Of a stretch of DNA of 64,000 nucleotides, positions 1 to 64,000 are shown piece by piece; position 1 is the stretch's first letter; each line of letters begins with the position of its first letter. The DNA lies in the NCBI GenBank assembly GCA_947568835.1, contig OX387610.1, positions 15,543,001-15,607,000 on the forward strand. Direction: 5' to 3'. Position numbers and translations under genes: made by a program. The stretch is from Protonemura montana. Taxonomy: Eukaryota; Arthropoda; Insecta; Plecoptera; Nemouridae. The notes under the pieces are model-generated. The model was not told the origin of the DNA. It did no database searches and was given only the letters and a program-made list of their open reading frames with translations.

Positions 1-2394
1 TCTCTAGACATTGCAAGTGCCATTCATCGTGTTGCATCTCTCTCATCTGCTATTGGCTAATACTCCACTTCTAAATTAGCATTGAATGGTTGTATCCTAT
101 GAGTGAACCGATACATTTTGTTATTTACGTGGCGTCGGCGCTGGCTGGATCTAGATTGTTCTATTTAAAATGTCTCTAATTTATCTCTTTATTTATTTGA
201 AACGCCACCTGCTCGTGACAGTTTCTGTGCTTTCCTCAACCGACGGCTAATTTAGTGACACAAGTGAGAAACAAGTCGAGTATCTTTCATACACGAATGT
301 CATGGGAAGACATGGTCGCAGCCGCTATAACGGTCAATAATTGTCGAGAGTTGAGTTGTAATGAAAACCGTATAAATTGTTGTTGTTGTTAAAAATTTCT
401 ATTTAACAGCGAAGAATTATTTACTTGCCACCAATTCTTTTATCTTTCCTATGTTAACAATTTATTTAATTTTTTAATTTTTGTGCCCGCCAAATTCTGC
501 CAAAAACGTATACTAGTTCTTCACAACCTTCTTTGGCCACTTGGACCTTCTGAGGTCGCGCTGCTAGGATCGTGACCAACTCACTGCAGTTGTCTGTTGA
601 GGTCAACTAGATCTCGATTTTTCACATCGGTTCACCAAGCTCTGGGCGAACTTCGAAGCTACATCCAATTATGTTTTGGTGGCAAGACGTTTCATAACTT
701 TATCGAACACCAAAATGTTCCGACACGATTGTTTCCGGTCTCTCATCGAATCGTGGCCCCGTTTGTACGAGCAGGGCAAGGTACATATCAAGTTGTCTGT
801 ACCTCATAATTGTACTGCAGCCCGGATGGCAGGCAGTTGGACGTGTAGGTCCATTGTTTGGTCAACAACCCGCTATCTTAGTTCCTTGTATGAAGTTGTA
901 CGTCCTGACTTCTAGACTTCAACAAAAATACAACCCTGCTATGAGTTGTTTTACAGACTTGGGGCAACTCTTTCCCGATGAGAGCAATTATCGTTAAAGT
1001 GCATTAAATTTAAATTCAGCTTTCGTCAAACAAAGCATCGGGCAATGCAGACTCTCGGACGGAGTCATACTGCGACAGAATCAAGTCATGACCGGGCAAA
1101 GTCAGTTTCGGTGACTGTCCATCACCGATCTGTTTCGTCGGAACCATTTTGTTCGAGGCAGAGGAGTCCCTTCGATTCCAGGAGCCACTGCAGCCGTGCA
1201 TTGATCATGCGCTCGAGGTGTTTGGATGCAGCTCGTCAATGCAATCGGCCTGTGGCTAGAAGGTTCGGACTTGTCCTTTGCAGGCTTTAATATCGGAATG
1301 ATGGCAGAGGCCCTTCATTGGGCCGGGAAACAACCATGGAGCCATATCTTGTTCAGTAGTGTCGGAAGATATGACTAGGCTCCGGATGAAAGGTGTTTCC
1401 GATCAAAGCTAGGTGAAGTGTTTTTTTTGCTTTCATACCACCTTATGCTTTCATCCGGAGGTTTCTGTTGGCTTTCGTACGCAACGCAATAAAATTATAA
1501 TTTTGAATTTTGCCTTGGTTGCTACTGGCAACGCGTAGTGGACCAAACGCTCCAATGGCTGGACACTCTTCGACCGGTGCATGCGATTTCTCAGGACTAT
1601 TTATTTAAATTAAAAATTACAAGTGAATGAACACATAACCTAACAAATTATACTGTAAGGTGTCGTCTTAAAGGCTTGTAATCTTGACATAATGCGAATG
1701 CACGGGTTGAATAGCTGGCGTATGACGGATGCTTCCTTGTGGCTGTCAGATGAATGTTAGCAACACCGATGAAATCTTCGGCTTGTGTAGCGTGATGGTG
1801 GTATTGGCTCCTTCTTGTTGTATTGGTTCCTTTTGTCAGCATATGCTATGGCCAGGTACGAGTACACTTTTATGGCAGGTCCTGTACAAATAAGTCACGT
1901 CCGGCATCGAGTTGGGTTCTCTCTGTTAGACCACACGTTTCATGGCACATTATTTCCATCGTTTGTTTCTCTTGTAGATTCTCCAGCAACTCATGAATCT
2001 TTTGCTTTGCAAAGCCATCTCTTTCCCTCAATGGAAACAGAGGAAACCTTTTTAAATTAGCTGAGTTTTAATAAATAATGAATATTAATTGTCATTTATT
2101 TGTCCTGTGAATCACACACATTATATTTTAAAATGCTAAGTTTAATTAGTTAGTTTAATTAGTTAGTTTTTAATTAATTATTAATTAAATGATTTACATT
2201 CAGTCTCTTCATACTTTCCACACATTCATATTTTACAAAATTTGTTTATTTTAATAAATATTTATCAATAAGATATGATTTTAGCAGCCCTTGTAAGCCA
2301 TGGTACTTATGAACTTCTTATAAAACTGGTGCTTATGGCTTTTTAGTCTAGGCTCACTTTTGGTCCTAGTGTCATATGGGCGTTGTTAACGTGG

Positions 2395-2405
2395 TATATA
2401 TAAAT
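2395..2405 (+). promoter_or_regulatory. Possible TATA-type core promoter in the duplicated unit
   Basis: A TATATATAAAT stretch is followed by a GC-richer leader-like segment. The same motif is conserved in copy 2 at 20243-20253, where it is preceded by an E-box-like CACGTG. No gene is recognised downstream, so this is only a candidate; AT-rich DNA yields such motifs by chance. Confidence 0.2.
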
Positions 2406-5400
2406 GCAGGGTAACGTCATTGCTGCAAATACCGTGGGGCTGATTGCACAAATCGAAGAGTCAGGTGTGACGGGGTCGGGCAAGTTGAAAATCCATCTTG
2501 TATTTTTTTTTTATTGAATACTGACAAGTGCATTGCAATTGTATGGGCCTTATATTCTAGAAAAGAGGTAGTAAGACCTTCGTGTCTTACTCAAAGGATT
2601 TTAATCACAATTTTTTTCTCAGGCGCAAAATATTATTCGACGCGCCTATAAACCCCAATATTTATTTAGTAAAGCATCTTGTAGCCAATGTGCAGACTAG
2701 AAAGTTGGGATGCATCCTTGCTTTTCTGATTGATGGCCCCGGAAAGTGGTCATTGTGCCATCAGTTCGATTATCAACTCTTGACGAATCACAATGTTGAA
2801 TACTTGCTCGTAAGAAATCTGTGAAACACCACATCAGAGAAGTCCGGAATTCTTCTCTCTACGCAATTTGTCTCCAGTATATATGTGGTCTGACAGCTCC
2901 TGAGTGAAGCGAGTTAAAATTATGTTTATTTTCATTTGTTATTGAACTCAATTTAAATTTTTTTGAATGGACTATCATTTTTAAGTTGAATTCTTTTTTG
3001 TTTTGCTTGTGGACCTGATAAGCCAGCTACGTTCAGTGAAGTAAGGTTCAGCAGAGTTGAACAATCCAAGTGAGACGTTGGATCTATCCATGGAATACTC
3101 TCCCTTCATGTTGTCTGCAAGCTGACTCTCCTGTTGAGTCTGACAGTTTCAACCGCAGTTCTGTATTGTTCCATCGATGCTTCAAGCCGCGCGATCTTCT
3201 TGTGTGGCAAAAAGTAGCTCTTCGAGGATACCTGAGACCGCAGGTACAAGAAAGTTGAGTAAAACAATTGATTGAAAACAAAACACTGGGTCGAGCACAA
3301 TTGTTTCCGAATGCTCGGTGCAGCTTTTGTAATAGCGCCATCGAACAGTATAAGGTCGATGCAAGCCAAGTGTTAAAGCAACACATAACCAAAGTTGACC
3401 AAACTTCAGAGCTTACACTTGAAGACAATCTGGAATAATCTTTGGAATATAAAGTACATTTTCAACAAATGTTTTGAAGATTTCCGCGGCATTATACAAG
3501 CAACAGTGGTCCGATCCCCTTGGGTCATATATCGGACGTATATATTGGTCCAGACTGACGACCAGGGCACCCAGTAGAACAGGGTTGCATTAGGCACTCA
3601 CTGGCGTTCGAGACACGGGACCAAGATCTCCAAGCTCCTCCGGCAATATAAATTGCCATGCCATGGCGTGTGGTGCGGCTAGCGCCTGCTTGGGACCTTC
3701 TGCATGGCCAGGCGCGGAACACAGCCTTACTCTATTGGCTTGGAAAAAATATTTTATTTGCTGTGGCAGCGATTCTAGGTCTGAGAACACCAAGATGGTT
3801 TTTGCTGTTTTTTTTTCTAGTGCCTTGTATCTTGACATGTTTTTTGAGGTACACTGGTTCTTTGCTATCCAGCGTAGAGGTGTTTGTAAGGAGGCGTGCA
3901 ATGCCAACCCAGTTTTACTATGTTCCTATTGAAAGTGCGTCTAAAATTGACATGTTTGTGAATCTACTTAGCACTACGCTTGTAGTCTTTACCCTGTCAG
4001 CCATGGACCACGATTTGTGTAACGCGCCAATATCTCGGCGCTGTCTCGTGCAGGGATTCTCTGACTGATCATGTTGCTTCGTTAAACAGCACGCCTCGCG
4101 TGGCGCTGTCTGGTACTGCGACCATTTTGTAGACAGTCTAGGTAAACGCACAGCCAGATGTAACTGGTGGACAAATCAAGTTATAAATAATTCATTTATA
4201 TACTTTGTGTTTTTTTGATGTGAATTGCTTTGCTTTTGTTTGTCGCATCTTGCCAACAACTTGGTGCGGATACAGAGAAAGCTGTCATGTTTTTGATATC
4301 AAACCTTCTTAATGGAGTTACTATTTATTTGTGGTGCTAAACGAAGCACTGTTTAATTGAAGTCACAAATTTAGACACCAAAGTATCAGCGAAATTGATC
4401 TTTGTCCGGTTATTGCTTCTTCAGCTAGCACTACTGGCAGGTCTAGGTTTTGCAGTTCATGCCTTAGCTAAATAATTTTAATAAATAAATAAAAATAAAT
4501 TACTACAATTTCCTAACTTTTGTGTTTTTGACAGTCAAAACATGAGAAAAATACACCAAATTATGCACGAAAACTAAGCTATTCACTCCAAAGTAAGTTG
4601 TGGAAGATGCTTTTTTGATTTCCACCAATTTTTATTAGTAGTGTCTTGCGTTTCAAAACTCATAACGTCGTGGTTCTTGGTTAGCTGTCGATTCAGTTAA
4701 TTTTTGGCATACGTTTCTTGTATTTGTTTGCCCACGGTCTTGAGTTGCGTTGCAAAAATAATCAGTAACGGAAGTAGAAATTTTCTTCGATCCCCGTTTA
4801 TGATTTATTTAGGATGGATGATTGAGTTCGCGTTTAGGTGGAATACAGAATAGTTCACTTAAAGTTTTCTTTTGCCGAAACTAGCTTTCCGGTTGTAGAT
4901 TGTGCCACATCCCAAACTTCCAGAAATACCCCAGTTGTCAAGTCTGCATGCCATCATGCAAGTCATGCACGATGGCTGCTTGCCATCTTCAAGTCTCCGG
5001 AATCGAAAATACTGTCTGTACAAGACGGCGTCTATCCATTGGTTATGTATCTCCTACATTTCCTCCACGCGAAGAGTTACCAGCTCTGTTGAGATGCAGG
5101 ACACCACCTCTTTGAGGTTGTGCCCTTAAACTGTTTGCATTTCACATGATGGCAGTTATAACCAGTTGGTCGGATTACTATCGCAGAATCGCGTGCATTA
5201 TCACCATGTGGTTTCTCTCATAAAGCGATAATTACTGGAATGAAACTCGTATTCAGAGCCATTTGGTGAATGCAAACTCGTAGTGAGCGAAGAACGCGAG
5301 GCTCACTTGCACTTCCGATTTCTCTACTATGAAAACATAATTATTCCCACATGGGTATGTGGCAATAAATTTTGTAATTGTCCGACTACGACAGCTCGAT

Positions 5401-5451
5401 TTGACGGTCCTCCTATTGCTCAATAAAAGAAACGCCAGCTAGCGTGCAGTC

Positions 5452-7769
5452 TTAAGGCCCATCATTCCCGCGGGTAAAATCGTTAAAAATGGGTCTCAAA
5501 CGGGTATATAGTGTTTGTATTATGTTAATGACAAGGAAAATTAAGTGCCGGAAAATTGGTGAGTTTTCCGGGCAAATTAAAAATCAAATCCTTTGTACAA
5601 GGCAGCACCGCAAAAATATGAGTTAAAGAGTCCGCGATTTTTTTCCGTAGTGCCTGAACTTGCTTTTCTTAGACAAACAATTTTGGTAGTCACAGCTAAA
5701 AAATTGATTGAGATATCAATTTTCAAAAACTCTTTTATTAATCTCAAAAAGTTCCTGGTTTTAAACAGATCATCAGTTGCACAAAAAGTGATCCATTGAA
5801 CTAATGAAAAGAATGTCTTAAAGCCTTAAGTATGCAGATTTCAAATATGTGTGTTTCATCGCGATCGGTCAAACGATGTAGGTTCTGTGTTGTACAAGGT
5901 AAGTGCTTGCGAGGCACTACTTTTTGGGCTCGTCGAACCTGGAAACATTGCATATTGCATACATACAGGCTGATGCTAGTGCCCGCTAGCATCCGATGCC
6001 AGCTACTTCGAGCGCGACCTTGCAGTCTTTCATGAGGCAGGAGAGTCTGCTAGTGGTCTTATCGCTGTAATCCTCGACTGGAATTTTTTAAATTCCCTAT
6101 GAATGAGCTGAGATTTATAAACATAGCACGCGATTTCAGAATGTGTAACAAGTATGATATGCCCACCAGACTTCAATTCCTCATTATTATTTTGCCATTA
6201 TTTTGCGAAGGAGCGGGAGCAGTTAGACGTGTATGTGTTCAGTATGTGCCAACTATTCGTTCATTGAACACTGTATCTTTGGTTGTACCTACTGTTGTCG
6301 GTTCCTCGTGAGTTGCGAAAGTGTTCGAGTAAGTTTGCAACTGCAGGTAGTTGCAATTTGTGTCCAGTGCAAAGTGAAAAAAGTGATAAATGTTTCCTAA
6401 GCGACCTCGTGCAAGGCTAAGCAGACCGCGGAAGCGTACGAAACGCGCCAGAACTCGCACTCGAATATAAAATATTTCCATTTGCCACATTCAAATTTCA
6501 ATTGTCAAGTGTTGTACAACAACAAACACCAAAAAAGAAACGACTGTGCAAACGACCTTGATCTTTTAAAACGATCTTTTAAAAAGATCGTGGACAATCC
6601 GATTGCAATCGCATTAAAAGATCGTGAGATACAAAAAAGATCGCGATCAGATCGGAGATCACTGAAAAAAGTCCTTTTAAAAGATCCTTTCCCAACTATG
6701 ACGCCAAATTAGTGCATGCGGCTTGCCATCAACAACGGATTCAAACATATAATTGTGCATTTTTGCAACGTCGAACTTGTCCTAGTTCCCTTCATACGTT
6801 ACTTTCTATAGCCCACGAGTGTGTCCGTGAGGGGACAATCACGGCTGAAAATCTTATATGATGCGAATTTATCTCTATTATGAGTGGTGCTCCATACTCT
6901 GTGTAATATACGCAAATTTTAACGCGTACATTTCTTTCGCACGAATAAAAGTTCTTGCGATTGCGTTGAGTGGTCAATGGAGAGATTGGATTTTACCGCA
7001 TTGGAATGTGCGTAAGATTCTGGACATTTTTACCAGCGGCATCTCACGAGGTTTTTTATTCCTCGGTCAAAATTGACTCTGAAGTTCGTTCAAAAAACGA
7101 TCATCAGTTACGAGTCGATGCAGTTACGATAGTAATCACCAAATAATTGAAATCAAGAAATCAATTGATTTTAAATGTATTAATTTTTATCTCCTCTAAG
7201 AATTTTGCTGAGTATTTTAAAGCCTCGCTTCAAGCGCAGAGCAATGAAAACATGAGTCCTGCGATAAGAAGGCTTAGCGAATAGCGATGACTCATTGCAA
7301 GGATACGAGAAATCATTATTTTACAGCGCGCGAACGCACTTGGCGTTCCGCATTTCTTGTGCTAGAAAATCGATTGAAATTGATTTGAAATCTGGATGTT
7401 ATCACGAACTCAATGATATCAAGAAAATAATGAAACTCCCGATTTAGTAGGATTTTTGTTGTTGTTGCAATGGTTGGGGAATTACTTGATAAATAATAAT
7501 CCTTCGAGTGCGATAAGCCTGGTAGTGTTTACAACATGATATAATAAGCTCAATGGCTAGACTGAATTCTAGCAGTGGAATGAGAGGCAAGAAACAAGTG
7601 GGTAGAATAGTTCGACTTCGCAACTGGATAAAACCAGGAGCTTGCGAAATGAACGTCCTCTCGCTTTGAGAACTGAAACTCGACTAATATTAATATGGCA
7701 ACAGCCTGAAGTAGATCCACGTCCTACATATGGCAACAGCGGAGTGGGGATTGGCATGATACGCGTTAA
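5452..7769. mobile_element. TTAA-flanked 2.3 kb insertion
   Basis: Copy 1 contains ~2310 bp (5456-7765) between two TTAA tetranucleotides (5452-5455 and 7766-7769) where copy 2 has one TTAA (23301-23304). That is a clean target duplication of the kind made by piggyBac and Kolobok-type elements. The ends match only weakly when inverted (a shared ATCAT core), so the superfamily is not fixed. No transposase is recognisable among the short ORFs inside. A block at 6490-6702 resembles an hAT-type end found again at 25412-25626, so the insert is itself composite. Confidence 0.6.
6490..6702. repeat. GATC-rich subterminal block of an hAT-like element, copy A
   Basis: This ~210 bp block aligns by eye with 25412-25626. 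Both hold many copies of AAAGATC/GATCTTTT in both orientations and finish with CCCAACTATG. Dense short subterminal repeats next to an inverted terminus are typical of hAT transposase-binding regions. The second copy lies ~0.6 kb from an hAT coding relic, which supports the assignment. No opposite terminus was found. Confidence 0.5.
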
Positions 7770-8883
7770 GTAGGAGTGCTGGTTCTTTATTTCAATGCAG
7801 TGCGACGCGTGCGGATAGGAGTTTGTACGATAAGCAATATCCAATCGTCCCAGCTGGATTCATGTGATCTAGTCTAGGAATATCGAGCGGCTATCTCTTC
7901 AAATAGAGAAGTTAGGATATTCGGTGTTATATAAAGCTGAAATTTTGATATTATGTGCATAACACCATGACACAACTATTGTCACAAACCCGGACAAAAA
8001 ATTTTCATCGGAAGACATTCAAAAAAATTACCAAAGTCAAAATTTCTTAAAAAATGAAAATTTCTTAAAAGTTGAATAAGTATGTCATTTTTGAATTTAT
8101 AAACGTCTAGTTTCCGCAGAAGCCTAGGCATTAATACGTTATATCGATGCCGTTTTTAAAAAACATCAAAAAGTTTTTTCTAACCTATGATATGAGCCAA
8201 AAAGTAGCTAAAAAAACGCAAAAAAAATATATACCACTTTTCACTTAATGCCACGGGACTAAATATTGGCCAAATGTTATAAAACGAGTTTGTGAAGATA
8301 GCTGAAATCATTGTCTACAAGACTGCAGATCTAACTTTTTGAACACGTCAAGTTGACAACAGAGATTTTTGCTTTTCCCTACGAGAGGTAACTCTTGGCG
8401 CGCTGCCAAGCGCCGATAAGCCGTGCGGCTGGCTAGCAAATAGCATGCTATTGCTTGGAACGCTCTTGATACATCCATGCGTGCGTACATCATTGAAGCG
8501 TTTCTTCGTCGGCATTGTCGATCATGTCACTATAGGCATTGTAGCATTCCCTATCACACCTGCATACGTCGATGCATCCAATTCCATTGCTATTGCACGT
8601 GCAAGTGGGGTTTATGCTGCAGGATTTCTTGGACTTGATTGAAATTTTGCAACGTTTCCATGGCTGTTTGACCCTCGAAATATACAGGTAAGACGAACTT
8701 TCTGCCCAGGCTCTGACACCAGCCACTGTCTTCGGGACCTATCACCACAAATAATAAAAATAATAATAAGAAGAAGAAAAATAGAGACGACATTTAAATT
8801 CTAGTTCAAAAACCTCTGATAGCTTTGAATATTACTTTGGCAAACTTAAGCCACATTTTTGGAAATTGCACGTGCGAGTTTAC

Positions 8884-9129
8884 CTAAGTGCTACATTGCC
8901 ATGCAGCTCGTCGAAGGTGCTGATGAAATGCCCCTTCGCTCGGGAGTATTTTGGCAATTGAGATAGGTCGCGACACTGATATCTTAAAACGCAGCGCATT
9001 TAGCGAGTAATGATACTGTCGGAATTTCTTGTTTGTATCGTACAATTTAACCACCAAACTTCGAGCAGTGCTCACCTTTTCCAAAATGTCTGAAAAATTG
9101 GCCAAAAGTGACAACTCGTCTCGGGTCAT
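8884..9129 (-). pseudogene. Relic of an uncharacterised mobile-element protein (downstream fragment)
   Basis: The ~80-residue frame ends with LPSEGAFHQHLRRAAWQ. This resembles the LPPT...H..RA..Q motif that I recall from large uncharacterised proteins repeated across invertebrate genomes. It lies inside the 7870-11416 element, on the same strand as and downstream of 9465-9872. No catalytic domain can be shown, and the frame is open only locally. Confidence 0.35.
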
Positions 9130-9464
9130 TTTATTCAGTTGACGCCAGATCCTGTTTTTACCGATTCCGAAAAACGTTTAAAACAGTGTCACAGCCGGAC
9201 AGTGCATGGGGCTGCAGGTAAAGCGATGCTTATTGGGAGCCCAATTTTCAATGCAATTTCGTGTACAGGAATGAACCGATGTGCATAGGTGCTTTTCCCG
9301 ACTGATCCCGTTTTTGCTGATATAACAGCCCAATAGAAAGAAAATCTGAGCACATGATGCCTGGGAGGTTTCCTGTGCAATAGTGGAATGAGATGGTTTG
9401 GTCTTTGCTGTTGCTAATTAGTTTATTGTGTATTAAATACTTGTAGGTGACACGAACTTGCCAC

Positions 9465-9872
9465 TTAAGTGTCTACACCCTCAGCAATGAGGAATTCCCT
9501 GTATTTTTCGCAAACGTTGGGAATTGGTATAATTTTCCATCTCCTCATTTTATCCGAAATAAACGCTTGTGTGTTGACAGCAGCGCGATCGTATTGTGAG
9601 ACGGTTTGGACCTTTTTACATGCCTCTATGCTGTTAGCACTCAGATATTTCGACAAACAATCTGCATGGTAGCTGGCGTTTACCTCAAAGAGGGAACCGA
9701 ATGTCATTCGATTTAAAATTACCTCGTCATTTCTCTCTTTGGTTGCTTTCAATACATTTTCCCTAAGAGACTCCGGATTCATGTCAACGAGAGAAACTTT
9801 ACGTCCTGTCTTGTTTGTATCTGTTAATTGATGGATAATGAAACGGTATATGCTCCAGTCAAACTCTGGCAT
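9465..9872 (-). pseudogene. Relic ORF of the 3.5 kb inverted-repeat element
   Basis: A 135-residue frame has a YHADCLSKYL motif near residue 68, resembling the His/Cys N-terminal motif of a recurrent uncharacterised invertebrate mobile-element protein family. It is the longest frame in the 7870-11416 element and shares strand with 8884-9129, so both probably come from one protein gene. The start codon is unclear. I cannot assign a function; a transposase role is inferred only from location. Confidence 0.4.
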
Positions 9873-11862
9873 TGTTGAACGCGATACCCGTTTGTTTGGG
9901 GGTGGTGTTTCACCTCTGTTTAAGTTAGGGGACTCGAGCCTACGTTTTTTGCCATGTCAATATTTTTTTTGTTGGTGTACTGCTCTCTGCAACTTCCTTG
10001 CCTTGATATTTGTAAGGAAAAATTTGATACCCTTTCTTGCTTGCTTGATTTATTGTTCTTGCAATATCATTGTCTTTTGCTTATTAGACCCTTTTCTGTT
10101 ATATTAGGAACATTCTCGCTGGTTAGGAACGCTAACTGAAAAAAATTTCCAATACCTGTGGTGGAAATTATTTTTCTAGATTCTGTTGTGGAGGGTTCGC
10201 AGCTATCTCCTGTTTTCTCTGCTAAGTGAAAATAGTGAATAAAATTAACTGTCATGTTAACATGGATCTAGTATGAGGAAGCATGCATTACTACATACCC
10301 ATACGTATTGCTAGTTATTCCGTTTTGTAGGCGATCTTTTCACTTGCACAAATAAACAAAATCATTGCTGAGTAACTAGTGAATTAGTGAGTAAACAAGT
10401 GAGTTTACGCGCATTTTATTTATCTTCATGCCATTTGCATTCCATATATTTGGGAGAATTTTCAGAAATTATCAATAATATTCGTCGTCCTGCTTTGAAA
10501 GTGAGTAGGAAACTAACTGGCAAGCCAGCAAACTAACCCTGCAAGCCATCGAAACCCATGTCAAGTGGATATACCTCGACAAATCTGTTAGTCTTCTTGA
10601 AAATCATTATCTCGGATTCTGTAGATCCTCAAACCTCTGCACGTGGTTAAAACAGAGCAAGGTATGGTTGATATATTCGAATATATAACTTTTTTTTTTA
10701 TGTAAAAATCAAGAAACAGACCAAATTTACAGACAAAAAACAAAAAGCCTCGAATTTTAGGTAAATAATATGAAATCAAGTGCGGACCTAACGTAGTATC
10801 AAAGAGCCTGCGCACTCAACGCTAGTATGTCATTCAAAGCACCCTACGCATGCTATTTACCAGCCAGCCGCACGGCTTATCGGCGCTTGGCAGCGCGCCA
10901 AGAGTTACCTCTCGTAGGGAAAAGCAAAAATCTCAGTTGTGAACTTGACGTGTTCAAAAAGTTAGATCTGCAGTCTTGTAGACAATGAATTGAGCTATCT
11001 TTACAAACTCGTTTAATAACATTCGGCCAATATTTAGTCCCGTGGCATTAAGTGAAAAGTGGTATATTTTTTTTTTGCGTTTTTTTAGCTACTTTTTGGC
11101 TCATATCATAGGTTAGTAAAAACTTTTTGATGTTTTTTAAAAACGGTATCGATATAACGTATTAATGCCTAGGCTTCTGCGGAAACTAGACGTTTATAAA
11201 TTCAAAAATGACATACTTATTAAACTTTTAAGTAATTTTCATTTTTTAAGAAATTTTGACTTTGATAATTTTTTTGAATGTCTTCCGATGAAAATTTTTT
11301 GTCCGGGTTTGTGACAATAGTTGTGTCATGGTGTTATGCACATAATATCAAAATTTCAGCTTTATATAACACCGAATACGGACACGCCCCTTTTTGCCGT
11401 CGATATTCCTAGACTAATCAGGAAGTGTGGCAGAGAGAAACCAGCTCCCGGCTTGAACGGTTCTTTTGAACAGCTTTGGTAAGCCAATTATTGTTAACTT
11501 CCGACAAGTCACGACCTCCCACATTGCTAAGCGCGACCTTTCGGCCTAGCACAAGTAACAGTCAAAATTCTGCTCGTCGTCTTAACATCTTGTATACGAA
11601 TAAATGTGCCCACTGCAAACTATGTGAACTTTTTGTTCCGCCAAGATGTCATCATGTCCTCTTGAAGTCCACAAACCAGAACTTGACGGGAGCTTGGCAC
11701 AAATATAATGAGCGTCGAAGCATTTAGTTTCTACAATTCTGTAGGCTGGTGGGAGAGGGAGCGCGATTTTTCTTCCCACATTATCTGGCATCTGCATTGC
11801 CAATATTGTTATAAAATGGTGCTAGCTCTATTATCTGATATTTGTAGCAGATTGCCAGGCCG

Positions 11863-13897
11863 TAGAGAAACAAGGCACACATGAATAAGTGCTGCCATCC
11901 ACTGCCAGGGTATTTCACTGTCAGGGCTCACTTTCTCCAAGTCGTGTGAGGAGGAAGGGTCTGGTCGCCCTCACCGAGGCTCGGCCATCACCATGATTGA
12001 CCAACAGAGCTTAAAGTGTTTTTTTTGTCTTCGCTATTCAAGCTAGGAGTCAAAGTTGACTTGTTCGCCGTGGTTAGAAATTACTTGATGGTCTTGGCAC
12101 TTTCAACCAACCCTTTCAATATTTTTTTTCATCTAAAAGTAGAGAATCAATATTTTTTATTGTCCTATTTCTCTTTATGTAATAAGACGATTTATAAAAT
12201 GCAATGCCATATGGTTTTAGGTTTCCGGTGTAATAATTACTCTTTGTCAAGGTTGGTTTGTTGGCTTTTACAACGATATTTGACCATTGTGACCGTGGTT
12301 GGTTCTGTTTTGCTTGGAATTTTTCACTCATTTCACTGTATTTTACATCACTGGTAATATACCTGGTTCTGGCAGTGTTGTCACCGCTATCTCATCTTCT
12401 GGGGAAAGGTCTAACCATTCTTCTACGGGCTCCTCCTCTGTGTTGGCACCTTCTTTTCCCTTCTCAGTTTTGGCAGTGGTATATTTCTCAGCGGAAGATA
12501 ACTGCTATCGGAAAGATCTCCCGATGTTCACGCTTGTTTCGTGTTCTTGATAAGCTTGTTACGCTTAATGATCGATGTATTTAATGTTGATTCTAAATAA
12601 GTCCTCGGTTTTTGCTAATACTCGACCTAGTGTCGTTCGTAAATTTGACAACTTGTGTTTTCTGAAGACCCATCTATCTGTTCTGAATGTGTTCACCCAT
12701 CTATTCTGAAGACCCAGTCATCTTAACATTGTTGTATCAATTAAATTGTTGTAAAGGTCAGCATAGTGTTGTTGTGACATCATAAGCTTGATTTGTGTGA
12801 ATTGAACGTGATTACGTTAATTACACAAAGTTGTTCTTCACAAGAACTCGTGTTATTGCTGTAAGCGTCATCTCTCTTACTTGGGCCTCGGAACTGTCAA
12901 CCCAGCCATCTCTATTCTCCTCTCTGTTGGAACCTTTTCAGGTTTCCTTGGCGATGTATTTCTCAATAAGTTATCTCATGAGGATCCAAGTTTTTATCCC
13001 GGTAAACAGAACGGGTCTTGCCAAACTTCGAGCCTGCCTGGCAAATGTCGGTCTGGCAATTCTCTGTCTCTGGGCGAGATATTGTTTGCTGAACCATTAT
13101 TTACCTGCATTTTGCATTGATCAACCACCGCAGGATCGCCCGACCAGAAGTATCAGATCGTTTAAACTTTGAAAGGCCAACACTTTACAAGCATTCCTTG
13201 GATACAGTTTCCAATTTGTCGCGGTCTTCATGAAAATCGTTTTTATTTGCTTTAACAGAATCAGATCCGGTCCAAGTTTGCTGATTTTTTTCTGGAGTCT
13301 GATGTTTGCTAGAAGACCTTGTGGTTCATAAGGAAATTTCATTCCGTGATCGTATGGTTGGCAAAACGATTGAAATGAGTAAAAAATGTGTCACATGCAA
13401 TGGCGCGCGTGCCACCTAGATGTACTGTAACGGAAATTGATTTTGGATCCAGCGACTCTGACAATGTTTCCTTTGCATTTGTTTCTATTGAAATTCGTTT
13501 CCATGGAAACAATAAAAAACACAAACGTATTATTTATTGTGTACAATGAAAAGTTTTTACCTGAATAAACACACTTTGTACTCAACAACCTCCCGAAGTT
13601 TCACGGCGATCGGATGAACGGTGTGGTCCAGACAGACAGACATACATTCGTTTTTGTATATTTAGATTAAGTACATGACCAAACAAAATGGTGGGACAAA
13701 ATATTCCCAACAGTCGACAAAGTGTCAAGAGCAGGAAATCCAGCCTTCAAGTTGGCTGGCAGAGCGAACATTGCTTGCAATATAATAATATAATTTGCGT
13801 TTTTATTACTTTTGATTATATTGTACATTATATCTAAAGGATCGTCAGTAATCGATAGAAAGGCAGTACAATGGTAGTACAAGTTGGGTAGTAACAG
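11863..13897. mobile_element. Third insertion in duplication copy 1, unclassified
   Basis: Copy 2 runs directly from the sequence matching 11862 to that matching 13898; copy 1 has ~2 kb in between. CCG occurs at both junctions, a possible 3 bp duplication. No inverted ends are obvious. At 13590-13670 there is a tail-like segment with CAGACAGACAGACATACATT followed by TATATTTAGAT, similar to 3' ends of some RTE-like LINEs, so a composite insertion is likely. ORFs here (minus 12116-12331, plus 12831-13172) are not recognised. Confidence 0.5.
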
Positions 13898-14651
13898 CCG
13901 CAAAATTCTCAAGAGTGCCAACGGTGAGAGATGGATGTAAATCATAAGTGCACTTTTTAAATACATTTGGAGATATTGAAGCTCCTTTGGCCGTCTCTCG
14001 TGGCAACGGGTGGCACAAACAACTTCCTTCCATCGCCATGACTCTATTCTGGTGACTGAAACAATTGCTAGCAATTAAAACAATACATGGTTGGCCGTGG
14101 GAATTCACCTGGGCTTTGGTCCGTATTAATTTTGCCAAGCTAGCGACGAGCGTCATTTGAAACAGAGCCGGCGCGGCCCGTTGGGTGCACGCACGGCCCG
14201 TTGGCTCCAGGCACGGACATGTTTGTAGGGTATATGATACCAAGCCGGCCGCAGTCTTCCGATCAGTGAACCGACGTCGTAGCAACGGTTGCTAGGCTGC
14301 AATATTGTGAACTGCCTCTGTGAGAGTGTGTTTCTGTCTTGTTCTTGGAATCAACAGCTTTTTCTTATTACAAGAACATTTGGACGGAGTATGATTTCGA
14401 CTTTGTTGACTCAGCTCAAGTACATTTTTTGTATTTAAGAAAAATTCTCTAGACATTGCAAGTGCCATTCATCGTGTTGCATCTCTCTCATCTGCTATTG
14501 GCTAATACTCCACTCCTAAATTAGCATTGAATGGTTGTATCCTATGAGTGAACCGATACATTTTGTTATTTACGTGGCGTCGGCGCTGGCTGGATCTGGA
14601 TTGTTCTATTTAAAATGTCTCAAATTTATCTATTTATTTAATACATTAAAC

Positions 14652-14853
14652 TGTAACGTAGTACACACGAGTCGTGAACAGTTTATGTTTATTTACAAGT
14701 GTACAATATTACTTTAATATCTAATATATGAAAAGATCAGACGACAAGTCTATCCTAGAGAGTCCGAGAACCCAGCGAGTCTCCAAAACAGTTGCCCCGC
14801 TCTCTTTCTTCTCATCCACCCTGCCTGGTGGATTGTCAGAGTCAGAGTCGCCA
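14652..14853 (-). repeat. Gypsy 3' LTR (left copy)
   Basis: It begins TGTAACG on the plus strand and ends GTCGCCA. On the minus strand it carries GTAAATAAACATAAAC, containing an AATAAA polyadenylation signal. The pol frame reads into it from the body. Confidence 0.9.
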
Positions 14854-16268
14854 TTCCCCCCCCACCAGTGAGAGGGCGAACGGTTAAGAGAGGAAAGCGA
14901 GGTTAAGAGCGTAGCTTGAGAAAGACTTCGTTTGCAACCTTCAAACGACCTCAACAGTTCTGGTGTCCAAACGATTGGTGTCTTGCCTGACTTATCGGCG
15001 CCAACGAGAAGGTTATTGAGAGCTGCCTGAAGTCTAGCAGCTGATGGTAGATGACGGCGATAAAAATTTAGCATCCCTAGAAATTGTCGTAATTGTTTCA
15101 CATTGCTTGGCGGTGAAAACGAAACGATTGCTTCGACCTTGTCGCCAAGGGGTCGTGTCCCATCAGCGTTGACAGTGTGGCCAAGAAATTTCACTTCAGA
15201 TGCGCCGAAGACACACTTGGAAAAGTTAATTAAAACACCATATTCGGAGAGCCTAGCAAAAAGCAGGCGAAGATGTTGTTCGTGCTCCGTTTGTGACGAT
15301 GATGCAATAAGAATATCGTCGATGTAGGCGTAGGCGAAATCCAAATCACGAAGGGCTTCATCGATAAATCTTTGAAAAGTTTGAGCTGCGTTCCTCAAAC
15401 CAAAGCTCATGAACGGAAATTCGAATAAGCCAAAGGGGGTCGTTATCGCCGTTTTGGCAATGTCTTCTGGCGCGACGGGAATGTGATTGTAAGCCCGAAC
15501 TAAATCTACTGTTGAAAATACGGTCTTACCGGTAAGCGCTTGAGCAAAATCTTGTATATGCGGAACAGGATACCGGTCTGGAATGGTCCTGCTGTTCAAG
15601 GCTCTGTAGTCACCACACGGTCTCCATTGGTTGTCCTTTTTGGGAACGAGATGAAGGGCAGCCGACCAGTTACTGGATGAACGTCTAGCTATGCCTGTCT
15701 TAAGCATAGTGTTGAATTCAGCCTTGGCGATTTGTAGTCGATCTGGTGCTAGGCGTCGAGGTTTGCACGACACTGGATGACCAGCTGTCGTGTGGATGTG
15801 ATGCAATGTTTCGTGTTTAGTTTTGCGCGAAATACCTGCTGGTCTCGTGATATCCGGGAATTCAGCAAGAATGGCATGGTATGGCGAGTGACCATTGACT
15901 GCTTTGACATGTTGCTGGTTGTCGTTGATCAACTTGCCGGCGATAGCAAAAGATGTGAGACTGTCGATAAGACGATGGTTTCGGATATCCACCATTAAAC
16001 TGTAAAATGATAGGAAATCAACACCGATGATAGGTTTGGATACGTCGGCGACGACGAAACTCCAGGAGAAATTGCGTTTAAATCCCAGATTTAAGTTGAG
16101 GCTAAATGCACCGAATGTAGATATGATTGAACCATTGGCGGCGAATAGCTCATATGTGGACCTTTCGCGAGTTCCTTTAATCATCTTGCGCGGGTAGACA
16201 CATAAATCGGATCCGGTGTCAACAAGGAACTGTTGCCGGGTTGTGATATCTGTTACGAACCCGACCAT
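14721..16268 (-). pseudogene. Gypsy pol fragment: aspartic protease and reverse transcriptase
   Basis: The frame opens with a retropepsin-type active site (LVDTGSD, about residues 14-20). It continues through an RT domain with [33 protein letters not shown] and the catalytic YIDD box, then the connection region ([12 protein letters not shown]). The protein is cut after a TLLTSL segment where RNase H should start. The last ~80 residues are translation of the polypurine tract and LTR, not a real domain. The normal gag-pol connection is lost because a LINE fragment sits between the two frames. Confidence 0.9.
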
Positions 16269-16269
16269 G

Positions 16270-16683
16270 TTTCAAGAAAACAAAAATATTCACAATAAAA
16301 ATACTAGAAAAAAAGACGATATACGACAAAAAAAAAGCTTGTTAGAAATAGGGAGAAAGAATGTAACATTTATGGGACCAATTTTATACAATAAATTACC
16401 CCGCAAGATAAAGGAAAAAACAATTAGCATGGAAAGCTTTAAAGGAATGGTCAAAGATTTTTTAATTCAACATTCGTTTTACACTATCTTAGAATATACT
16501 AGTCTGAATGGTTGCGATTGTAAATATTGTGTGAAAGAACAAAAATGATCAATGTACAAATTTTAATTAGCAATTGACAATTTCCAAAGCCTGTTTTTAC
16601 TGTTTTATGTGACAACGATCATGGCATGTAATCATTTTTTACAATGGAAAATAAACAATAAACAAACAAACAAACAAACAAAA
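16270..16683 (+). mobile_element. LINE 3' end nested in the Gypsy element
   Basis: The plus-strand frame ending at 16548 has the C-terminal signature of Jockey/CR1-like ORF2 proteins (NTRKKDDIR, FMGPILYNKLP, SFKGMVKDFLI). It is followed by a short 3' UTR and a CAAA-type repeat tail at 16655-16682. It is a 5'-truncated insertion antisense to the host Gypsy, younger than that element's internal structure. Confidence 0.8.
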
Positions 16684-16716
16684 GGCGACGTGAATTTGGA
16701 CAGCCGTCCGTCGCGT

Positions 16717-17478
16717 CTACTGACTGTCCTTCGAGTTTTTTCCGTCAAAACTACAGGGTTGACGACACATTTTCGCTCGTGCGCCAAACTTATGGTGATA
16801 CCAACACATACCATCCGTTAATGAACGTGGATTGGCCGGCAGTCGCACCCGATTCGATGGTCGTTTACCTGAGAGTGCTTCAATTTGGCGCGACAACTCT
16901 TCAACCTGCATTCGAAGTTGGTTGTCGTCGTTGACTACCGCTATGCGCATAGGACATGAGGCGTCCTCGTGAATCCGATCGGCGATCTCGGAGAGGGCGT
17001 CCAGGTCGTCAGGCGGCGACGCGGAAAGGACATCTCGCATCCTAATTGGCAAACGTTCGAGCCATAATATCCTTAAAACTTTGTCGGTCACTTCTTTGTC
17101 CGCTAAGCTTCGCAATTGCAATAATAATTCTGATGGTTTTCGATCACCCAACTCTTCATGTTGAAGAAGTCGCTTAATTTGAACTTCAGACGACTTCGAG
17201 AAACGACGAATAAGTTCCGATTTGAGACGTTCGTATTTGCCTGTCTCGGGTGGACTTACTATGATGTCGCGTACGGCGGTAGCATATCTGTGCTCCAGGG
17301 CACTTGCAACCTGGCAAAACTTCGTTGAATCGCTTGTAATTCCACTCAATTTGAACTGGCTTTCTATCTGAGCAAACCAAAGTGTAGGGTCTTCGATCCA
17401 GAACGATGGAATCTTGCAGCTAATTCGGTCTACCGATGCGGATTCGTTTGTAGCCATCGTAGGTCGGTTGCAAATCAC
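16717..17478 (-). CDS. Gypsy gag
   Basis: The 253-residue frame has the usual retrotransposon gag opening (IPSFWIEDPTLWFAQIESQF). A capsid-like helical body follows, and near the C terminus there is a Cys/His cluster (CWYHHKFGARAKMC) resembling a zinc knuckle. It starts just inside the primer-binding site. An in-frame TAG ends it before the LINE insertion. Gag would form particles and bind element RNA, but pol is truncated. Confidence 0.85.
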   Translation of the reverse strand: MICNRPTMATNESASVDRISCKIPSFWIEDPTLWFAQIESQFKLSGITSDSTKFCQVASALEHRYATAVRDIIVSPPETGKYERLKSELIRRFSKSSEVQIKRLLQHEELGDRKPSELLLQLRSLADKEVTDKVLRILWLERLPIRMRDVLSASPPDDLDALSEIADRIHEDASCPMRIAVVNDDNQLRMQVEELSRQIEALSGKRPSNRVRLPANPRSLTDGMCWYHHKFGARAKMCRQPCSFDGKNSKDSQ

Positions 17479-17491
17479 GTCGGGGTCACCA
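17471..17491 (-). other. Primer-binding site complementary to tRNA-Trp 3' end
   Basis: The plus strand here reads CAAATCACGTCGGGGTCACC followed by A, which is the T-arm and acceptor 3' end of animal tRNA-Trp as I know it. It is separated from the 5' LTR (17493-17694) by one or two bases. The tRNA would prime minus-strand DNA synthesis. Confidence 0.8.
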
Positions 17492-17492
17492 A

Positions 17493-17694
17493 TGTAACGT
17501 AGTACACACGAGTCGTGAACAGTTTATGTTTATTTACAAGTGTACAATATTACTTTAATATCTAATATATGAAAAGATCAGACGACAAGTCTATCCTAGA
17601 GAGTCCGAGAACCCAGTGAGTCTCCAAAACAGTTGCCCCGCTCTCTTTCTTCTCATCCACCCTGCCTGGTGGATTGTCAGAGTCAGAGTCGCCA
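17493..17694 (-). repeat. Gypsy 5' LTR (right copy)
   Basis: It matches 14652-14853 with a single visible difference (CCCAGTGAG against CCCAGCGAG) plus two terminal bases. It lies directly upstream (minus strand) of the primer-binding site and gag. Confidence 0.9.
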
Positions 17695-19419
17695 CAAAAC
17701 TAAGTTAGTAACACAAGTGATAAACAAGTTGAGTAGCTTTCATACACGAATGTCATGGGAAGACATGGTCGCAGCCGCAATAATGGTCAATAATTGTCGA
17801 GCGTTAAGTTGTAATGAAAATTGTTCAAATTGTTGTTGTTGTTAAACATTTCTATTTAACAGCGAAGAATTATTAACCTGCCACCAATTCTTTTATCTTT
17901 CCTATGATAACAATTTTTTTAATTTTTTAATTTTGGTGCCCACCAAATTCTGCCAAAAACTTATACTACTTCTTCTTCACATCCTTCTTTGGCCACTTGG
18001 ACCTGCTGAGGTCGCGCTGCTAGGATCGTGACCAACTTCACTGCAGTTGTCTGTTGAGGTCAACTAGATCTCGATTGTTCACATCGGTTCACCAAGCTTG
18101 GGCGAACTTCGAAGCTACATCCAATTATGTTTTGGTGGCAAGACGTTTCATAACTTTATCGAACACCAAAATGTTCGACACAATTGTTTCCGGTCTCTCA
18201 TCGAATCGTGGCCCCGTTTGTACGAGCAGGGCAAGGTACATATGAAGTTGTCTGTACCTCATAATTAATCTGCAGTCCGGATGGCAGGCAGTTGGACGTG
18301 TAGGTCCATTGTTTGGTCAACAACCCGCTATCTTAGTTCCTTGTATGAAGTTGTACGTCCTGACTTCTAGACTTCAACAAAAATACAACCCTGATATGAG
18401 TTGTTTTACAGACTTGGGGCAACACTTTCCCGATGAGAGCAATTATCGTTAAAATGCATTAAATTTAAATTCAGCTTTCGTCAAACAAAGCATCGGGCAA
18501 TGCAGACTCTCGGACGGAGTCATACTGCGACAGAATCAAGTCATGACCGGGCAAAGTCAGTTTCGGTGACTGTCCATCACCGATCTGTTTCGTCGGAACC
18601 ATTTTGTTCGAGGCAGAGGAGTCCCTTCGATTCCAGGAGCCACTGCAGCCGTGCATTGATCATGCGCTCGAGGTGTTTGTATGCAGCTCGTCAATGCAAT
18701 TGGCCTGTGGCTAGAAGGTTCGGACTTGTCCTTTGCAGGCTTTAATATCGGAATGATGGCAGAGGCCCTTCATTGGGCCGGGAAACAACCATGGAGCCAT
18801 ATCTTGTTCAGTAGTGTCGGAAGATATGACTAGGCTCCGGATGAAAGGTGTTTCCGATCAAAGCTAGGTGAAGTGTTATTTTTTTGCTTTCATACCACCT
18901 TATGCTTTCATCCGGAGGTTTCTGTTGGCTTTCGTACGCAACGCAACGCAATAAAATTATAATTTTGAATTTTGCCTTGGTTGCTACTGGCAACGCGTAG
19001 TGGACCAAACGCTCCAATGGCTGGACACTCTTCGACCGGTGCATGCGATTTCTCTGGACTATTTATTTAAATTAAAAATTACAAGTGAATGAACACATAA
19101 CCTAACAAATTATACTGTAAGGTGTTACTTAAAGGCTTGTTATCTTGATATAATGCGAATGCACGGGTTGAATAGCTGGCGTATGACGGATGCTTCCTTG
19201 TGGCTGTCAGATGAATGTTAGCAACACCGATGAAATCTTCGGCTTGTGTAGCGTGATGGTGGTATTGGCTCCTTCTTGTTGTATTGGTTCCATTTGTCAG
19301 CATATGCTATGGCCAGGTACGAGTACACTTTTATGGCAGGTCCTGTGCAAATAAGTCACGTCCGGCATCGAGTTGGGTTCTCTCTGTTAGACCACACGTT
19401 TCATGGCACATTATTTCCA

Positions 19420-19810
19420 GAACTGAAGTTTATACCACTTCCGTACATTCCATGGAACTGCTTAGAGTTCAGCAACTTGTACTGTACATATATTATGTGG
19501 CAATCTTTCCTTGTCAAGGCAAATTTTATATTTAAAATTTGTTAATAATTATTAAAATTTATTTTATCAATATTGCGAAATGTTCCAAAGAAGGCATGAA
19601 GGATCACTCAGTAAGATGTCAAGACCTCCGATTGAATCCTCTGCACGTCCAACTCTTCGATCTTCCATAGCTTGGCGTGATCACGGCATGCTATCATTGA
19701 GCTTGTCGACCGTGTCTCGACTAAACGCTTTCCAACATGCAAATTTACAAATCATTGGTGTATTCAATGATTTTGTCACTAATTCCAATTCATATGTTTG
19801 AGGTCCTGGC
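19420..19810. other. ~390 bp present in duplication copy 2, absent from copy 1
   Basis: Copy 1 joins the flanks directly (about 1950-1965). No target duplication or inverted ends are evident, so a deletion in copy 1 is as likely as an insertion here. No gene seen. Confidence 0.6.
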
Positions 19811-22800
19811 TCGTTTGTTTCTCGTGTAGATTCTCCAGCAACTCCTGAATCTTTTGCTTTGCAAAGCCATCTCTTTCCCTCAATGGAAACAGAGGAAACC
19901 TTTTTAAATTAGCCGAGTTTTAATAAATAATGAATATTAATTGTCATTTATTTGTCCTGTGAATCACACACATTATATTTTAAAATGCTAAGTTAATTAA
20001 CCGTATTTAATTGGTAACGTTAACAGCTTGCGGTACATGATTTACTTTCAGTCTCTTTGTACTTTCCACACATTCATATTTTACAAAGTTTTTTTATTTA
20101 AATAAATATTTATCAATAAGATATTATTTTAGCAGCCCTTGTAAGCCATGGTGCTTATGAACTGCTTATAAAACTGGTGCTCATGGCTTTTTGGTTTAGG
20201 CTCACTTTTTGTCCTAGTGTCATATGGGCGTTGTTCACGTGGTATATATAAATGCAGGGTAACGTCATTGCTGCAAATACAGTGGGGCTGATTGCACAAA
20301 TCGAAGATTCAGGTGTGACGGGGTCGGGCAAGTTGAAAATCCATCTTGTATTTTTTTTTATTGACTACTGACAAGTGCATTGCAATTGTATGGGCCTTAT
20401 ATTCTAGAAAAGAGGTAAGACCTTCGTGTCTTACTCAAAGGATTTTAATCACAATTTTTTCTCAGGCGCAAAATATTATTTGACGCGCCTATAAACCCCA
20501 CTATTTATTTAGTAAAGCATCTTGTAGCCAAGTTTGCAGACTAGAAAGTTGGGATGCATCGTTGCTTTCCTGATTGTTTGCCCCGGAAAGTGGTCATTGT
20601 GCCATCAGTTCGATTATCAACTCTTAACGAATCACAATGTTGAATACTTGCTCGTAAGAAAGCTGTGAAACACCACATCAGAGAAGTCCGGAATTCTTCT
20701 CTCGACGCAATTTGTCTCCAGTATATATGTGGTCTGACAGCTCCTGAGTGAAGCGAGTTGAAATTATGTTTATTTTCATTTGTTATTGAACTAAATTAAA
20801 TTTTTTTTGAATAGACTGTCATTTTTAAATTGAATTCTTTTTTGTTTTGCTTGTGGACCTGATAAGCCAGCTACGTTCAGTGAAGTAAGGTTCAGCAGAG
20901 TTGAACAATCCAAGTGAGACGTTGGATCTATCCATGGAATACTCTCCCTTCATGTTCTCTGCTAGCTGACTCTCCTGTTGAGTCTGACAATTTCAACCGC
21001 AGTTCTGTATTGTTCCATCGATGCTTCAAGCCGCGCGATCTTCTTGTGTGGCAAAAAGTAGCTCTTCGAGGATACCTGAGACCGCAGGTACAAGAAAGTT
21101 GAGTAAAACAATTGATTGAAAACAAAACACTGGGTCGAGCACAATTGTTTCCGAATGCTCGGTGCAGCTTTTGTAATAGCGCCATCGAACAGTATAAGGT
21201 CGATGCAAGCCAAGTGTTAAAGCAACACATAACCAAAGTTGACCAAACTTCAGAGCTTACACTTGAAGACAATCTGGAATAATCTTTGGAATATAAAGTA
21301 CATTTTCAACAAATGTTTTGAAGATTTCCGCGGCATTATACAAGCAACAGTGGTCCGATCCCCTTGGGTCATATATCGGACGTATATATTGGTCCAGACT
21401 GACGACCAGGGCACCCAGTAGAACAGGGTTGCATTAGGCACTCACTGGCGTTCGAGACACGGGACCAAGATCTCCAAGCTCCTCCGGCAATATAAATTGC
21501 CATGCCATGGCGTGTGGTGCGGCTAGCGCCTGCTTGGGACCTTCTGCATGGCCAGGCGCGGAACACAGCCTTACTCTATTGGCTTGGAAAAAATATTTTA
21601 TTTGCTGTGGCAGCGATTCTAGGTCTGAGAACACCAAGATGGTTTTTGCTGTTTTTTTTTCTAGTGCCTTGTATCTTGACATGTTTTTTGAGGTACACTG
21701 GTTCTTTGCTATCCAGCGTAGAGGTGTTTGTAAGGAGGCGTGCAATGCCAACCCAGTTTTACTATGTTCCTATTGAAAGTGCGTCTAAAATTGACATGTT
21801 TGTGAATCTACTAAGCACTACGCTTGCAGTCTTTACCCTGTCAGCCATGGACCACGATTTGTGTAACGCGCCAATATCTCGGCGCTGTCTCGTGCAGGGA
21901 TTCTCTGACATGATGATGTTGCTTCGTTAAACAGCACGCCTCGCGTGGCGCTGTCTGGTACTGCGACCATCTTGTAGACAGTCGATGTAAACGCACAGCC
22001 AGATGTAACTGGTGGACAAATCAAGTTATAAAATAATTCATAAATATACTTTGTGTTTTTTTGATGTGAATTGCTTTGCTTTTGTTTGTCGCATCTTGCC
22101 AACAACTTGGTGCGAATACAGAGAAAGCTGTCATGTTTTTGATATCAAACCTTCTTATTGGAGTTACTATTTATTTGTGGTGTTAAACGAAGCACTCACT
22201 GTTTAATTGAAGTCACAAATGTAGACATCAAAGTATCAGCGAAATTGATCTTTGTCCGGTGTTGCTTCTTCAGCTGGCACCACTGGCAGGTCTAGGTTTT
22301 GCAGTTCATGCCTAAGCTGAATAATGTTAATAAATAAATAAAAATAAATTACTACAGTTTCCTAACTTTTGTGTTTTTGACAGTCAAAACATGAGAAAAA
22401 TACACCAAATGATGCACGAAAACTAAGCTATTCACTCATAGGTAAATTGTGGAAGATGCTTTTTTGATTTCCACCAATTTTTATTAGTAGTGTCTTGCGT
22501 TTTAAAACTTATAACGTCGTGGTTCTTGGTTAGCTGTCGATTCAGTTAATTTTTGGCATACGTTTCTTGAATTTGTTTGCCCACGGTCTTGAGTTGCGTT
22601 GCAAAAATAATCAGTAACGGAAGTAGAAATTTTCTTCGGTCCCCGTTTATGATTTATTTAGGATGGATGATTGAGTTCGCGTTTAGGTGGAATACAGAAT
22701 AGTTCACTTAAAGTTTCCTTTTGCCGAAACAAGCTTTCCGGTCGTAGATTGTGCCACATCCCAAACTTCCAGAAATACCCCAGTTGTCAAGTCTGCATGC

Positions 22801-24303
22801 CATCATGCAAGTCATGCACGATGGCTGCTTGCCATCTTCAAGTCTCCGGAATCGAAAATACTGTCTGTACAAGACAGCGTCTAACCATTGGTTATGTATC
22901 TCCTACATTTCCTCCACGCGAAGAGTTACCAGCTCTGTTGAGATGCAGGACACCACCTCTTTGTGTTTGTGCCCTTAAACTGTTTGCATTTCACATGATG
23001 GCAGTTATAACCAGTTGGTCGGATTAATCTCGCAGAAACACGTGCATTTCCACCATGCGTTTTCTCTCATAAAGCGATAATTACTGGAATGAAACTCGTA
23101 TTCAGAGCCAATTGGTGAATGCAAACTCGTAGTGAGCGAAGAACGCGAGGCTCACTTGCACTTCCGATTTCTTTACTATGAAAACATAATTATTCCCACA
23201 TGGGTATGTGGCAATAAATTTTGTAATTGTCCGACTACGACAGCTCGATTTGACGGTTCTCCTATTGCTCAATAAAAGAAACGCCAGCTAGCGTGCAGTC
23301 TTAAGTAGGAGTGCTGGTTCTTCAATTCAATGCAGTGCGACGCGTGCGGATAGGAGTTTGTACGATAAGCAATATCCAATCGTCCCAGCTGGATTCATGT
23401 GATCAGGAAGTGTGGCAGAGAGAAACCAGCTCCCGGCTTGAACGGTTCTTTTGAACAGCTTTGGTAAGCCAATTATTGTTAACTTCCGACAAGTCACGAC
23501 CTCCCACATTGCCAAGCGCGACCTTTCGGCCTAGCACAAGTAACAGTCAAAATTCTGCTCGTCGTCTTAACATCTTGTATACGGATAAATGTGCCCACTG
23601 CAAACTATGTGAACTTTTTGTTCCGCCAAGATGTCATCATGTCCTCTTGAAGTCCACAAACCAGAACTTGACGGGAGCTTGGCACAAATATAATGAGCGT
23701 CGAAGCATTTAGTTTCTACAATTCTGTGGGCTGGTGGGAGAGGGAGCGCGATTTTTCTTCCCACATTATCTGGCATCTACATTGCCAATATTGTTATAAA
23801 ATGGTGCTAGCTCTATTATCTGATATTTGTAGCAGATTGCCAGACCGCAAAAGTCGTAAAAGTGCCAACGGTGAGAGATGGATGTAAATCATAAGTGAAC
23901 TTTTTAAATACATTTGGAGATATTGAAGCTCCTTTGGCCGTCTCTCGTGGCAACAGGTGGCACAAACAACTTCCCTCCATCGCCATGACTCTATTCTGGT
24001 GACTGAAACAATTGCTAGCAATTAAAACAATACATGGTTGGCCGTGGGAATTCACCTGGGATTTGGTCCGTATTAATTTTGCCAAGCTAGCGACGAGCGT
24101 CATTTGAAACAGAGCCGGCGCGGCCCGTTGGCTGCACGCACGGCCCGTTGGCTCCAGTCACGGACATGTTTGTTGGGTATATGATACCAAGCCGGCCGCA
24201 GTCTTCAGATCAGTGAACCGACGTCGTAGCAACGGTTGCTAGACTGCAATATTGTGAACTGCCTCTGTGAGAGTGTGTTTCTGTCTTGTTCTTGGAATCA
24301 ACA

Positions 24304-24583
24304 GAATGGACCGATGGATAGTACATGATGAAATAGATGGATACTAGTACAGTTCCTCGTGGTGCATTCCTCGTGGTGGTTTTTACTGTCTGCGACAGCG
24401 GTGGTGATGGTGGTGGTTTTGTATTCCGAGACGGCGTTGGCGGTGGGGCCATCGGGCTTGACAAATTATTGCTTGATACTTGAAAGAAAACAAAACAAGA
24501 ATGTAAAATAAAAAATATTGTCAATTATTTAAGTTTGATCAAGTGGTTGCCTCCCTGCTCTGGTTCGCCACTAGTCCGCACTT
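24304..24583 (-). other. Proline-rich putative exon next to the hAT relic
   Basis: This sequence starts exactly where the duplicated unit ends. On the minus strand a splice-acceptor-like CTTTCAAG at ~24480 is followed by ~58 open codons rich in Pro, Ser and Thr (MAPPPTPSRNTKPPPSPP). It could be an exon of an unrelated gene or a low-complexity relic. No domain is recognised. Confidence 0.25.
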
Positions 24584-25034
24584 TTACACTAGTCCTACTT
24601 TAAGAAGCAGAACATTTTCAAAATTTTTGTCAGTAAGTCTACCTCTTTTTTTGGTGAAAATGTCACCCCCAATACTAAAAATCCGTTCTACAGCCGCGCT
24701 GTACTGGATAGGGGTATTGAATTTAATGAACAAAGTTTTCACGAGTGGAAATCTTCCAAGGTCCTCGAGAGAGCTTGCAGGTTTAGCCAGGTAAACTTCT
24801 AAATCTGAAATTTGAAGAGTTGGTGCTGTTTGCTGCAATTTCCTTATGCACCGGCATACACAATAAACACTTTACTTTGAAAAATTCCTCGGGATCGGTA
24901 ACATTTCCCTCGTGGAGAAAAAAGAATTTCTTCAGATTTCCCCACGGGAAAGGACTAATGCAGAGCATTGGTCTCCGTGGCCGCGAAATCGTGATTGACC
25001 ACTTGGTCTCCGTCACCCGAATCAATGAGCTCAT
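24584..25034 (-). pseudogene. Collapsed hAT transposase: BED-like N terminus joined to hAT C-terminal domain
   Basis: Minus 25034-24783 resembles a BED zinc finger start (WGNLKKFF, then VKCLLC). Minus 24838-24584 is the hAT dimerisation domain (TPIQYSAAVERIFSIGGD, TKKRGRLTD, NVLLLK). The ~500 residues normally between them, including the catalytic core, are gone, and the two parts meet out of frame near 24783-24838. This is an internally deleted, non-autonomous hAT copy. Confidence 0.8.
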
Positions 25035-25411
25035 TTAATTAAAAAAAAAATTAAACACGGCTTGCTTTCGACTAAGCGGGAGCAACGAGTGGGTGGAAAT
25101 TCTCAGTGGTACAACCGTGCAAGCTCATAACGCAAACACAGCACATTCCGAATGAGTCAATCACCAATATCCAGCTTAAGCTCGATTCGAAAATGCAAAC
25201 ACATCTCTTACTGCTAAGTGCTTATACCCGTGTTAGTATCTTTTCGAAATGAGCAACTGTTAGACTCAATATTTTATATCGTCGCCTACAATTTACATGG
25301 AACGGATGAGAGAGTTGAGGCTAATGGGTTTCCAGCGTAAATTTTTGTACAACAACAAAGCATGAAATAATTATGGAAATAAAACGATTGTGCATCTTAA
25401 TGTCAGCGGCT

Positions 25412-25626
25412 GGGTTTCAAATTTAAATTGTCAATTGTTATTCAACAATAAACATAAAACAAGGAACGACTTTGCAAAAGATCTTGATCTTTTAAAACGA
25501 TCTTTTAAAACGATCTTTTGAAAGATCGTAAAAAAATCCGATCGCGATCGAATTTAAAGATCGTGATACACAAAAAAGATCGCGATCAGTTCGAAGATCA
25601 CTAAAAAAAGATCCTTCCCCAACTAT
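25412..25626. repeat. GATC-rich subterminal block of an hAT-like element, copy B
   Basis: It is homologous to 6490-6702, with repeated AAAGATC/GATCTTTT units and a terminal CCCCAACTATG. It lies on the 5' side of the collapsed minus-strand hAT gene, where a terminus is expected. The stretch between (25040-25411) shows nothing recognisable. Confidence 0.5.
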
Positions 25627-26036
25627 GGTGCTCATCATCGCAGAATGAGCTGGTCGCACGGACAACGGACGCCACTCAACACCGGTGGCGGGTCTCATAT
25701 TTTGCTCAACCAATCACTGCATTTAGATGAAAATTCTAATCCAATCTTGAGTCTCGTGTCCATGAGAACAGCCATGTCGTCATACTCACAAGCAGGCCGC
25801 GAATTCAGCAGCTGTGATATCATTTCTGGGAATTTTTTTCAAAATTGTAAACCTAGCATTACAATTGTTTTACATATCTAGCATACATGGATCTTCGCTC
25901 GATACTGACGAATGTCTTTGTCGGACGATAAGCAGTAGTCAAAACCCAAGGTTACAACGCTCACTGTGCATATACTAACTAAAAATAATAATATCCTGGC
26001 GAATCGAACCCTGGTCAAATATTGCTTTTGTTATTT
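25627..26036. other. No recognisable feature
   Basis: Only short unsupported frames; no repeat or RNA gene recognised. Confidence 0.4.
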
Positions 26037-27380
26037 TCAAAGCACCGACAAAGTACTAGTGTGAATCGTAACTCTATTTCGCAAAAACTGTGCAAGCAGC
26101 CGGGCTTGTATTACTTTCTCTGATCTTTTACTGAGAGAAATGAGAAGGTTAATTGGGCGGTGATTGCCCGGGAACTTGTGATCTTTATTTAGTTTGGGAA
26201 AAGCTAGTATTTTGGTAGTTTTCATGGCACTGGGAAAGTGCATTAAGAGTATGATATTATTGATTATAGTATATGGCTCTAACTGGAAGATTGTATATCG
26301 CTATGTTGGAAATATTATCGAGGTCTGGAGACTTTTTAGGGTATAGTTTTTTAATTATGTTTTTTATTTCGGCGGTGTTTGTTTTATGGAAATCACGATC
26401 TACTAACAATGTTAATTTGCGAGACGCATTTAGGCTCTTCGTTCGGCTGAAACGTCTGCTCAAGGGTGTCAGCTAGCACGTTAGCTTTATCGCTGTCTGT
26501 GTATGCGATCCCATTTACACCTTGCAGTGGTGGGATAGCATGCGCCTTTCGCGTCAAGGCACCCCCGTCAGTCTCAATAACGACCGATCTTGAGGGTTGA
26601 TTTGACTGATTTTATTTTCCCATTGTGTGTGATTGTGTTTGGCCACGTCGGTTTTAATCTGTTTCACTAGGCGGTTTACCATTGTTTTCAGAACTGGGTT
26701 TCTAACTTTTACGTACAATTTCCTGCATTGACCTTTAAGTTTGATATTATCCAGAATTTCCAAGGGTAATTTAGTATTAAAAAATTTAGGTTTATTCAGT
26801 AGAATATTCTTATTCATGGCTCTCTGCAGGACTGCCGTGAAGCGAGTTACATGTGATTCTGTCTTGAGTGGTTTTAATAACTTCAAAGTTGTCCAGCTCG
26901 TTGTTGATCTCGGTTCTGTACGAGTCCCAGTCTAGACTGGGACGTGATCTGAGTTGAGTTAAGTTAGTGTTTTTATGTCAAAATTGAGAATGATGTTTTT
27001 TTTATTAGAGCAACGTCAAGAACATCCGGCTTGACTTCGAGGTTGTGAGAGTAAAAGGTAGGATTAAACGGTGCATTAACTCGACTGTGCCAGTTAGTGT
27101 GTTTACAGTTTAGATCTCCTGCTATAACGATTCTCTTGCCCGGCTTTAGCAAGAGATCGATATCTTGAGTGACAAGTTTGATTTTCGGTGATTTGTAAGC
27201 TGCTATTATCGTTGTCAGTTTACCATTCAGCTTGGCTTGAATTCCCGTGCCTTCTAGCGATATGCCTTTAAGGTACTGACTCTTAAATTGGTGCATTGGT
27301 GATAATTTGCTACAGCGCGTGCGTTTGCGCGCTTGAGTCGCGTGGTTGTGTTGGCCCTTGAAGAGTGGTGCCAGGAGCAC
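26037..27380 (-). pseudogene. Jockey-like LINE ORF2 relic: endonuclease, linker, start of RT
   Basis: Collinear minus-strand fragments cover an APE-type endonuclease C-terminal half (27380-26973; AAYKSPK, IVIAGDLNCKHTNWHSR, PDVLDVALIK), the linker (26886-26554; RFTAVLQRAMNKNI), the RT N-terminal region (26463-26257; IKNIIKKLYPKKSPDLDNI) and the first RT block (26243-26037; LNKDHKFPGNHRPINLL). Frame breaks separate all four. The catalytic YADD part and the 5' half of the endonuclease are missing. Confidence 0.85.
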
Positions 27381-27884
27381 GCGTGATAATTACGTCGGTC
27401 TCTTTCCCCTTACGTGTGTGTTTTCGTGCGCGTGCAAGGGTAGAAGACGCTGACACAGAGATTACTGCGAATTTGCCGGAACCACCAAAGGCGCGTACTT
27501 TAATCTGTTCTACATTGAAAACAATTGTACATCAACTATACTCTGCCTGGTAAAGCGTGCATGCTGACAAGAATTATTCAATATGAGTACTCTTTGCCGA
27601 GCGGTTGGTCGAGTTACACAGCCAAATAATCGCGTCGTAAACAACACCCTATGATGAGTTTTCCGGCGATCTCAAACGCGGTGAAAACAGCTCGGCTAGT
27701 CAGGCAGTGAACTCTGCCTTTGGCTACAAAGACGCGGCGAAAACAACGCAACTCCGAAATTGGTGGGCGCGTGGCGATTGAAAAATTTAATTTAAAGTCC
27801 AAAAACTGGTGACTCCCGGGATCTTGCCCTCTATCGCAGAAATAGCACCCGTCCATACACGCTCGTAGAGAACAATCGAGCGCA

Positions 27885-29090
27885 TTGTTGTTGTGCTCAC
27901 GGCGCACTTGCAGCGCGTGCCCGTCAAAAGACCTGGTTGGCAAACGCTTTAAAAACGAGTTGATCATGTCAATTTGGTCCGAGCTGAAGAACGACATTTC
28001 GCTGAACCCCCCCCCTCCCCCCCCCCCCCCGTCAACTGTACTTCCACATAAGGCGAAATGGTCCACAAAGTGTTCGTTCGTTTTACGACAGGCTTATTAC
28101 CCCCCCGGTCCGTGGCACAGTGCGACGCGTCCCGTTCGGGGTCAGAGCCTCCCCTTCAACGATACGTCCTGTGACTCGCTGGGCAAGTCACTCACGCGGC
28201 CCTTGAAGTGTTTTAAAGAATGTACGAATTACAAATTCACTTTTCACTCCGAGCTCACACTCCGAATGGACTGCGTTTCGCGTCGATGGCAAACTCTCAG
28301 ACAAGGAGTGTACACTCCCATGCTGGCTGCGAAGTTTGAAGCTGCCGATCCCCAAAAGTGCGTGCTGATCGTGCGCAGGAAAACTAAGGGTCGAAAACGT
28401 TTTACACGATCTGTTGCTGCTGCAGGCACACGAAATGCAGGACGTGCAGACTCGTTATCAGCCAGCAGCCCACGAGAGAATGACTGTCTATGTGCATACT
28501 GATGATTAAACTGTCCGCCACGCTGACCTGCGCACTGATCGCGACGCCGCCAGGAAAGCACTCCGTCAAAGTGAAGCAGCTGGTGAACGCCGACACGGAC
28601 GTCCTATCAGAAGGAAACGCCTAGGGCATCGAGTCGGACGCGGTTTTTCGCACAGTCCGGAAAGAGGCTTTGGCCGATTTTGATCTCGACCCTGACGTCC
28701 TTCACGACCTGCTACTATTGCAAGCCGAGACGTACGATCGGAAGATAAAAGAGTCTTAGTATATTCAATTGATAAGCCGTTCTTTTGCTGTAAATGTGTT
28801 GAGCCGAGAGCAGCTCGAGGTTGTAAAAAAAAGTGGACTAGGGACACACACGAAGAGACTTCCGACGTCACGGGCAGTGTTGTGATGCCAATGGAGTTGA
28901 ATCGCAAGCAAGTGCTGCTCTATATTACGCCAAAGAGCTCTGCAGAAAGTGGCCACTTTTCTCGAGGGTGGTGACCGATTTCTCGTTTGCCATAATCAAC
29001 GGTGTGTCCCTGGCGTTTAGCGAGAAGTCCCTGGAGGCCTACTTGCTTTTCATCCTTTCGAAAGGCCTTGGGCACTGTCGATGACGACTC
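27885..29090 (+). pseudogene. GC-rich coding relic of an unidentified protein
   Basis: Base composition is clearly richer in G+C than the flanks, and several plus-strand frames look coding in turn. Around 28400-28506 one reads ENVLHDLLLLQAHE; 28488-28759 reads MCILMIKLSATL onward with one TAG at ~28622 and ends DVLHDLLLLQAETYDRK; 28920-29080 reads KWPLFSRVVTDFSFAIING. The last resembles a TDFS-containing block in uncharacterised invertebrate transposon-like proteins. The parts are in different frames, so the gene is broken. Homopolymer C at 28006-28031 creates a fake poly-proline in another frame. Confidence 0.4.
28006..28031. repeat. Poly-C tract
   Basis: C runs interrupted by one T, giving poly-G on the minus strand with potential to form a G-quadruplex. 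Length may be unreliable because of sequencing slippage. Confidence 0.8.
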
Positions 29091-29104
29091 CATGCATGGC
29101 TGAC

Positions 29105-30125
29105 AATGTGGGCGCCCTTGTGAGAGAGAAGAGAACAAAAAGAAAGAAACAGATCGATCAAATCAGTCTAAAAATAAATGGTAACACCTTATCGGATCCT
29201 ATAGTAATTGCTAATACATTTAACAATTATTATAGAGATGCAATTTCGGCTTTAAATGTAAATGCACCTCAGAGAATCGCTACAGACAAGGGTAACAGAT
29301 TCACAAAAAATATTTTTTTGTATCCTGTTAGTGTGAAAGAAGTTATTCAAATCATAGATAAAGTGTCAAAAAAAAAATCAGCTGGTTGGGACGAAATTCC
29401 AGGACATATCTTTAAAAAAGCGGCAATATATATTGCAGGACCATTGCAATTTCTAATCAACGAATCATTTATGCAGGGTACCTTTCCACAGAGCCTTAAG
29501 AAAGCAATAATAAGCCCATACCATAAAAAGGGTTGCCAACAAACAATTGGTAACTATAGACCAGTGAGCATTAACTCGACATTCTCGAAGTATTTTGAAA
29601 CTGCCCTAAATACAAGAGTAATTGGATTCTTGGACAAGTACAATCTCATAAGCGACAGTCAACACGGTTTCCGAAAGAATCGATCAACGATCTCGGCAAT
29701 TGCAAAATGCGTAGACACGATTTTACATGCAAGGGAAAATAATCTGGTAGCGGCGGGTGTTTTCTATGATTTTACCAAAGCGTTTGACGTGATTAATCAT
29801 CAACTACTTCTGGATAAATTAAATTCATTTGGCGTATCGGGCAACGCGAATAATTGGATTCGATCCTTTTTGAACAACCGGGTCCAGGTCGTCACAATCA
29901 AGGATCAAACAGGCACAACATTTCACTCTGATGAACTCATCACTAATGTAGGGGTCCCCCAGGGAGCTATCCTTTCGCCACTATTGTTTGTCATATACTC
30001 CAACGACCTTGCAAGCACGGTGAAGTCGGGGGCAATAATACAATATGCAGACGATACAACCCAACTAATTGTTAAAGATAGGTCTCCACTAATTGATCTG
30101 GAAACAGCTGCAATGGCGCTGTCTC
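29105..30125 (+). pseudogene. LINE reverse transcriptase fragment
   Basis: An uninterrupted ~340-codon frame covers the linker and most of the RT domain: IGNYRPVSINSTFSKYFE, QHGFRKNRSTISAIAK, VFYDFTKAFDVINHQLLL, GVPQGAILSPLLFVIY and the catalytic YADD. The 5' endonuclease part is absent and the frame is cut after the palm near 30125, where unrelated repeats start. It resembles Jockey/CR1-type elements. The open frame suggests recent insertion, but both ends are missing. Confidence 0.88.
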
Positions 30126-30215
30126 AAGTGGCCGAAACGAGAAAATGACAGAGTGTGCAAGTGACCGAATAGCCTGTGCAAGTGACCGAATGTGCAGGTG
30201 GCCGAATTCGTAACC
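30126..30215. repeat. Short degenerate tandem repeat at LINE 3' breakpoint
   Basis: Three or more near-copies of GTGCAAGTGACCGAAT, with GTGGCCGAA variants, follow the point where RT similarity stops. Isolated GTGGCCGAA copies recur to ~30470. Confidence 0.55.
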
Positions 30216-31739
30216 CACCGAGTGTGCAAGTCGGTCCCACTTGACCTAAATATCCTATTCGGCCAGATGCACATTCGTTCACCTGGGCAGTATTCGGAAC
30301 GTTAATCCCGCCCATAGCTAATAATATTTCCTCCCACTGTCAGTCACTTTCGCCAACCTCACACTTCTGTTATGAAGTTGACAGAGCAAGAATTGAATAT
30401 GCAAGCATTGACCCACTCCGTCACTTGGTACCACGCTCTATTGTTGTGACCATTGGTCGAGGTGGCCGAAAGTTCACCATTAATGACCACACCTCTCTTG
30501 GCCACTTCAGCTGCGAGCACTTTTTGCTCAGCAACACTGAAGTTAGCTTTGCTGTCCTTTTTTATGCTAGTTTTCGCATTTCCGGATGCTCGGAAATAAA
30601 TGAGCGCTCAAATTTTGATGAATTGCCCTTTGCAAGTAGGCCCAGTATTAGAATCAAACCCGCCATTTCTTTTGAAAGGTCGATTCTGATTGGTTGGTTC
30701 AAGGTTGTGACGAAGTTGGTGCTTAGTTCACACTACCCAGCTGGATTTAGCCACTGATCTCAAGATTTAGCTCATACCCGCGTTAGATCTGCTTCGTGAA
30801 TTGTTCAGGGGATAAAGCAACACCTAGGGGCTAAGGTCGGACTTACTTAGCTCGGGTATTGATTATCAACTTTGACATGAGGGACCTCGGGAAAAGTGGA
30901 TTTTGGTACTACCCAGGATGATTGTTGCCAACAGCATTTCCAAGTGACTTGTTGAAGTCAACCTTTGAGATTGTATAAACAATACAGAATTTAGAATTGA
31001 ACACTATGATCTTTTAATATTACAAAATAAAATTTCACCCAGTCACTTGGAAAAACACAGTAATTCAAATCAAAACTGCAAATAACCCAAACTCTTTTTT
31101 TAAGTTAACTAGAAAAATTTATTGAAAATGACACACTCAAAATCAAGTTTAATTAATCTGTGCACACTAATAATTCAAAGAAAGGCTTGCTCTAATGTTA
31201 TTAGTAAAGTAGTTACTTTATAATGAATAAATAATAATAATGAACAACAATAACAAATATTAATAATGATAATAATAAAATATAATTGTAAGCCATAAAT
31301 CATAATAATAAAATAAAAGTAATTTACACCAGCAAAGTAAGTGTCAAAGATCAGCCAGGGAGCAAGTTACAGCAGCCGTGTCTGAAAACCTCACAAACAC
31401 AAATCAAACAATTTGTTAATTGACAACAAAGTTGGCAAAAATATGTGTTTCAATTTCAACCAATCCTGGCTTATTTGCTCCCTGAGATTCAGGTCTACAT
31501 TACCTAATTCCAATAATGATAGACTAGCACGCCAATGCTATTTTCTATATTACTTGTTGTGATTCTCAGCGCGATGTCCTCCCGGCTCAGCGTGATGTCA
31601 TGAAACAAATGTAAGGTATTAGTTTGATATCAGACAAATATTTTACCAGTTACTGTTACGCATTACCTAGACCGAGTTTATGTCAATTCTCACCTTTATT
31701 TACTCATTGCAACCATGGTTTTTTGTGAGTTGGCAGTTA
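30216..31739. other. Intergenic, no gene recognised
   Basis: A 110-residue plus frame at 30425-30757 has no recognisable domain. 31200-31320 is AT-rich with AATAAT-type simple sequence. Nothing else supportable. Confidence 0.4.
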
Positions 31740-32088
31740 GTTAAAAGCCTCACAGCCCACTCCACGGCCCCAACTCAGTGTGAGGCCTTTTTTATTTTTA
31801 CTGTAGTGCCAAAGGTTGAAGCACTCTTCTTTAATATTTAACATGGCAGAGGGAAACCATGGAGACTGCAGGTAACAAGTGCCTGAAAAGAGAAACATTC
31901 GTCATTCGTTAGCACGTGTAACCGACTCCTGTGCTCCGCAGATGGCTTAACATTTACTTTTTCCCTCAAACTATAAACGTTAATATATAACGACGTATTT
32001 AAAATATTACTACCGTCAACAATCATAGGGACGAAGTCATTGTCCACGGCGGGAAGTGCCGGCTCCGGTGCGGCAGGCACACGAGCGA
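31740..32088 (-). other. Possible alternative or duplicated 3' exons of the FLYWCH-MULE-RING gene
   Basis: Downstream of the RING exon stop there are two further acceptor-bounded open segments on the same strand. 32088-32014 (acceptor TTTTCAG, donor GTAGTA) encodes VARVPAAPEPALPAVDNDF and is phase 1 on both sides. 31882 to ~31744 (acceptor CTTTTCAG) is phase 1 and runs to a TAA after ~46 codons. The first resembles exon 6 of the gene (Pro/Ala-rich followed by an acidic MxIVD-type end). They could give an alternative C terminus lacking the RING, or be remnants of a tandem copy. Confidence 0.35.
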
Positions 32089-32223
32089 CTGAAAAGAGAA
32101 ACCAAGTCATAACAAGTCAAATTCCTCTACCTGATGGAAATATTTGTGGTTTTGTTCCAACCATAATTCAGGAAAGTTACCATAACTCAACCATAACTCA
32201 CGGTAGCAGCGAGGTAGCAACCC

Positions 32224-35200
32224 TCACAACAGTGGCAACACCAGGCTCACAATTTGCTGCCTGCAGACGTAGCAAACAATGTTGTGGCGAATGTGCCATT
32301 CGGCGCATGTGCCACACGAAACGAAGTGCCTGCAGGGCATGAACATGGTCGTTCGCCTGCGGCCCATGCAGCACTGGCACAGCTGCAGGTCCGTTACGCC
32401 CTCCACATCTTCGACTGGACCTGCGTGTGAACGACATGTTGTTAGTATTTTCATCTATCACGTTCTCCTCAGCTCAAGCCAATAGTTTGTCTCAATACCA
32501 ATTTAGTTAAGGAGCAAGGTACGTTCATACTACAACTGCAACACGTTTTTTCCGTCACGGTTGATCACGCGGACCAAACAGAAAATTGCCGTACCACGGC
32601 GGGCGGCAGTGCCGTCCGAGTTGAATCAACTTTAACTTCTGCCGTTGCCCCGGCACGGTTTCGGCCTAGAGACATGCGCAGACCACTCATCCTACCCTCT
32701 GGTCCTACCCGTTCTTGCCATTCTGTTGACGAACAGTTTGCGTACTATGTCTAATGAGCTGATTATTGCTTTGGTGGCTGATAAACCATTCATGTACAAG
32801 GTGAAACGTTCCTTGTTCAAGGATAAACCGCTGAGAATGAAAACTTGGGTAGATATTGGAGCGGAGCTGCAAATATCTGATTAGTCGCATCTTTAACACA
32901 CAGATATATCCTATTTGATTGCAATTTTAGTGTATTTTGGATTTGTAATTTTATTAAACATTTTATTTTTAGCCGAGGATGCCAATTTTTTTAAAATAAT
33001 TTGCGAGATAGGTCCATAATGACTGTTGACAGTCTGTCAGATAGTAGAAGTCATCGAGCTGTGACAATGTAATAAAAGAAAGCGCTAGTATCGCGGCTCA
33101 GTTGCCGTCTGACGTTTACCGTCGGACTCTGAACGAAGGAAAGAAATAATTTTGTTTGCCGGTACGGAAAGACCAGCCGTGCGGCAGGCTGCCGTAGTAG
33201 TATGAACGAGCCTGTAGTCACTAACCAGAGTCAGTGTACACTAATATCGCTTACCAACTGGCGCCCTGGGCATTGCGTTAATAAACGCATCCACGTGAGC
33301 ATCGAAGATATTGACAATGCCGGCCTCCGGCTGGAAGTCATCGTCTGAAATTTTAGAAAAATTAGATATTTAAATACGGTGAAAGTGCAAATTACCAAAA
33401 AATATAATTCGATTACAATGACACAAGCAAATTACCAGAATCAATAATTTCGATTAGCATTTCTATTGGTTCGATGGTTCGATTGGGCACAGCAGGTGCA
33501 GCAGGCACGAGCGCAGGTCCGCCTAAAATATATGAATGGCATGTGTAAGTGGTCTAACCTCAGCATCAGCATTGATGGTGAACGAAAACAATTGCCTTTT
33601 ACCAATTTATTTTTGTTGAAAATGCTCAATTATTTAACGCCTGAATAACAAGTCTACCAGGTACATGATGCCCGCAGAGATTTGGCTGATATTTGGATTG
33701 TTTTAGATGTCCTATGTACAAAATTGACCACAGTTACTTCGATTAAACTTGCTGCACCTAGACAAGGCGAGATTTCTCATTCTATTTCTTTGGCCCTTCG
33801 GTGAATAGTTTCTGAGAATTGTCTCTTACCATCGTCCTCCTCGCTGTCCTCCAAGTCCACGGCATTTCTGAAGAAGTCGTCGTGGACGTTGTCAGCTGCG
33901 TGGCTGGCGACACTGAGGAACTCAGCTACTGTCACCAGACCGCCGTCCAGCCGATCGCTTGCCGTGGCAATCCTTCGGTCCTGGAGGACACTCTCGGCCC
34001 GTCTCCGGGGAAAGCGGAAAGCAGGCCCCTGCATCACAACTAGCTGGAGCCGGTGTTTATTCTCCAGCGCTTGGAGAGACGCTGGAATGTAACAAGATTA
34101 ATTGTCAATATAATAACTGAAGTTATTTGAAATAATTTTTTTTTTTTGAGGTGGCCTTACCAGTAAACATACAAATGCTGGGATTAACCACGTTAAAGAG
34201 CCCTTGCAGCATGGCATGGAAGGCCTCAACGTGGTTGTTGGTGCGGCGGGCCTGTCGATATACCGACAACCTTTCAAATCCGACCCGCCGCACCCATTGC
34301 CGCTCCATGTACGCCATTAGCGGGCGCAGTTGATCAGTCAGGCCGTGGCCAGCCAGCAACGTTGCCACAGCATCGAGGCCCTGACGCATCAGCGCTGCTG
34401 GCAGAAGCAGTAAGGCCAGCAGCATCTTCAGGGCCTTCTTTGCGGTTCCATTGGTTGTCAGCAATTGAGATTGGCCCAAGCGCTTGGCTTTTCTCAGCAC
34501 AGCCTGCAGGGAACAGACCAAACATTACACCCACAATCATACCACGATATTTAAGTTAGTTCCAAAGCACATTTTTGATGTCCTCAAAGAAATAACTATA
34601 AAAGTCAAAACAAGTCCAAAGCACGGCCAGAAGATCCTGAATCCACAGCTAAACTTAAAGCCAAACACAAAAACAATCTGATTTTGCATATTAAAGAACA
34701 ATTTCTCTTGCTAGCCAACCTCTTATAACTTGCCTGGATATAATGAAACCAACAGCCAATTGTTGGGGAGGCTGGGAACACATTTTCCATGGCCCTTTGC
34801 AGGGCAGCCTCAAAGTCCGTGACAATCACGGTTGGCGTCATGCCCGGGGCAGCCAAGTTTGCGATTACGAACCGCAGGAGCTGCTCGTAGGCAGCTGCGG
34901 TACGTCGAACCATGAGAGCGTAGACCACCGGGATTGCCTGAAGGAAGAGACCAAAAGAAGGAATGATTTCACCGAAAAATTCTCCAAGAGTAAAACTAAA
35001 GAAATAGACGATTGTCGAAATGCACATACCACGGACTGCACCATCACGTGCAGAGTAAACAGTTGGCACGCTGTCGGCCGCTGCGGCACTGCCTTGAAAG
35101 TGGCGTCCGCATGCAGCTCTGGTGATCCATTTAAAAGTTCGGCGCATGTTGCCCTCGAGGCCAGGACTACCGTCGTCCCACCCTCGCCCTCGAGAACAGC

Positions 35201-38200
35201 CTGGCACAATGGTTCCGGTACCGGGCCAAGTGTGCAGCCATATCGGCCTCGCCACTCAGCACTCCTCAGGGTTTCCCCATATTCCCTGAGGGTCTCCGGC
35301 ACTGGCGGCTGCGCAGCGGCGCGTGCCCGGCTGAGTGACGACCTCACTGACGAAAATGTAACTGAGGCTGCTGCCTCTGGATGCCTAAACAAAATGAATC
35401 ACAAGTACCTACTTTAACAGCTGCGTGACACCTGACCCGTGCATTCTATAGTAATGAACCGAACGGTTTGGCGTGTTGGAAACACCGGTTCTCGTTCGAT
35501 CACCGAAGTTAAGCAACACTGCGCTGAGTCAGGTATTGGATGGGTGACCATCATACACATGACAGTTCTGTTCGTGAGAGAGGTTGGAGGGATGAAAGTT
35601 AGTGCAGCAACTTCACTCGCCTTGCTTATCAACCTCTCGACAGCATGGATTTGTGGAGGAATCCTGCTGTTCGAGTTGTACCGTCCTTCGGAAGGGACGT
35701 TAAGCCGGTGGTCCCCTTGGTGCTTTTCGTCAGGAGTAGGCTACGTGCCTTATTTTTACATTGAAAATGGCGGAGGTTTTGAAGAAGAAGTGTCGTAGCG
35801 ACAATTTTACCTTTGAAGACACGAAAAGAATGATGAAATTGGTTAGAAAGTATGAGACAGTAATAGAATGCAAGAAAACTGACAAATTCACATGGAAACA
35901 TAAGGTAAGCAAGTACCGATAATCAAACATCTATTGAAAATAATTATGCCAGTCATTGGAGATGAAGAAAAAAGTACTGAAATTTATCTAGCAACTGAAA
36001 TAATTTGTGATAATGTTGTGCCTAATGTTGACTACACTTGGATTTGCTATTTAAGTAATTATATTTTATTAGAATGATGCCTGGAACAAACTGGCAAATG
36101 ACTTTAACTCGGGCACAAATAGCCACAAGTCAGCAGCGTCTCTGCAGTCAAAATTCAAAAACATGAAACGGGACTATCGTGTTTGGGCGGCAAAAAAAAG
36201 GCAGTCGCTGTTTGCTACTGGAGGAGGCCCCATGCAAGATATACCGCCACATCCATTTGCTGACGACATGGAGGCACTTATATCGTTGTCCACACATGGA
36301 ATCGATAATAAATATGACACCGACGGAACCTATTGTGAGTGCAAACATAATAGAATACTGAATAATTCTCAAGTACGCATACCTACCTTTGAATTTGGGA
36401 CCAAATTATCTTTTTGTTATCACGCTTGCAGTGCAGTCTGTCAAGGAAAAGGTACATGGATCCGAAGAGGAAGGTTCGGAGATCGATGAAGATCTAGCTT
36501 CGACGCCTCAGGTAAAATAAAACCCTCTCATTTTCGATTATCAAGAGTAGGTACATAGTTATGTATCTTTATTATAACTATTTATATACAAGTACAATGA
36601 AAATTGGAAAGATAAAGGAAATTCAGCTTACCAAGAAAAAATGAAAATTGGGCTGCGACAGAACTCGTAGATGTAGCCCACTGCCTTCGTTAGTTACATG
36701 AGAAGCTATTTCCTCACACACAGGTGGATGACACACAGATGGATGCTCCTCCGGATGTCGCCACGGAGCCTGTTGTGATTTGGGATGAGAGCGTTCCATG
36801 TTCCAATAATTTATCTCCAATCAATTGGTGCACTTATTCGCCAAACATGTTGAAGCAACCTTTGCATAAAGCACTGGTTGTACCAAGAGGTACTACACAT
36901 TTACATTAAGTAACATTGCAATCAGCAAGGTACTATAATCATTACATCAATTACCTTTCTACGTAGGTACTGCACCTTCAATCTCCGTTTCGGATCAGCC
37001 ATCGGGTAGCAGGCACACAGCTACAATAGGTAATCATGCATCTTTTATTTCCAACAATTAACTTTATTGTGATTTGTGAGACACATTTTCTTGATATGTG
37101 GCTCTGATATAGATCCACAGAAGCAGAAATCAATATTCAAAGCTGGAACAAACCGACCATCATTAAAAGCCTTTGCCAAAAGCAAACCTGGATCAGTGAA
37201 CGCAGACAAATATGCAGCACTTGCTGCAAAGAAACAAGAACGTGTTGCTCAAGAGATTAAAATACTGGCAGAGAATCAAAAATTGAAAGTGGAGAAACAT
37301 AAACAAGAAACCGAATGTTTTAATTTACAAATAATGAACATGAACAGTGTCCAAGCAATGTTTGAGGAGAAACATAAGAGAGAAATGAAGTTATTAGATT
37401 TGCAAATAAAATCTCAGGAGATGGATATCGAAAAGAAGAAGAAAGAAAATAAATGAAACGTCCGGCAAAGAAATCACTTTGGCTGTAATTTCACTTTCAG
37501 TGCAGATTTAAATAAATATATTGGAAATGTTGTCTGTTAATTGTTATGCGTCAAAAATTGCCTTGGCAAATTTGCAAAATTTTCACAACTGGTTTCTTAT
37601 TGAAAGAAGGAGGAAATGTGTAAACATGGAAAACCCCATGTCAAAATGTTCAATTTAGGAGAGCTTGAAAATGGTTCTGGATAAGGTTTTGCCGCATAGC
37701 CATGTCCTCATGCACTTCGGGCAGATTTTCTGGTATGATTTGATCTTGCTCAATGTTCACATCTTGGCCAAGTTCAGGATCAGGTGGAGGAAGGGCTTCT
37801 TCAGCATCGCATGCCATATTGTGAAGGACAGCTGTGGCAACGATGATGGGGAGGACGTGGTCAACACGGACCTTCATTCCAACGGACAATATGGGAAACC
37901 TCCGTTTCCACACACCATATTGTCGTTCCACTACGTTTCTGGTACGGATTTGGGATTCATTGTATAGCTGCTCGGCTTGGGTGGCAGGATTGCGGAGTGG
38001 AACTAGCATGTAATTGCTAGAAGTGTAACCGGAGTCTCCAAGGATGAAGCCACCATTCATCTCTCCTCTGTCAAAACGGCCCTTAACTGCCGAATTGTTA
38101 AATATGGTTCGATCGTGAGTTGAACCAGGCCAGCGGGCCACAATATCCATAATTCGAAGATTTGGAGCAGAAATAGTTTGGACGTTTATTGAAAACAATC

Positions 38201-40649
38201 CCTTTCGATTCCTGAAAGTTTCGGCCTGGTCACCACCTGGATTGTGATATCATAAAGAATCAAAGATAAGTAAATAGGATTGCTTAAACTTACTGGTAAG
38301 TGGGGATGAAACTGTTTCGGAATGTAAGTGTAGCATTTGTGATAGATAACGTAACTACCTACCATGCAAAGCACGTCTTATAATACCAAGAGCAATGCTA
38401 GGGAAGCAAGACTGCAAAATGTAAACTTTACTAACCATTATCTACTTTCTATGCTTACTTACTTACCTACTGATTGTATCTTGATATGGGTGCAGTCTAT
38501 CACGGCTACTACTTTTGGAAACCTTGCGATGGCGTAAAACTTCTGCTGTAACTCTTCAAACTCCTCGGGAGTTGCTGGGAAACGTATCACATCACGGCCC
38601 AAGCTGGCTATAGCTGCGGTAACTTGATGAATAATGACGCATGCTGTGGATTTGGTTATTCCTGCAAAATCCCCAATGGCAATCAACATAGTTCCTAATG
38701 CATAAAACCTTAAAGTCAACAAAAGACGATTTATAGGTGACACTGCATAGTTAAAATCGGAAGGTGCCGAAATTTCAGCTTCAATTTGGTTCAGCAATTG
38801 CAACACAGTAGGCTTGGTTAGGCGAAACCGAATAAAAAATTCTTCGTCGTTCCAAACGTTGAAATTGTCTGGTCGGGGACGAATTCTTCGTGCTGCTCGT
38901 CCACCCGCTGCAATGTTTGCCATAATCTCGTCTTCTTCATCAGACTCATCGTCTGTCACACCATACATGTTGAATCAGCTACAAGACAGTAACAGAATAT
39001 TACTTTACTTCCAGTCTTGACAGAAGCCCACATAGGCAGTAGAGAACTAGAAATCTTTAGATATGCCAAGACTGGCAATAACGATAGATTTATTATCATG
39101 TAATAATGTCATATATTACCTGTCTTGCTATCAGCATAGAAAAATAAGCCTTCAGACTTCAAACAAACATCAGTAAAGTTCACAAAGCAAATTGGGCGTG
39201 AGGTCTGTGTCATATGCCAAACGGACAAGTGTCAACACCAAATGGGAGGTTATGTATCACTCTTTACAAATGGCGGTATTCTTTCGAACACGGAATTAGG
39301 ATTCCAGATATCTTTCTTGATTCACGGTGATTAATTAAACACTTGCACTGGTTTTTAAAGCGTCAATAATTTTTATTTCACTTGCAAACATTTGATGTGG
39401 TGTATGTCAACCTCGAGTTATCTCTCTTGAGCGCCAGTCGAAGTACGAGTTAAGACAACTCAGAGTTGGGTGGCCAACTCCAAGTTAAAAATAATGGTAA
39501 AACGCCTAACTCCCAGTTTTAACCTAAATCGAACTTTAAGTCTCAGATAGGAGAACTGGTAAAACCGGGCCTAAGATAAAAGAGCGACTTTAAGCCGTCC
39601 CATGGCAGCACGTTCGGTTGGTCACTTTGACTTTGAGTCATTTATTTTTATTTTTTAAGACACTTCACAAATTATCCAGATGTTAGATGGTGTGAGACCG
39701 ATACGAAACAAAACGCGCACCACCATCAAAAGCTGGTCTAGGACTGACTCAGCCTCGTGTGAACGAGGCTGAAAAACACAAAAAAAACTCACAAAAAACA
39801 ACAAAAAACTCAAAAAAGTTGCAATGTTCTCTTCATGCTAAATGGTCGAACCACGATAACATGATGGATGCACGTGACGTGACGTAGGCTTTGGAAGGGA
39901 AGAAATCAGAAAACCCCCAATCATCGCAGATTCACCCTTCCCCTCCGTGAGAGAAATGTGTGTCTTGCGGCCTTCAGACCTGATCATTGTTGTTGACATC
40001 TTTCGATTCTGACAACAATGTTATCTAAGAAAGGCTTTTGCAGGTAGTCGAATGCGAATCTAATCTGTGCATTATACTGATTTACATTCGACAGGAACGG
40101 CAACAAACGAATATTGTTGAAATATGTACAGTTACCTTGAAAGTTCCCAACAATGGTACTCGTGACCGTGAACGCGTTCTTTTTAAAAAGTTCCCACCCA
40201 ACACTGTATGGTATCAATTACAGTTTGTTTCAACAATCGGGACATTATGAACATCTTATTGGACATCTTATTATGGACATTATTTATCTGACCGATAAAT
40301 AATAGCAAAGAAGATTTGCATTAAATTCAGAGCTCACTCACCTCACACATTCCTCGTCAAAAATACGCTGCATGGAAATGGCCTCCGTGGCCACTCTCCT
40401 CTTCACGCTGGCCATGAGAAGCGCGACCTCTGCCTGGACAGGCACAGGCTCGTAGTTGTGCACCCCGGAAATCGTCATGAGGTTGGTGGCTCGTGCCACC
40501 ACCCCCGTAACGCGACACCCACGTTTCCTAAAGAACTGACACCGGAGATGTTCCGCGGTGTCAGTTTTTTTGTTTACATTGAAAACAAATCCACTGCTAT
40601 CTACAATTAGAACACCTCCACGTTGAGACGAAATACGGTCTACCTCCAT
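32224..40649 (-). CDS. FLYWCH - MULE transposase - RING finger fusion gene, eight exons
   Basis: Exons: 40649-40342, 35384-35030, 34937-34734, 34503-34161, 34081-33830, 33522-33436, 33344-33255, 32420-32224. Phases agree at every junction and no stop interrupts the 611 codons. Introns are GT-AG except intron 3 (GCAAGT...CAG). Residues ~10-67 form a FLYWCH-like zinc finger (C37, C45, H64; the last His is Tyr66). Residues ~190-403 are a MULE core: D196 in HADATFKAVP, D262 in IVTDFEAAL, CWFHY at 283-287, E382 in RRTNNHVEAFH, so a DDE triad is present. Residues 404-546 are an acidic, Pro/Ala-rich linker. Residues 561-599 are a complete C3HC4 RING (C561, C564, C576, H578, C582, C585, C596, C599), closest to the IAP/MDM2 style but lacking the usual CP.C proline. 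FLYWCH plus MULE is a known pairing; the RING is not one I recognise. Transposon or co-opted host gene is undecided; no terminal inverted repeats were found. Confidence 0.85.
32517..33213. mobile_element. Harbinger-derived non-autonomous element in intron 7
   Basis: Termini AGGTACGTTCATACTAC (left) and the complement of AGGCTCGTTCATACTAC (right) are inverted repeats ~700 bp apart and nearly fill the intron between exons 7 and 8. Inside, ATG at 32747 starts an open segment (ELIIALVADKPFMYKVKRS, KTWVDIGAELQIS) that matches the first half of a MADF DNA-binding domain, a usual partner protein of PIF/Harbinger elements. No target duplication was clear. The element is an internal deletion derivative. 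Confidence 0.6.
35440..35757 (+). mobile_element. SINE with 5S rRNA-derived head
   Basis: 35472-35552 matches the interior of metazoan 5S rRNA, including CACCGGTTCTCGTTCGATCA, CCGAAGTTAAGCAACACT and TTGGATGGGTGACC, that is the internal pol III promoter elements (A box to C box). The 3' third of 5S is replaced by unrelated sequence. At 35676-35752 is a block (CCGTCCTTCGGAAGGGACGT, TAAGCCGGTGGTCCC, TCAGGAGTAGG) that I recall as a conserved domain shared by many invertebrate SINEs. A full 5S gene is excluded by the missing 3' end. It abuts the Harbinger Myb-like gene. Confidence 0.7.
35767..37456 (+). CDS. PIF/Harbinger accessory protein, Myb/SANT-like
   Basis: Six exons: 35767-35904, 36073-36334, 36432-36511, 36724-36889, 36967-37029, 37113-37456. 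All have GT donors and AG acceptors, phases agree, and the total is 350 codons with no stop. Residues ~10-85 form a trihelix/Myb-SANT-like domain (FTFEDTKRMMKLVRKYE, TWKHKNDAWNKLANDFNS, LQSKFKNMKRDYR). TGGGP follows, as in NAIF1-type Harbinger partners. The last ~115 residues are Lys/Glu/Gln-rich and probably coiled coil. In this superfamily the Myb-like protein carries the transposase to the nucleus and to the element ends. It converges on the transposase gene at 37650-38968 with ~190 bp between stops. Confidence 0.85.
37650..38968 (-). CDS. PIF/Harbinger DDE transposase (HARBI1-like)
   Basis: Two exons, 38968-38467 and 38236-37650, with a 230 bp GT-AG intron. Joining restores SVGGDQAETFRNRKG, the expected family block, giving 362 residues without a stop. 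Residues ~35-150 are the helical N-terminal region. The catalytic residues appear as D158 (VVAVIDCTHIKIQ), D235 (GDSGY) and E271 (RNVVERQYGVWKRRF), with 35 residues between D235 and E271 as usual. The tail is acidic. Start ATG at 38968 precedes an acidic stretch (DDESDEEDE). With the Myb-like gene this makes an apparently autonomous element lying in intron 1 of the FLYWCH-MULE-RING gene, antisense relations included. Confidence 0.92.
39480..39574. mobile_element. Right terminus of the Harbinger element
   Basis: Sequence ends GGTAAAACCGGGCC at 39571 followed by TAA (39572-39574), which fits a Harbinger end with its TWA target site. A matching GGCCCGGTTTTACC left end was not found upstream of 35767; the SINE at 35440-35757 occupies that place. 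The left terminus therefore appears lost or displaced. Confidence 0.5.
39575..40335. other. Rest of intron 1, no gene
   Basis: Contains a 10 bp stem hairpin (TCAGCCTCGT-GTGA-ACGAGGCTGA) at about 39750 and A-rich sequence after it. No coding signal recognised. Confidence 0.4.
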
Positions 40650-40780
40650 GGTAACAAGTGCTCTGTAGGAAAGATAAGACCCAACTGATTGACGACTAAC
40701 TACCCCACACGAACTATGCCAATCGCCAATCTCTGCGCTCTTCTGATTGGTCAGAATTAGGGTTGCAAAACGTACCGCTT
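40650..40780 (-). promoter_or_regulatory. CCAAT-rich promoter region of the FLYWCH-MULE-RING gene
   Basis: Within ~100 bp upstream of the ATG the minus strand carries CTGACCAATCAG and two ATTGG (inverted CCAAT) motifs (GAGATTGGCGATTGGC). This is an NF-Y-type cluster with no TATA box. It is consistent with a host-like TATA-less promoter, but there is no transcript evidence. Confidence 0.35.
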
Positions 40781-40985
40781 ACGGCGGGGCAGTACCGCTT
40801 TTCACTCAAAAGTCGGCGGGACTTTTCAGTCCCACGCTCGATGGTAATTTTCTTTTAAAAAATCGCAAAATCGCAAAATCGAACATTTGATTTTAAATCG
40901 GAGTGCCGATTGCTGAGAAGCAATGTATAATGATACCGATGTGATAATATATAGTATATCAGTATAGTCATATCGATATGACTAT

Positions 40986-41011
40986 CGGGTGAAGGGGGTG
41001 GGGAAGGGGGT
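40986..41011 (+). other. Potential G-quadruplex
   Basis: Four runs of three or more G (GGG, GGGGG, GGGG, GGGGG) within 25 bp, ~340 bp upstream of the fusion gene start. Confidence 0.4.
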
Positions 41012-41572
41012 TGTTGTGTCATAAGGCGAAAAACATTGAAACAATTTCAATACTCTCGCTATGCTTTGTCGTCGCTGTTTGGCAAAGCTTAGCCTTGCTA
41101 TCGCGTAGCGTAATCATAATTATGAGCTAGTGTATTTGGCATTTATTTTTCAGAATGATAAGATTCTGTGAATGCTGAATGCCATTGCCAAATAAAATTT
41201 TCCCTAACACGTAAAAATAACGTGTGTTTCTTGAATTTAAATGTAGAGTAGACCATACTTCTCCCGGAATGAGTGATCGACGTACATTATTGCAAGAAAA
41301 GGTGCAAATCAATGGAATTAGGACCTTTTCTATTAACTTATATTAGGAACCATCAAACGCTTGCTTGCAAGACAAACATTTCCCAATTTCTGTGGTGAAA
41401 ATATATTTTCTAGATGCTGTTCTGCAGGTAGAGGGCTCGTAGCTATCTCCTGTTTCATCTGCTAAGTGAATTTAGTGGATACAATTAACTGTCATGATAA
41501 CATGGATCTAGTACGAGGAAGCATTCATTACTACATACCCATGTTGTGTTGCTAATATTCCGTTTCGTAGGC

Positions 41573-43783
41573 GATCATTTGGGGACGCTGAATAGCAACT
41601 AATGGAATAACGACTAATACATCTTGCAACCCTGTGCGGCTGCCCCGCTGGAAGAACGTCTAATTTTTTAGCCTTTTTTCCGGTGGATTTACGTCTAACT
41701 TCCATTAGTCGTTGGTGCAGTGGATTAGTGTCTAACAATTTTTAGTCGTTTTTCCTCTCGATTAAAATGATAAAGTTAGACGCAAGTCGAGTGGATCTAC
41801 GTCTAACGATCTTTAGACACTCTTCCAATTTATAAAAGAGGGGCGGAAATTATTTTGCTGAATTAAACGCGAATTAAAATAAAATTATTAGACGTATTTC
41901 CAGTGGATTAAGAGCTAATTTTCTTTAGACACAAATCCAGTGGATTTACAACTAACAATCTTTAGACACTGTTCTGGTTGCAATTTTTAGAAAATGTCAA
42001 GCTGGATCAGCGTCTAATATTTGTTAGACGTACTTCCAGTGGATTAAGAACTAATTTTCTTTAGACACAAATCCAGTGGATTTACAACTAACAATCTTTA
42101 GACACTGTTCCGGTTGCAATTTTTAAAAAATTTCAAGCTGGATCAGCGTCTAATATCTGTTAGACGTACTTCCAGTGGAAAAAGAGCTAACATATTTACT
42201 ATAATGAAAATATTTACAGTGAATGTTGTTGAGAAAAGAAAATGTTGCTCTTTAACTGAAATTGTATAATATTCTTTGTATCTCCTTGGGAGACGAGTAA
42301 CCAAACAGTTAACGGTTAAATCTCAGTGCTATTGGTACCCATTTTCGGCAAAAAAAGCTGAAGATTCTACGGTTAGAAAAATGCAGACTATTTACAACCA
42401 AAGCAACTTGTGTTCATTTGTAACAGATTTCTGTGTATTTTCCCGTCGATATAACGTTTCCGTACGCACAGTGGCTTTTTGTTGGCTTTTTGTTGGCTTT
42501 CTCCATGGTACAGAGTTGTGGTGCACAAGAAACAAAGAAAAATCAATATAAATTTCTTTTAATTCAGAATTGTCAAGAAACAAGCAAAATATTTTTTGAA
42601 ATAAAGGTGTACACACACCTACTTATAAATCAGTGTCTTTAAGATTATAACTTCCATGGTGTATTTACATCATTTCCTTCACTATTGTGTGCCTCTGCTT
42701 ACATATATATATTGTGATATTGTGATCACATATATTGTGATATATATATATATCATATATATATATATATATCATATATATATATATATATATCATATAT
42801 CATATATATATATATATCATATATCATATCACATATATATCACACATATATTGTGATCCGAGCTCCGTCAATTGGAAGGAAACTCCTTACCTGAGTGAGA
42901 CCCTCCAAACCACATAGGTATTTCCGAGTAAGAAAGGTTTCACTCTAATGTGTTCATATCATGGAGATCTAATTTCAAAACGTTCGGTTCATATGTTGAC
43001 AAGTGGTTTGACAGGAGTCAAGTGAATGGCAGAAGGAAAGGGACGGAAAGAGTCGCTTGGAAGCAGGGATTCCACAAACTTTGTGGTCTGTTAACGGTAA
43101 ATACGAGGAGTATCGTCATTTTAATTATTAGCAGATTATTTACTTTACGTAAAAGGTTTAGAATATTGCATTTGTACGCACAGGAAGTTCGCGTCTGAGA
43201 TTGGGATTAGGGTACCATGGGTGGATTTTTATAAACATTCTGGCCGATGTCAGGGAGGCATCCTGGACATATCCTGAAAATTTCTACTCGACACCACTCA
43301 CTCGAAGTTGATGTGATGGAAGTACGTCTAACAGATATTAGACGCTGATCCAGCTTGCAATTTTCTCAAAATTGCAACCGGAACAGTGTCTAAAGATTGT
43401 TAGTTGTAAATCCACTGGATTTGTGTCTAAAGAAAATTAGCTCTTAATCCACTGGAAATACGTCTAATAATTTTATTTTAATTCGCGTTTAATTCAGCAA
43501 AATAATTTCCGCCCCTCTTTTATAAATTGGAAGAGTGTCTAAAGATCGTTAGACGTAGATCCACTGGACTTGCGTCTAACTTTATAATTTTAATCGAGAG
43601 GAAAAACGACTAAAAATTGTTAGACACTAATCCACTGGACCAACGACTAATGGAAGTTAGACGTAAATCCACCGGAAAAAAGGCTAAACAAATTAGACGT
43701 TCTTCCAGCGGGGCAGCCGCACAGGGTTGCAAGATGTATTAGTCGTTATTCCATTAGTCGCTATTCATGCGCCCCGATCATTT
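41573..43783. mobile_element. 2.2 kb foldback-type transposon with 8 bp target duplication
   Basis: The element (41581-43775) starts GGGGACGCTGAATAGC and ends with an imperfect complement (GCTATTCATGCGCCCC). GATCATTT flanks both sides (41573-41580, 43776-43783) and is single (GATCTTTT) in the empty-site relative at ~10333. Arms of ~460-600 bp are built from many TTAGAC/GTCTAA units alternating with CCAGTGGATTA. The left arm has an extra ~130 bp tandem copy (about 41900-42030 repeated at 42031-42165). The middle (42190-43310) has no recognisable transposase. An 8 bp duplication fits hAT, P, Merlin or MULE-like elements. Confidence 0.85.
42690..42850. repeat. AT microsatellite
   Basis: Runs of TATATA broken by CATATATC units in the centre of the foldback element; self-complementary. 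Confidence 0.85.
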
Positions 43784-44249
43784 CACTTGCCAAAATAAAC
43801 AAAAACACTGCAGAGTAACATAGTGAACTAGTGAGTAAATAAGTAAGTTTACGCGCATTTTCTTTATCTTTATGCCATCGACATTCCGAATATTTGGGGA
43901 AATTTTCAGAAATTATCAAAAATATTCGTCATCCAGCTTTGAATGTGGGTAGCAAACTGGCAAGCTATCAAACTAACCCTGCAAGCCATCGAAACCCATG
44001 ATAAGTGGAAATGCATCGAAAAATCTGTTCGCAGTCTTCTTGAAAATGATTATCTCGGATTCTGTAAATCCCTCAAACCTCTGCACGTGGTTGAAACAGA
44101 GCGGGGCATGTATTTCACAAGGTGCCTTATTGAGTCTTCTTTGCGACATGACCTAGGCATTCTTAACGACATCTGGCATATTCCATACCCCAGACAGCAC
44201 TCGACGTCTTGACAATGTTTGCAAAATATTTACAACTAACATTTCAATT

Positions 44250-44660
44250 GTCCATACAATATCTAAAATGTCCAAGATTACAACACATAGATATTCTATA
44301 GATATCCAAATGTCCCGATAAGTAATGTGAAATAAAAGAACTAGCAATATCAATAGCGATATTGTTTAAAACATTTCACGGATATTCCGAAAAAAAAAAT
44401 TCAATATCCTATGGACATTTCTTCAAACATTTCTGGGAAATTTAATTGAATGATATACAATGTTTCAGGGATAATACTACTCAACCTCTCATGGACGTTC
44501 ATAACAACATCCTCAGGATATTTTATTGAATGAGAGATAATTTCCCAGGGATATCGTTATACAATCTCTTCTGGATTTCTATTTCAACATCTCTAGGATA
44601 ATTATTCAAATTGGAAATAATATTTCAGGGATATTTGTTGTTGCACAAATTTCGGGAGAA
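44250..44660. repeat. Degenerate ~75-80 bp periodic repeat with GGATAT-type core
   Basis: Roughly five to six imperfect units, each containing a CAGGGATA/AGGATA core, a TTGAATGA-like spacer and an ACAACATCTC-like segment. No coding potential. The unit length is by eye. Confidence 0.45.
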
Positions 44661-45078
44661 TTACAAATTAGGCCTTTATCATTTTTCAAATTACATAGAA
44701 TAATATTTATTGATTATTCAATTTAACAAACATTTTGAAGAATTGGAATAACAAACAATAAATGTGAAAACTTTATAATGCAAATCTAGATGCTCAAAAA
44801 AGTTTTTTAAATTATCCATAGAAAAAGTACAACAGGTTTAGTGGAAAACAGAAATCTAGAATTTCTGGGATAGTCATCCACTTAGTCCTTTGCCTAAATG
44901 ACAGTATCAAAAACGCACATTTCTTAAACATATGTAAATCAAAATGGAAACCTATCGTAAAGAGCTCAGTCTCAGAAAACTTGGGCTTAGAAACTTAGGA
45001 TGCATTGGATTTCAACGTGTTAAACAATTTTTAAATTTACATATTAACCTTATGGTTGAGTTTGTTTCTGAACCCGGT

Positions 45079-45080
45079 AT

Positions 45081-45120
<40 letters not shown>

Positions 45121-45600
45121 TATAGTTTTTATTCCACAAGAACACAGTGTGTCATACAGGAAAGTCATAACAAAACTCATTTACATCGCACCAATTCCAC
45201 TCATTAGTCATCACATAATCATCCATTTAACATTACGTTTTATCTATTTACACATGAAGTTGTGATAAGAAATTCGTCAATGTCATGAAAACAATGTTCA
45301 ATAAGATACGTCTTAAGACTACGTTTAAAATCTTTTCCACTCTTCTCTTTCAGCTCGGAGGAGAGAGCGTTATAGAATAAACAGCCTGCATAGACTGGAC
45401 CTTTTTTAAAAATAGATATATTTGGTTTTTCAAGCCTATATTGGCATTTTTGCCTGGTAATACAAGAATTCAATTTAGTCTTGACTAGGCTCTGGTCATT
45501 AATTACAAACATTATCGCATTAAAAATATATAGTCTGGTGAGGGTCATTACTTGAAAACGTTTAAATAAAGGTCTGCACGAGTCTTTGACTTAAAGATTT
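45079..45600 (-). mobile_element. LINE 3' end with TTA repeat tail
   Basis: The minus frame 45548-45240 has the ORF2 C-terminal signature (LYIFNAIMFVINDQSL, GPVYAGCLFYNALSSELKE, FKRSLKTYLIEH). It is followed by a short UTR and an (ATA)n tail at 45079-45121. It is 5'-truncated and lies just downstream of the tnp2-like pseudogene on the same strand. Confidence 0.75.
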
Positions 45601-45633
45601 TGCGTGATGCAGCCAGCTTTTCACGGCTTCCTC

Positions 45634-47959
45634 TCAAATGTTCAATACGACAATGACACTGCCATCAATGCCGCAGCAACTGTCTCGATCTAATAGTTTT
45701 ATTGTATATTTTTGAAAAACGATTTTTTTGTATTGCGGATTAGTACAATTTTCCAATAAAGGGCCCACTTCGTGTATCCCGCTAAATGAAAACTCATTCC
45801 TCATTGTATTATTCGGGTCATTATTCAAAGGACTAGGGAGGGTTTGTCGCTCTATTATCCGACGAACAATTTGCTCAAGCGGCTTTTCACCCTTCCTGAC
45901 ATAATTTTTAAGTGGCTGCATATAATTCTCAAATTTGAAAGCGCTGAAGTTATCTAATGGACCATATTTTCGGGAATCATCTGTTAGGTGAATTAATCCG
46001 TGAACGTTATGTGAAATAAGGTGAATACCATAAATAGTACCAAAATTTTGAACAAATGCTCGTAACAGATCACCTGCATACGTACTGTACACTTCATAGT
46101 AATCGAGACTAACCAAGATTCTTATTGCAACATGCAGTGTCATGAAATTAATAAACTTTGGATCACAGACACCCATCTGGAAAGAATTTTTCAAAACCAG
46201 AGGACCTGTGTAAAGAAGAAACTGTCGAAGCTCAGTGGCTTTCCATCGACTAATATCCACAAGAGAACGAGGTTTCCGTGCAAACTCGAGAGGAATATGA
46301 CCCGCGAAAGACAATAAAATAGAAGACGCGTCTTGAACATCTCGACTGGATAGCTTATTCGGAACTTTGCCATTCATCCAGATATCACGAATCATTTTAC
46401 GAACCACACCCAGACATACAAGGTGCATGTAATCTAAGGGTACATTTGCCACCATATCAAATCCTATAATATTTTCTAGGATTGTTCTACCTACATGATA
46501 CCGTTGAGTGTAGGTTATAGGTAGAGTTTCAACGTCAATGTTAAAGTCTCTGCGTGAAAAATGACTACCTTACCGACAAAAATGCAGAGTACCGGACAGT
46601 ACCACTGTCGTATGAATTTTAATTTCGATATTTCTCGTAGGTTAACTCGCTTTTGAAACTTTTCATGCTCAAAAAATCTTCATCAATGTTTACCTCAACG
46701 ATTGATACACATGTAACGATATTAAAAAGCGAGTAACCTACTATAAATATCGAAATTAAATTTCATGTTACAGTGGCTCCACTTAACGTGAACTTCCGGT
46801 ACTCTGCATTTTTGTCGGTAAGGTAGTCATTTTTCACGCAGAGACTGTATCATTGACGTTGAAACTCTACCTATAACCTACACTCAACGATGATACTCAT
46901 CGTGAACATGGCTTACAAAATCTGCGTGGGATCTTTTAACAGCATCAAGATTTGAAAAACAAATTCGATTATGAATATATTCACCTTCTACTATACACTT
47001 TGTGCAAGAATTCCGTCCAGAATGCCCTTTAGTCTGGCAAACGAAGGACTTGGCTGGTGCATCGCAAATTAGAGCACTAATATTAACGGTAAAATGAGTC
47101 CCTCTAATACTTATACCATTCGATATTAATATATTTGCACCAGTTACAAAACGTTCTATAAACGCATTCGCATTGGATGGTTTAGAATTTCCATGAAAAA
47201 TACCAACCGGAAACACGTTCGAGTAGGGGATATTGTTGACATGGCCCAAAATAGGCCAGAGCTGACTGGAAGAACTATTCGAAATAGGCAAACCATCGAT
47301 ACCAATTGACAAATCTAACTTACGCGTGTTACACTTACTTAAATCAGCATGTAAAACCTGAAGAATACCCTCATATCATCTGTTTTTGTTTGCCTTGGTG
47401 TACGTACAACTGTGCGTGCGTCTCTTGGGAGGTCAGAATGAGAGGTATTTTCTCGTAATATCTTCAACAGTGCACCTAATGCATTTTGAGGAATATTGTA
47501 ATCTAAAGCCCACCTGCCAAGATGATTAACAAGATCAGCTGTATCTTTAACATCATGCTGGCATTCGTCTAAAGTTGCTTCATAAAGCCCCAAGTCAATA
47601 ACAGGTATGTGCGGCAGAGACTGGGAAATACATAACCTCGGGTCAAGATTGTTAACAATGCTTTCGTCATCATGGGTAACATTATGGGTAACACTATTGC
47701 TGGTTAAGCTGAGCCCGTCAGGATCATCAAAGTTGTGAGAAGACCCACCAAGGCCTTGATCAATGTCTGACGATGTGACATTCACATCAAGTGCAGGATT
47801 GGGTTGAACAGGGTCTTGCGTAGGCCTAATATATTTACGTATACAACCAGTGGAACTACTGGAACCTAATACAGCTAACTGCTCAGCTCTAAGGAGCCTA
47901 TTACAATGGCGACCTGAAAGATCCCGATAAAATTTTCTAGCTTTATTTGGCTTCGACAT
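45634..47959 (-). pseudogene. tnp2/EnSpm-like transposase, broken by a frameshift and a MITE
   Basis: 47959-47339 gives the N-terminal part (basic start, acidic middle, KILRENTSH, RDARTVVRTPRQTKT). 47387-46890 continues after a one-base frameshift (LSIGIDGLPISNSSSSQLWP, CDAPAKSFVCQTKGHSG, SCTKC). 46501-45634 gives ANVPLDYMHLVCLGVVRKM, ARKPRSLVDISRWKATELRQ, NVHGLIHLTDDSRKYGPLDN and FSAFKFENYM. This order matches the large transposase-like proteins related to CACTA/tnp2 found in many invertebrates; the exact superfamily is from memory. The MITE at 46502-46889 splits it, and removing it with one target copy restores continuity. Confidence 0.7.
46495..46896. mobile_element. Foldback MITE, copy 1 (388 bp, TSD ATGATAC)
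   Basis: The element 46502-46889 starts CGTTGAGTGTAGGTTATAGG and ends in its complement; complementarity extends ~120 bp or more from each end. ATGATAC occurs on both sides (46495-46501, 46890-46896), a 7 bp target duplication. It has no coding capacity. It is inserted in the tnp2-like pseudogene. Confidence 0.9.
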
Positions 47960-48979
47960 TCTAGCCTCATTTCATGCTTTAGCCCTGCAAGATTTTCAAG
48001 ATCAACTAGAAGAGCAAGATTATTTACATTTAAGGATGTTAAGAACAACCATAGCCCCTTCTGCACGCTTTGCTTTAAATATAGTCCTACCCCCAACTCC
48101 CTAGGCCCAGAGTAGGCACATATATGCTACAGTATTATAGCCCTGCAAATATTCAATGTGTATTATATATGAACGTACCTGTTGGTTAACGCAAAATAAG
48201 CCGAATAAATAACACCGAATTATTATTTTTCAAAAAGAATAACACAACTAAACCCTACAACCCTTCAATGTGAAACCGGCCGGTTTTTTTATGTCCGACT
48301 GATTAAAGTCACCCGACAAAAAGTGTTTTGAGCAAACACGTGACTCGGCAGCAGGCTCAAAGTTGCGCCTAAACGCTCTAGCCTAACATACAGCAAATCG
48401 CTTCGGAGATTTATCTCTTTTCGGGTAGCGGTGAAATGTTAGGCGAGGTACTGATTTAAAGGTACTGTAACAGCCGTAATACGAGCACCGCGGCATTGTA
48501 AAATCGATCGATGTTACACGATAGACTAGAAGTACTCTTTACACCCTTCCTCAATAATAGATGGAATGAAACTGAGCAAGATGTGGTGGCAAATATAGAT
48601 CATAAAGTTCCGCATGCCACCCATGCAAATACATTGGCGAGCACCCGCTCTAGCACTGATGACGCCATCACGAATGCAGCGTTGCGCGATAATATTTCCC
48701 TGACGTGTTACTGCAAAGTGACCAAAACGTGTTTTGTGCCCTTACTAAATGGCTGCCAAACTACCTGCGATCCTAAAATCGACATTGAATGACCAAGACT
48801 TTTAGGACACACTTTTTAATTTCCTTATTAGCAATTGTTTTATTCTTTAAAGGAATTTTTAAACTGTACATTAGCATCATAGTTTAAGGCCACTGTAAAG
48901 TAGACTAATTGTATTAATGATGAATTTTTTATACTTGACTCACCCAATGTTGCATTTGTAATCAATTTGGAACAGTACA

Positions 48980-49017
<38 letters not shown>

Positions 49018-49230
49018 CATTATTACCCATTCTTAACTCTCCTGTAGCGATCACTTGCAGTTCACTTTCGCTCTCCTGCACGAGACATAGTTCTTTAACT
49101 CATATACCTGGGTAACTTAGCACCCTCGGCTTCGCAAAGCTTCGACGCTCCGCGAAACATCAAATCTCCCACAATTTTAACTTGACCTGCAGTCTATAGC
49201 GTAGCTCCTTGACTGGGGATCTCTTCATTA
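47960..49230. other. No recognisable gene; TTA microsatellite at 48979-49018
   Basis: The 93-codon plus frame at 48511-48792 shows no known domain. (ATT)n lies at 48979-49018. Confidence 0.4.
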
Positions 49231-49259
49231 TCCACCTTTGTATTAGCTACCAGTCGTCT

Positions 49260-49590
49260 GTACTATTGTTGCGAACTGCATGATTGCATTTGGTGCTTAG
49301 GTGAGCTGTCGCGTGCAGGAAGAATGTGCACGATAAGCGTCAGCAATATCCAAATGGCCCAGCTGTATTCATGTGGTCAGGAAGTGCATCAGAGAGAAAC
49401 CAGCTCCCGGGTCGAACGATCCTGATTGTGTACTACGGATTTGGTGAGCACATTATTATATTCCTTTCTTTCCAAGTAGAGTCTAAATTATATCCCGGCA
49501 AGTTACGACCTCTCACATTGCCAAGCGAGATCTTTCGGCCTAGCATAAGCAACAGTCTAAATTCTGGTCGTAACACTATATTCATCTCGC
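49260..49590 (+). repeat. Diverged third copy of a segment of the duplicated unit
   Basis: Blocks such as GAGAGAAACCAGCTCCCGG and AGATCTTTCGGCCTAGCATA match 11420-11560 and 23404-23550 with clear divergence. So at least part of the 6.5 kb unit is a dispersed repeat, not only a local duplication. Confidence 0.65.
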
Positions 49591-49819
49591 TTTTCCTTCA
49601 TGCTATCCTTACATTGATTTGCTTTTTTTTCTCTTACTTGTGTTTCTTGACTTAAAAGCATTTTTTTTTACGTTTCTGGCTGTTATAATTTCCAGTCTCT
49701 AGGCAATATAAAATGGTATGGTAAATATACAAACTAGGCTATGCTAGTATTCTGTATTCGATGAACAAGTTTCTGCATGAATCTTTATAAAATATTTTAG
49801 TTGCAAAAACGAGCTATCA

Positions 49820-52230
49820 GGATTATACAACGAGCTATATAATGGTTATAGAGAGGCCCACGACGTAGTATCAGCGCTCCCGGTTGTGCCTGTGAGAACT
49901 ATCGACCGCCATGACAGTACAAGTCCAGATCATATTGGATCAGCTGTCAAGCTACTGCGAAGATTCCACAGTTACGATAGATTATATAGTTCTATTTACT
50001 AATATATCACGTTTTTTTCTGGTGATAAGCTATCAAGCTATTTCGGTGTTAAACATTGAGCTTTTTTGGTGTTATTCGCTGAAGCTATTCTCACGTTAAT
50101 CATGCTGGCCGCTTGCTCGGCGTACGATTGCAGCAATAGGCATTTGCCAAATGTGAAGAGATCTTTTTTCAGGTGAGTGACACTGACGGCAAGTGATGTA
50201 ATGTTCTTTTATTGGATTTTGAGGCACTTATAAAATACAAATAATGATCAATCATATCAATTTATTTGCTTCATAACAGTCATCACAGTCAATACTGGAT
50301 TGACCCCCTGCTCCTGTCATTCAGTAGAGTAGGCTCACTTTGATGAGAGTTCTTGTCTATATTATTTTTCAACTAAATATTTTCGACATTGGTAAAGTAA
50401 CATTCCTCTCTTTTTGTGCACAGGTTTCCTTTCTCGAACCGAGAACAATTGAAGAAATGGGTGGTAGCTCTGCGCAGCTAAGACTGGCAGCCCACCAAAT
50501 CTTCCTTTTTATGTTCTGACCATTGTGGAGAAAAATACTTTTGGTACAACAATGAAAGAAGAAGTTTGGTGCCTAATGCAGTACCGACTACATTCAGTTT
50601 TCCTTGACACCTAGCTGCAAAGCCAATAACTGCAAGGTCGTTGCCTGAGAAGCGTGCCCGTTTGCAGAAGAAGGCGAGGAAGAGGACGAGCGACGAGCGT
50701 AGCCGAAAACAGCAGAAAATAGAAGAGAATAGTCAAGCAACAGGTGAACACTAATTTGTTATTTGAAACTAGTAGTTCCTACGTAGTTCCTCAGTTAACC
50801 TCATTTAAATGAAACCTTTGATTTCAGCTGCAAGAAATGTGTCGCTGGATCACTCGTACCAGCTGCCGAGTCCTCGCAGAGTACACGCCAACTATTTTAA
50901 GGTGAAATCCGAGATTGGCAAGATAATAATGCCTTGATAACGACAATGTCCCCATGGCAAAGGACGCGTTAGTCTTTATGTTTACTGCATTAAATCGATC
51001 GTGGAAGATTCCCGTTGGTTATGCATTAATTAACGGGTCGAGTTCTGATGTGAGAGTAAATTTAATTAGTCAGTATATCAGAAAACTCCATAGACTGGGG
51101 CTGTCGTAGTTTCCCTAGTCTGTGATGGTGCTGCAGTGAACAAAGCGATGCTTGAAAGACCGGGTGTCAATATTTCATTGAATAAACCCTGGTTTCCCAA
51201 TCCTGCCGACCCAAAGAAGAAAATCTATGCACTTCTCGATGCATGTTCTTCTGGACAGTTCCGGAGGTGCTGCTGACGATTGATATATGCAGACTGGACT
51301 TGGAAAGAAATATAATTCCACACACCCAAGATTTCGACCATGATTATGTACCGGAAAATTCATCTCTCAGCTTGTTTTCGGAGAGCGTTGTTACGTATAT
51401 TTCAGGAAATGTCATTCGTGCCTGCAGCAAAAAGCTAAAATGCGCCTCTTGTCTGGAGTACCTTTATGCCAGTGGAGATACCATAAAGTGTGGCTTATTC
51501 CGAGCCAAAGACGTTAAAAATATTTTGATCAACCCTTCCAAAAATGTGGTTCAACTATGTTCCATGGCAGAAAAAGTTATTCGAACAAAAAGCGCAAAGA
51601 TCTTTCATAAATGTGACAATTTGATGCTTCGTTTGCAATGTGAGACAATGCGAATGGTGAACGGTGAGCTGCTTAAAAATAATTCACATTTATTTACTGC
51701 TGCTGATTTGGACGAAGAGTCGCATTATTCTGTTAAGGCTATTGCTCAAGCGATACTTTACTATCCGGATTCACCATATGTGTAGAACAGCCTCTAGTAA
51801 GGCACAGGGGTTGTCCGCCCGGCAATTGTACACTAAGTTAATACTATTCAAGGGCCAGTAAGAAACGTCTAAAGAAGATTTTGTGACACTGTAATCTCCT
51901 AAATGAAACCATACCTACTCTCATACTTGAGTTTTTGTAAGGAATCATCATAATATCCAGACTCTCATTTCTACATTTGTTGTATTTTAATGTGGAATAA
52001 ATGACTAAACTTGTTGTTGTATATAATTTGTCTCTGTTTCTTTACCATCACGTGCTAATCGGTTAAATTTAAATTATTCTGGTTCCATGCAAGTGTTGAT
52101 GGGCACACAGCTTTCAAATAAACCGCTGCTAGCGACTAGTGCTGTCATGGCTGCCGCTAGTTCAATTGGATTCAAAGATGGCTTCCAGTCTTCCTCTCTA
52201 TAACCCTTTATATAGCTCGTTGGGATTATA
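49820..52230. mobile_element. P element (THAP-type), 2.4 kb, complete ends
   Basis: The element 49828-52222 has ~28 bp inverted ends (CAACGAGCTATATAATGG and complement, continuing to GAGAGG). It is flanked by a perfect 8 bp duplication GGATTATA at 49820-49827 and 52223-52230. Ends and duplication are well preserved, while the transposase inside is dead, so it was probably mobilised in trans or has lost function since. Confidence 0.92.
50102..51785 (+). pseudogene. THAP-domain P-element transposase, degenerate
   Basis: Exon 1 (50102-50172) and exon 2 (from 50424) together encode a THAP zinc finger with the C2CH ligands visible (CSAYDC, later CSDH), a conserved W (KKWVVALRS) and the AVPTTF end. 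A TAA interrupts after ALRS (~50480) and a TGA follows the domain. 50868 onward keeps LDHSYQLPSPRR; 50955-51110 is the RNase H-like core (ALVFMFTALNRSWKIPVGYA, LINGSS) and ends in a stop. 51243-51785 is the C-terminal part (SESVVTYISGNVIRACSKKL). Multiple breaks make it non-functional. Confidence 0.85.
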
Positions 52231-52952
52231 TATATAGACTGGAAAAGACAAGGTCATGCCGCGGCTATTTTAAAAAACTAGAAATTTTGACGTTTCCTAG
52301 CCTCTACTTATTTAAGCTTTTAATTTTCATAAAAACTTACGCCTGGAAATTTCCCAAACACCAACATGCATGTACAGTACAAGAAACAAGGGAAACTTTA
52401 ACTTCAGGTTTGAGATTTTACAACATGCTACCGGATGATTTAAAAAAGATGTCATTTTTAATCTACAAGACGAAATTCAGGACGGGACTTATAGATGATG
52501 AATTTTATGGCATTTATAGCATTTTATAGCATATGTACAGGAAGCAAACTGCAGAAAAGTGACAAAGAGTTTTTAATCAATCAAAAATTGCACGGATTGT
52601 GATTGTATTTTAAGGTTTGACTGTTTACATAACATGTACATGATTTACAATTGACAATAAATAAATAAATGAACGACATCAGCGCACGTGTAGGAGCCAG
52701 ACAACAGTATGGAGATACTGCAGATGTGATTGTATTAGGCCAAAGTCCCAGGTCATCGCGCTATCAATTTAAAACATATAAATTTAGTTACAGTGAGACT
52801 GGATTGTATTGTTGTCCAGCATGATTATGGGTAAACTTTCAGTCTTCTTTGTTGAATGTCGTCGATTCCAGCTGATTTTTTTTTCGAAATAATCTTGTAA
52901 AATTCTTTAGCTGTCAGTGGTGCAAGGAAAATCGTCTTATTGATCTCTGTTG

Positions 52953-52962
52953 CCATATTAGG
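52953..52962 (+). promoter_or_regulatory. CArG box upstream of actin
   Basis: CCATATTAGG is a perfect CC(A/T)6GG serum-response-factor site, ~160 bp upstream of the TATA box. CArG boxes are the typical control sites of animal actin genes. Confidence 0.65.
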
Positions 52963-53111
52963 ATTTTTTCTAGTTATCAGCAACGTTTGGGCTTATCAGT
53001 CGATCCATGTAAGGGAGAAGAGCTACGATAATTCGATTAACTCTTGGCTATCGCGTGATTGGCGGCTGAAACGTAGGTAGAAATACCGCGACTGGCGTCA
53101 CTATGGCACGA

Positions 53112-53119
53112 GTATAAAT
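53112..53119 (+). promoter_or_regulatory. Actin TATA box
   Basis: TATAAAT in a GC-richer context, ~530 bp upstream of the ATG in the present sequence but only ~120 bp if the MITE at 53216-53615 and one target copy are left out. Transcription would start near 53140. Confidence 0.65.
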
Positions 53120-53208
53120 GGTGAACACGGCAGTCTGATTATTGCAAGTAGCAATGTCCGTCGAGTGATCACTCTTCGGTGGACAATGTCGGTTTGGTTT
53201 CTTGTTTG

Positions 53209-53622
53209 GTGAGACCGTTGAGTGTAGGTTATAGGTAGAGTTTCAACGTCAATGTTACAGTCTCTGCGTGAAAAATGACTACCTTACCGACAAAAATGCA
53301 GAGTACCGGAAGTTCACGTTAAGTGGAGCCACTGTCGTATGAAATTTAATTTCGTTATTTATTGTATTTACTCGCTTCTTAATATTGTTACGTGTATATC
53401 GATCGTTGAGGTAAACATTGATGAAGATTTTTTGAGCATGAAAAGTTTCAAAAGTGAGTTAACCTACGAGAAATATCGAAATTAAAATTCATACGACAGT
53501 GGCTCCACTTAACGTGAACTTCCGGTACTCTGCATTTTTGTCGGTAAGGTAGTCATTTTTCACGCAGAGACTGTAACATTGACGTTGAAACTCTACCTAT
53601 AACCTACACTCAACGGTGAGAC
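53209..53622. mobile_element. Foldback MITE, copy 2 (400 bp, TSD GTGAGAC) in the actin leader
   Basis: The element 53216-53615 is the same family as 46502-46889. GTGAGAC flanks it at 53209-53215 and 53616-53622. It sits between the TATA box and the actin start codon, so either the transcript leader contains a ~400 nt foldback or the element lies in a 5' intron. Confidence 0.9.
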
Positions 53623-53643
53623 GTTCAGTTCTATTTCACGAGA

Positions 53644-56600
53644 ATGTGTGATGACGATGTCGTTGCATTGGTGGTCGACAACGGTTCGGGAATGTGCAAG
53701 GCCGGATTCGCTGGGGACGACGCACCGAGCGCTGTTTTCTCGTCTATTGTCGGACGGCTTCGCCATCAGGTAAGAGTGCGGTTTTGTTCTTCGAATTTTT
53801 CAAAGTTGTAGCAAACTTATTTTAAATTTCTTGGATAGGTTTCTCGTTTATAGTCATCCGCAATTTTAGTAATTGGTGGCGTTTCGTCAAAAAGTAGAGA
53901 ATGCCACGCTATCCGCGTACTTTTCTCCCGAAATGCGATAGAGGCACTAGAGGCAGAAAACTGAAAAGTATGTAAATAAAGAAATGTGTTACATTGGCGG
54001 TTGATCAAGCTGACCACAGAGCCATCCAGCCTACGACATCTTCAATTTTATTAAGGTGGCGTTTCGTCCTCTTTTTATTTTTACATTATCAAGCTTGTGT
54101 CTTTTATGGTAAGCCAAATCAAAATCTGGATATTTGTCAAAAATAGAAAATATAAAAATGTGGTATTTCTTAGGGGATGAACATAAAGTAGTTTTTGTGT
54201 TTGGGGGTGTAAAATAATAGGACGTGACGTGCTTTTCTTCCTTTGACAAATCGGCATTGGCCACATAATTAAGTGAAACATTTTGATTTAAGTAATTTTT
54301 TCGGGGTTGTTCCCGGATAGTTTCTCGGTGCAGAGTCTCTTTCTCTTTGTGAAAACAGAGAGTGCCTCTGTGGTGTTCATAACAAGTGGTTACAATTTCA
54401 ACTTGAGACATCGCCAAAGAACCAAATTTCTGTTTTAGCCAGTTAAACAACGACACAGTCTATCAACTAAACTATTAAAAATAATCAGTTTCTCCAAATA
54501 CGAGATCGATTGCAATTGGGACTTGAATGTTTACAGGGTATTTGGTTTTTTCTAGAGTGTCATGTTCGGCATGGGCCAAAGAGACAGCTTCATTGGGGAC
54601 GAGGCCCAAACCAAACGAGGCATCCTCACCATAAAATACCCCATCGAGCACGGAATCGTCACCGATTGGGATGACATGGAGAAGATCTGGCACCACACCT
54701 TCTACAACGAACTACGAGTGGCACCTGAAGAGCACCCCATCCTCTTGACCGAGGCTCCCTTGAATCCCAAGGCCAACAGAGAAAAGATGACGCAGGTGAG
54801 CTCAAACTTGACATCCTGCGAGCGTGGCGAGTCCACAGAAACAGTCAATAAATTATCCCTCGCATTGAAATTCCCACAACCTCTCGTGATTATAAATTCT
54901 TCCAATTGTAGCGATACTCGGGAAGGTGTGGTGGCAAAGAGACGAAATAACCAGCACGGAATCAATGTGAGAACACAAAAGTTATCGATCAGTCCAAATA
55001 ATACAGCAGTGGATCGAGACAAGCTCTATCACGAACGCCGGCTGAGGGACGGCTGTCTTCTAGTCGGTCCCATAGCCTCAAACCGACAGGTAGTCGATAC
55101 CCTCAATCGTTACACAATCTAAATATCTCTCTTTGATTTTGGAACAGATGTTCACATGCATACAAGTGGCTACAATATGCTTCTTCTGAAATTATTTATA
55201 ATTACGACTGCAATATTCTTTTAAGAACCTGTCTCTAAAGTTACGGTGCTAAAACATGCGTTGAAGATGTGGCGGTGCTCTTTTAAAGTCACAGCCAGTT
55301 TCCAATCCTTTAATAGGCTTGTGTGGGATCACCCGACTTGCAAGTCCACACACATCAACCGGGCTACGTAGCTGCGACTGGATACTCGACTTGAAATATA
55401 ACGGTCGTGGTCTAATGGGGTTTGCAGATCATGTTCGAGACCTTCAACACTCCGGCAATGTACGTCGCCATCCAAGCCCTTCTCTCCATGTACGCTTCCG
55501 GTCGTGGCTCCGCTATCGTCCTGGACTCAGGAGACGGCGTGTCTCACATTGTTCCCATTTATGAAGGTAACTTGAAAACTGCGGCTGAGGAACGTCGAAT
55601 ATTTATTGAGATTTCAGCGCCGTTTTGGGACACTGATTAGTGAGGCTAGTAGCACCTGAAATTCATTTCAGCAGGTATCTGCTGAGCAGCAAAAAGGTCG
55701 GACGAAATTGCTATGTTTTTTTAATCACTGCGTTCAGTGACTTACTACAAAATTTAAAAATATGCCACTTTCTCATCTGTGCGGTCCTTTAAAAACTCGT
55801 TTGGCTTCTTCCCCTTCCCATTTTGTGTTGGCCAATGATTGTAGCTCTGCTTTGATAATATAACAGCTTAGGAAAAGCATTCCACCAAAGTCTTAGAATC
55901 TGTGCACTGACGATATTGTTTTGATTCTAGGCTATACTCTCCCACACGCCATCCTGCGTCAGGACCTTACCGGCCGAGACCTAACCGACTACCTGACGAG
56001 GATCCTCACCGAGCGCGGATACTCGCTCACGACGACTGCCGAGCGGGAAATCGTCCGCGACATCAAGGAAAAGCTGTGTTACGTTGCGTTGGACTTTGAG
56101 CAAGAAATGGCCACCGCTGGGTCTTCTAGCTACCCGGAGAAGTCCTATGAACTTCCCGATGGACAGGTGAGAAGAGTTGGGAAAGTTGGGAAAACTGACT
56201 TCAAGCACTTGGATATCTTGGTTTTACTTTGGAAGCACATTTGGCATGGATGGAAAAATTATAGGGGTGGAGACTTATATTTTGAAATTAAAAAAATATA
56301 AGCAACCAATATCAAGTTCCCCATATGAACTTGGTGGCTACCTCCCATACTTACAGGTGGCTGTCGTTTGTTCTAGGTCATCACCATTGGTAGCGAACAA
56401 TTCCGTTGCCCGGAGGCACTGTTCCAGCCGTCGTTGTTGGGAATGGATTCGTGTGGCATCCACGAGATGACTTACAACTCCATCATGAAGTGCGACGTAG
56501 ACTTACGTACACACCTGTTTGCTAATACGGTGCTCTCCGGCGGTACCACAATGTATCCAGGTGAATTGAACTTCGCTAGTTTACTTGCACGATGGATTTG

Positions 56601-58504
56601 GGGACCTAGAAAGCAAAACTTTGTATCGCTAATGAATTGCGTTGTAAAGCTGCATTTACACCATTTGCAACACCATTTGCGGAGCGAACCATGCTAGTTT
56701 ATAGGCTGCCGCGACCAAAGATGCTAGTTTTTAGGCTGCCGCTACTTTGCAGTCCTTTGCGGGAACTGTTCTGTCAGATATTCACCGTTGCAAAGATGGC
56801 GGACTTTCATCGGCGGGAGTGGTTTGAATTGTACTATCAAATGTATATTTGGCAAAAACACTGCTACGATATCGCAGTGCATAACACCATTCCAAGCAGC
56901 GTGCTGCAATTCTTCTCGCATCGATGCAAAATCATAAAAGACGTAGGCAGGTGCGACTAATATTTCAAAAAAGGTTGCAGCAAGGCTTTTTTCACAACTT
57001 GATAGCTGAAATGCGTTTGAATGATCACAAAAGTTTCTTGAATTTTCATCGAATGCTGCCAGAAAAATTTAAGGAGTTACTTGAAATTGTGGGACCGTTT
57101 ATTAAAAATACTTTTTTTATAACGGGACAACGTTATTTCTTCGGCTGAGCGGCTGTCATCGCGTCTATCGCGGTCCAACACCATCGCAAGCAGCGTGCTG
57201 CAACTCATCTCACCTCGATGCAAAATCCTAAAATACGTTGGCAGGTGCGCCCAATATTTCTGATTCCGGAGAAGGTTGCAGCAAGGCTTTTTTAACAACT
57301 TGATAACTGAATTGCGTTTAAATGATCACAAAAGTGTCTTGAACTCCCAAACAATCGACTTCTTGTTTCTATCCCTGTATTCAAGATGAGTTTTGTCCCA
57401 AATACAGGGAAACTTCTCTAGCTCGGCGAAAAACAAAGAAACTCCCTTAGATTCACACCTATCGACATCTGACATCTGTCTTGTTTTGACAGTTGACAGA
57501 ACAGCACAACGCCCACTTTGACGGTTTCATTTTTACTTCATTACGCAAGCGCTCGGACGGGTTCCAGCCACGAAGGATAAAAAAATATGAACATTTTTCA
57601 AGTCTGTCAAAGCTTAGCGACACGGGTCGCTAAGCTTTATGACGTGACCGCGATCGGCCTTCTGATTGGCTGTAGCTTGTGCACTCGTCAGCGGCGCTGT
57701 CGCTTCGCATCGCTGTAAAAGCACCTCAACGGACTACACCCTTCGCTGTCTTATGTGCTGGGAATCGCAGTTACGACATATTATTAAGATCCATAATCAT
57801 CATGAGATAAGTTTTGAGGTTTTGCTCTGTGTTGGGGAGTTTTGAGGAGAGAGCAAAACCGCAAATCATATCTCAACACCATACCACGGCTCTGAAAACA
57901 ACTTGAAACCATCATGATCATGATGTCATCATCATGACAATGATTTTTTAAGTTGCATATTTCTAGCACGTAGACAATAGTTTTGGATAGATCCATAATC
58001 ATTTACAATTTGGCTGAACCGTTCGTCGTTGCTTTAGGCTGGAATTTCGGCACTAAGTTGGCTCTAGCTAAGAACCGCACTATTCTGGGTAAGGCATTTC
58101 ATCATTCAAATTCAGCACACAGGAGCTTTAAAAACTGAGCTTAACTCGATAACTTCTTAAGTTATTTAATTGAGAAGTGGGTGGAGGGGGGATTTGACAG
58201 CGAGTTTCTAGCAAATGGATGATGATGTTACCAATTCACTGATATCTCATGTCCAGCAGTGCTTTGCCTGTTTAATTAACTCTCGTGTTTGTCTAAAGGA
58301 ATTGCTAAACGCTTGCAAAAGGAAATCGCCTCGCTAGCTCCGTCCACGATAAAGGTCAAGATCATTGAGCCGCCAGAGAGGAAGTACTCCGTCTGGATCG
58401 GAGGATCCATCTTGGCCTCGCTGTCCACCTTCCAGAAGATATGGATCTCCAAGCAGGAGTATGATGAGTCAGGCCCGTCCATCGTCCACAGGAGGTGCTT
58501 CTAA
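53644..58504 (+). CDS. Actin, six exons, divergent
   Basis: Exons: 53644-53769, 54556-54795, 55428-55566, 55931-56166, 56377-56560, 58299-58504. All junctions are GT-AG, phases agree, and the product is 376 residues, normal actin length, with no stop. Start [16 protein letters not shown] and end [11 protein letters not shown] are typical; nucleotide-binding loops ([26 protein letters not shown]) and His in KYPIEHGIV are kept. Unusual changes cluster in the DNase-I loop ([18 protein letters not shown] where actins have GRPRHQGVMVGMGQKDSY). GIAKRLQKE and IIEPPERK near the C terminus also differ. Introns after residues 42 and 122 match common metazoan positions; those at ~169, 247 and ~309 are less familiar. 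It is probably functional and fast-evolving. Confidence 0.95.
56637..57345 (+). mobile_element. Harbinger transposase N-terminal relic with internal duplication, in actin intron 5
   Basis: 56924-57148 encodes [40 protein letters not shown] and GPFIK, the N-terminal region of HARBI1-like transposases. The block 56881-57049 is repeated in tandem, diverged, at 57178-57345. The catalytic part is absent. It is a non-autonomous derivative in the sense orientation of the host gene. Confidence 0.65.
57609..57638. repeat. Perfect 13 bp stem hairpin in actin intron 5
   Basis: AAAGCTTAGCGAC, loop ACGG, GTCGCTAAGCTTT. No partner element recognised. Confidence 0.7.
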
Positions 58505-59948
58505 GCGCACAAGAAAACCATTTGATGCTCTGGTACTGCAAATTAAGAATCGACTCTCAACGTTTGAACCAAATTTAATTTTTATAAATTTGAATCCTTC
58601 TAAGAAAAAGCTTTGGTTAACTTTCGAGTCTTTCAACAATGGTGATCTGTGATTGATATTTCTTGCTAAACTTGTAATTGAATGGAAAGCGTTTTTCAGT
58701 TCCCCTAGTTTCTGGCCAATTTTTTTAATCGATTTTTTTTACATATATTTATTGTAACAAGTAGAACATACTTAATTTAAGACATTTAGCTTAATTATGC
58801 CAAATCATTTTTCGTCTTCTCTGTGCTCTATTCCATTTTCCTTTTCATTCGCCCATTTCTTCCATTACTTCATTCCATTTCCCACCTCTTCTCTCCACAT
58901 CATCTTGTGCCTTTTTTGTATCCATCTTTCTCTTGGTCTTCCTCTTCCCCTTCTCTCATATTCCAAGCTTAAAATCTACCTCGGCAATCTTTCTTCCTCC
59001 ATTCTCATCATTTTTCCAATCAATTAAAATCTTTCTGTCCCAATTTTAAACCCAATTCTCTCTCTATTCTCTCTGGCTATAATCAAGCAAAATATTTCAA
59101 TTCTTTTTTCGTTAAATTTGGACTTCGTAATTTTTTTTAGATGTTTCTCGGTGGTATTTTACAGATAGTGCCTCTGTGGGTTTTCTGAACTAGCGGTAAA
59201 TATTTTTTGTAGCTAGATATACTTTTTTGACTGACAAGAAGACTGAAGAACAGAAAGACACGAGAAGACTGTAATGACTTTATTTATACTTAATGACTAT
59301 TTAGGAACACGTTTAAATTTTAATCACCAAACAATTCAAAGTATAAAGTAAAACAAAACAAAACTTTCCATTCAAACAAATAAAAACACAACAATAAGTC
59401 GACGATCCTAAATTTCTACGCCAGCTAGCAATGAATGAAATAAATTAAGTACAATTTCTAAAACCGTTGTAGACTCTCTTTAATTAGCACATGTAGATTA
59501 AACTGGACCAAATAAATAGAAATTATTGAAACAGCAATTGAAGTAATGAAGTTTTAGCCACTGAGTAAAACCAGTGCATCAACCGCATTGCAAAAGACGT
59601 GAAAAATCGGGTTCAAGGGTCAAACAATTCTAAAACATTAAATACACCAGAGATAAAAAAAGCACACTTTCTTTGATTTTGGTGAGATTTCCTACCGTAT
59701 AAACAGTACTTTAAATGTATTCTTCGAGAAAGAAAGTTCTAAAGAAAAATATATAACCAAAAACAAAAAAGTTACCATATGTATTTAAATAATATTTTAA
59801 AAAGACGAGACCATATATCGGTGTCTTTCAGACAACGGTATATGCAATTCTATCAAACAAAGTTTTAAAATAACCACAAACCAAAGTTTATATTTATTGA
59901 TACCTATTAAGCAAGTTCGGCTTCATTGCTCAGGCAGGTGCATGCTCT
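58505..59948. other. Actin 3' flank and intergenic
   Basis: Includes a long pyrimidine-rich stretch at about 58800-59080 and an ATTAAA at ~59024 that could serve as actin polyadenylation signal. From 59280 the sequence is AT-rich without gene signals; it may contain the 3' UTR of the minus-strand GPCR. Confidence 0.4.
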
Positions 59949-60173
59949 TCAACAAACCGACTTGTCTTCTTCAGGAAGTGAAGTATCTCCATGATGGTGC
60001 TGGGTACGCTCATCGTCCTGGTGGTAGGGTTCGTGATGAAACGAATCACCTACTTCAAGAATTGAATTATCGTCATGATTGATATGCGTGTCTCCTAGAT
60101 GTATGGAATTATCGTTGTGTTGCCAAGACTTATCTTCTATTTTAAGTGAATGCCCGTCTTGGTAACAATCGTC
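59949..60173 (-). pseudogene. In-frame 74-codon extension after the GPCR stop
   Basis: Directly after the TAA at 60176-60174 the same frame stays open for 74 codons to a TGA at 59949. Composition is far from random: His, Asp, Glu and Ser dominate, and an internal repeat is visible (DNSIHLGDTHINH, then DDNSILEVGDSFHH, then HHHGDTSLPEEDK). It looks like the end of a longer cytoplasmic tail cut off by a nonsense change. Confidence 0.5.
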
Positions 60174-63100
60174 TTAAGTGCATGCTGCCAAATCGCCTTG
60201 ACAGTGCGTAGGATTTATCTCGCGTAGCTCAATTTCTTCACCGGGAGCGTTGCGATCAATGTGCATCGGATGTATTTGACTTGTTCTCACATCTCTTGCT
60301 ACTGGGACCGTTTGCACACTCCGCGGTTCACTGCGAACAGAGCTTGACCTGGTGCTACCTGTCAGTCCGTTGGTTTGCTCATTCCAGAACTGTCGGGTCT
60401 CGTCGTCAAAAACAATGAAGAAGAGAAACAACACGAAGCCTTGGATTGGATCCAGCACGTTGGTGATGTAGCCCAATGCTTCGTTGTGTCCGCCGATGTC
60501 GTTACACAACTCGAACACGGGCGTCATTCCGAATAAAATGAACATTAGTATCACAGTTTTTAAAAGTCGCTTAATCACATCTTTGTCAGTATCGTTGTTC
60601 TCCTGCAAATCTTTCTCTTTGCCACAGCCGAAGGTGTGAGTAATTTTCCACAGTAAAGCAATGAGCAACACAATATTTAAAACAGTAATAACAGCACCGG
60701 GCACCAAATAAAGTACGTAATGGGTGAGTTTATTCGGGCCGCAGAAGTGATCCTTCTGATCCCACAGGAGCAAAGCAATCAGTGGAACAAACGGGAGGCC
60801 CCAGGCTATAAGACCAACCTTAAGCAATAAGTGTGGGACAACTTTAGCTCCAACCACTTCAGAGAAGCGCTTGTATTGAAAAACTGTCATGGCAAGTCCC
60901 CAGCTGAAATGCGCCAGTCGGGTGTATTGCACGCACACGGTGAAAATAATCAACAGTATGTTCGTGTGATTGTTGTCGGTGTAGATTAGGTGGGTTTCAC
61001 GATACATTGTTAACGTAAGGTAAAGAAACGATGAGGCCGCTAGGTTAATCAAAATCCTGTTACTGAGATCTTTGCGCCATTTTGAAAACATTATTGTTGT
61101 CAGAAAAATGATAATAAAGCCTACCTGTGACAAACAACCTCCAATCAGATACAAAATGGATGGTTTGCTGTATTCGGTGACAAATGTGAAGTTAGGAAGG
61201 TCTGTGGATTCATACATTACGACGCGAGTGAGAGTCCGGTTGATCAGCTCGCAGCGACAGATGTCGACTCCGTCCAACGTGACCATCCAGCAGACGTCGG
61301 TGGTCCAGCCGTTCAGTGAGTCATTCCATGATGCGCACGATATTTCCACGGAGCTAGAAGGATTCTCCGATGGTCGAAAGTACAGGTCCATCAGGGTACT
61401 GTTAATCTTCTCGTATTTATGTGAGACTCCATACTCTAGCCTGTCTGAACTTTTGTAGATGTCAATTTGTCGGAAGTTGAATACCGTACTGGAGGTCATA
61501 GTTGTTGGTAAAGGTGATGCGTTCAGAGGATACAATATAAATAGCAAGCGGTGGTTGCAAAGAACTTCCGGCGTAAGTTTTACGCAGGCAAATGATGGAT
61601 TTTGTTTTATGACTTCAATGGGGTTGCTGTTGTTGATTATAGTTTTGAAGGTCTCCTTTTTGTAACCATGAATTCGAAATCCCGTGGGCATGTCATGAGA
61701 ATTTACTACAGTCTTGTAGTAACCTATTGCCATCACCGTAATGTATGATACGATTGAAACATCGTCTGTCTCTTTGGAGGTGAGAACAGCGTTGGAGAAC
61801 AAATATTTAGCCACTGAGGTGCTCTTTGCACTCCACGACCCTGGTATACCGTAGTTTACGTTAACCATCTTTAAATTGTTAATAAGATACTTGTCAAAAA
61901 TAGTCTTAAGGTCATTTAAAATGTCATTAATCTGTAATTGGCTTTCAATCAAATGATTTTTATCAACCGCCATAATGCGCGAGTAAACTTCCAGCGTCGT
62001 GCAGACCAAACTTTCGTTGGCCGACATCAGGGAGGCGTTGTGTATGAGGGCCGCACCTTGGCTGAAAATGCTGCTACCTTCTGAAAGCGACTGTGAGCCC
62101 AGGCGAAGAAATATTTCGTTGTCGAAGTCCACCGTGGAGTAGGTGTAAGCAAGGTACTGTCCCCCCGTCCTAGACTGATTGAAATGGACTGATAAACTAC
62201 AATTACACACGTACAAGCCGTTGACTACAAAACTACTACAAATAAGACCTTGAAGTGGACGGGCAACGCATAGAAACAGGAACGCACGCTAAATTCTTAG
62301 GCCTTATTTTAGACGAGCATTTAAAATGGAATCACCATGAAAAATATTTGTGCCAAAAATTACGAACTTCTTGCTGTGCTCTTTTTAAATTAAGACATTT
62401 GATATCAAAAACCAAACTGAGAGAAGTATACTTTGCTTACTTTCACTCCAAGGCATCCTATGGGATCACAGCTTGGGGTAGTGCTGGCTCGGTTTTAAAA
62501 CGGGTTTTTAAGCTTCAAAAAAACGCTATTAGAATTTTAACTCAATCAAAAAAAAGAAAATCTTGTAGAAATTTATTTATTCGGGAAAGCATTTTAACTT
62601 TACCTAGCGTTTTAATCCTTGAATCATTGACCTGCATTTTTAAAGATAAACATCTTTTTAATAAACATTCTGACGAACACCATTATGAAACCAGAAATTG
62701 CTCAAAACTATGTATCCCTAAACATAGACTAAATAGTTTTAAAGACAGCGTATTTTATCTTGGTATTAAACTGTTTAATAGCCTTCCTGACAATATTGCC
62801 TCAATAGCTGATTCTTTTAAGTTTAGACGCACTATAAAGGAATTGTTATTATGCAAAGGTTTTTATAGTATTGACGAATTTTATAAATTAGACTCAAAGG
62901 ATTGGACAAAGGTGTGACTGTTGTTATTTGATTTTATTTATCTCACCTGTGTTTTTAGTGTTTTAAAATACGCTTTGTTTCTGTTTTTGGACGAGTCCAC
63001 ATCCTATTACACTCTGAATGTAAACCTTGTGATAACGGACAAATAAAGACAATTACAATTACAATTACAATTACAATTACAATTACAATTACTACAGCCA

Positions 63101-63998
63101 TTGGTCGTCCATGCATTTTGTGTTGGACTCCAATAGGCACATTCGTGCTTGCAAGGGAATGCCGTTTGGTCAAGGTAGATTTCTACGAACTGTTCGGCTT
63201 CTTCGCTGGTCGTTTTGGGCACTAATACGAGGTCGACCATGCGACTGGCTATGATATCGTAGCCCACATTAGGAAGTGGTCGTAAGAAGTTGTTATTTAG
63301 TGGATATACAACAAACACACACTTTTCATTCTGAGCTGTCACCGAATCTGAGATGTGGACAGCGAACAAAGCTTTCGGAGTGAAAAATTTTGTCGTTTCG
63401 AAAACACCTTTAAGGAATTGCACGGCTGGGTTCAGATTAATGTCGTACCAAAAGTTGCTGGCGTGGTCAAGTGTGTACGTGCTGTTTTCTTCGTAGCACA
63501 CAGCGTCGCAGCCGTCGCTTATGTTGCCTGCTGTTCTGCTGGTCTCGCACGGAAAATTGGTAGCAATATATCTGATGTCATCCAAGATTTGTATCTTTAT
63601 TGTCTCATCAAGTCGAACAGTGTTGTCGAAATCAATTAACACAATTTTACTCAACTCCATGAATGCGTTTTGAACAACTGTTGGCCTTCCAATGTAAGTT
63701 CGCCACTTATTCAGGTTGAATATTGATTGATATAAATATTCGAAGTTCACGATCGCGTTAGTATGTTCATCAACAATGCGCACAACCAGATCTTCGTATT
63801 TGTACACAACGTATTGTCCTCTTGTCCTTGACTCGTTGAAATGAGCTGACATGTTGCAAGTGCAAACGCTGCGGTAGAGGCTGGGGTTGGGAGCGCAGCC
63901 GACACTCGTCCATTTGTCGAGAACTTCGCTCCAGTAAGCGCATCCATATTCTAGACCTTTCAAATCTAACAAGTCTTGCATGGAATACAGGTGCACTA
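60174..63998 (-). pseudogene. Adhesion-class GPCR with tandem GPS-like motifs, split by a LINE
   Basis: Coding runs from beyond the window edge to 63096 and from 62240 to 60174. The first part has a GPS-like motif (CAYWSEVLDKW...CTCN) near 63940-63830 and a GAIN-like segment ending in the first half of a second GPS (CAYWSPTQNAWTTNGC). The second half of that GPS (LYVCNCSLSVHFNQS) opens the other part. A third GPS (CASWNDSLNGWTTDVC...CRC) lies at ~61340-61240. Then come seven membrane segments (~61190-60370) with class B2-like features (RILINLAAS in TM2, LIAWGLPFVP in TM4, LDPIQGFVLFLFF in TM7) and a Ser/Arg-rich tail. None of the GPS motifs keeps the HL-T/S cleavage tripeptide. The insertion brings an in-frame stop, so this allele should not make receptor unless the insert is spliced out. 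Confidence 0.85.
62234..63096 (+). mobile_element. LINE 3' fragment inserted in the GPCR (TSD TACTACA)
   Basis: 62241-63089 is a 5'-truncated Jockey/CR1-like LINE: a 220-codon frame (KFLGLILDEHLKW, LFKLRHLISKTKLREVYFAY, GITAWGSAG, LQKNAIRILTQS, IKLFNSLPDNI), an AATAAA at ~63041 and an (AATTAC)n tail at 63050-63091. TACTACA flanks it at 62234-62240 and 63090-63096. It is antisense to the receptor. The open frame and perfect duplication mark a recent event. Confidence 0.92.
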
Positions 63999-64000
63999 GC

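Follow-up and report, generated by a model that had tools for sequence, protein, structure and literature searches.

In the 64,000-nucleotide stretch of Protonemura montana DNA analyzed here (hereinafter the window), a spliced gene on the minus strand codes for a MULE transposase with a RING finger at its C-terminus. The gene is a member of a multicopy mobile transposon family, not a single-copy gene; it has homologs in aphids that extend from the N-terminal finger to the RING, and selection has retained the RING in its lineage. It adds a further, well-preserved example to the MULE–RING fusions already on record and does not found a new protein type. In the interpretation that we consider the most probable, the enzyme is a MULE transposase of the Ghost-like kind whose C-terminal RING is ancestral and would act as an E3 ubiquitin ligase on the transposase itself, its complex or chromatin.

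Gene model and domain architecture

Splicing the eight minus-strand exons in the window yields 611 codons and a stop codon without any internal stop, thereby reproducing the in-phase reading frame with D196, D262 and E382 that the first-pass annotation had proposed. Exon 1 (40342–40649) supplies the start codon and a FLYWCH-type zinc finger, with C37, C45 and H64 and with Y66 replacing the last His; exon 2 (35030–35384), the pre-catalytic region and the first catalytic Asp, D196 (35105–35107); exons 3 (34734–34937) and 4 (34161–34503), the MULE core with D262 (34815–34817) and E382 (34225–34227), respectively. They are followed by the post-catalytic region and the beginning of an acidic linker in exon 5 (33830–34081), the linker of exon 6 (33436–33522; 87 nt in the window copy), the acidic linker of exon 7 (33255–33344) and, in exon 8 (32224–32420), a C3HC4 RING finger, a hydrophobic C-terminal tail and the stop codon. 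The splice sites had been described as consensus; six of the seven donors are GT, and the exon 3 donor is GC both here and in four other copies (L019, L021, L022 and L023). The gene model is more than a chance assembly of open frames, because other copies hold the same exons in the same order and an aphid protein is colinear with the product.

When the product was compared to Pfam, the MULE (PF10551; E = 7.8e-12; 45.9 bits against a cut-off of 27.6) and RING (zf-C3HC4_3, PF13920; E = 8.7e-10) profiles exceeded their cut-offs, and the FLYWCH profile (PF04500; E = 0.011; 16.4 bits) remained below its cut-off of 23.6. The RING is complete as had been claimed, with all eight ligands in place (C561, C564, C576, H578, C582, C585, C596 and C599). 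The earlier description of the FLYWCH finger as intact is wrong for the window copy: the four-ligand C2H2 set is broken by Y66 at the position of the last His, and this accounts for the weak score. In the comparison of this residue across seven mapped copies, four of which are readable at that codon, all four (L019, L021, L022 and L023) have His. The same exon exceeds the Pfam cut-off in L019 (24.0 bits) and L023 (34.3 bits). The family does possess a FLYWCH finger, although that of the window copy falls under the cut-off; with one zinc ligand missing from its finger, this copy may no longer be fully functional.

In the transposase core, D196, D262 and E382 form a DDE triad that is invariant among three aligned sequences. 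Its equivalents in the aphid protein P0001, compared across 24 sequences, are the nearly invariant D95 and D160 and the invariant E278. No RAG-type family was found among the Pfam matches of the window protein at E-values up to 1, and a RAG1/Transib core was rejected, given that Pfam assigns the region to MULE. An AF2 model of P0001 has most of its core (approximately residues 31 to 370) above a pLDDT of 70, but the model is poor in the RING and around the catalytic Glu; the best match of this core in the PDB is the ISCth4 transposase (E = 1.9e-5), at TM-scores of only 0.27/0.38. Modeling exon 8 alone with AF2 from a single sequence gave a weak structure (pLDDT 68.6), and a Foldseek comparison of it with the PDB matched no RING. 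A search of a phage collection also gave no match.

A multicopy transposon family under selection

The genome contains at least 54 matches to the MULE domain, counting all MULE families (25 of the 54 on contigs C5 and C11), and at least 122 exon-level matches with identities down to 27%, both numbers being lower bounds. The RING exon has 20 matches, 14 of which, by a count made by hand, lie on the same strand as a MULE-exon match and at most ~5.2 kb downstream of it, the other six not being downstream of a MULE match; the finger exon has only seven. Another copy, L019, has all eight exons, is open over 709 codons and uses the same splice sites as the window copy; its exon 6 measures 381 nt against 87 nt in the window on account of a 15-bp coding minisatellite of ~23 units. 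Three older copies (L021, L022 and L023), ~81% identical over the MULE block, display the exons in the same order with stops or frameshifts; the RING has lost two ligands in L022 and is cut short in L023. More distant are L031 and L032, whose RING is 62% identical and whose MULE pieces, where matched, are 42–50% identical; their N-terminal exon weakly matches the finger exon (25%; E = 0.02), and Pfam recognized no finger in L032. In L053, whose MULE pieces are 31–34% identical, a finger-like exon scores 17.5 bits, below the Pfam FLYWCH cut-off, whereas the RING is above its own, and the post-MULE segment and the RING are within one open frame. No match covers the part of L053 that would hold the second catalytic Asp, so this copy is apparently damaged.

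As far as it can be bounded, the element occupies 30115–41043 on the minus strand, this being the region shared, with gaps, with L019 (DNA identity 97–98% over the three main blocks, falling to 93% over the one at the 5′ side); its 3′ end is sharp and its 5′ end provisional. The 3′ end is formed by a terminal sequence and a 16-bp minisatellite (30115–30207, minus strand; plus-strand sequence GGCGCTGTCTCAAGTG...), with approximately two repeat units called at 30175–30207 in the window and ~18 in L019. At 30115 it cuts sharply into a LINE that the loci L051 and L052 carry uninterrupted at this point. The terminal sequence is common to L019 and L020, with differing flanks, and a genome scan that tolerated one mismatch found it at 12 places, compared with three for the reversed control. 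The remainder of the interrupted LINE was not found beside the element, apart from an 83-bp, 71% match (45505–45587), so that the 5′ end is provisional and a clean insertion only putative. The uninterrupted LINE copies gave no sign of the element’s other flank, and a DNA search for the 5′ end mostly matched another, abundant repeat. With the 5′ end thus provisional, the search for terminal inverted repeats (TIRs) in the element as bounded returned none, the best similarity being at noise level, and that for target site duplications (TSDs) of 8–11 bp at its ends none that was convincing.

Several insertions and other features are nested in or adjoin this element. A 4.45-kb part of intron 1 (35678–40129) is missing from L019; it includes a nested transposon, presumably of the Harbinger type, with a DDE_Tnp_4 frame (37650–38249, minus strand) and a Myb/SANT frame (36073–36489, plus strand). 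A 5S-related repeat that matches L031/L032 over 35457–35749 continues across the breakpoint in the window, whereas L019 has it truncated; on this ground an insertion into the window was rejected, and L019 has probably lost the segment. Within the same intron, 35458–35577, on the plus strand and thus opposite to the gene, exceeds the Rfam threshold for 5S rRNA; the presence of related copies at other loci suggests a 5S-derived SINE. Intron 7 has a MITE-like insertion (32522–33228) with imperfect inverted repeats (32517–32540 and 33190–33213), which is present in the window and L019 and absent from L020. As the coding sequence of L020 is nearer to the window than that of L019 (Ks 0.029 versus 0.074), this points to recombination or excision at the insertion. 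Past the stop codon, 31841–32116 (minus strand) resembles the exon 6 region of L021–L023, which may hint at a rearrangement of the 3′ part. The element also holds, 1.6 kb beyond exon 8, an open frame for a Myb/SANT-like DNA-binding domain (30362–30607, minus strand; PF13873, E = 1.5e-8), only the first half of which matches L019 and L020, with a diverged relative in L025/L028 (46%); it is possibly a second gene or a remnant.

Elsewhere in the window, nearly identical open frames at ~1–4100 and 17450–21930, ~17.5–17.8 kb apart, suggest that a repeat unit has been duplicated. On the plus strand, separate frames at 54556–55122 and 55897–56697 code for parts of actin (PF00022, E = 1.8e-24, for the first; the others by eye), and these could be either an intron-bearing gene or a broken copy.

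The strength of selection was estimated from copies of this one genome as dN/dS by the Nei–Gojobori method with bootstrap intervals. Between the two lineages the overall values are 0.14–0.18: 0.18, 0.18 and 0.16 for the window against L021, L022 and L023, and 0.16, 0.16 and 0.14 for L019 against the same three copies. For the RING exon they are 0.09–0.19, that is, 0.15 (0.06–0.30), 0.17 (0.08–0.36) and, over 31 codons, 0.09 (0.02–0.26) for the window, and 0.17, 0.19 and 0.09 for L019. In these comparisons of the window and L019 with the B copies, decay of the latter after insertion pushes dN/dS upward, and Ks in exon 1 is near saturation (>1.2). It is from the low between-lineage ratio in the RING exon that the retention of the RING by selection follows. 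Among the B copies themselves the overall ratio is 0.66–0.95 with intervals that include 1, and the same is true of deleted copies (0.77 for the window against L024; 0.56 for L024 against L025). Closer comparisons give 0.22 (0.13–0.38) at a Ks of 0.074 for the window against L019 and 0.31 (0.09–0.83; 371 codons) against L020; for the RING exon alone, the window–L019 value of 0.82 derives from just 1.5 synonymous and 4.5 nonsynonymous changes, too few to be informative.

The first-pass annotation had left room for a co-opted host regulator. A single-copy domesticated gene is rejected by the multiple copies in the genome, some of them decayed. What could still be envisaged is that the window copy and L019, having descended from a MULE–RING element, have been retained as host regulators. 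The low dN/dS between these two, the lack of a detected TIR or TSD, and a DNA-binding finger that is altered next to an intact catalytic triad would be in keeping with this. However, this genome has many copies, ranging from near-identical to decayed, and the window, L019 and L020 have a common sharp 3′ end in different surroundings. Hence, with a full-length open copy at L019 and a 3′ end that cuts into a LINE, we do not favor co-option and consider it improbable; a mobile family explains the gene better.

Relatives in other species and the role of the RING

With the core of P0001 as query, 23 proteins were recovered including P0001 itself, whose domains were tallied from precomputed assignments. 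Both MULE and RING are present in 11 of them (P0001, P0004, P0006, P0007, P0008, P0010, P0011, P0012, P0014, P0020 and P0021), all from aphid or adelgid species; three have the RING only (P0013, P0016 and P0022) and eight the MULE only (P0003, P0005, P0009, P0015, P0017, P0018, P0019 and P0024). The last, P0023, has no precomputed domain, and hmmscan places a MULE in it just over the cut-off. Like the window protein, those of Aphis craccivora (P0021 and P0001), Macrosiphum euphorbiae (P0011, P0014) and Adelges cooleyi (P0010) combine the MULE and a C-terminal RING in one chain, but they are only ~30% identical to it, and by eye the RING subtypes of P0007 and P0011 differ from those of P0001 and P0021. 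We take these database entries to be automatic gene predictions. The Aphis craccivora protein P0021 is colinear with residues 16–585 of the window protein, i.e., from finger to RING (29% identity; E = 2e-73). Its N-terminus and that of P0020 are FLYWCH-like, below the Pfam cut-off; Pfam found no FLYWCH in P0010, P0011 and P0014. In the Pinctada protein P0002, FLYWCH and MULE are listed and the RING is absent. A protein search with the alignment A1 as query returned the same two proteins as the first protein search. One of the aphid MULE proteins without a RING, P0009 of Semiaphis heraclei, for which Pfam lists only the MULE, has a C-terminal part that by eye resembles Ulp1-type cysteine proteases.

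These alignments bear on whether the RING and the transposase are parts of one gene, as first annotated. If the RING exon came from a separate neighboring gene, the join to exon 8 would be an annotation artefact, and the description of Ghost in M. cerasi as two ORFs, one for the RING and one for the transposase (Dupeyron et al. 2019, PMC6446971), could be cited in its favor. Against this, exon 8 is in phase and is colinear in other copies, L053 has the post-MULE segment and the RING in a single frame, both domains occur together in 11 of the 23 database proteins, and P0021 aligns through the RING. We therefore rejected a separate RING gene, which we hold to be highly improbable, and retain the single fused gene.

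A FastTree phylogeny of short cores assembled from tblastn pieces places eight rows from this genome in one clade (local support 0.95) and 18 aphid rows in another (0.99), with RING bearers in both. This fits a MULE–RING fusion that would predate the split of the two clades, though repeated gains may also have produced it. The tree covers neither L033 (chimeric), L022, L023 and L028, L002, L035 and L037 (low coverage) and L001 (no match) nor the partial P0013, P0016 and P0022. The rows of L019 and L021 keep intron read-through letters, and this may be why L019 groups with L021 against the DNA identities.

With regard to biochemical role, the nearest solved structures to the RING are those of RNF123 (3e-6), XIAP (4.8e-6), BIRC3 (1.9e-4) and MDM2 (2.1e-4). 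The hydrophobic tail after it stops 12 residues past the last Cys; in the IAP and MDM2 RINGs such C-terminal tails serve dimerization. Among 16 RING rows from 14 loci, all eight ligands are kept in nine (one with an internal stop), and 13 extend as far as the Arg that follows the last Cys, which we take to help activate the E2–ubiquitin bond; 12 of these have it, and only the degenerate L037 does not. The solved relatives, this Arg and the hydrophobic tail are together the basis on which we predict an E3 that acts on the transposase or its complex. On the other hand, lineages A, B and C have a Cys immediately before the second RING Cys, at a position that in IAP RINGs is presumably a hydrophobic E2 contact. 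This would be easier to understand if the RING were a structural zinc module for dimerization or protein contacts that selection has kept without any ubiquitin-ligase activity: the RING was assigned from its sequence, the IAP and MDM2 RINGs dimerize, and the signal of selection on exon 8 would be identical. A purely structural module is nevertheless harder to reconcile with the rows that keep all eight ligands, the near-constant Arg and the naming of its closest relatives of solved structure as E3 ligases; we regard it as rather unlikely, though as a serious contender.

On the preferred reading of an active E3, the N-terminal FLYWCH finger would probably recognize the DNA of the element, and the RNase H-like DDE core would cut and join DNA. 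The C-terminal RING, of the RNF123/IAP/MDM2 type with its hydrophobic tail, would be an ancestral part of the enzyme and not a recent accident; it would most likely recruit an E2 and, perhaps as a dimer, serve as an E3 whose substrate is the transposase molecule, other members of its complex, or the chromatin where insertion takes place. Such ubiquitination might set the level of the enzyme or help disassemble the complex, much as can be envisaged by analogy with the separate RING of RAG1, which is, to our knowledge, the E3-bearing recombinase of tested activity.

Comparison with known systems

The first-pass annotation had regarded the RING fusion as new. This claim has to be given up in view of the 11 MULE–RING proteins, the colinear P0021 and the RING ORF of Ghost published in 2019. 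The three-part FLYWCH–MULE–RING fusion was found in no published paper, in a literature mostly outside subscription journals. The closest described relative is the MULE clade named Ghost by Dupeyron et al. (2019): in Myzus cerasi a RING ORF lies beside a truncated transposase ORF, no TIRs or TSDs were detected in the aphid element, and its zinc finger is listed in the table as SWIM (PMC6446971). Ghost shares with our element a Mutator-type transposase accompanied by a RING and, with the 5′ end of ours provisional, the failure to find TIRs or TSDs, but differs in having two ORFs, a truncated transposase and SWIM, whereas the window has one spliced gene with FLYWCH, MULE and RING; the likeness is drawn from the published description (RING, no TIR/TSD) and not from sequence (PMC6446971). 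Two further comparisons come from the same source. The Phytophthora MULE ‘37_Pi’ is likewise listed with a C3HC4 ring finger, as a table entry only, and is from an oomycete and belongs to another group (50). Phantom MULEs, compared here by description, have FLYWCH in some members and, in aphids, a minisatellite after the transposase ORF, which recalls the one at the 3′ end of the window element; unlike the latter, they have no RING listed in the table (PMC6446971). What the window adds is an extension of the 2019 note: in place of a RING ORF accompanying a shortened transposase of Ghost, there is now a full intron-bearing gene, which points to the RING as the transposase’s own C-terminal domain and shows that selection has kept it.

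Outside the MULEs, the parallels are RAG1 and the RING-bearing Chapaev elements, in which a DDE transposase also carries a RING (PMC4411706). The RING of RAG1 reportedly has E3 activity toward RAG1 and further proteins, with histone H3 as a substrate according to a cited title (PMC4411706, PMC9099191). RAG1, however, belongs to another transposase superfamily and has its RING on the N-terminal side; its fusion and that of the window family are convergent. The statement by Kapitonov and Koonin (2015), as worded in the passage concerned, that a RING is encoded in no transposable elements beyond those discussed there (PMC4411706) is contradicted by Ghost and the window family. We put forward tentatively, as a fair possibility short of being probable, the stronger proposal that a whole MULE lineage in animals bears at its C-terminus an ancestral RING that works as an E3 and without which transposition fails, as a case independent of RAG1 and Chapaev. 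If true, such a second, unrelated E3-bearing family would allow a direct approach to the question of why ubiquitin ligases are acquired by transposases.
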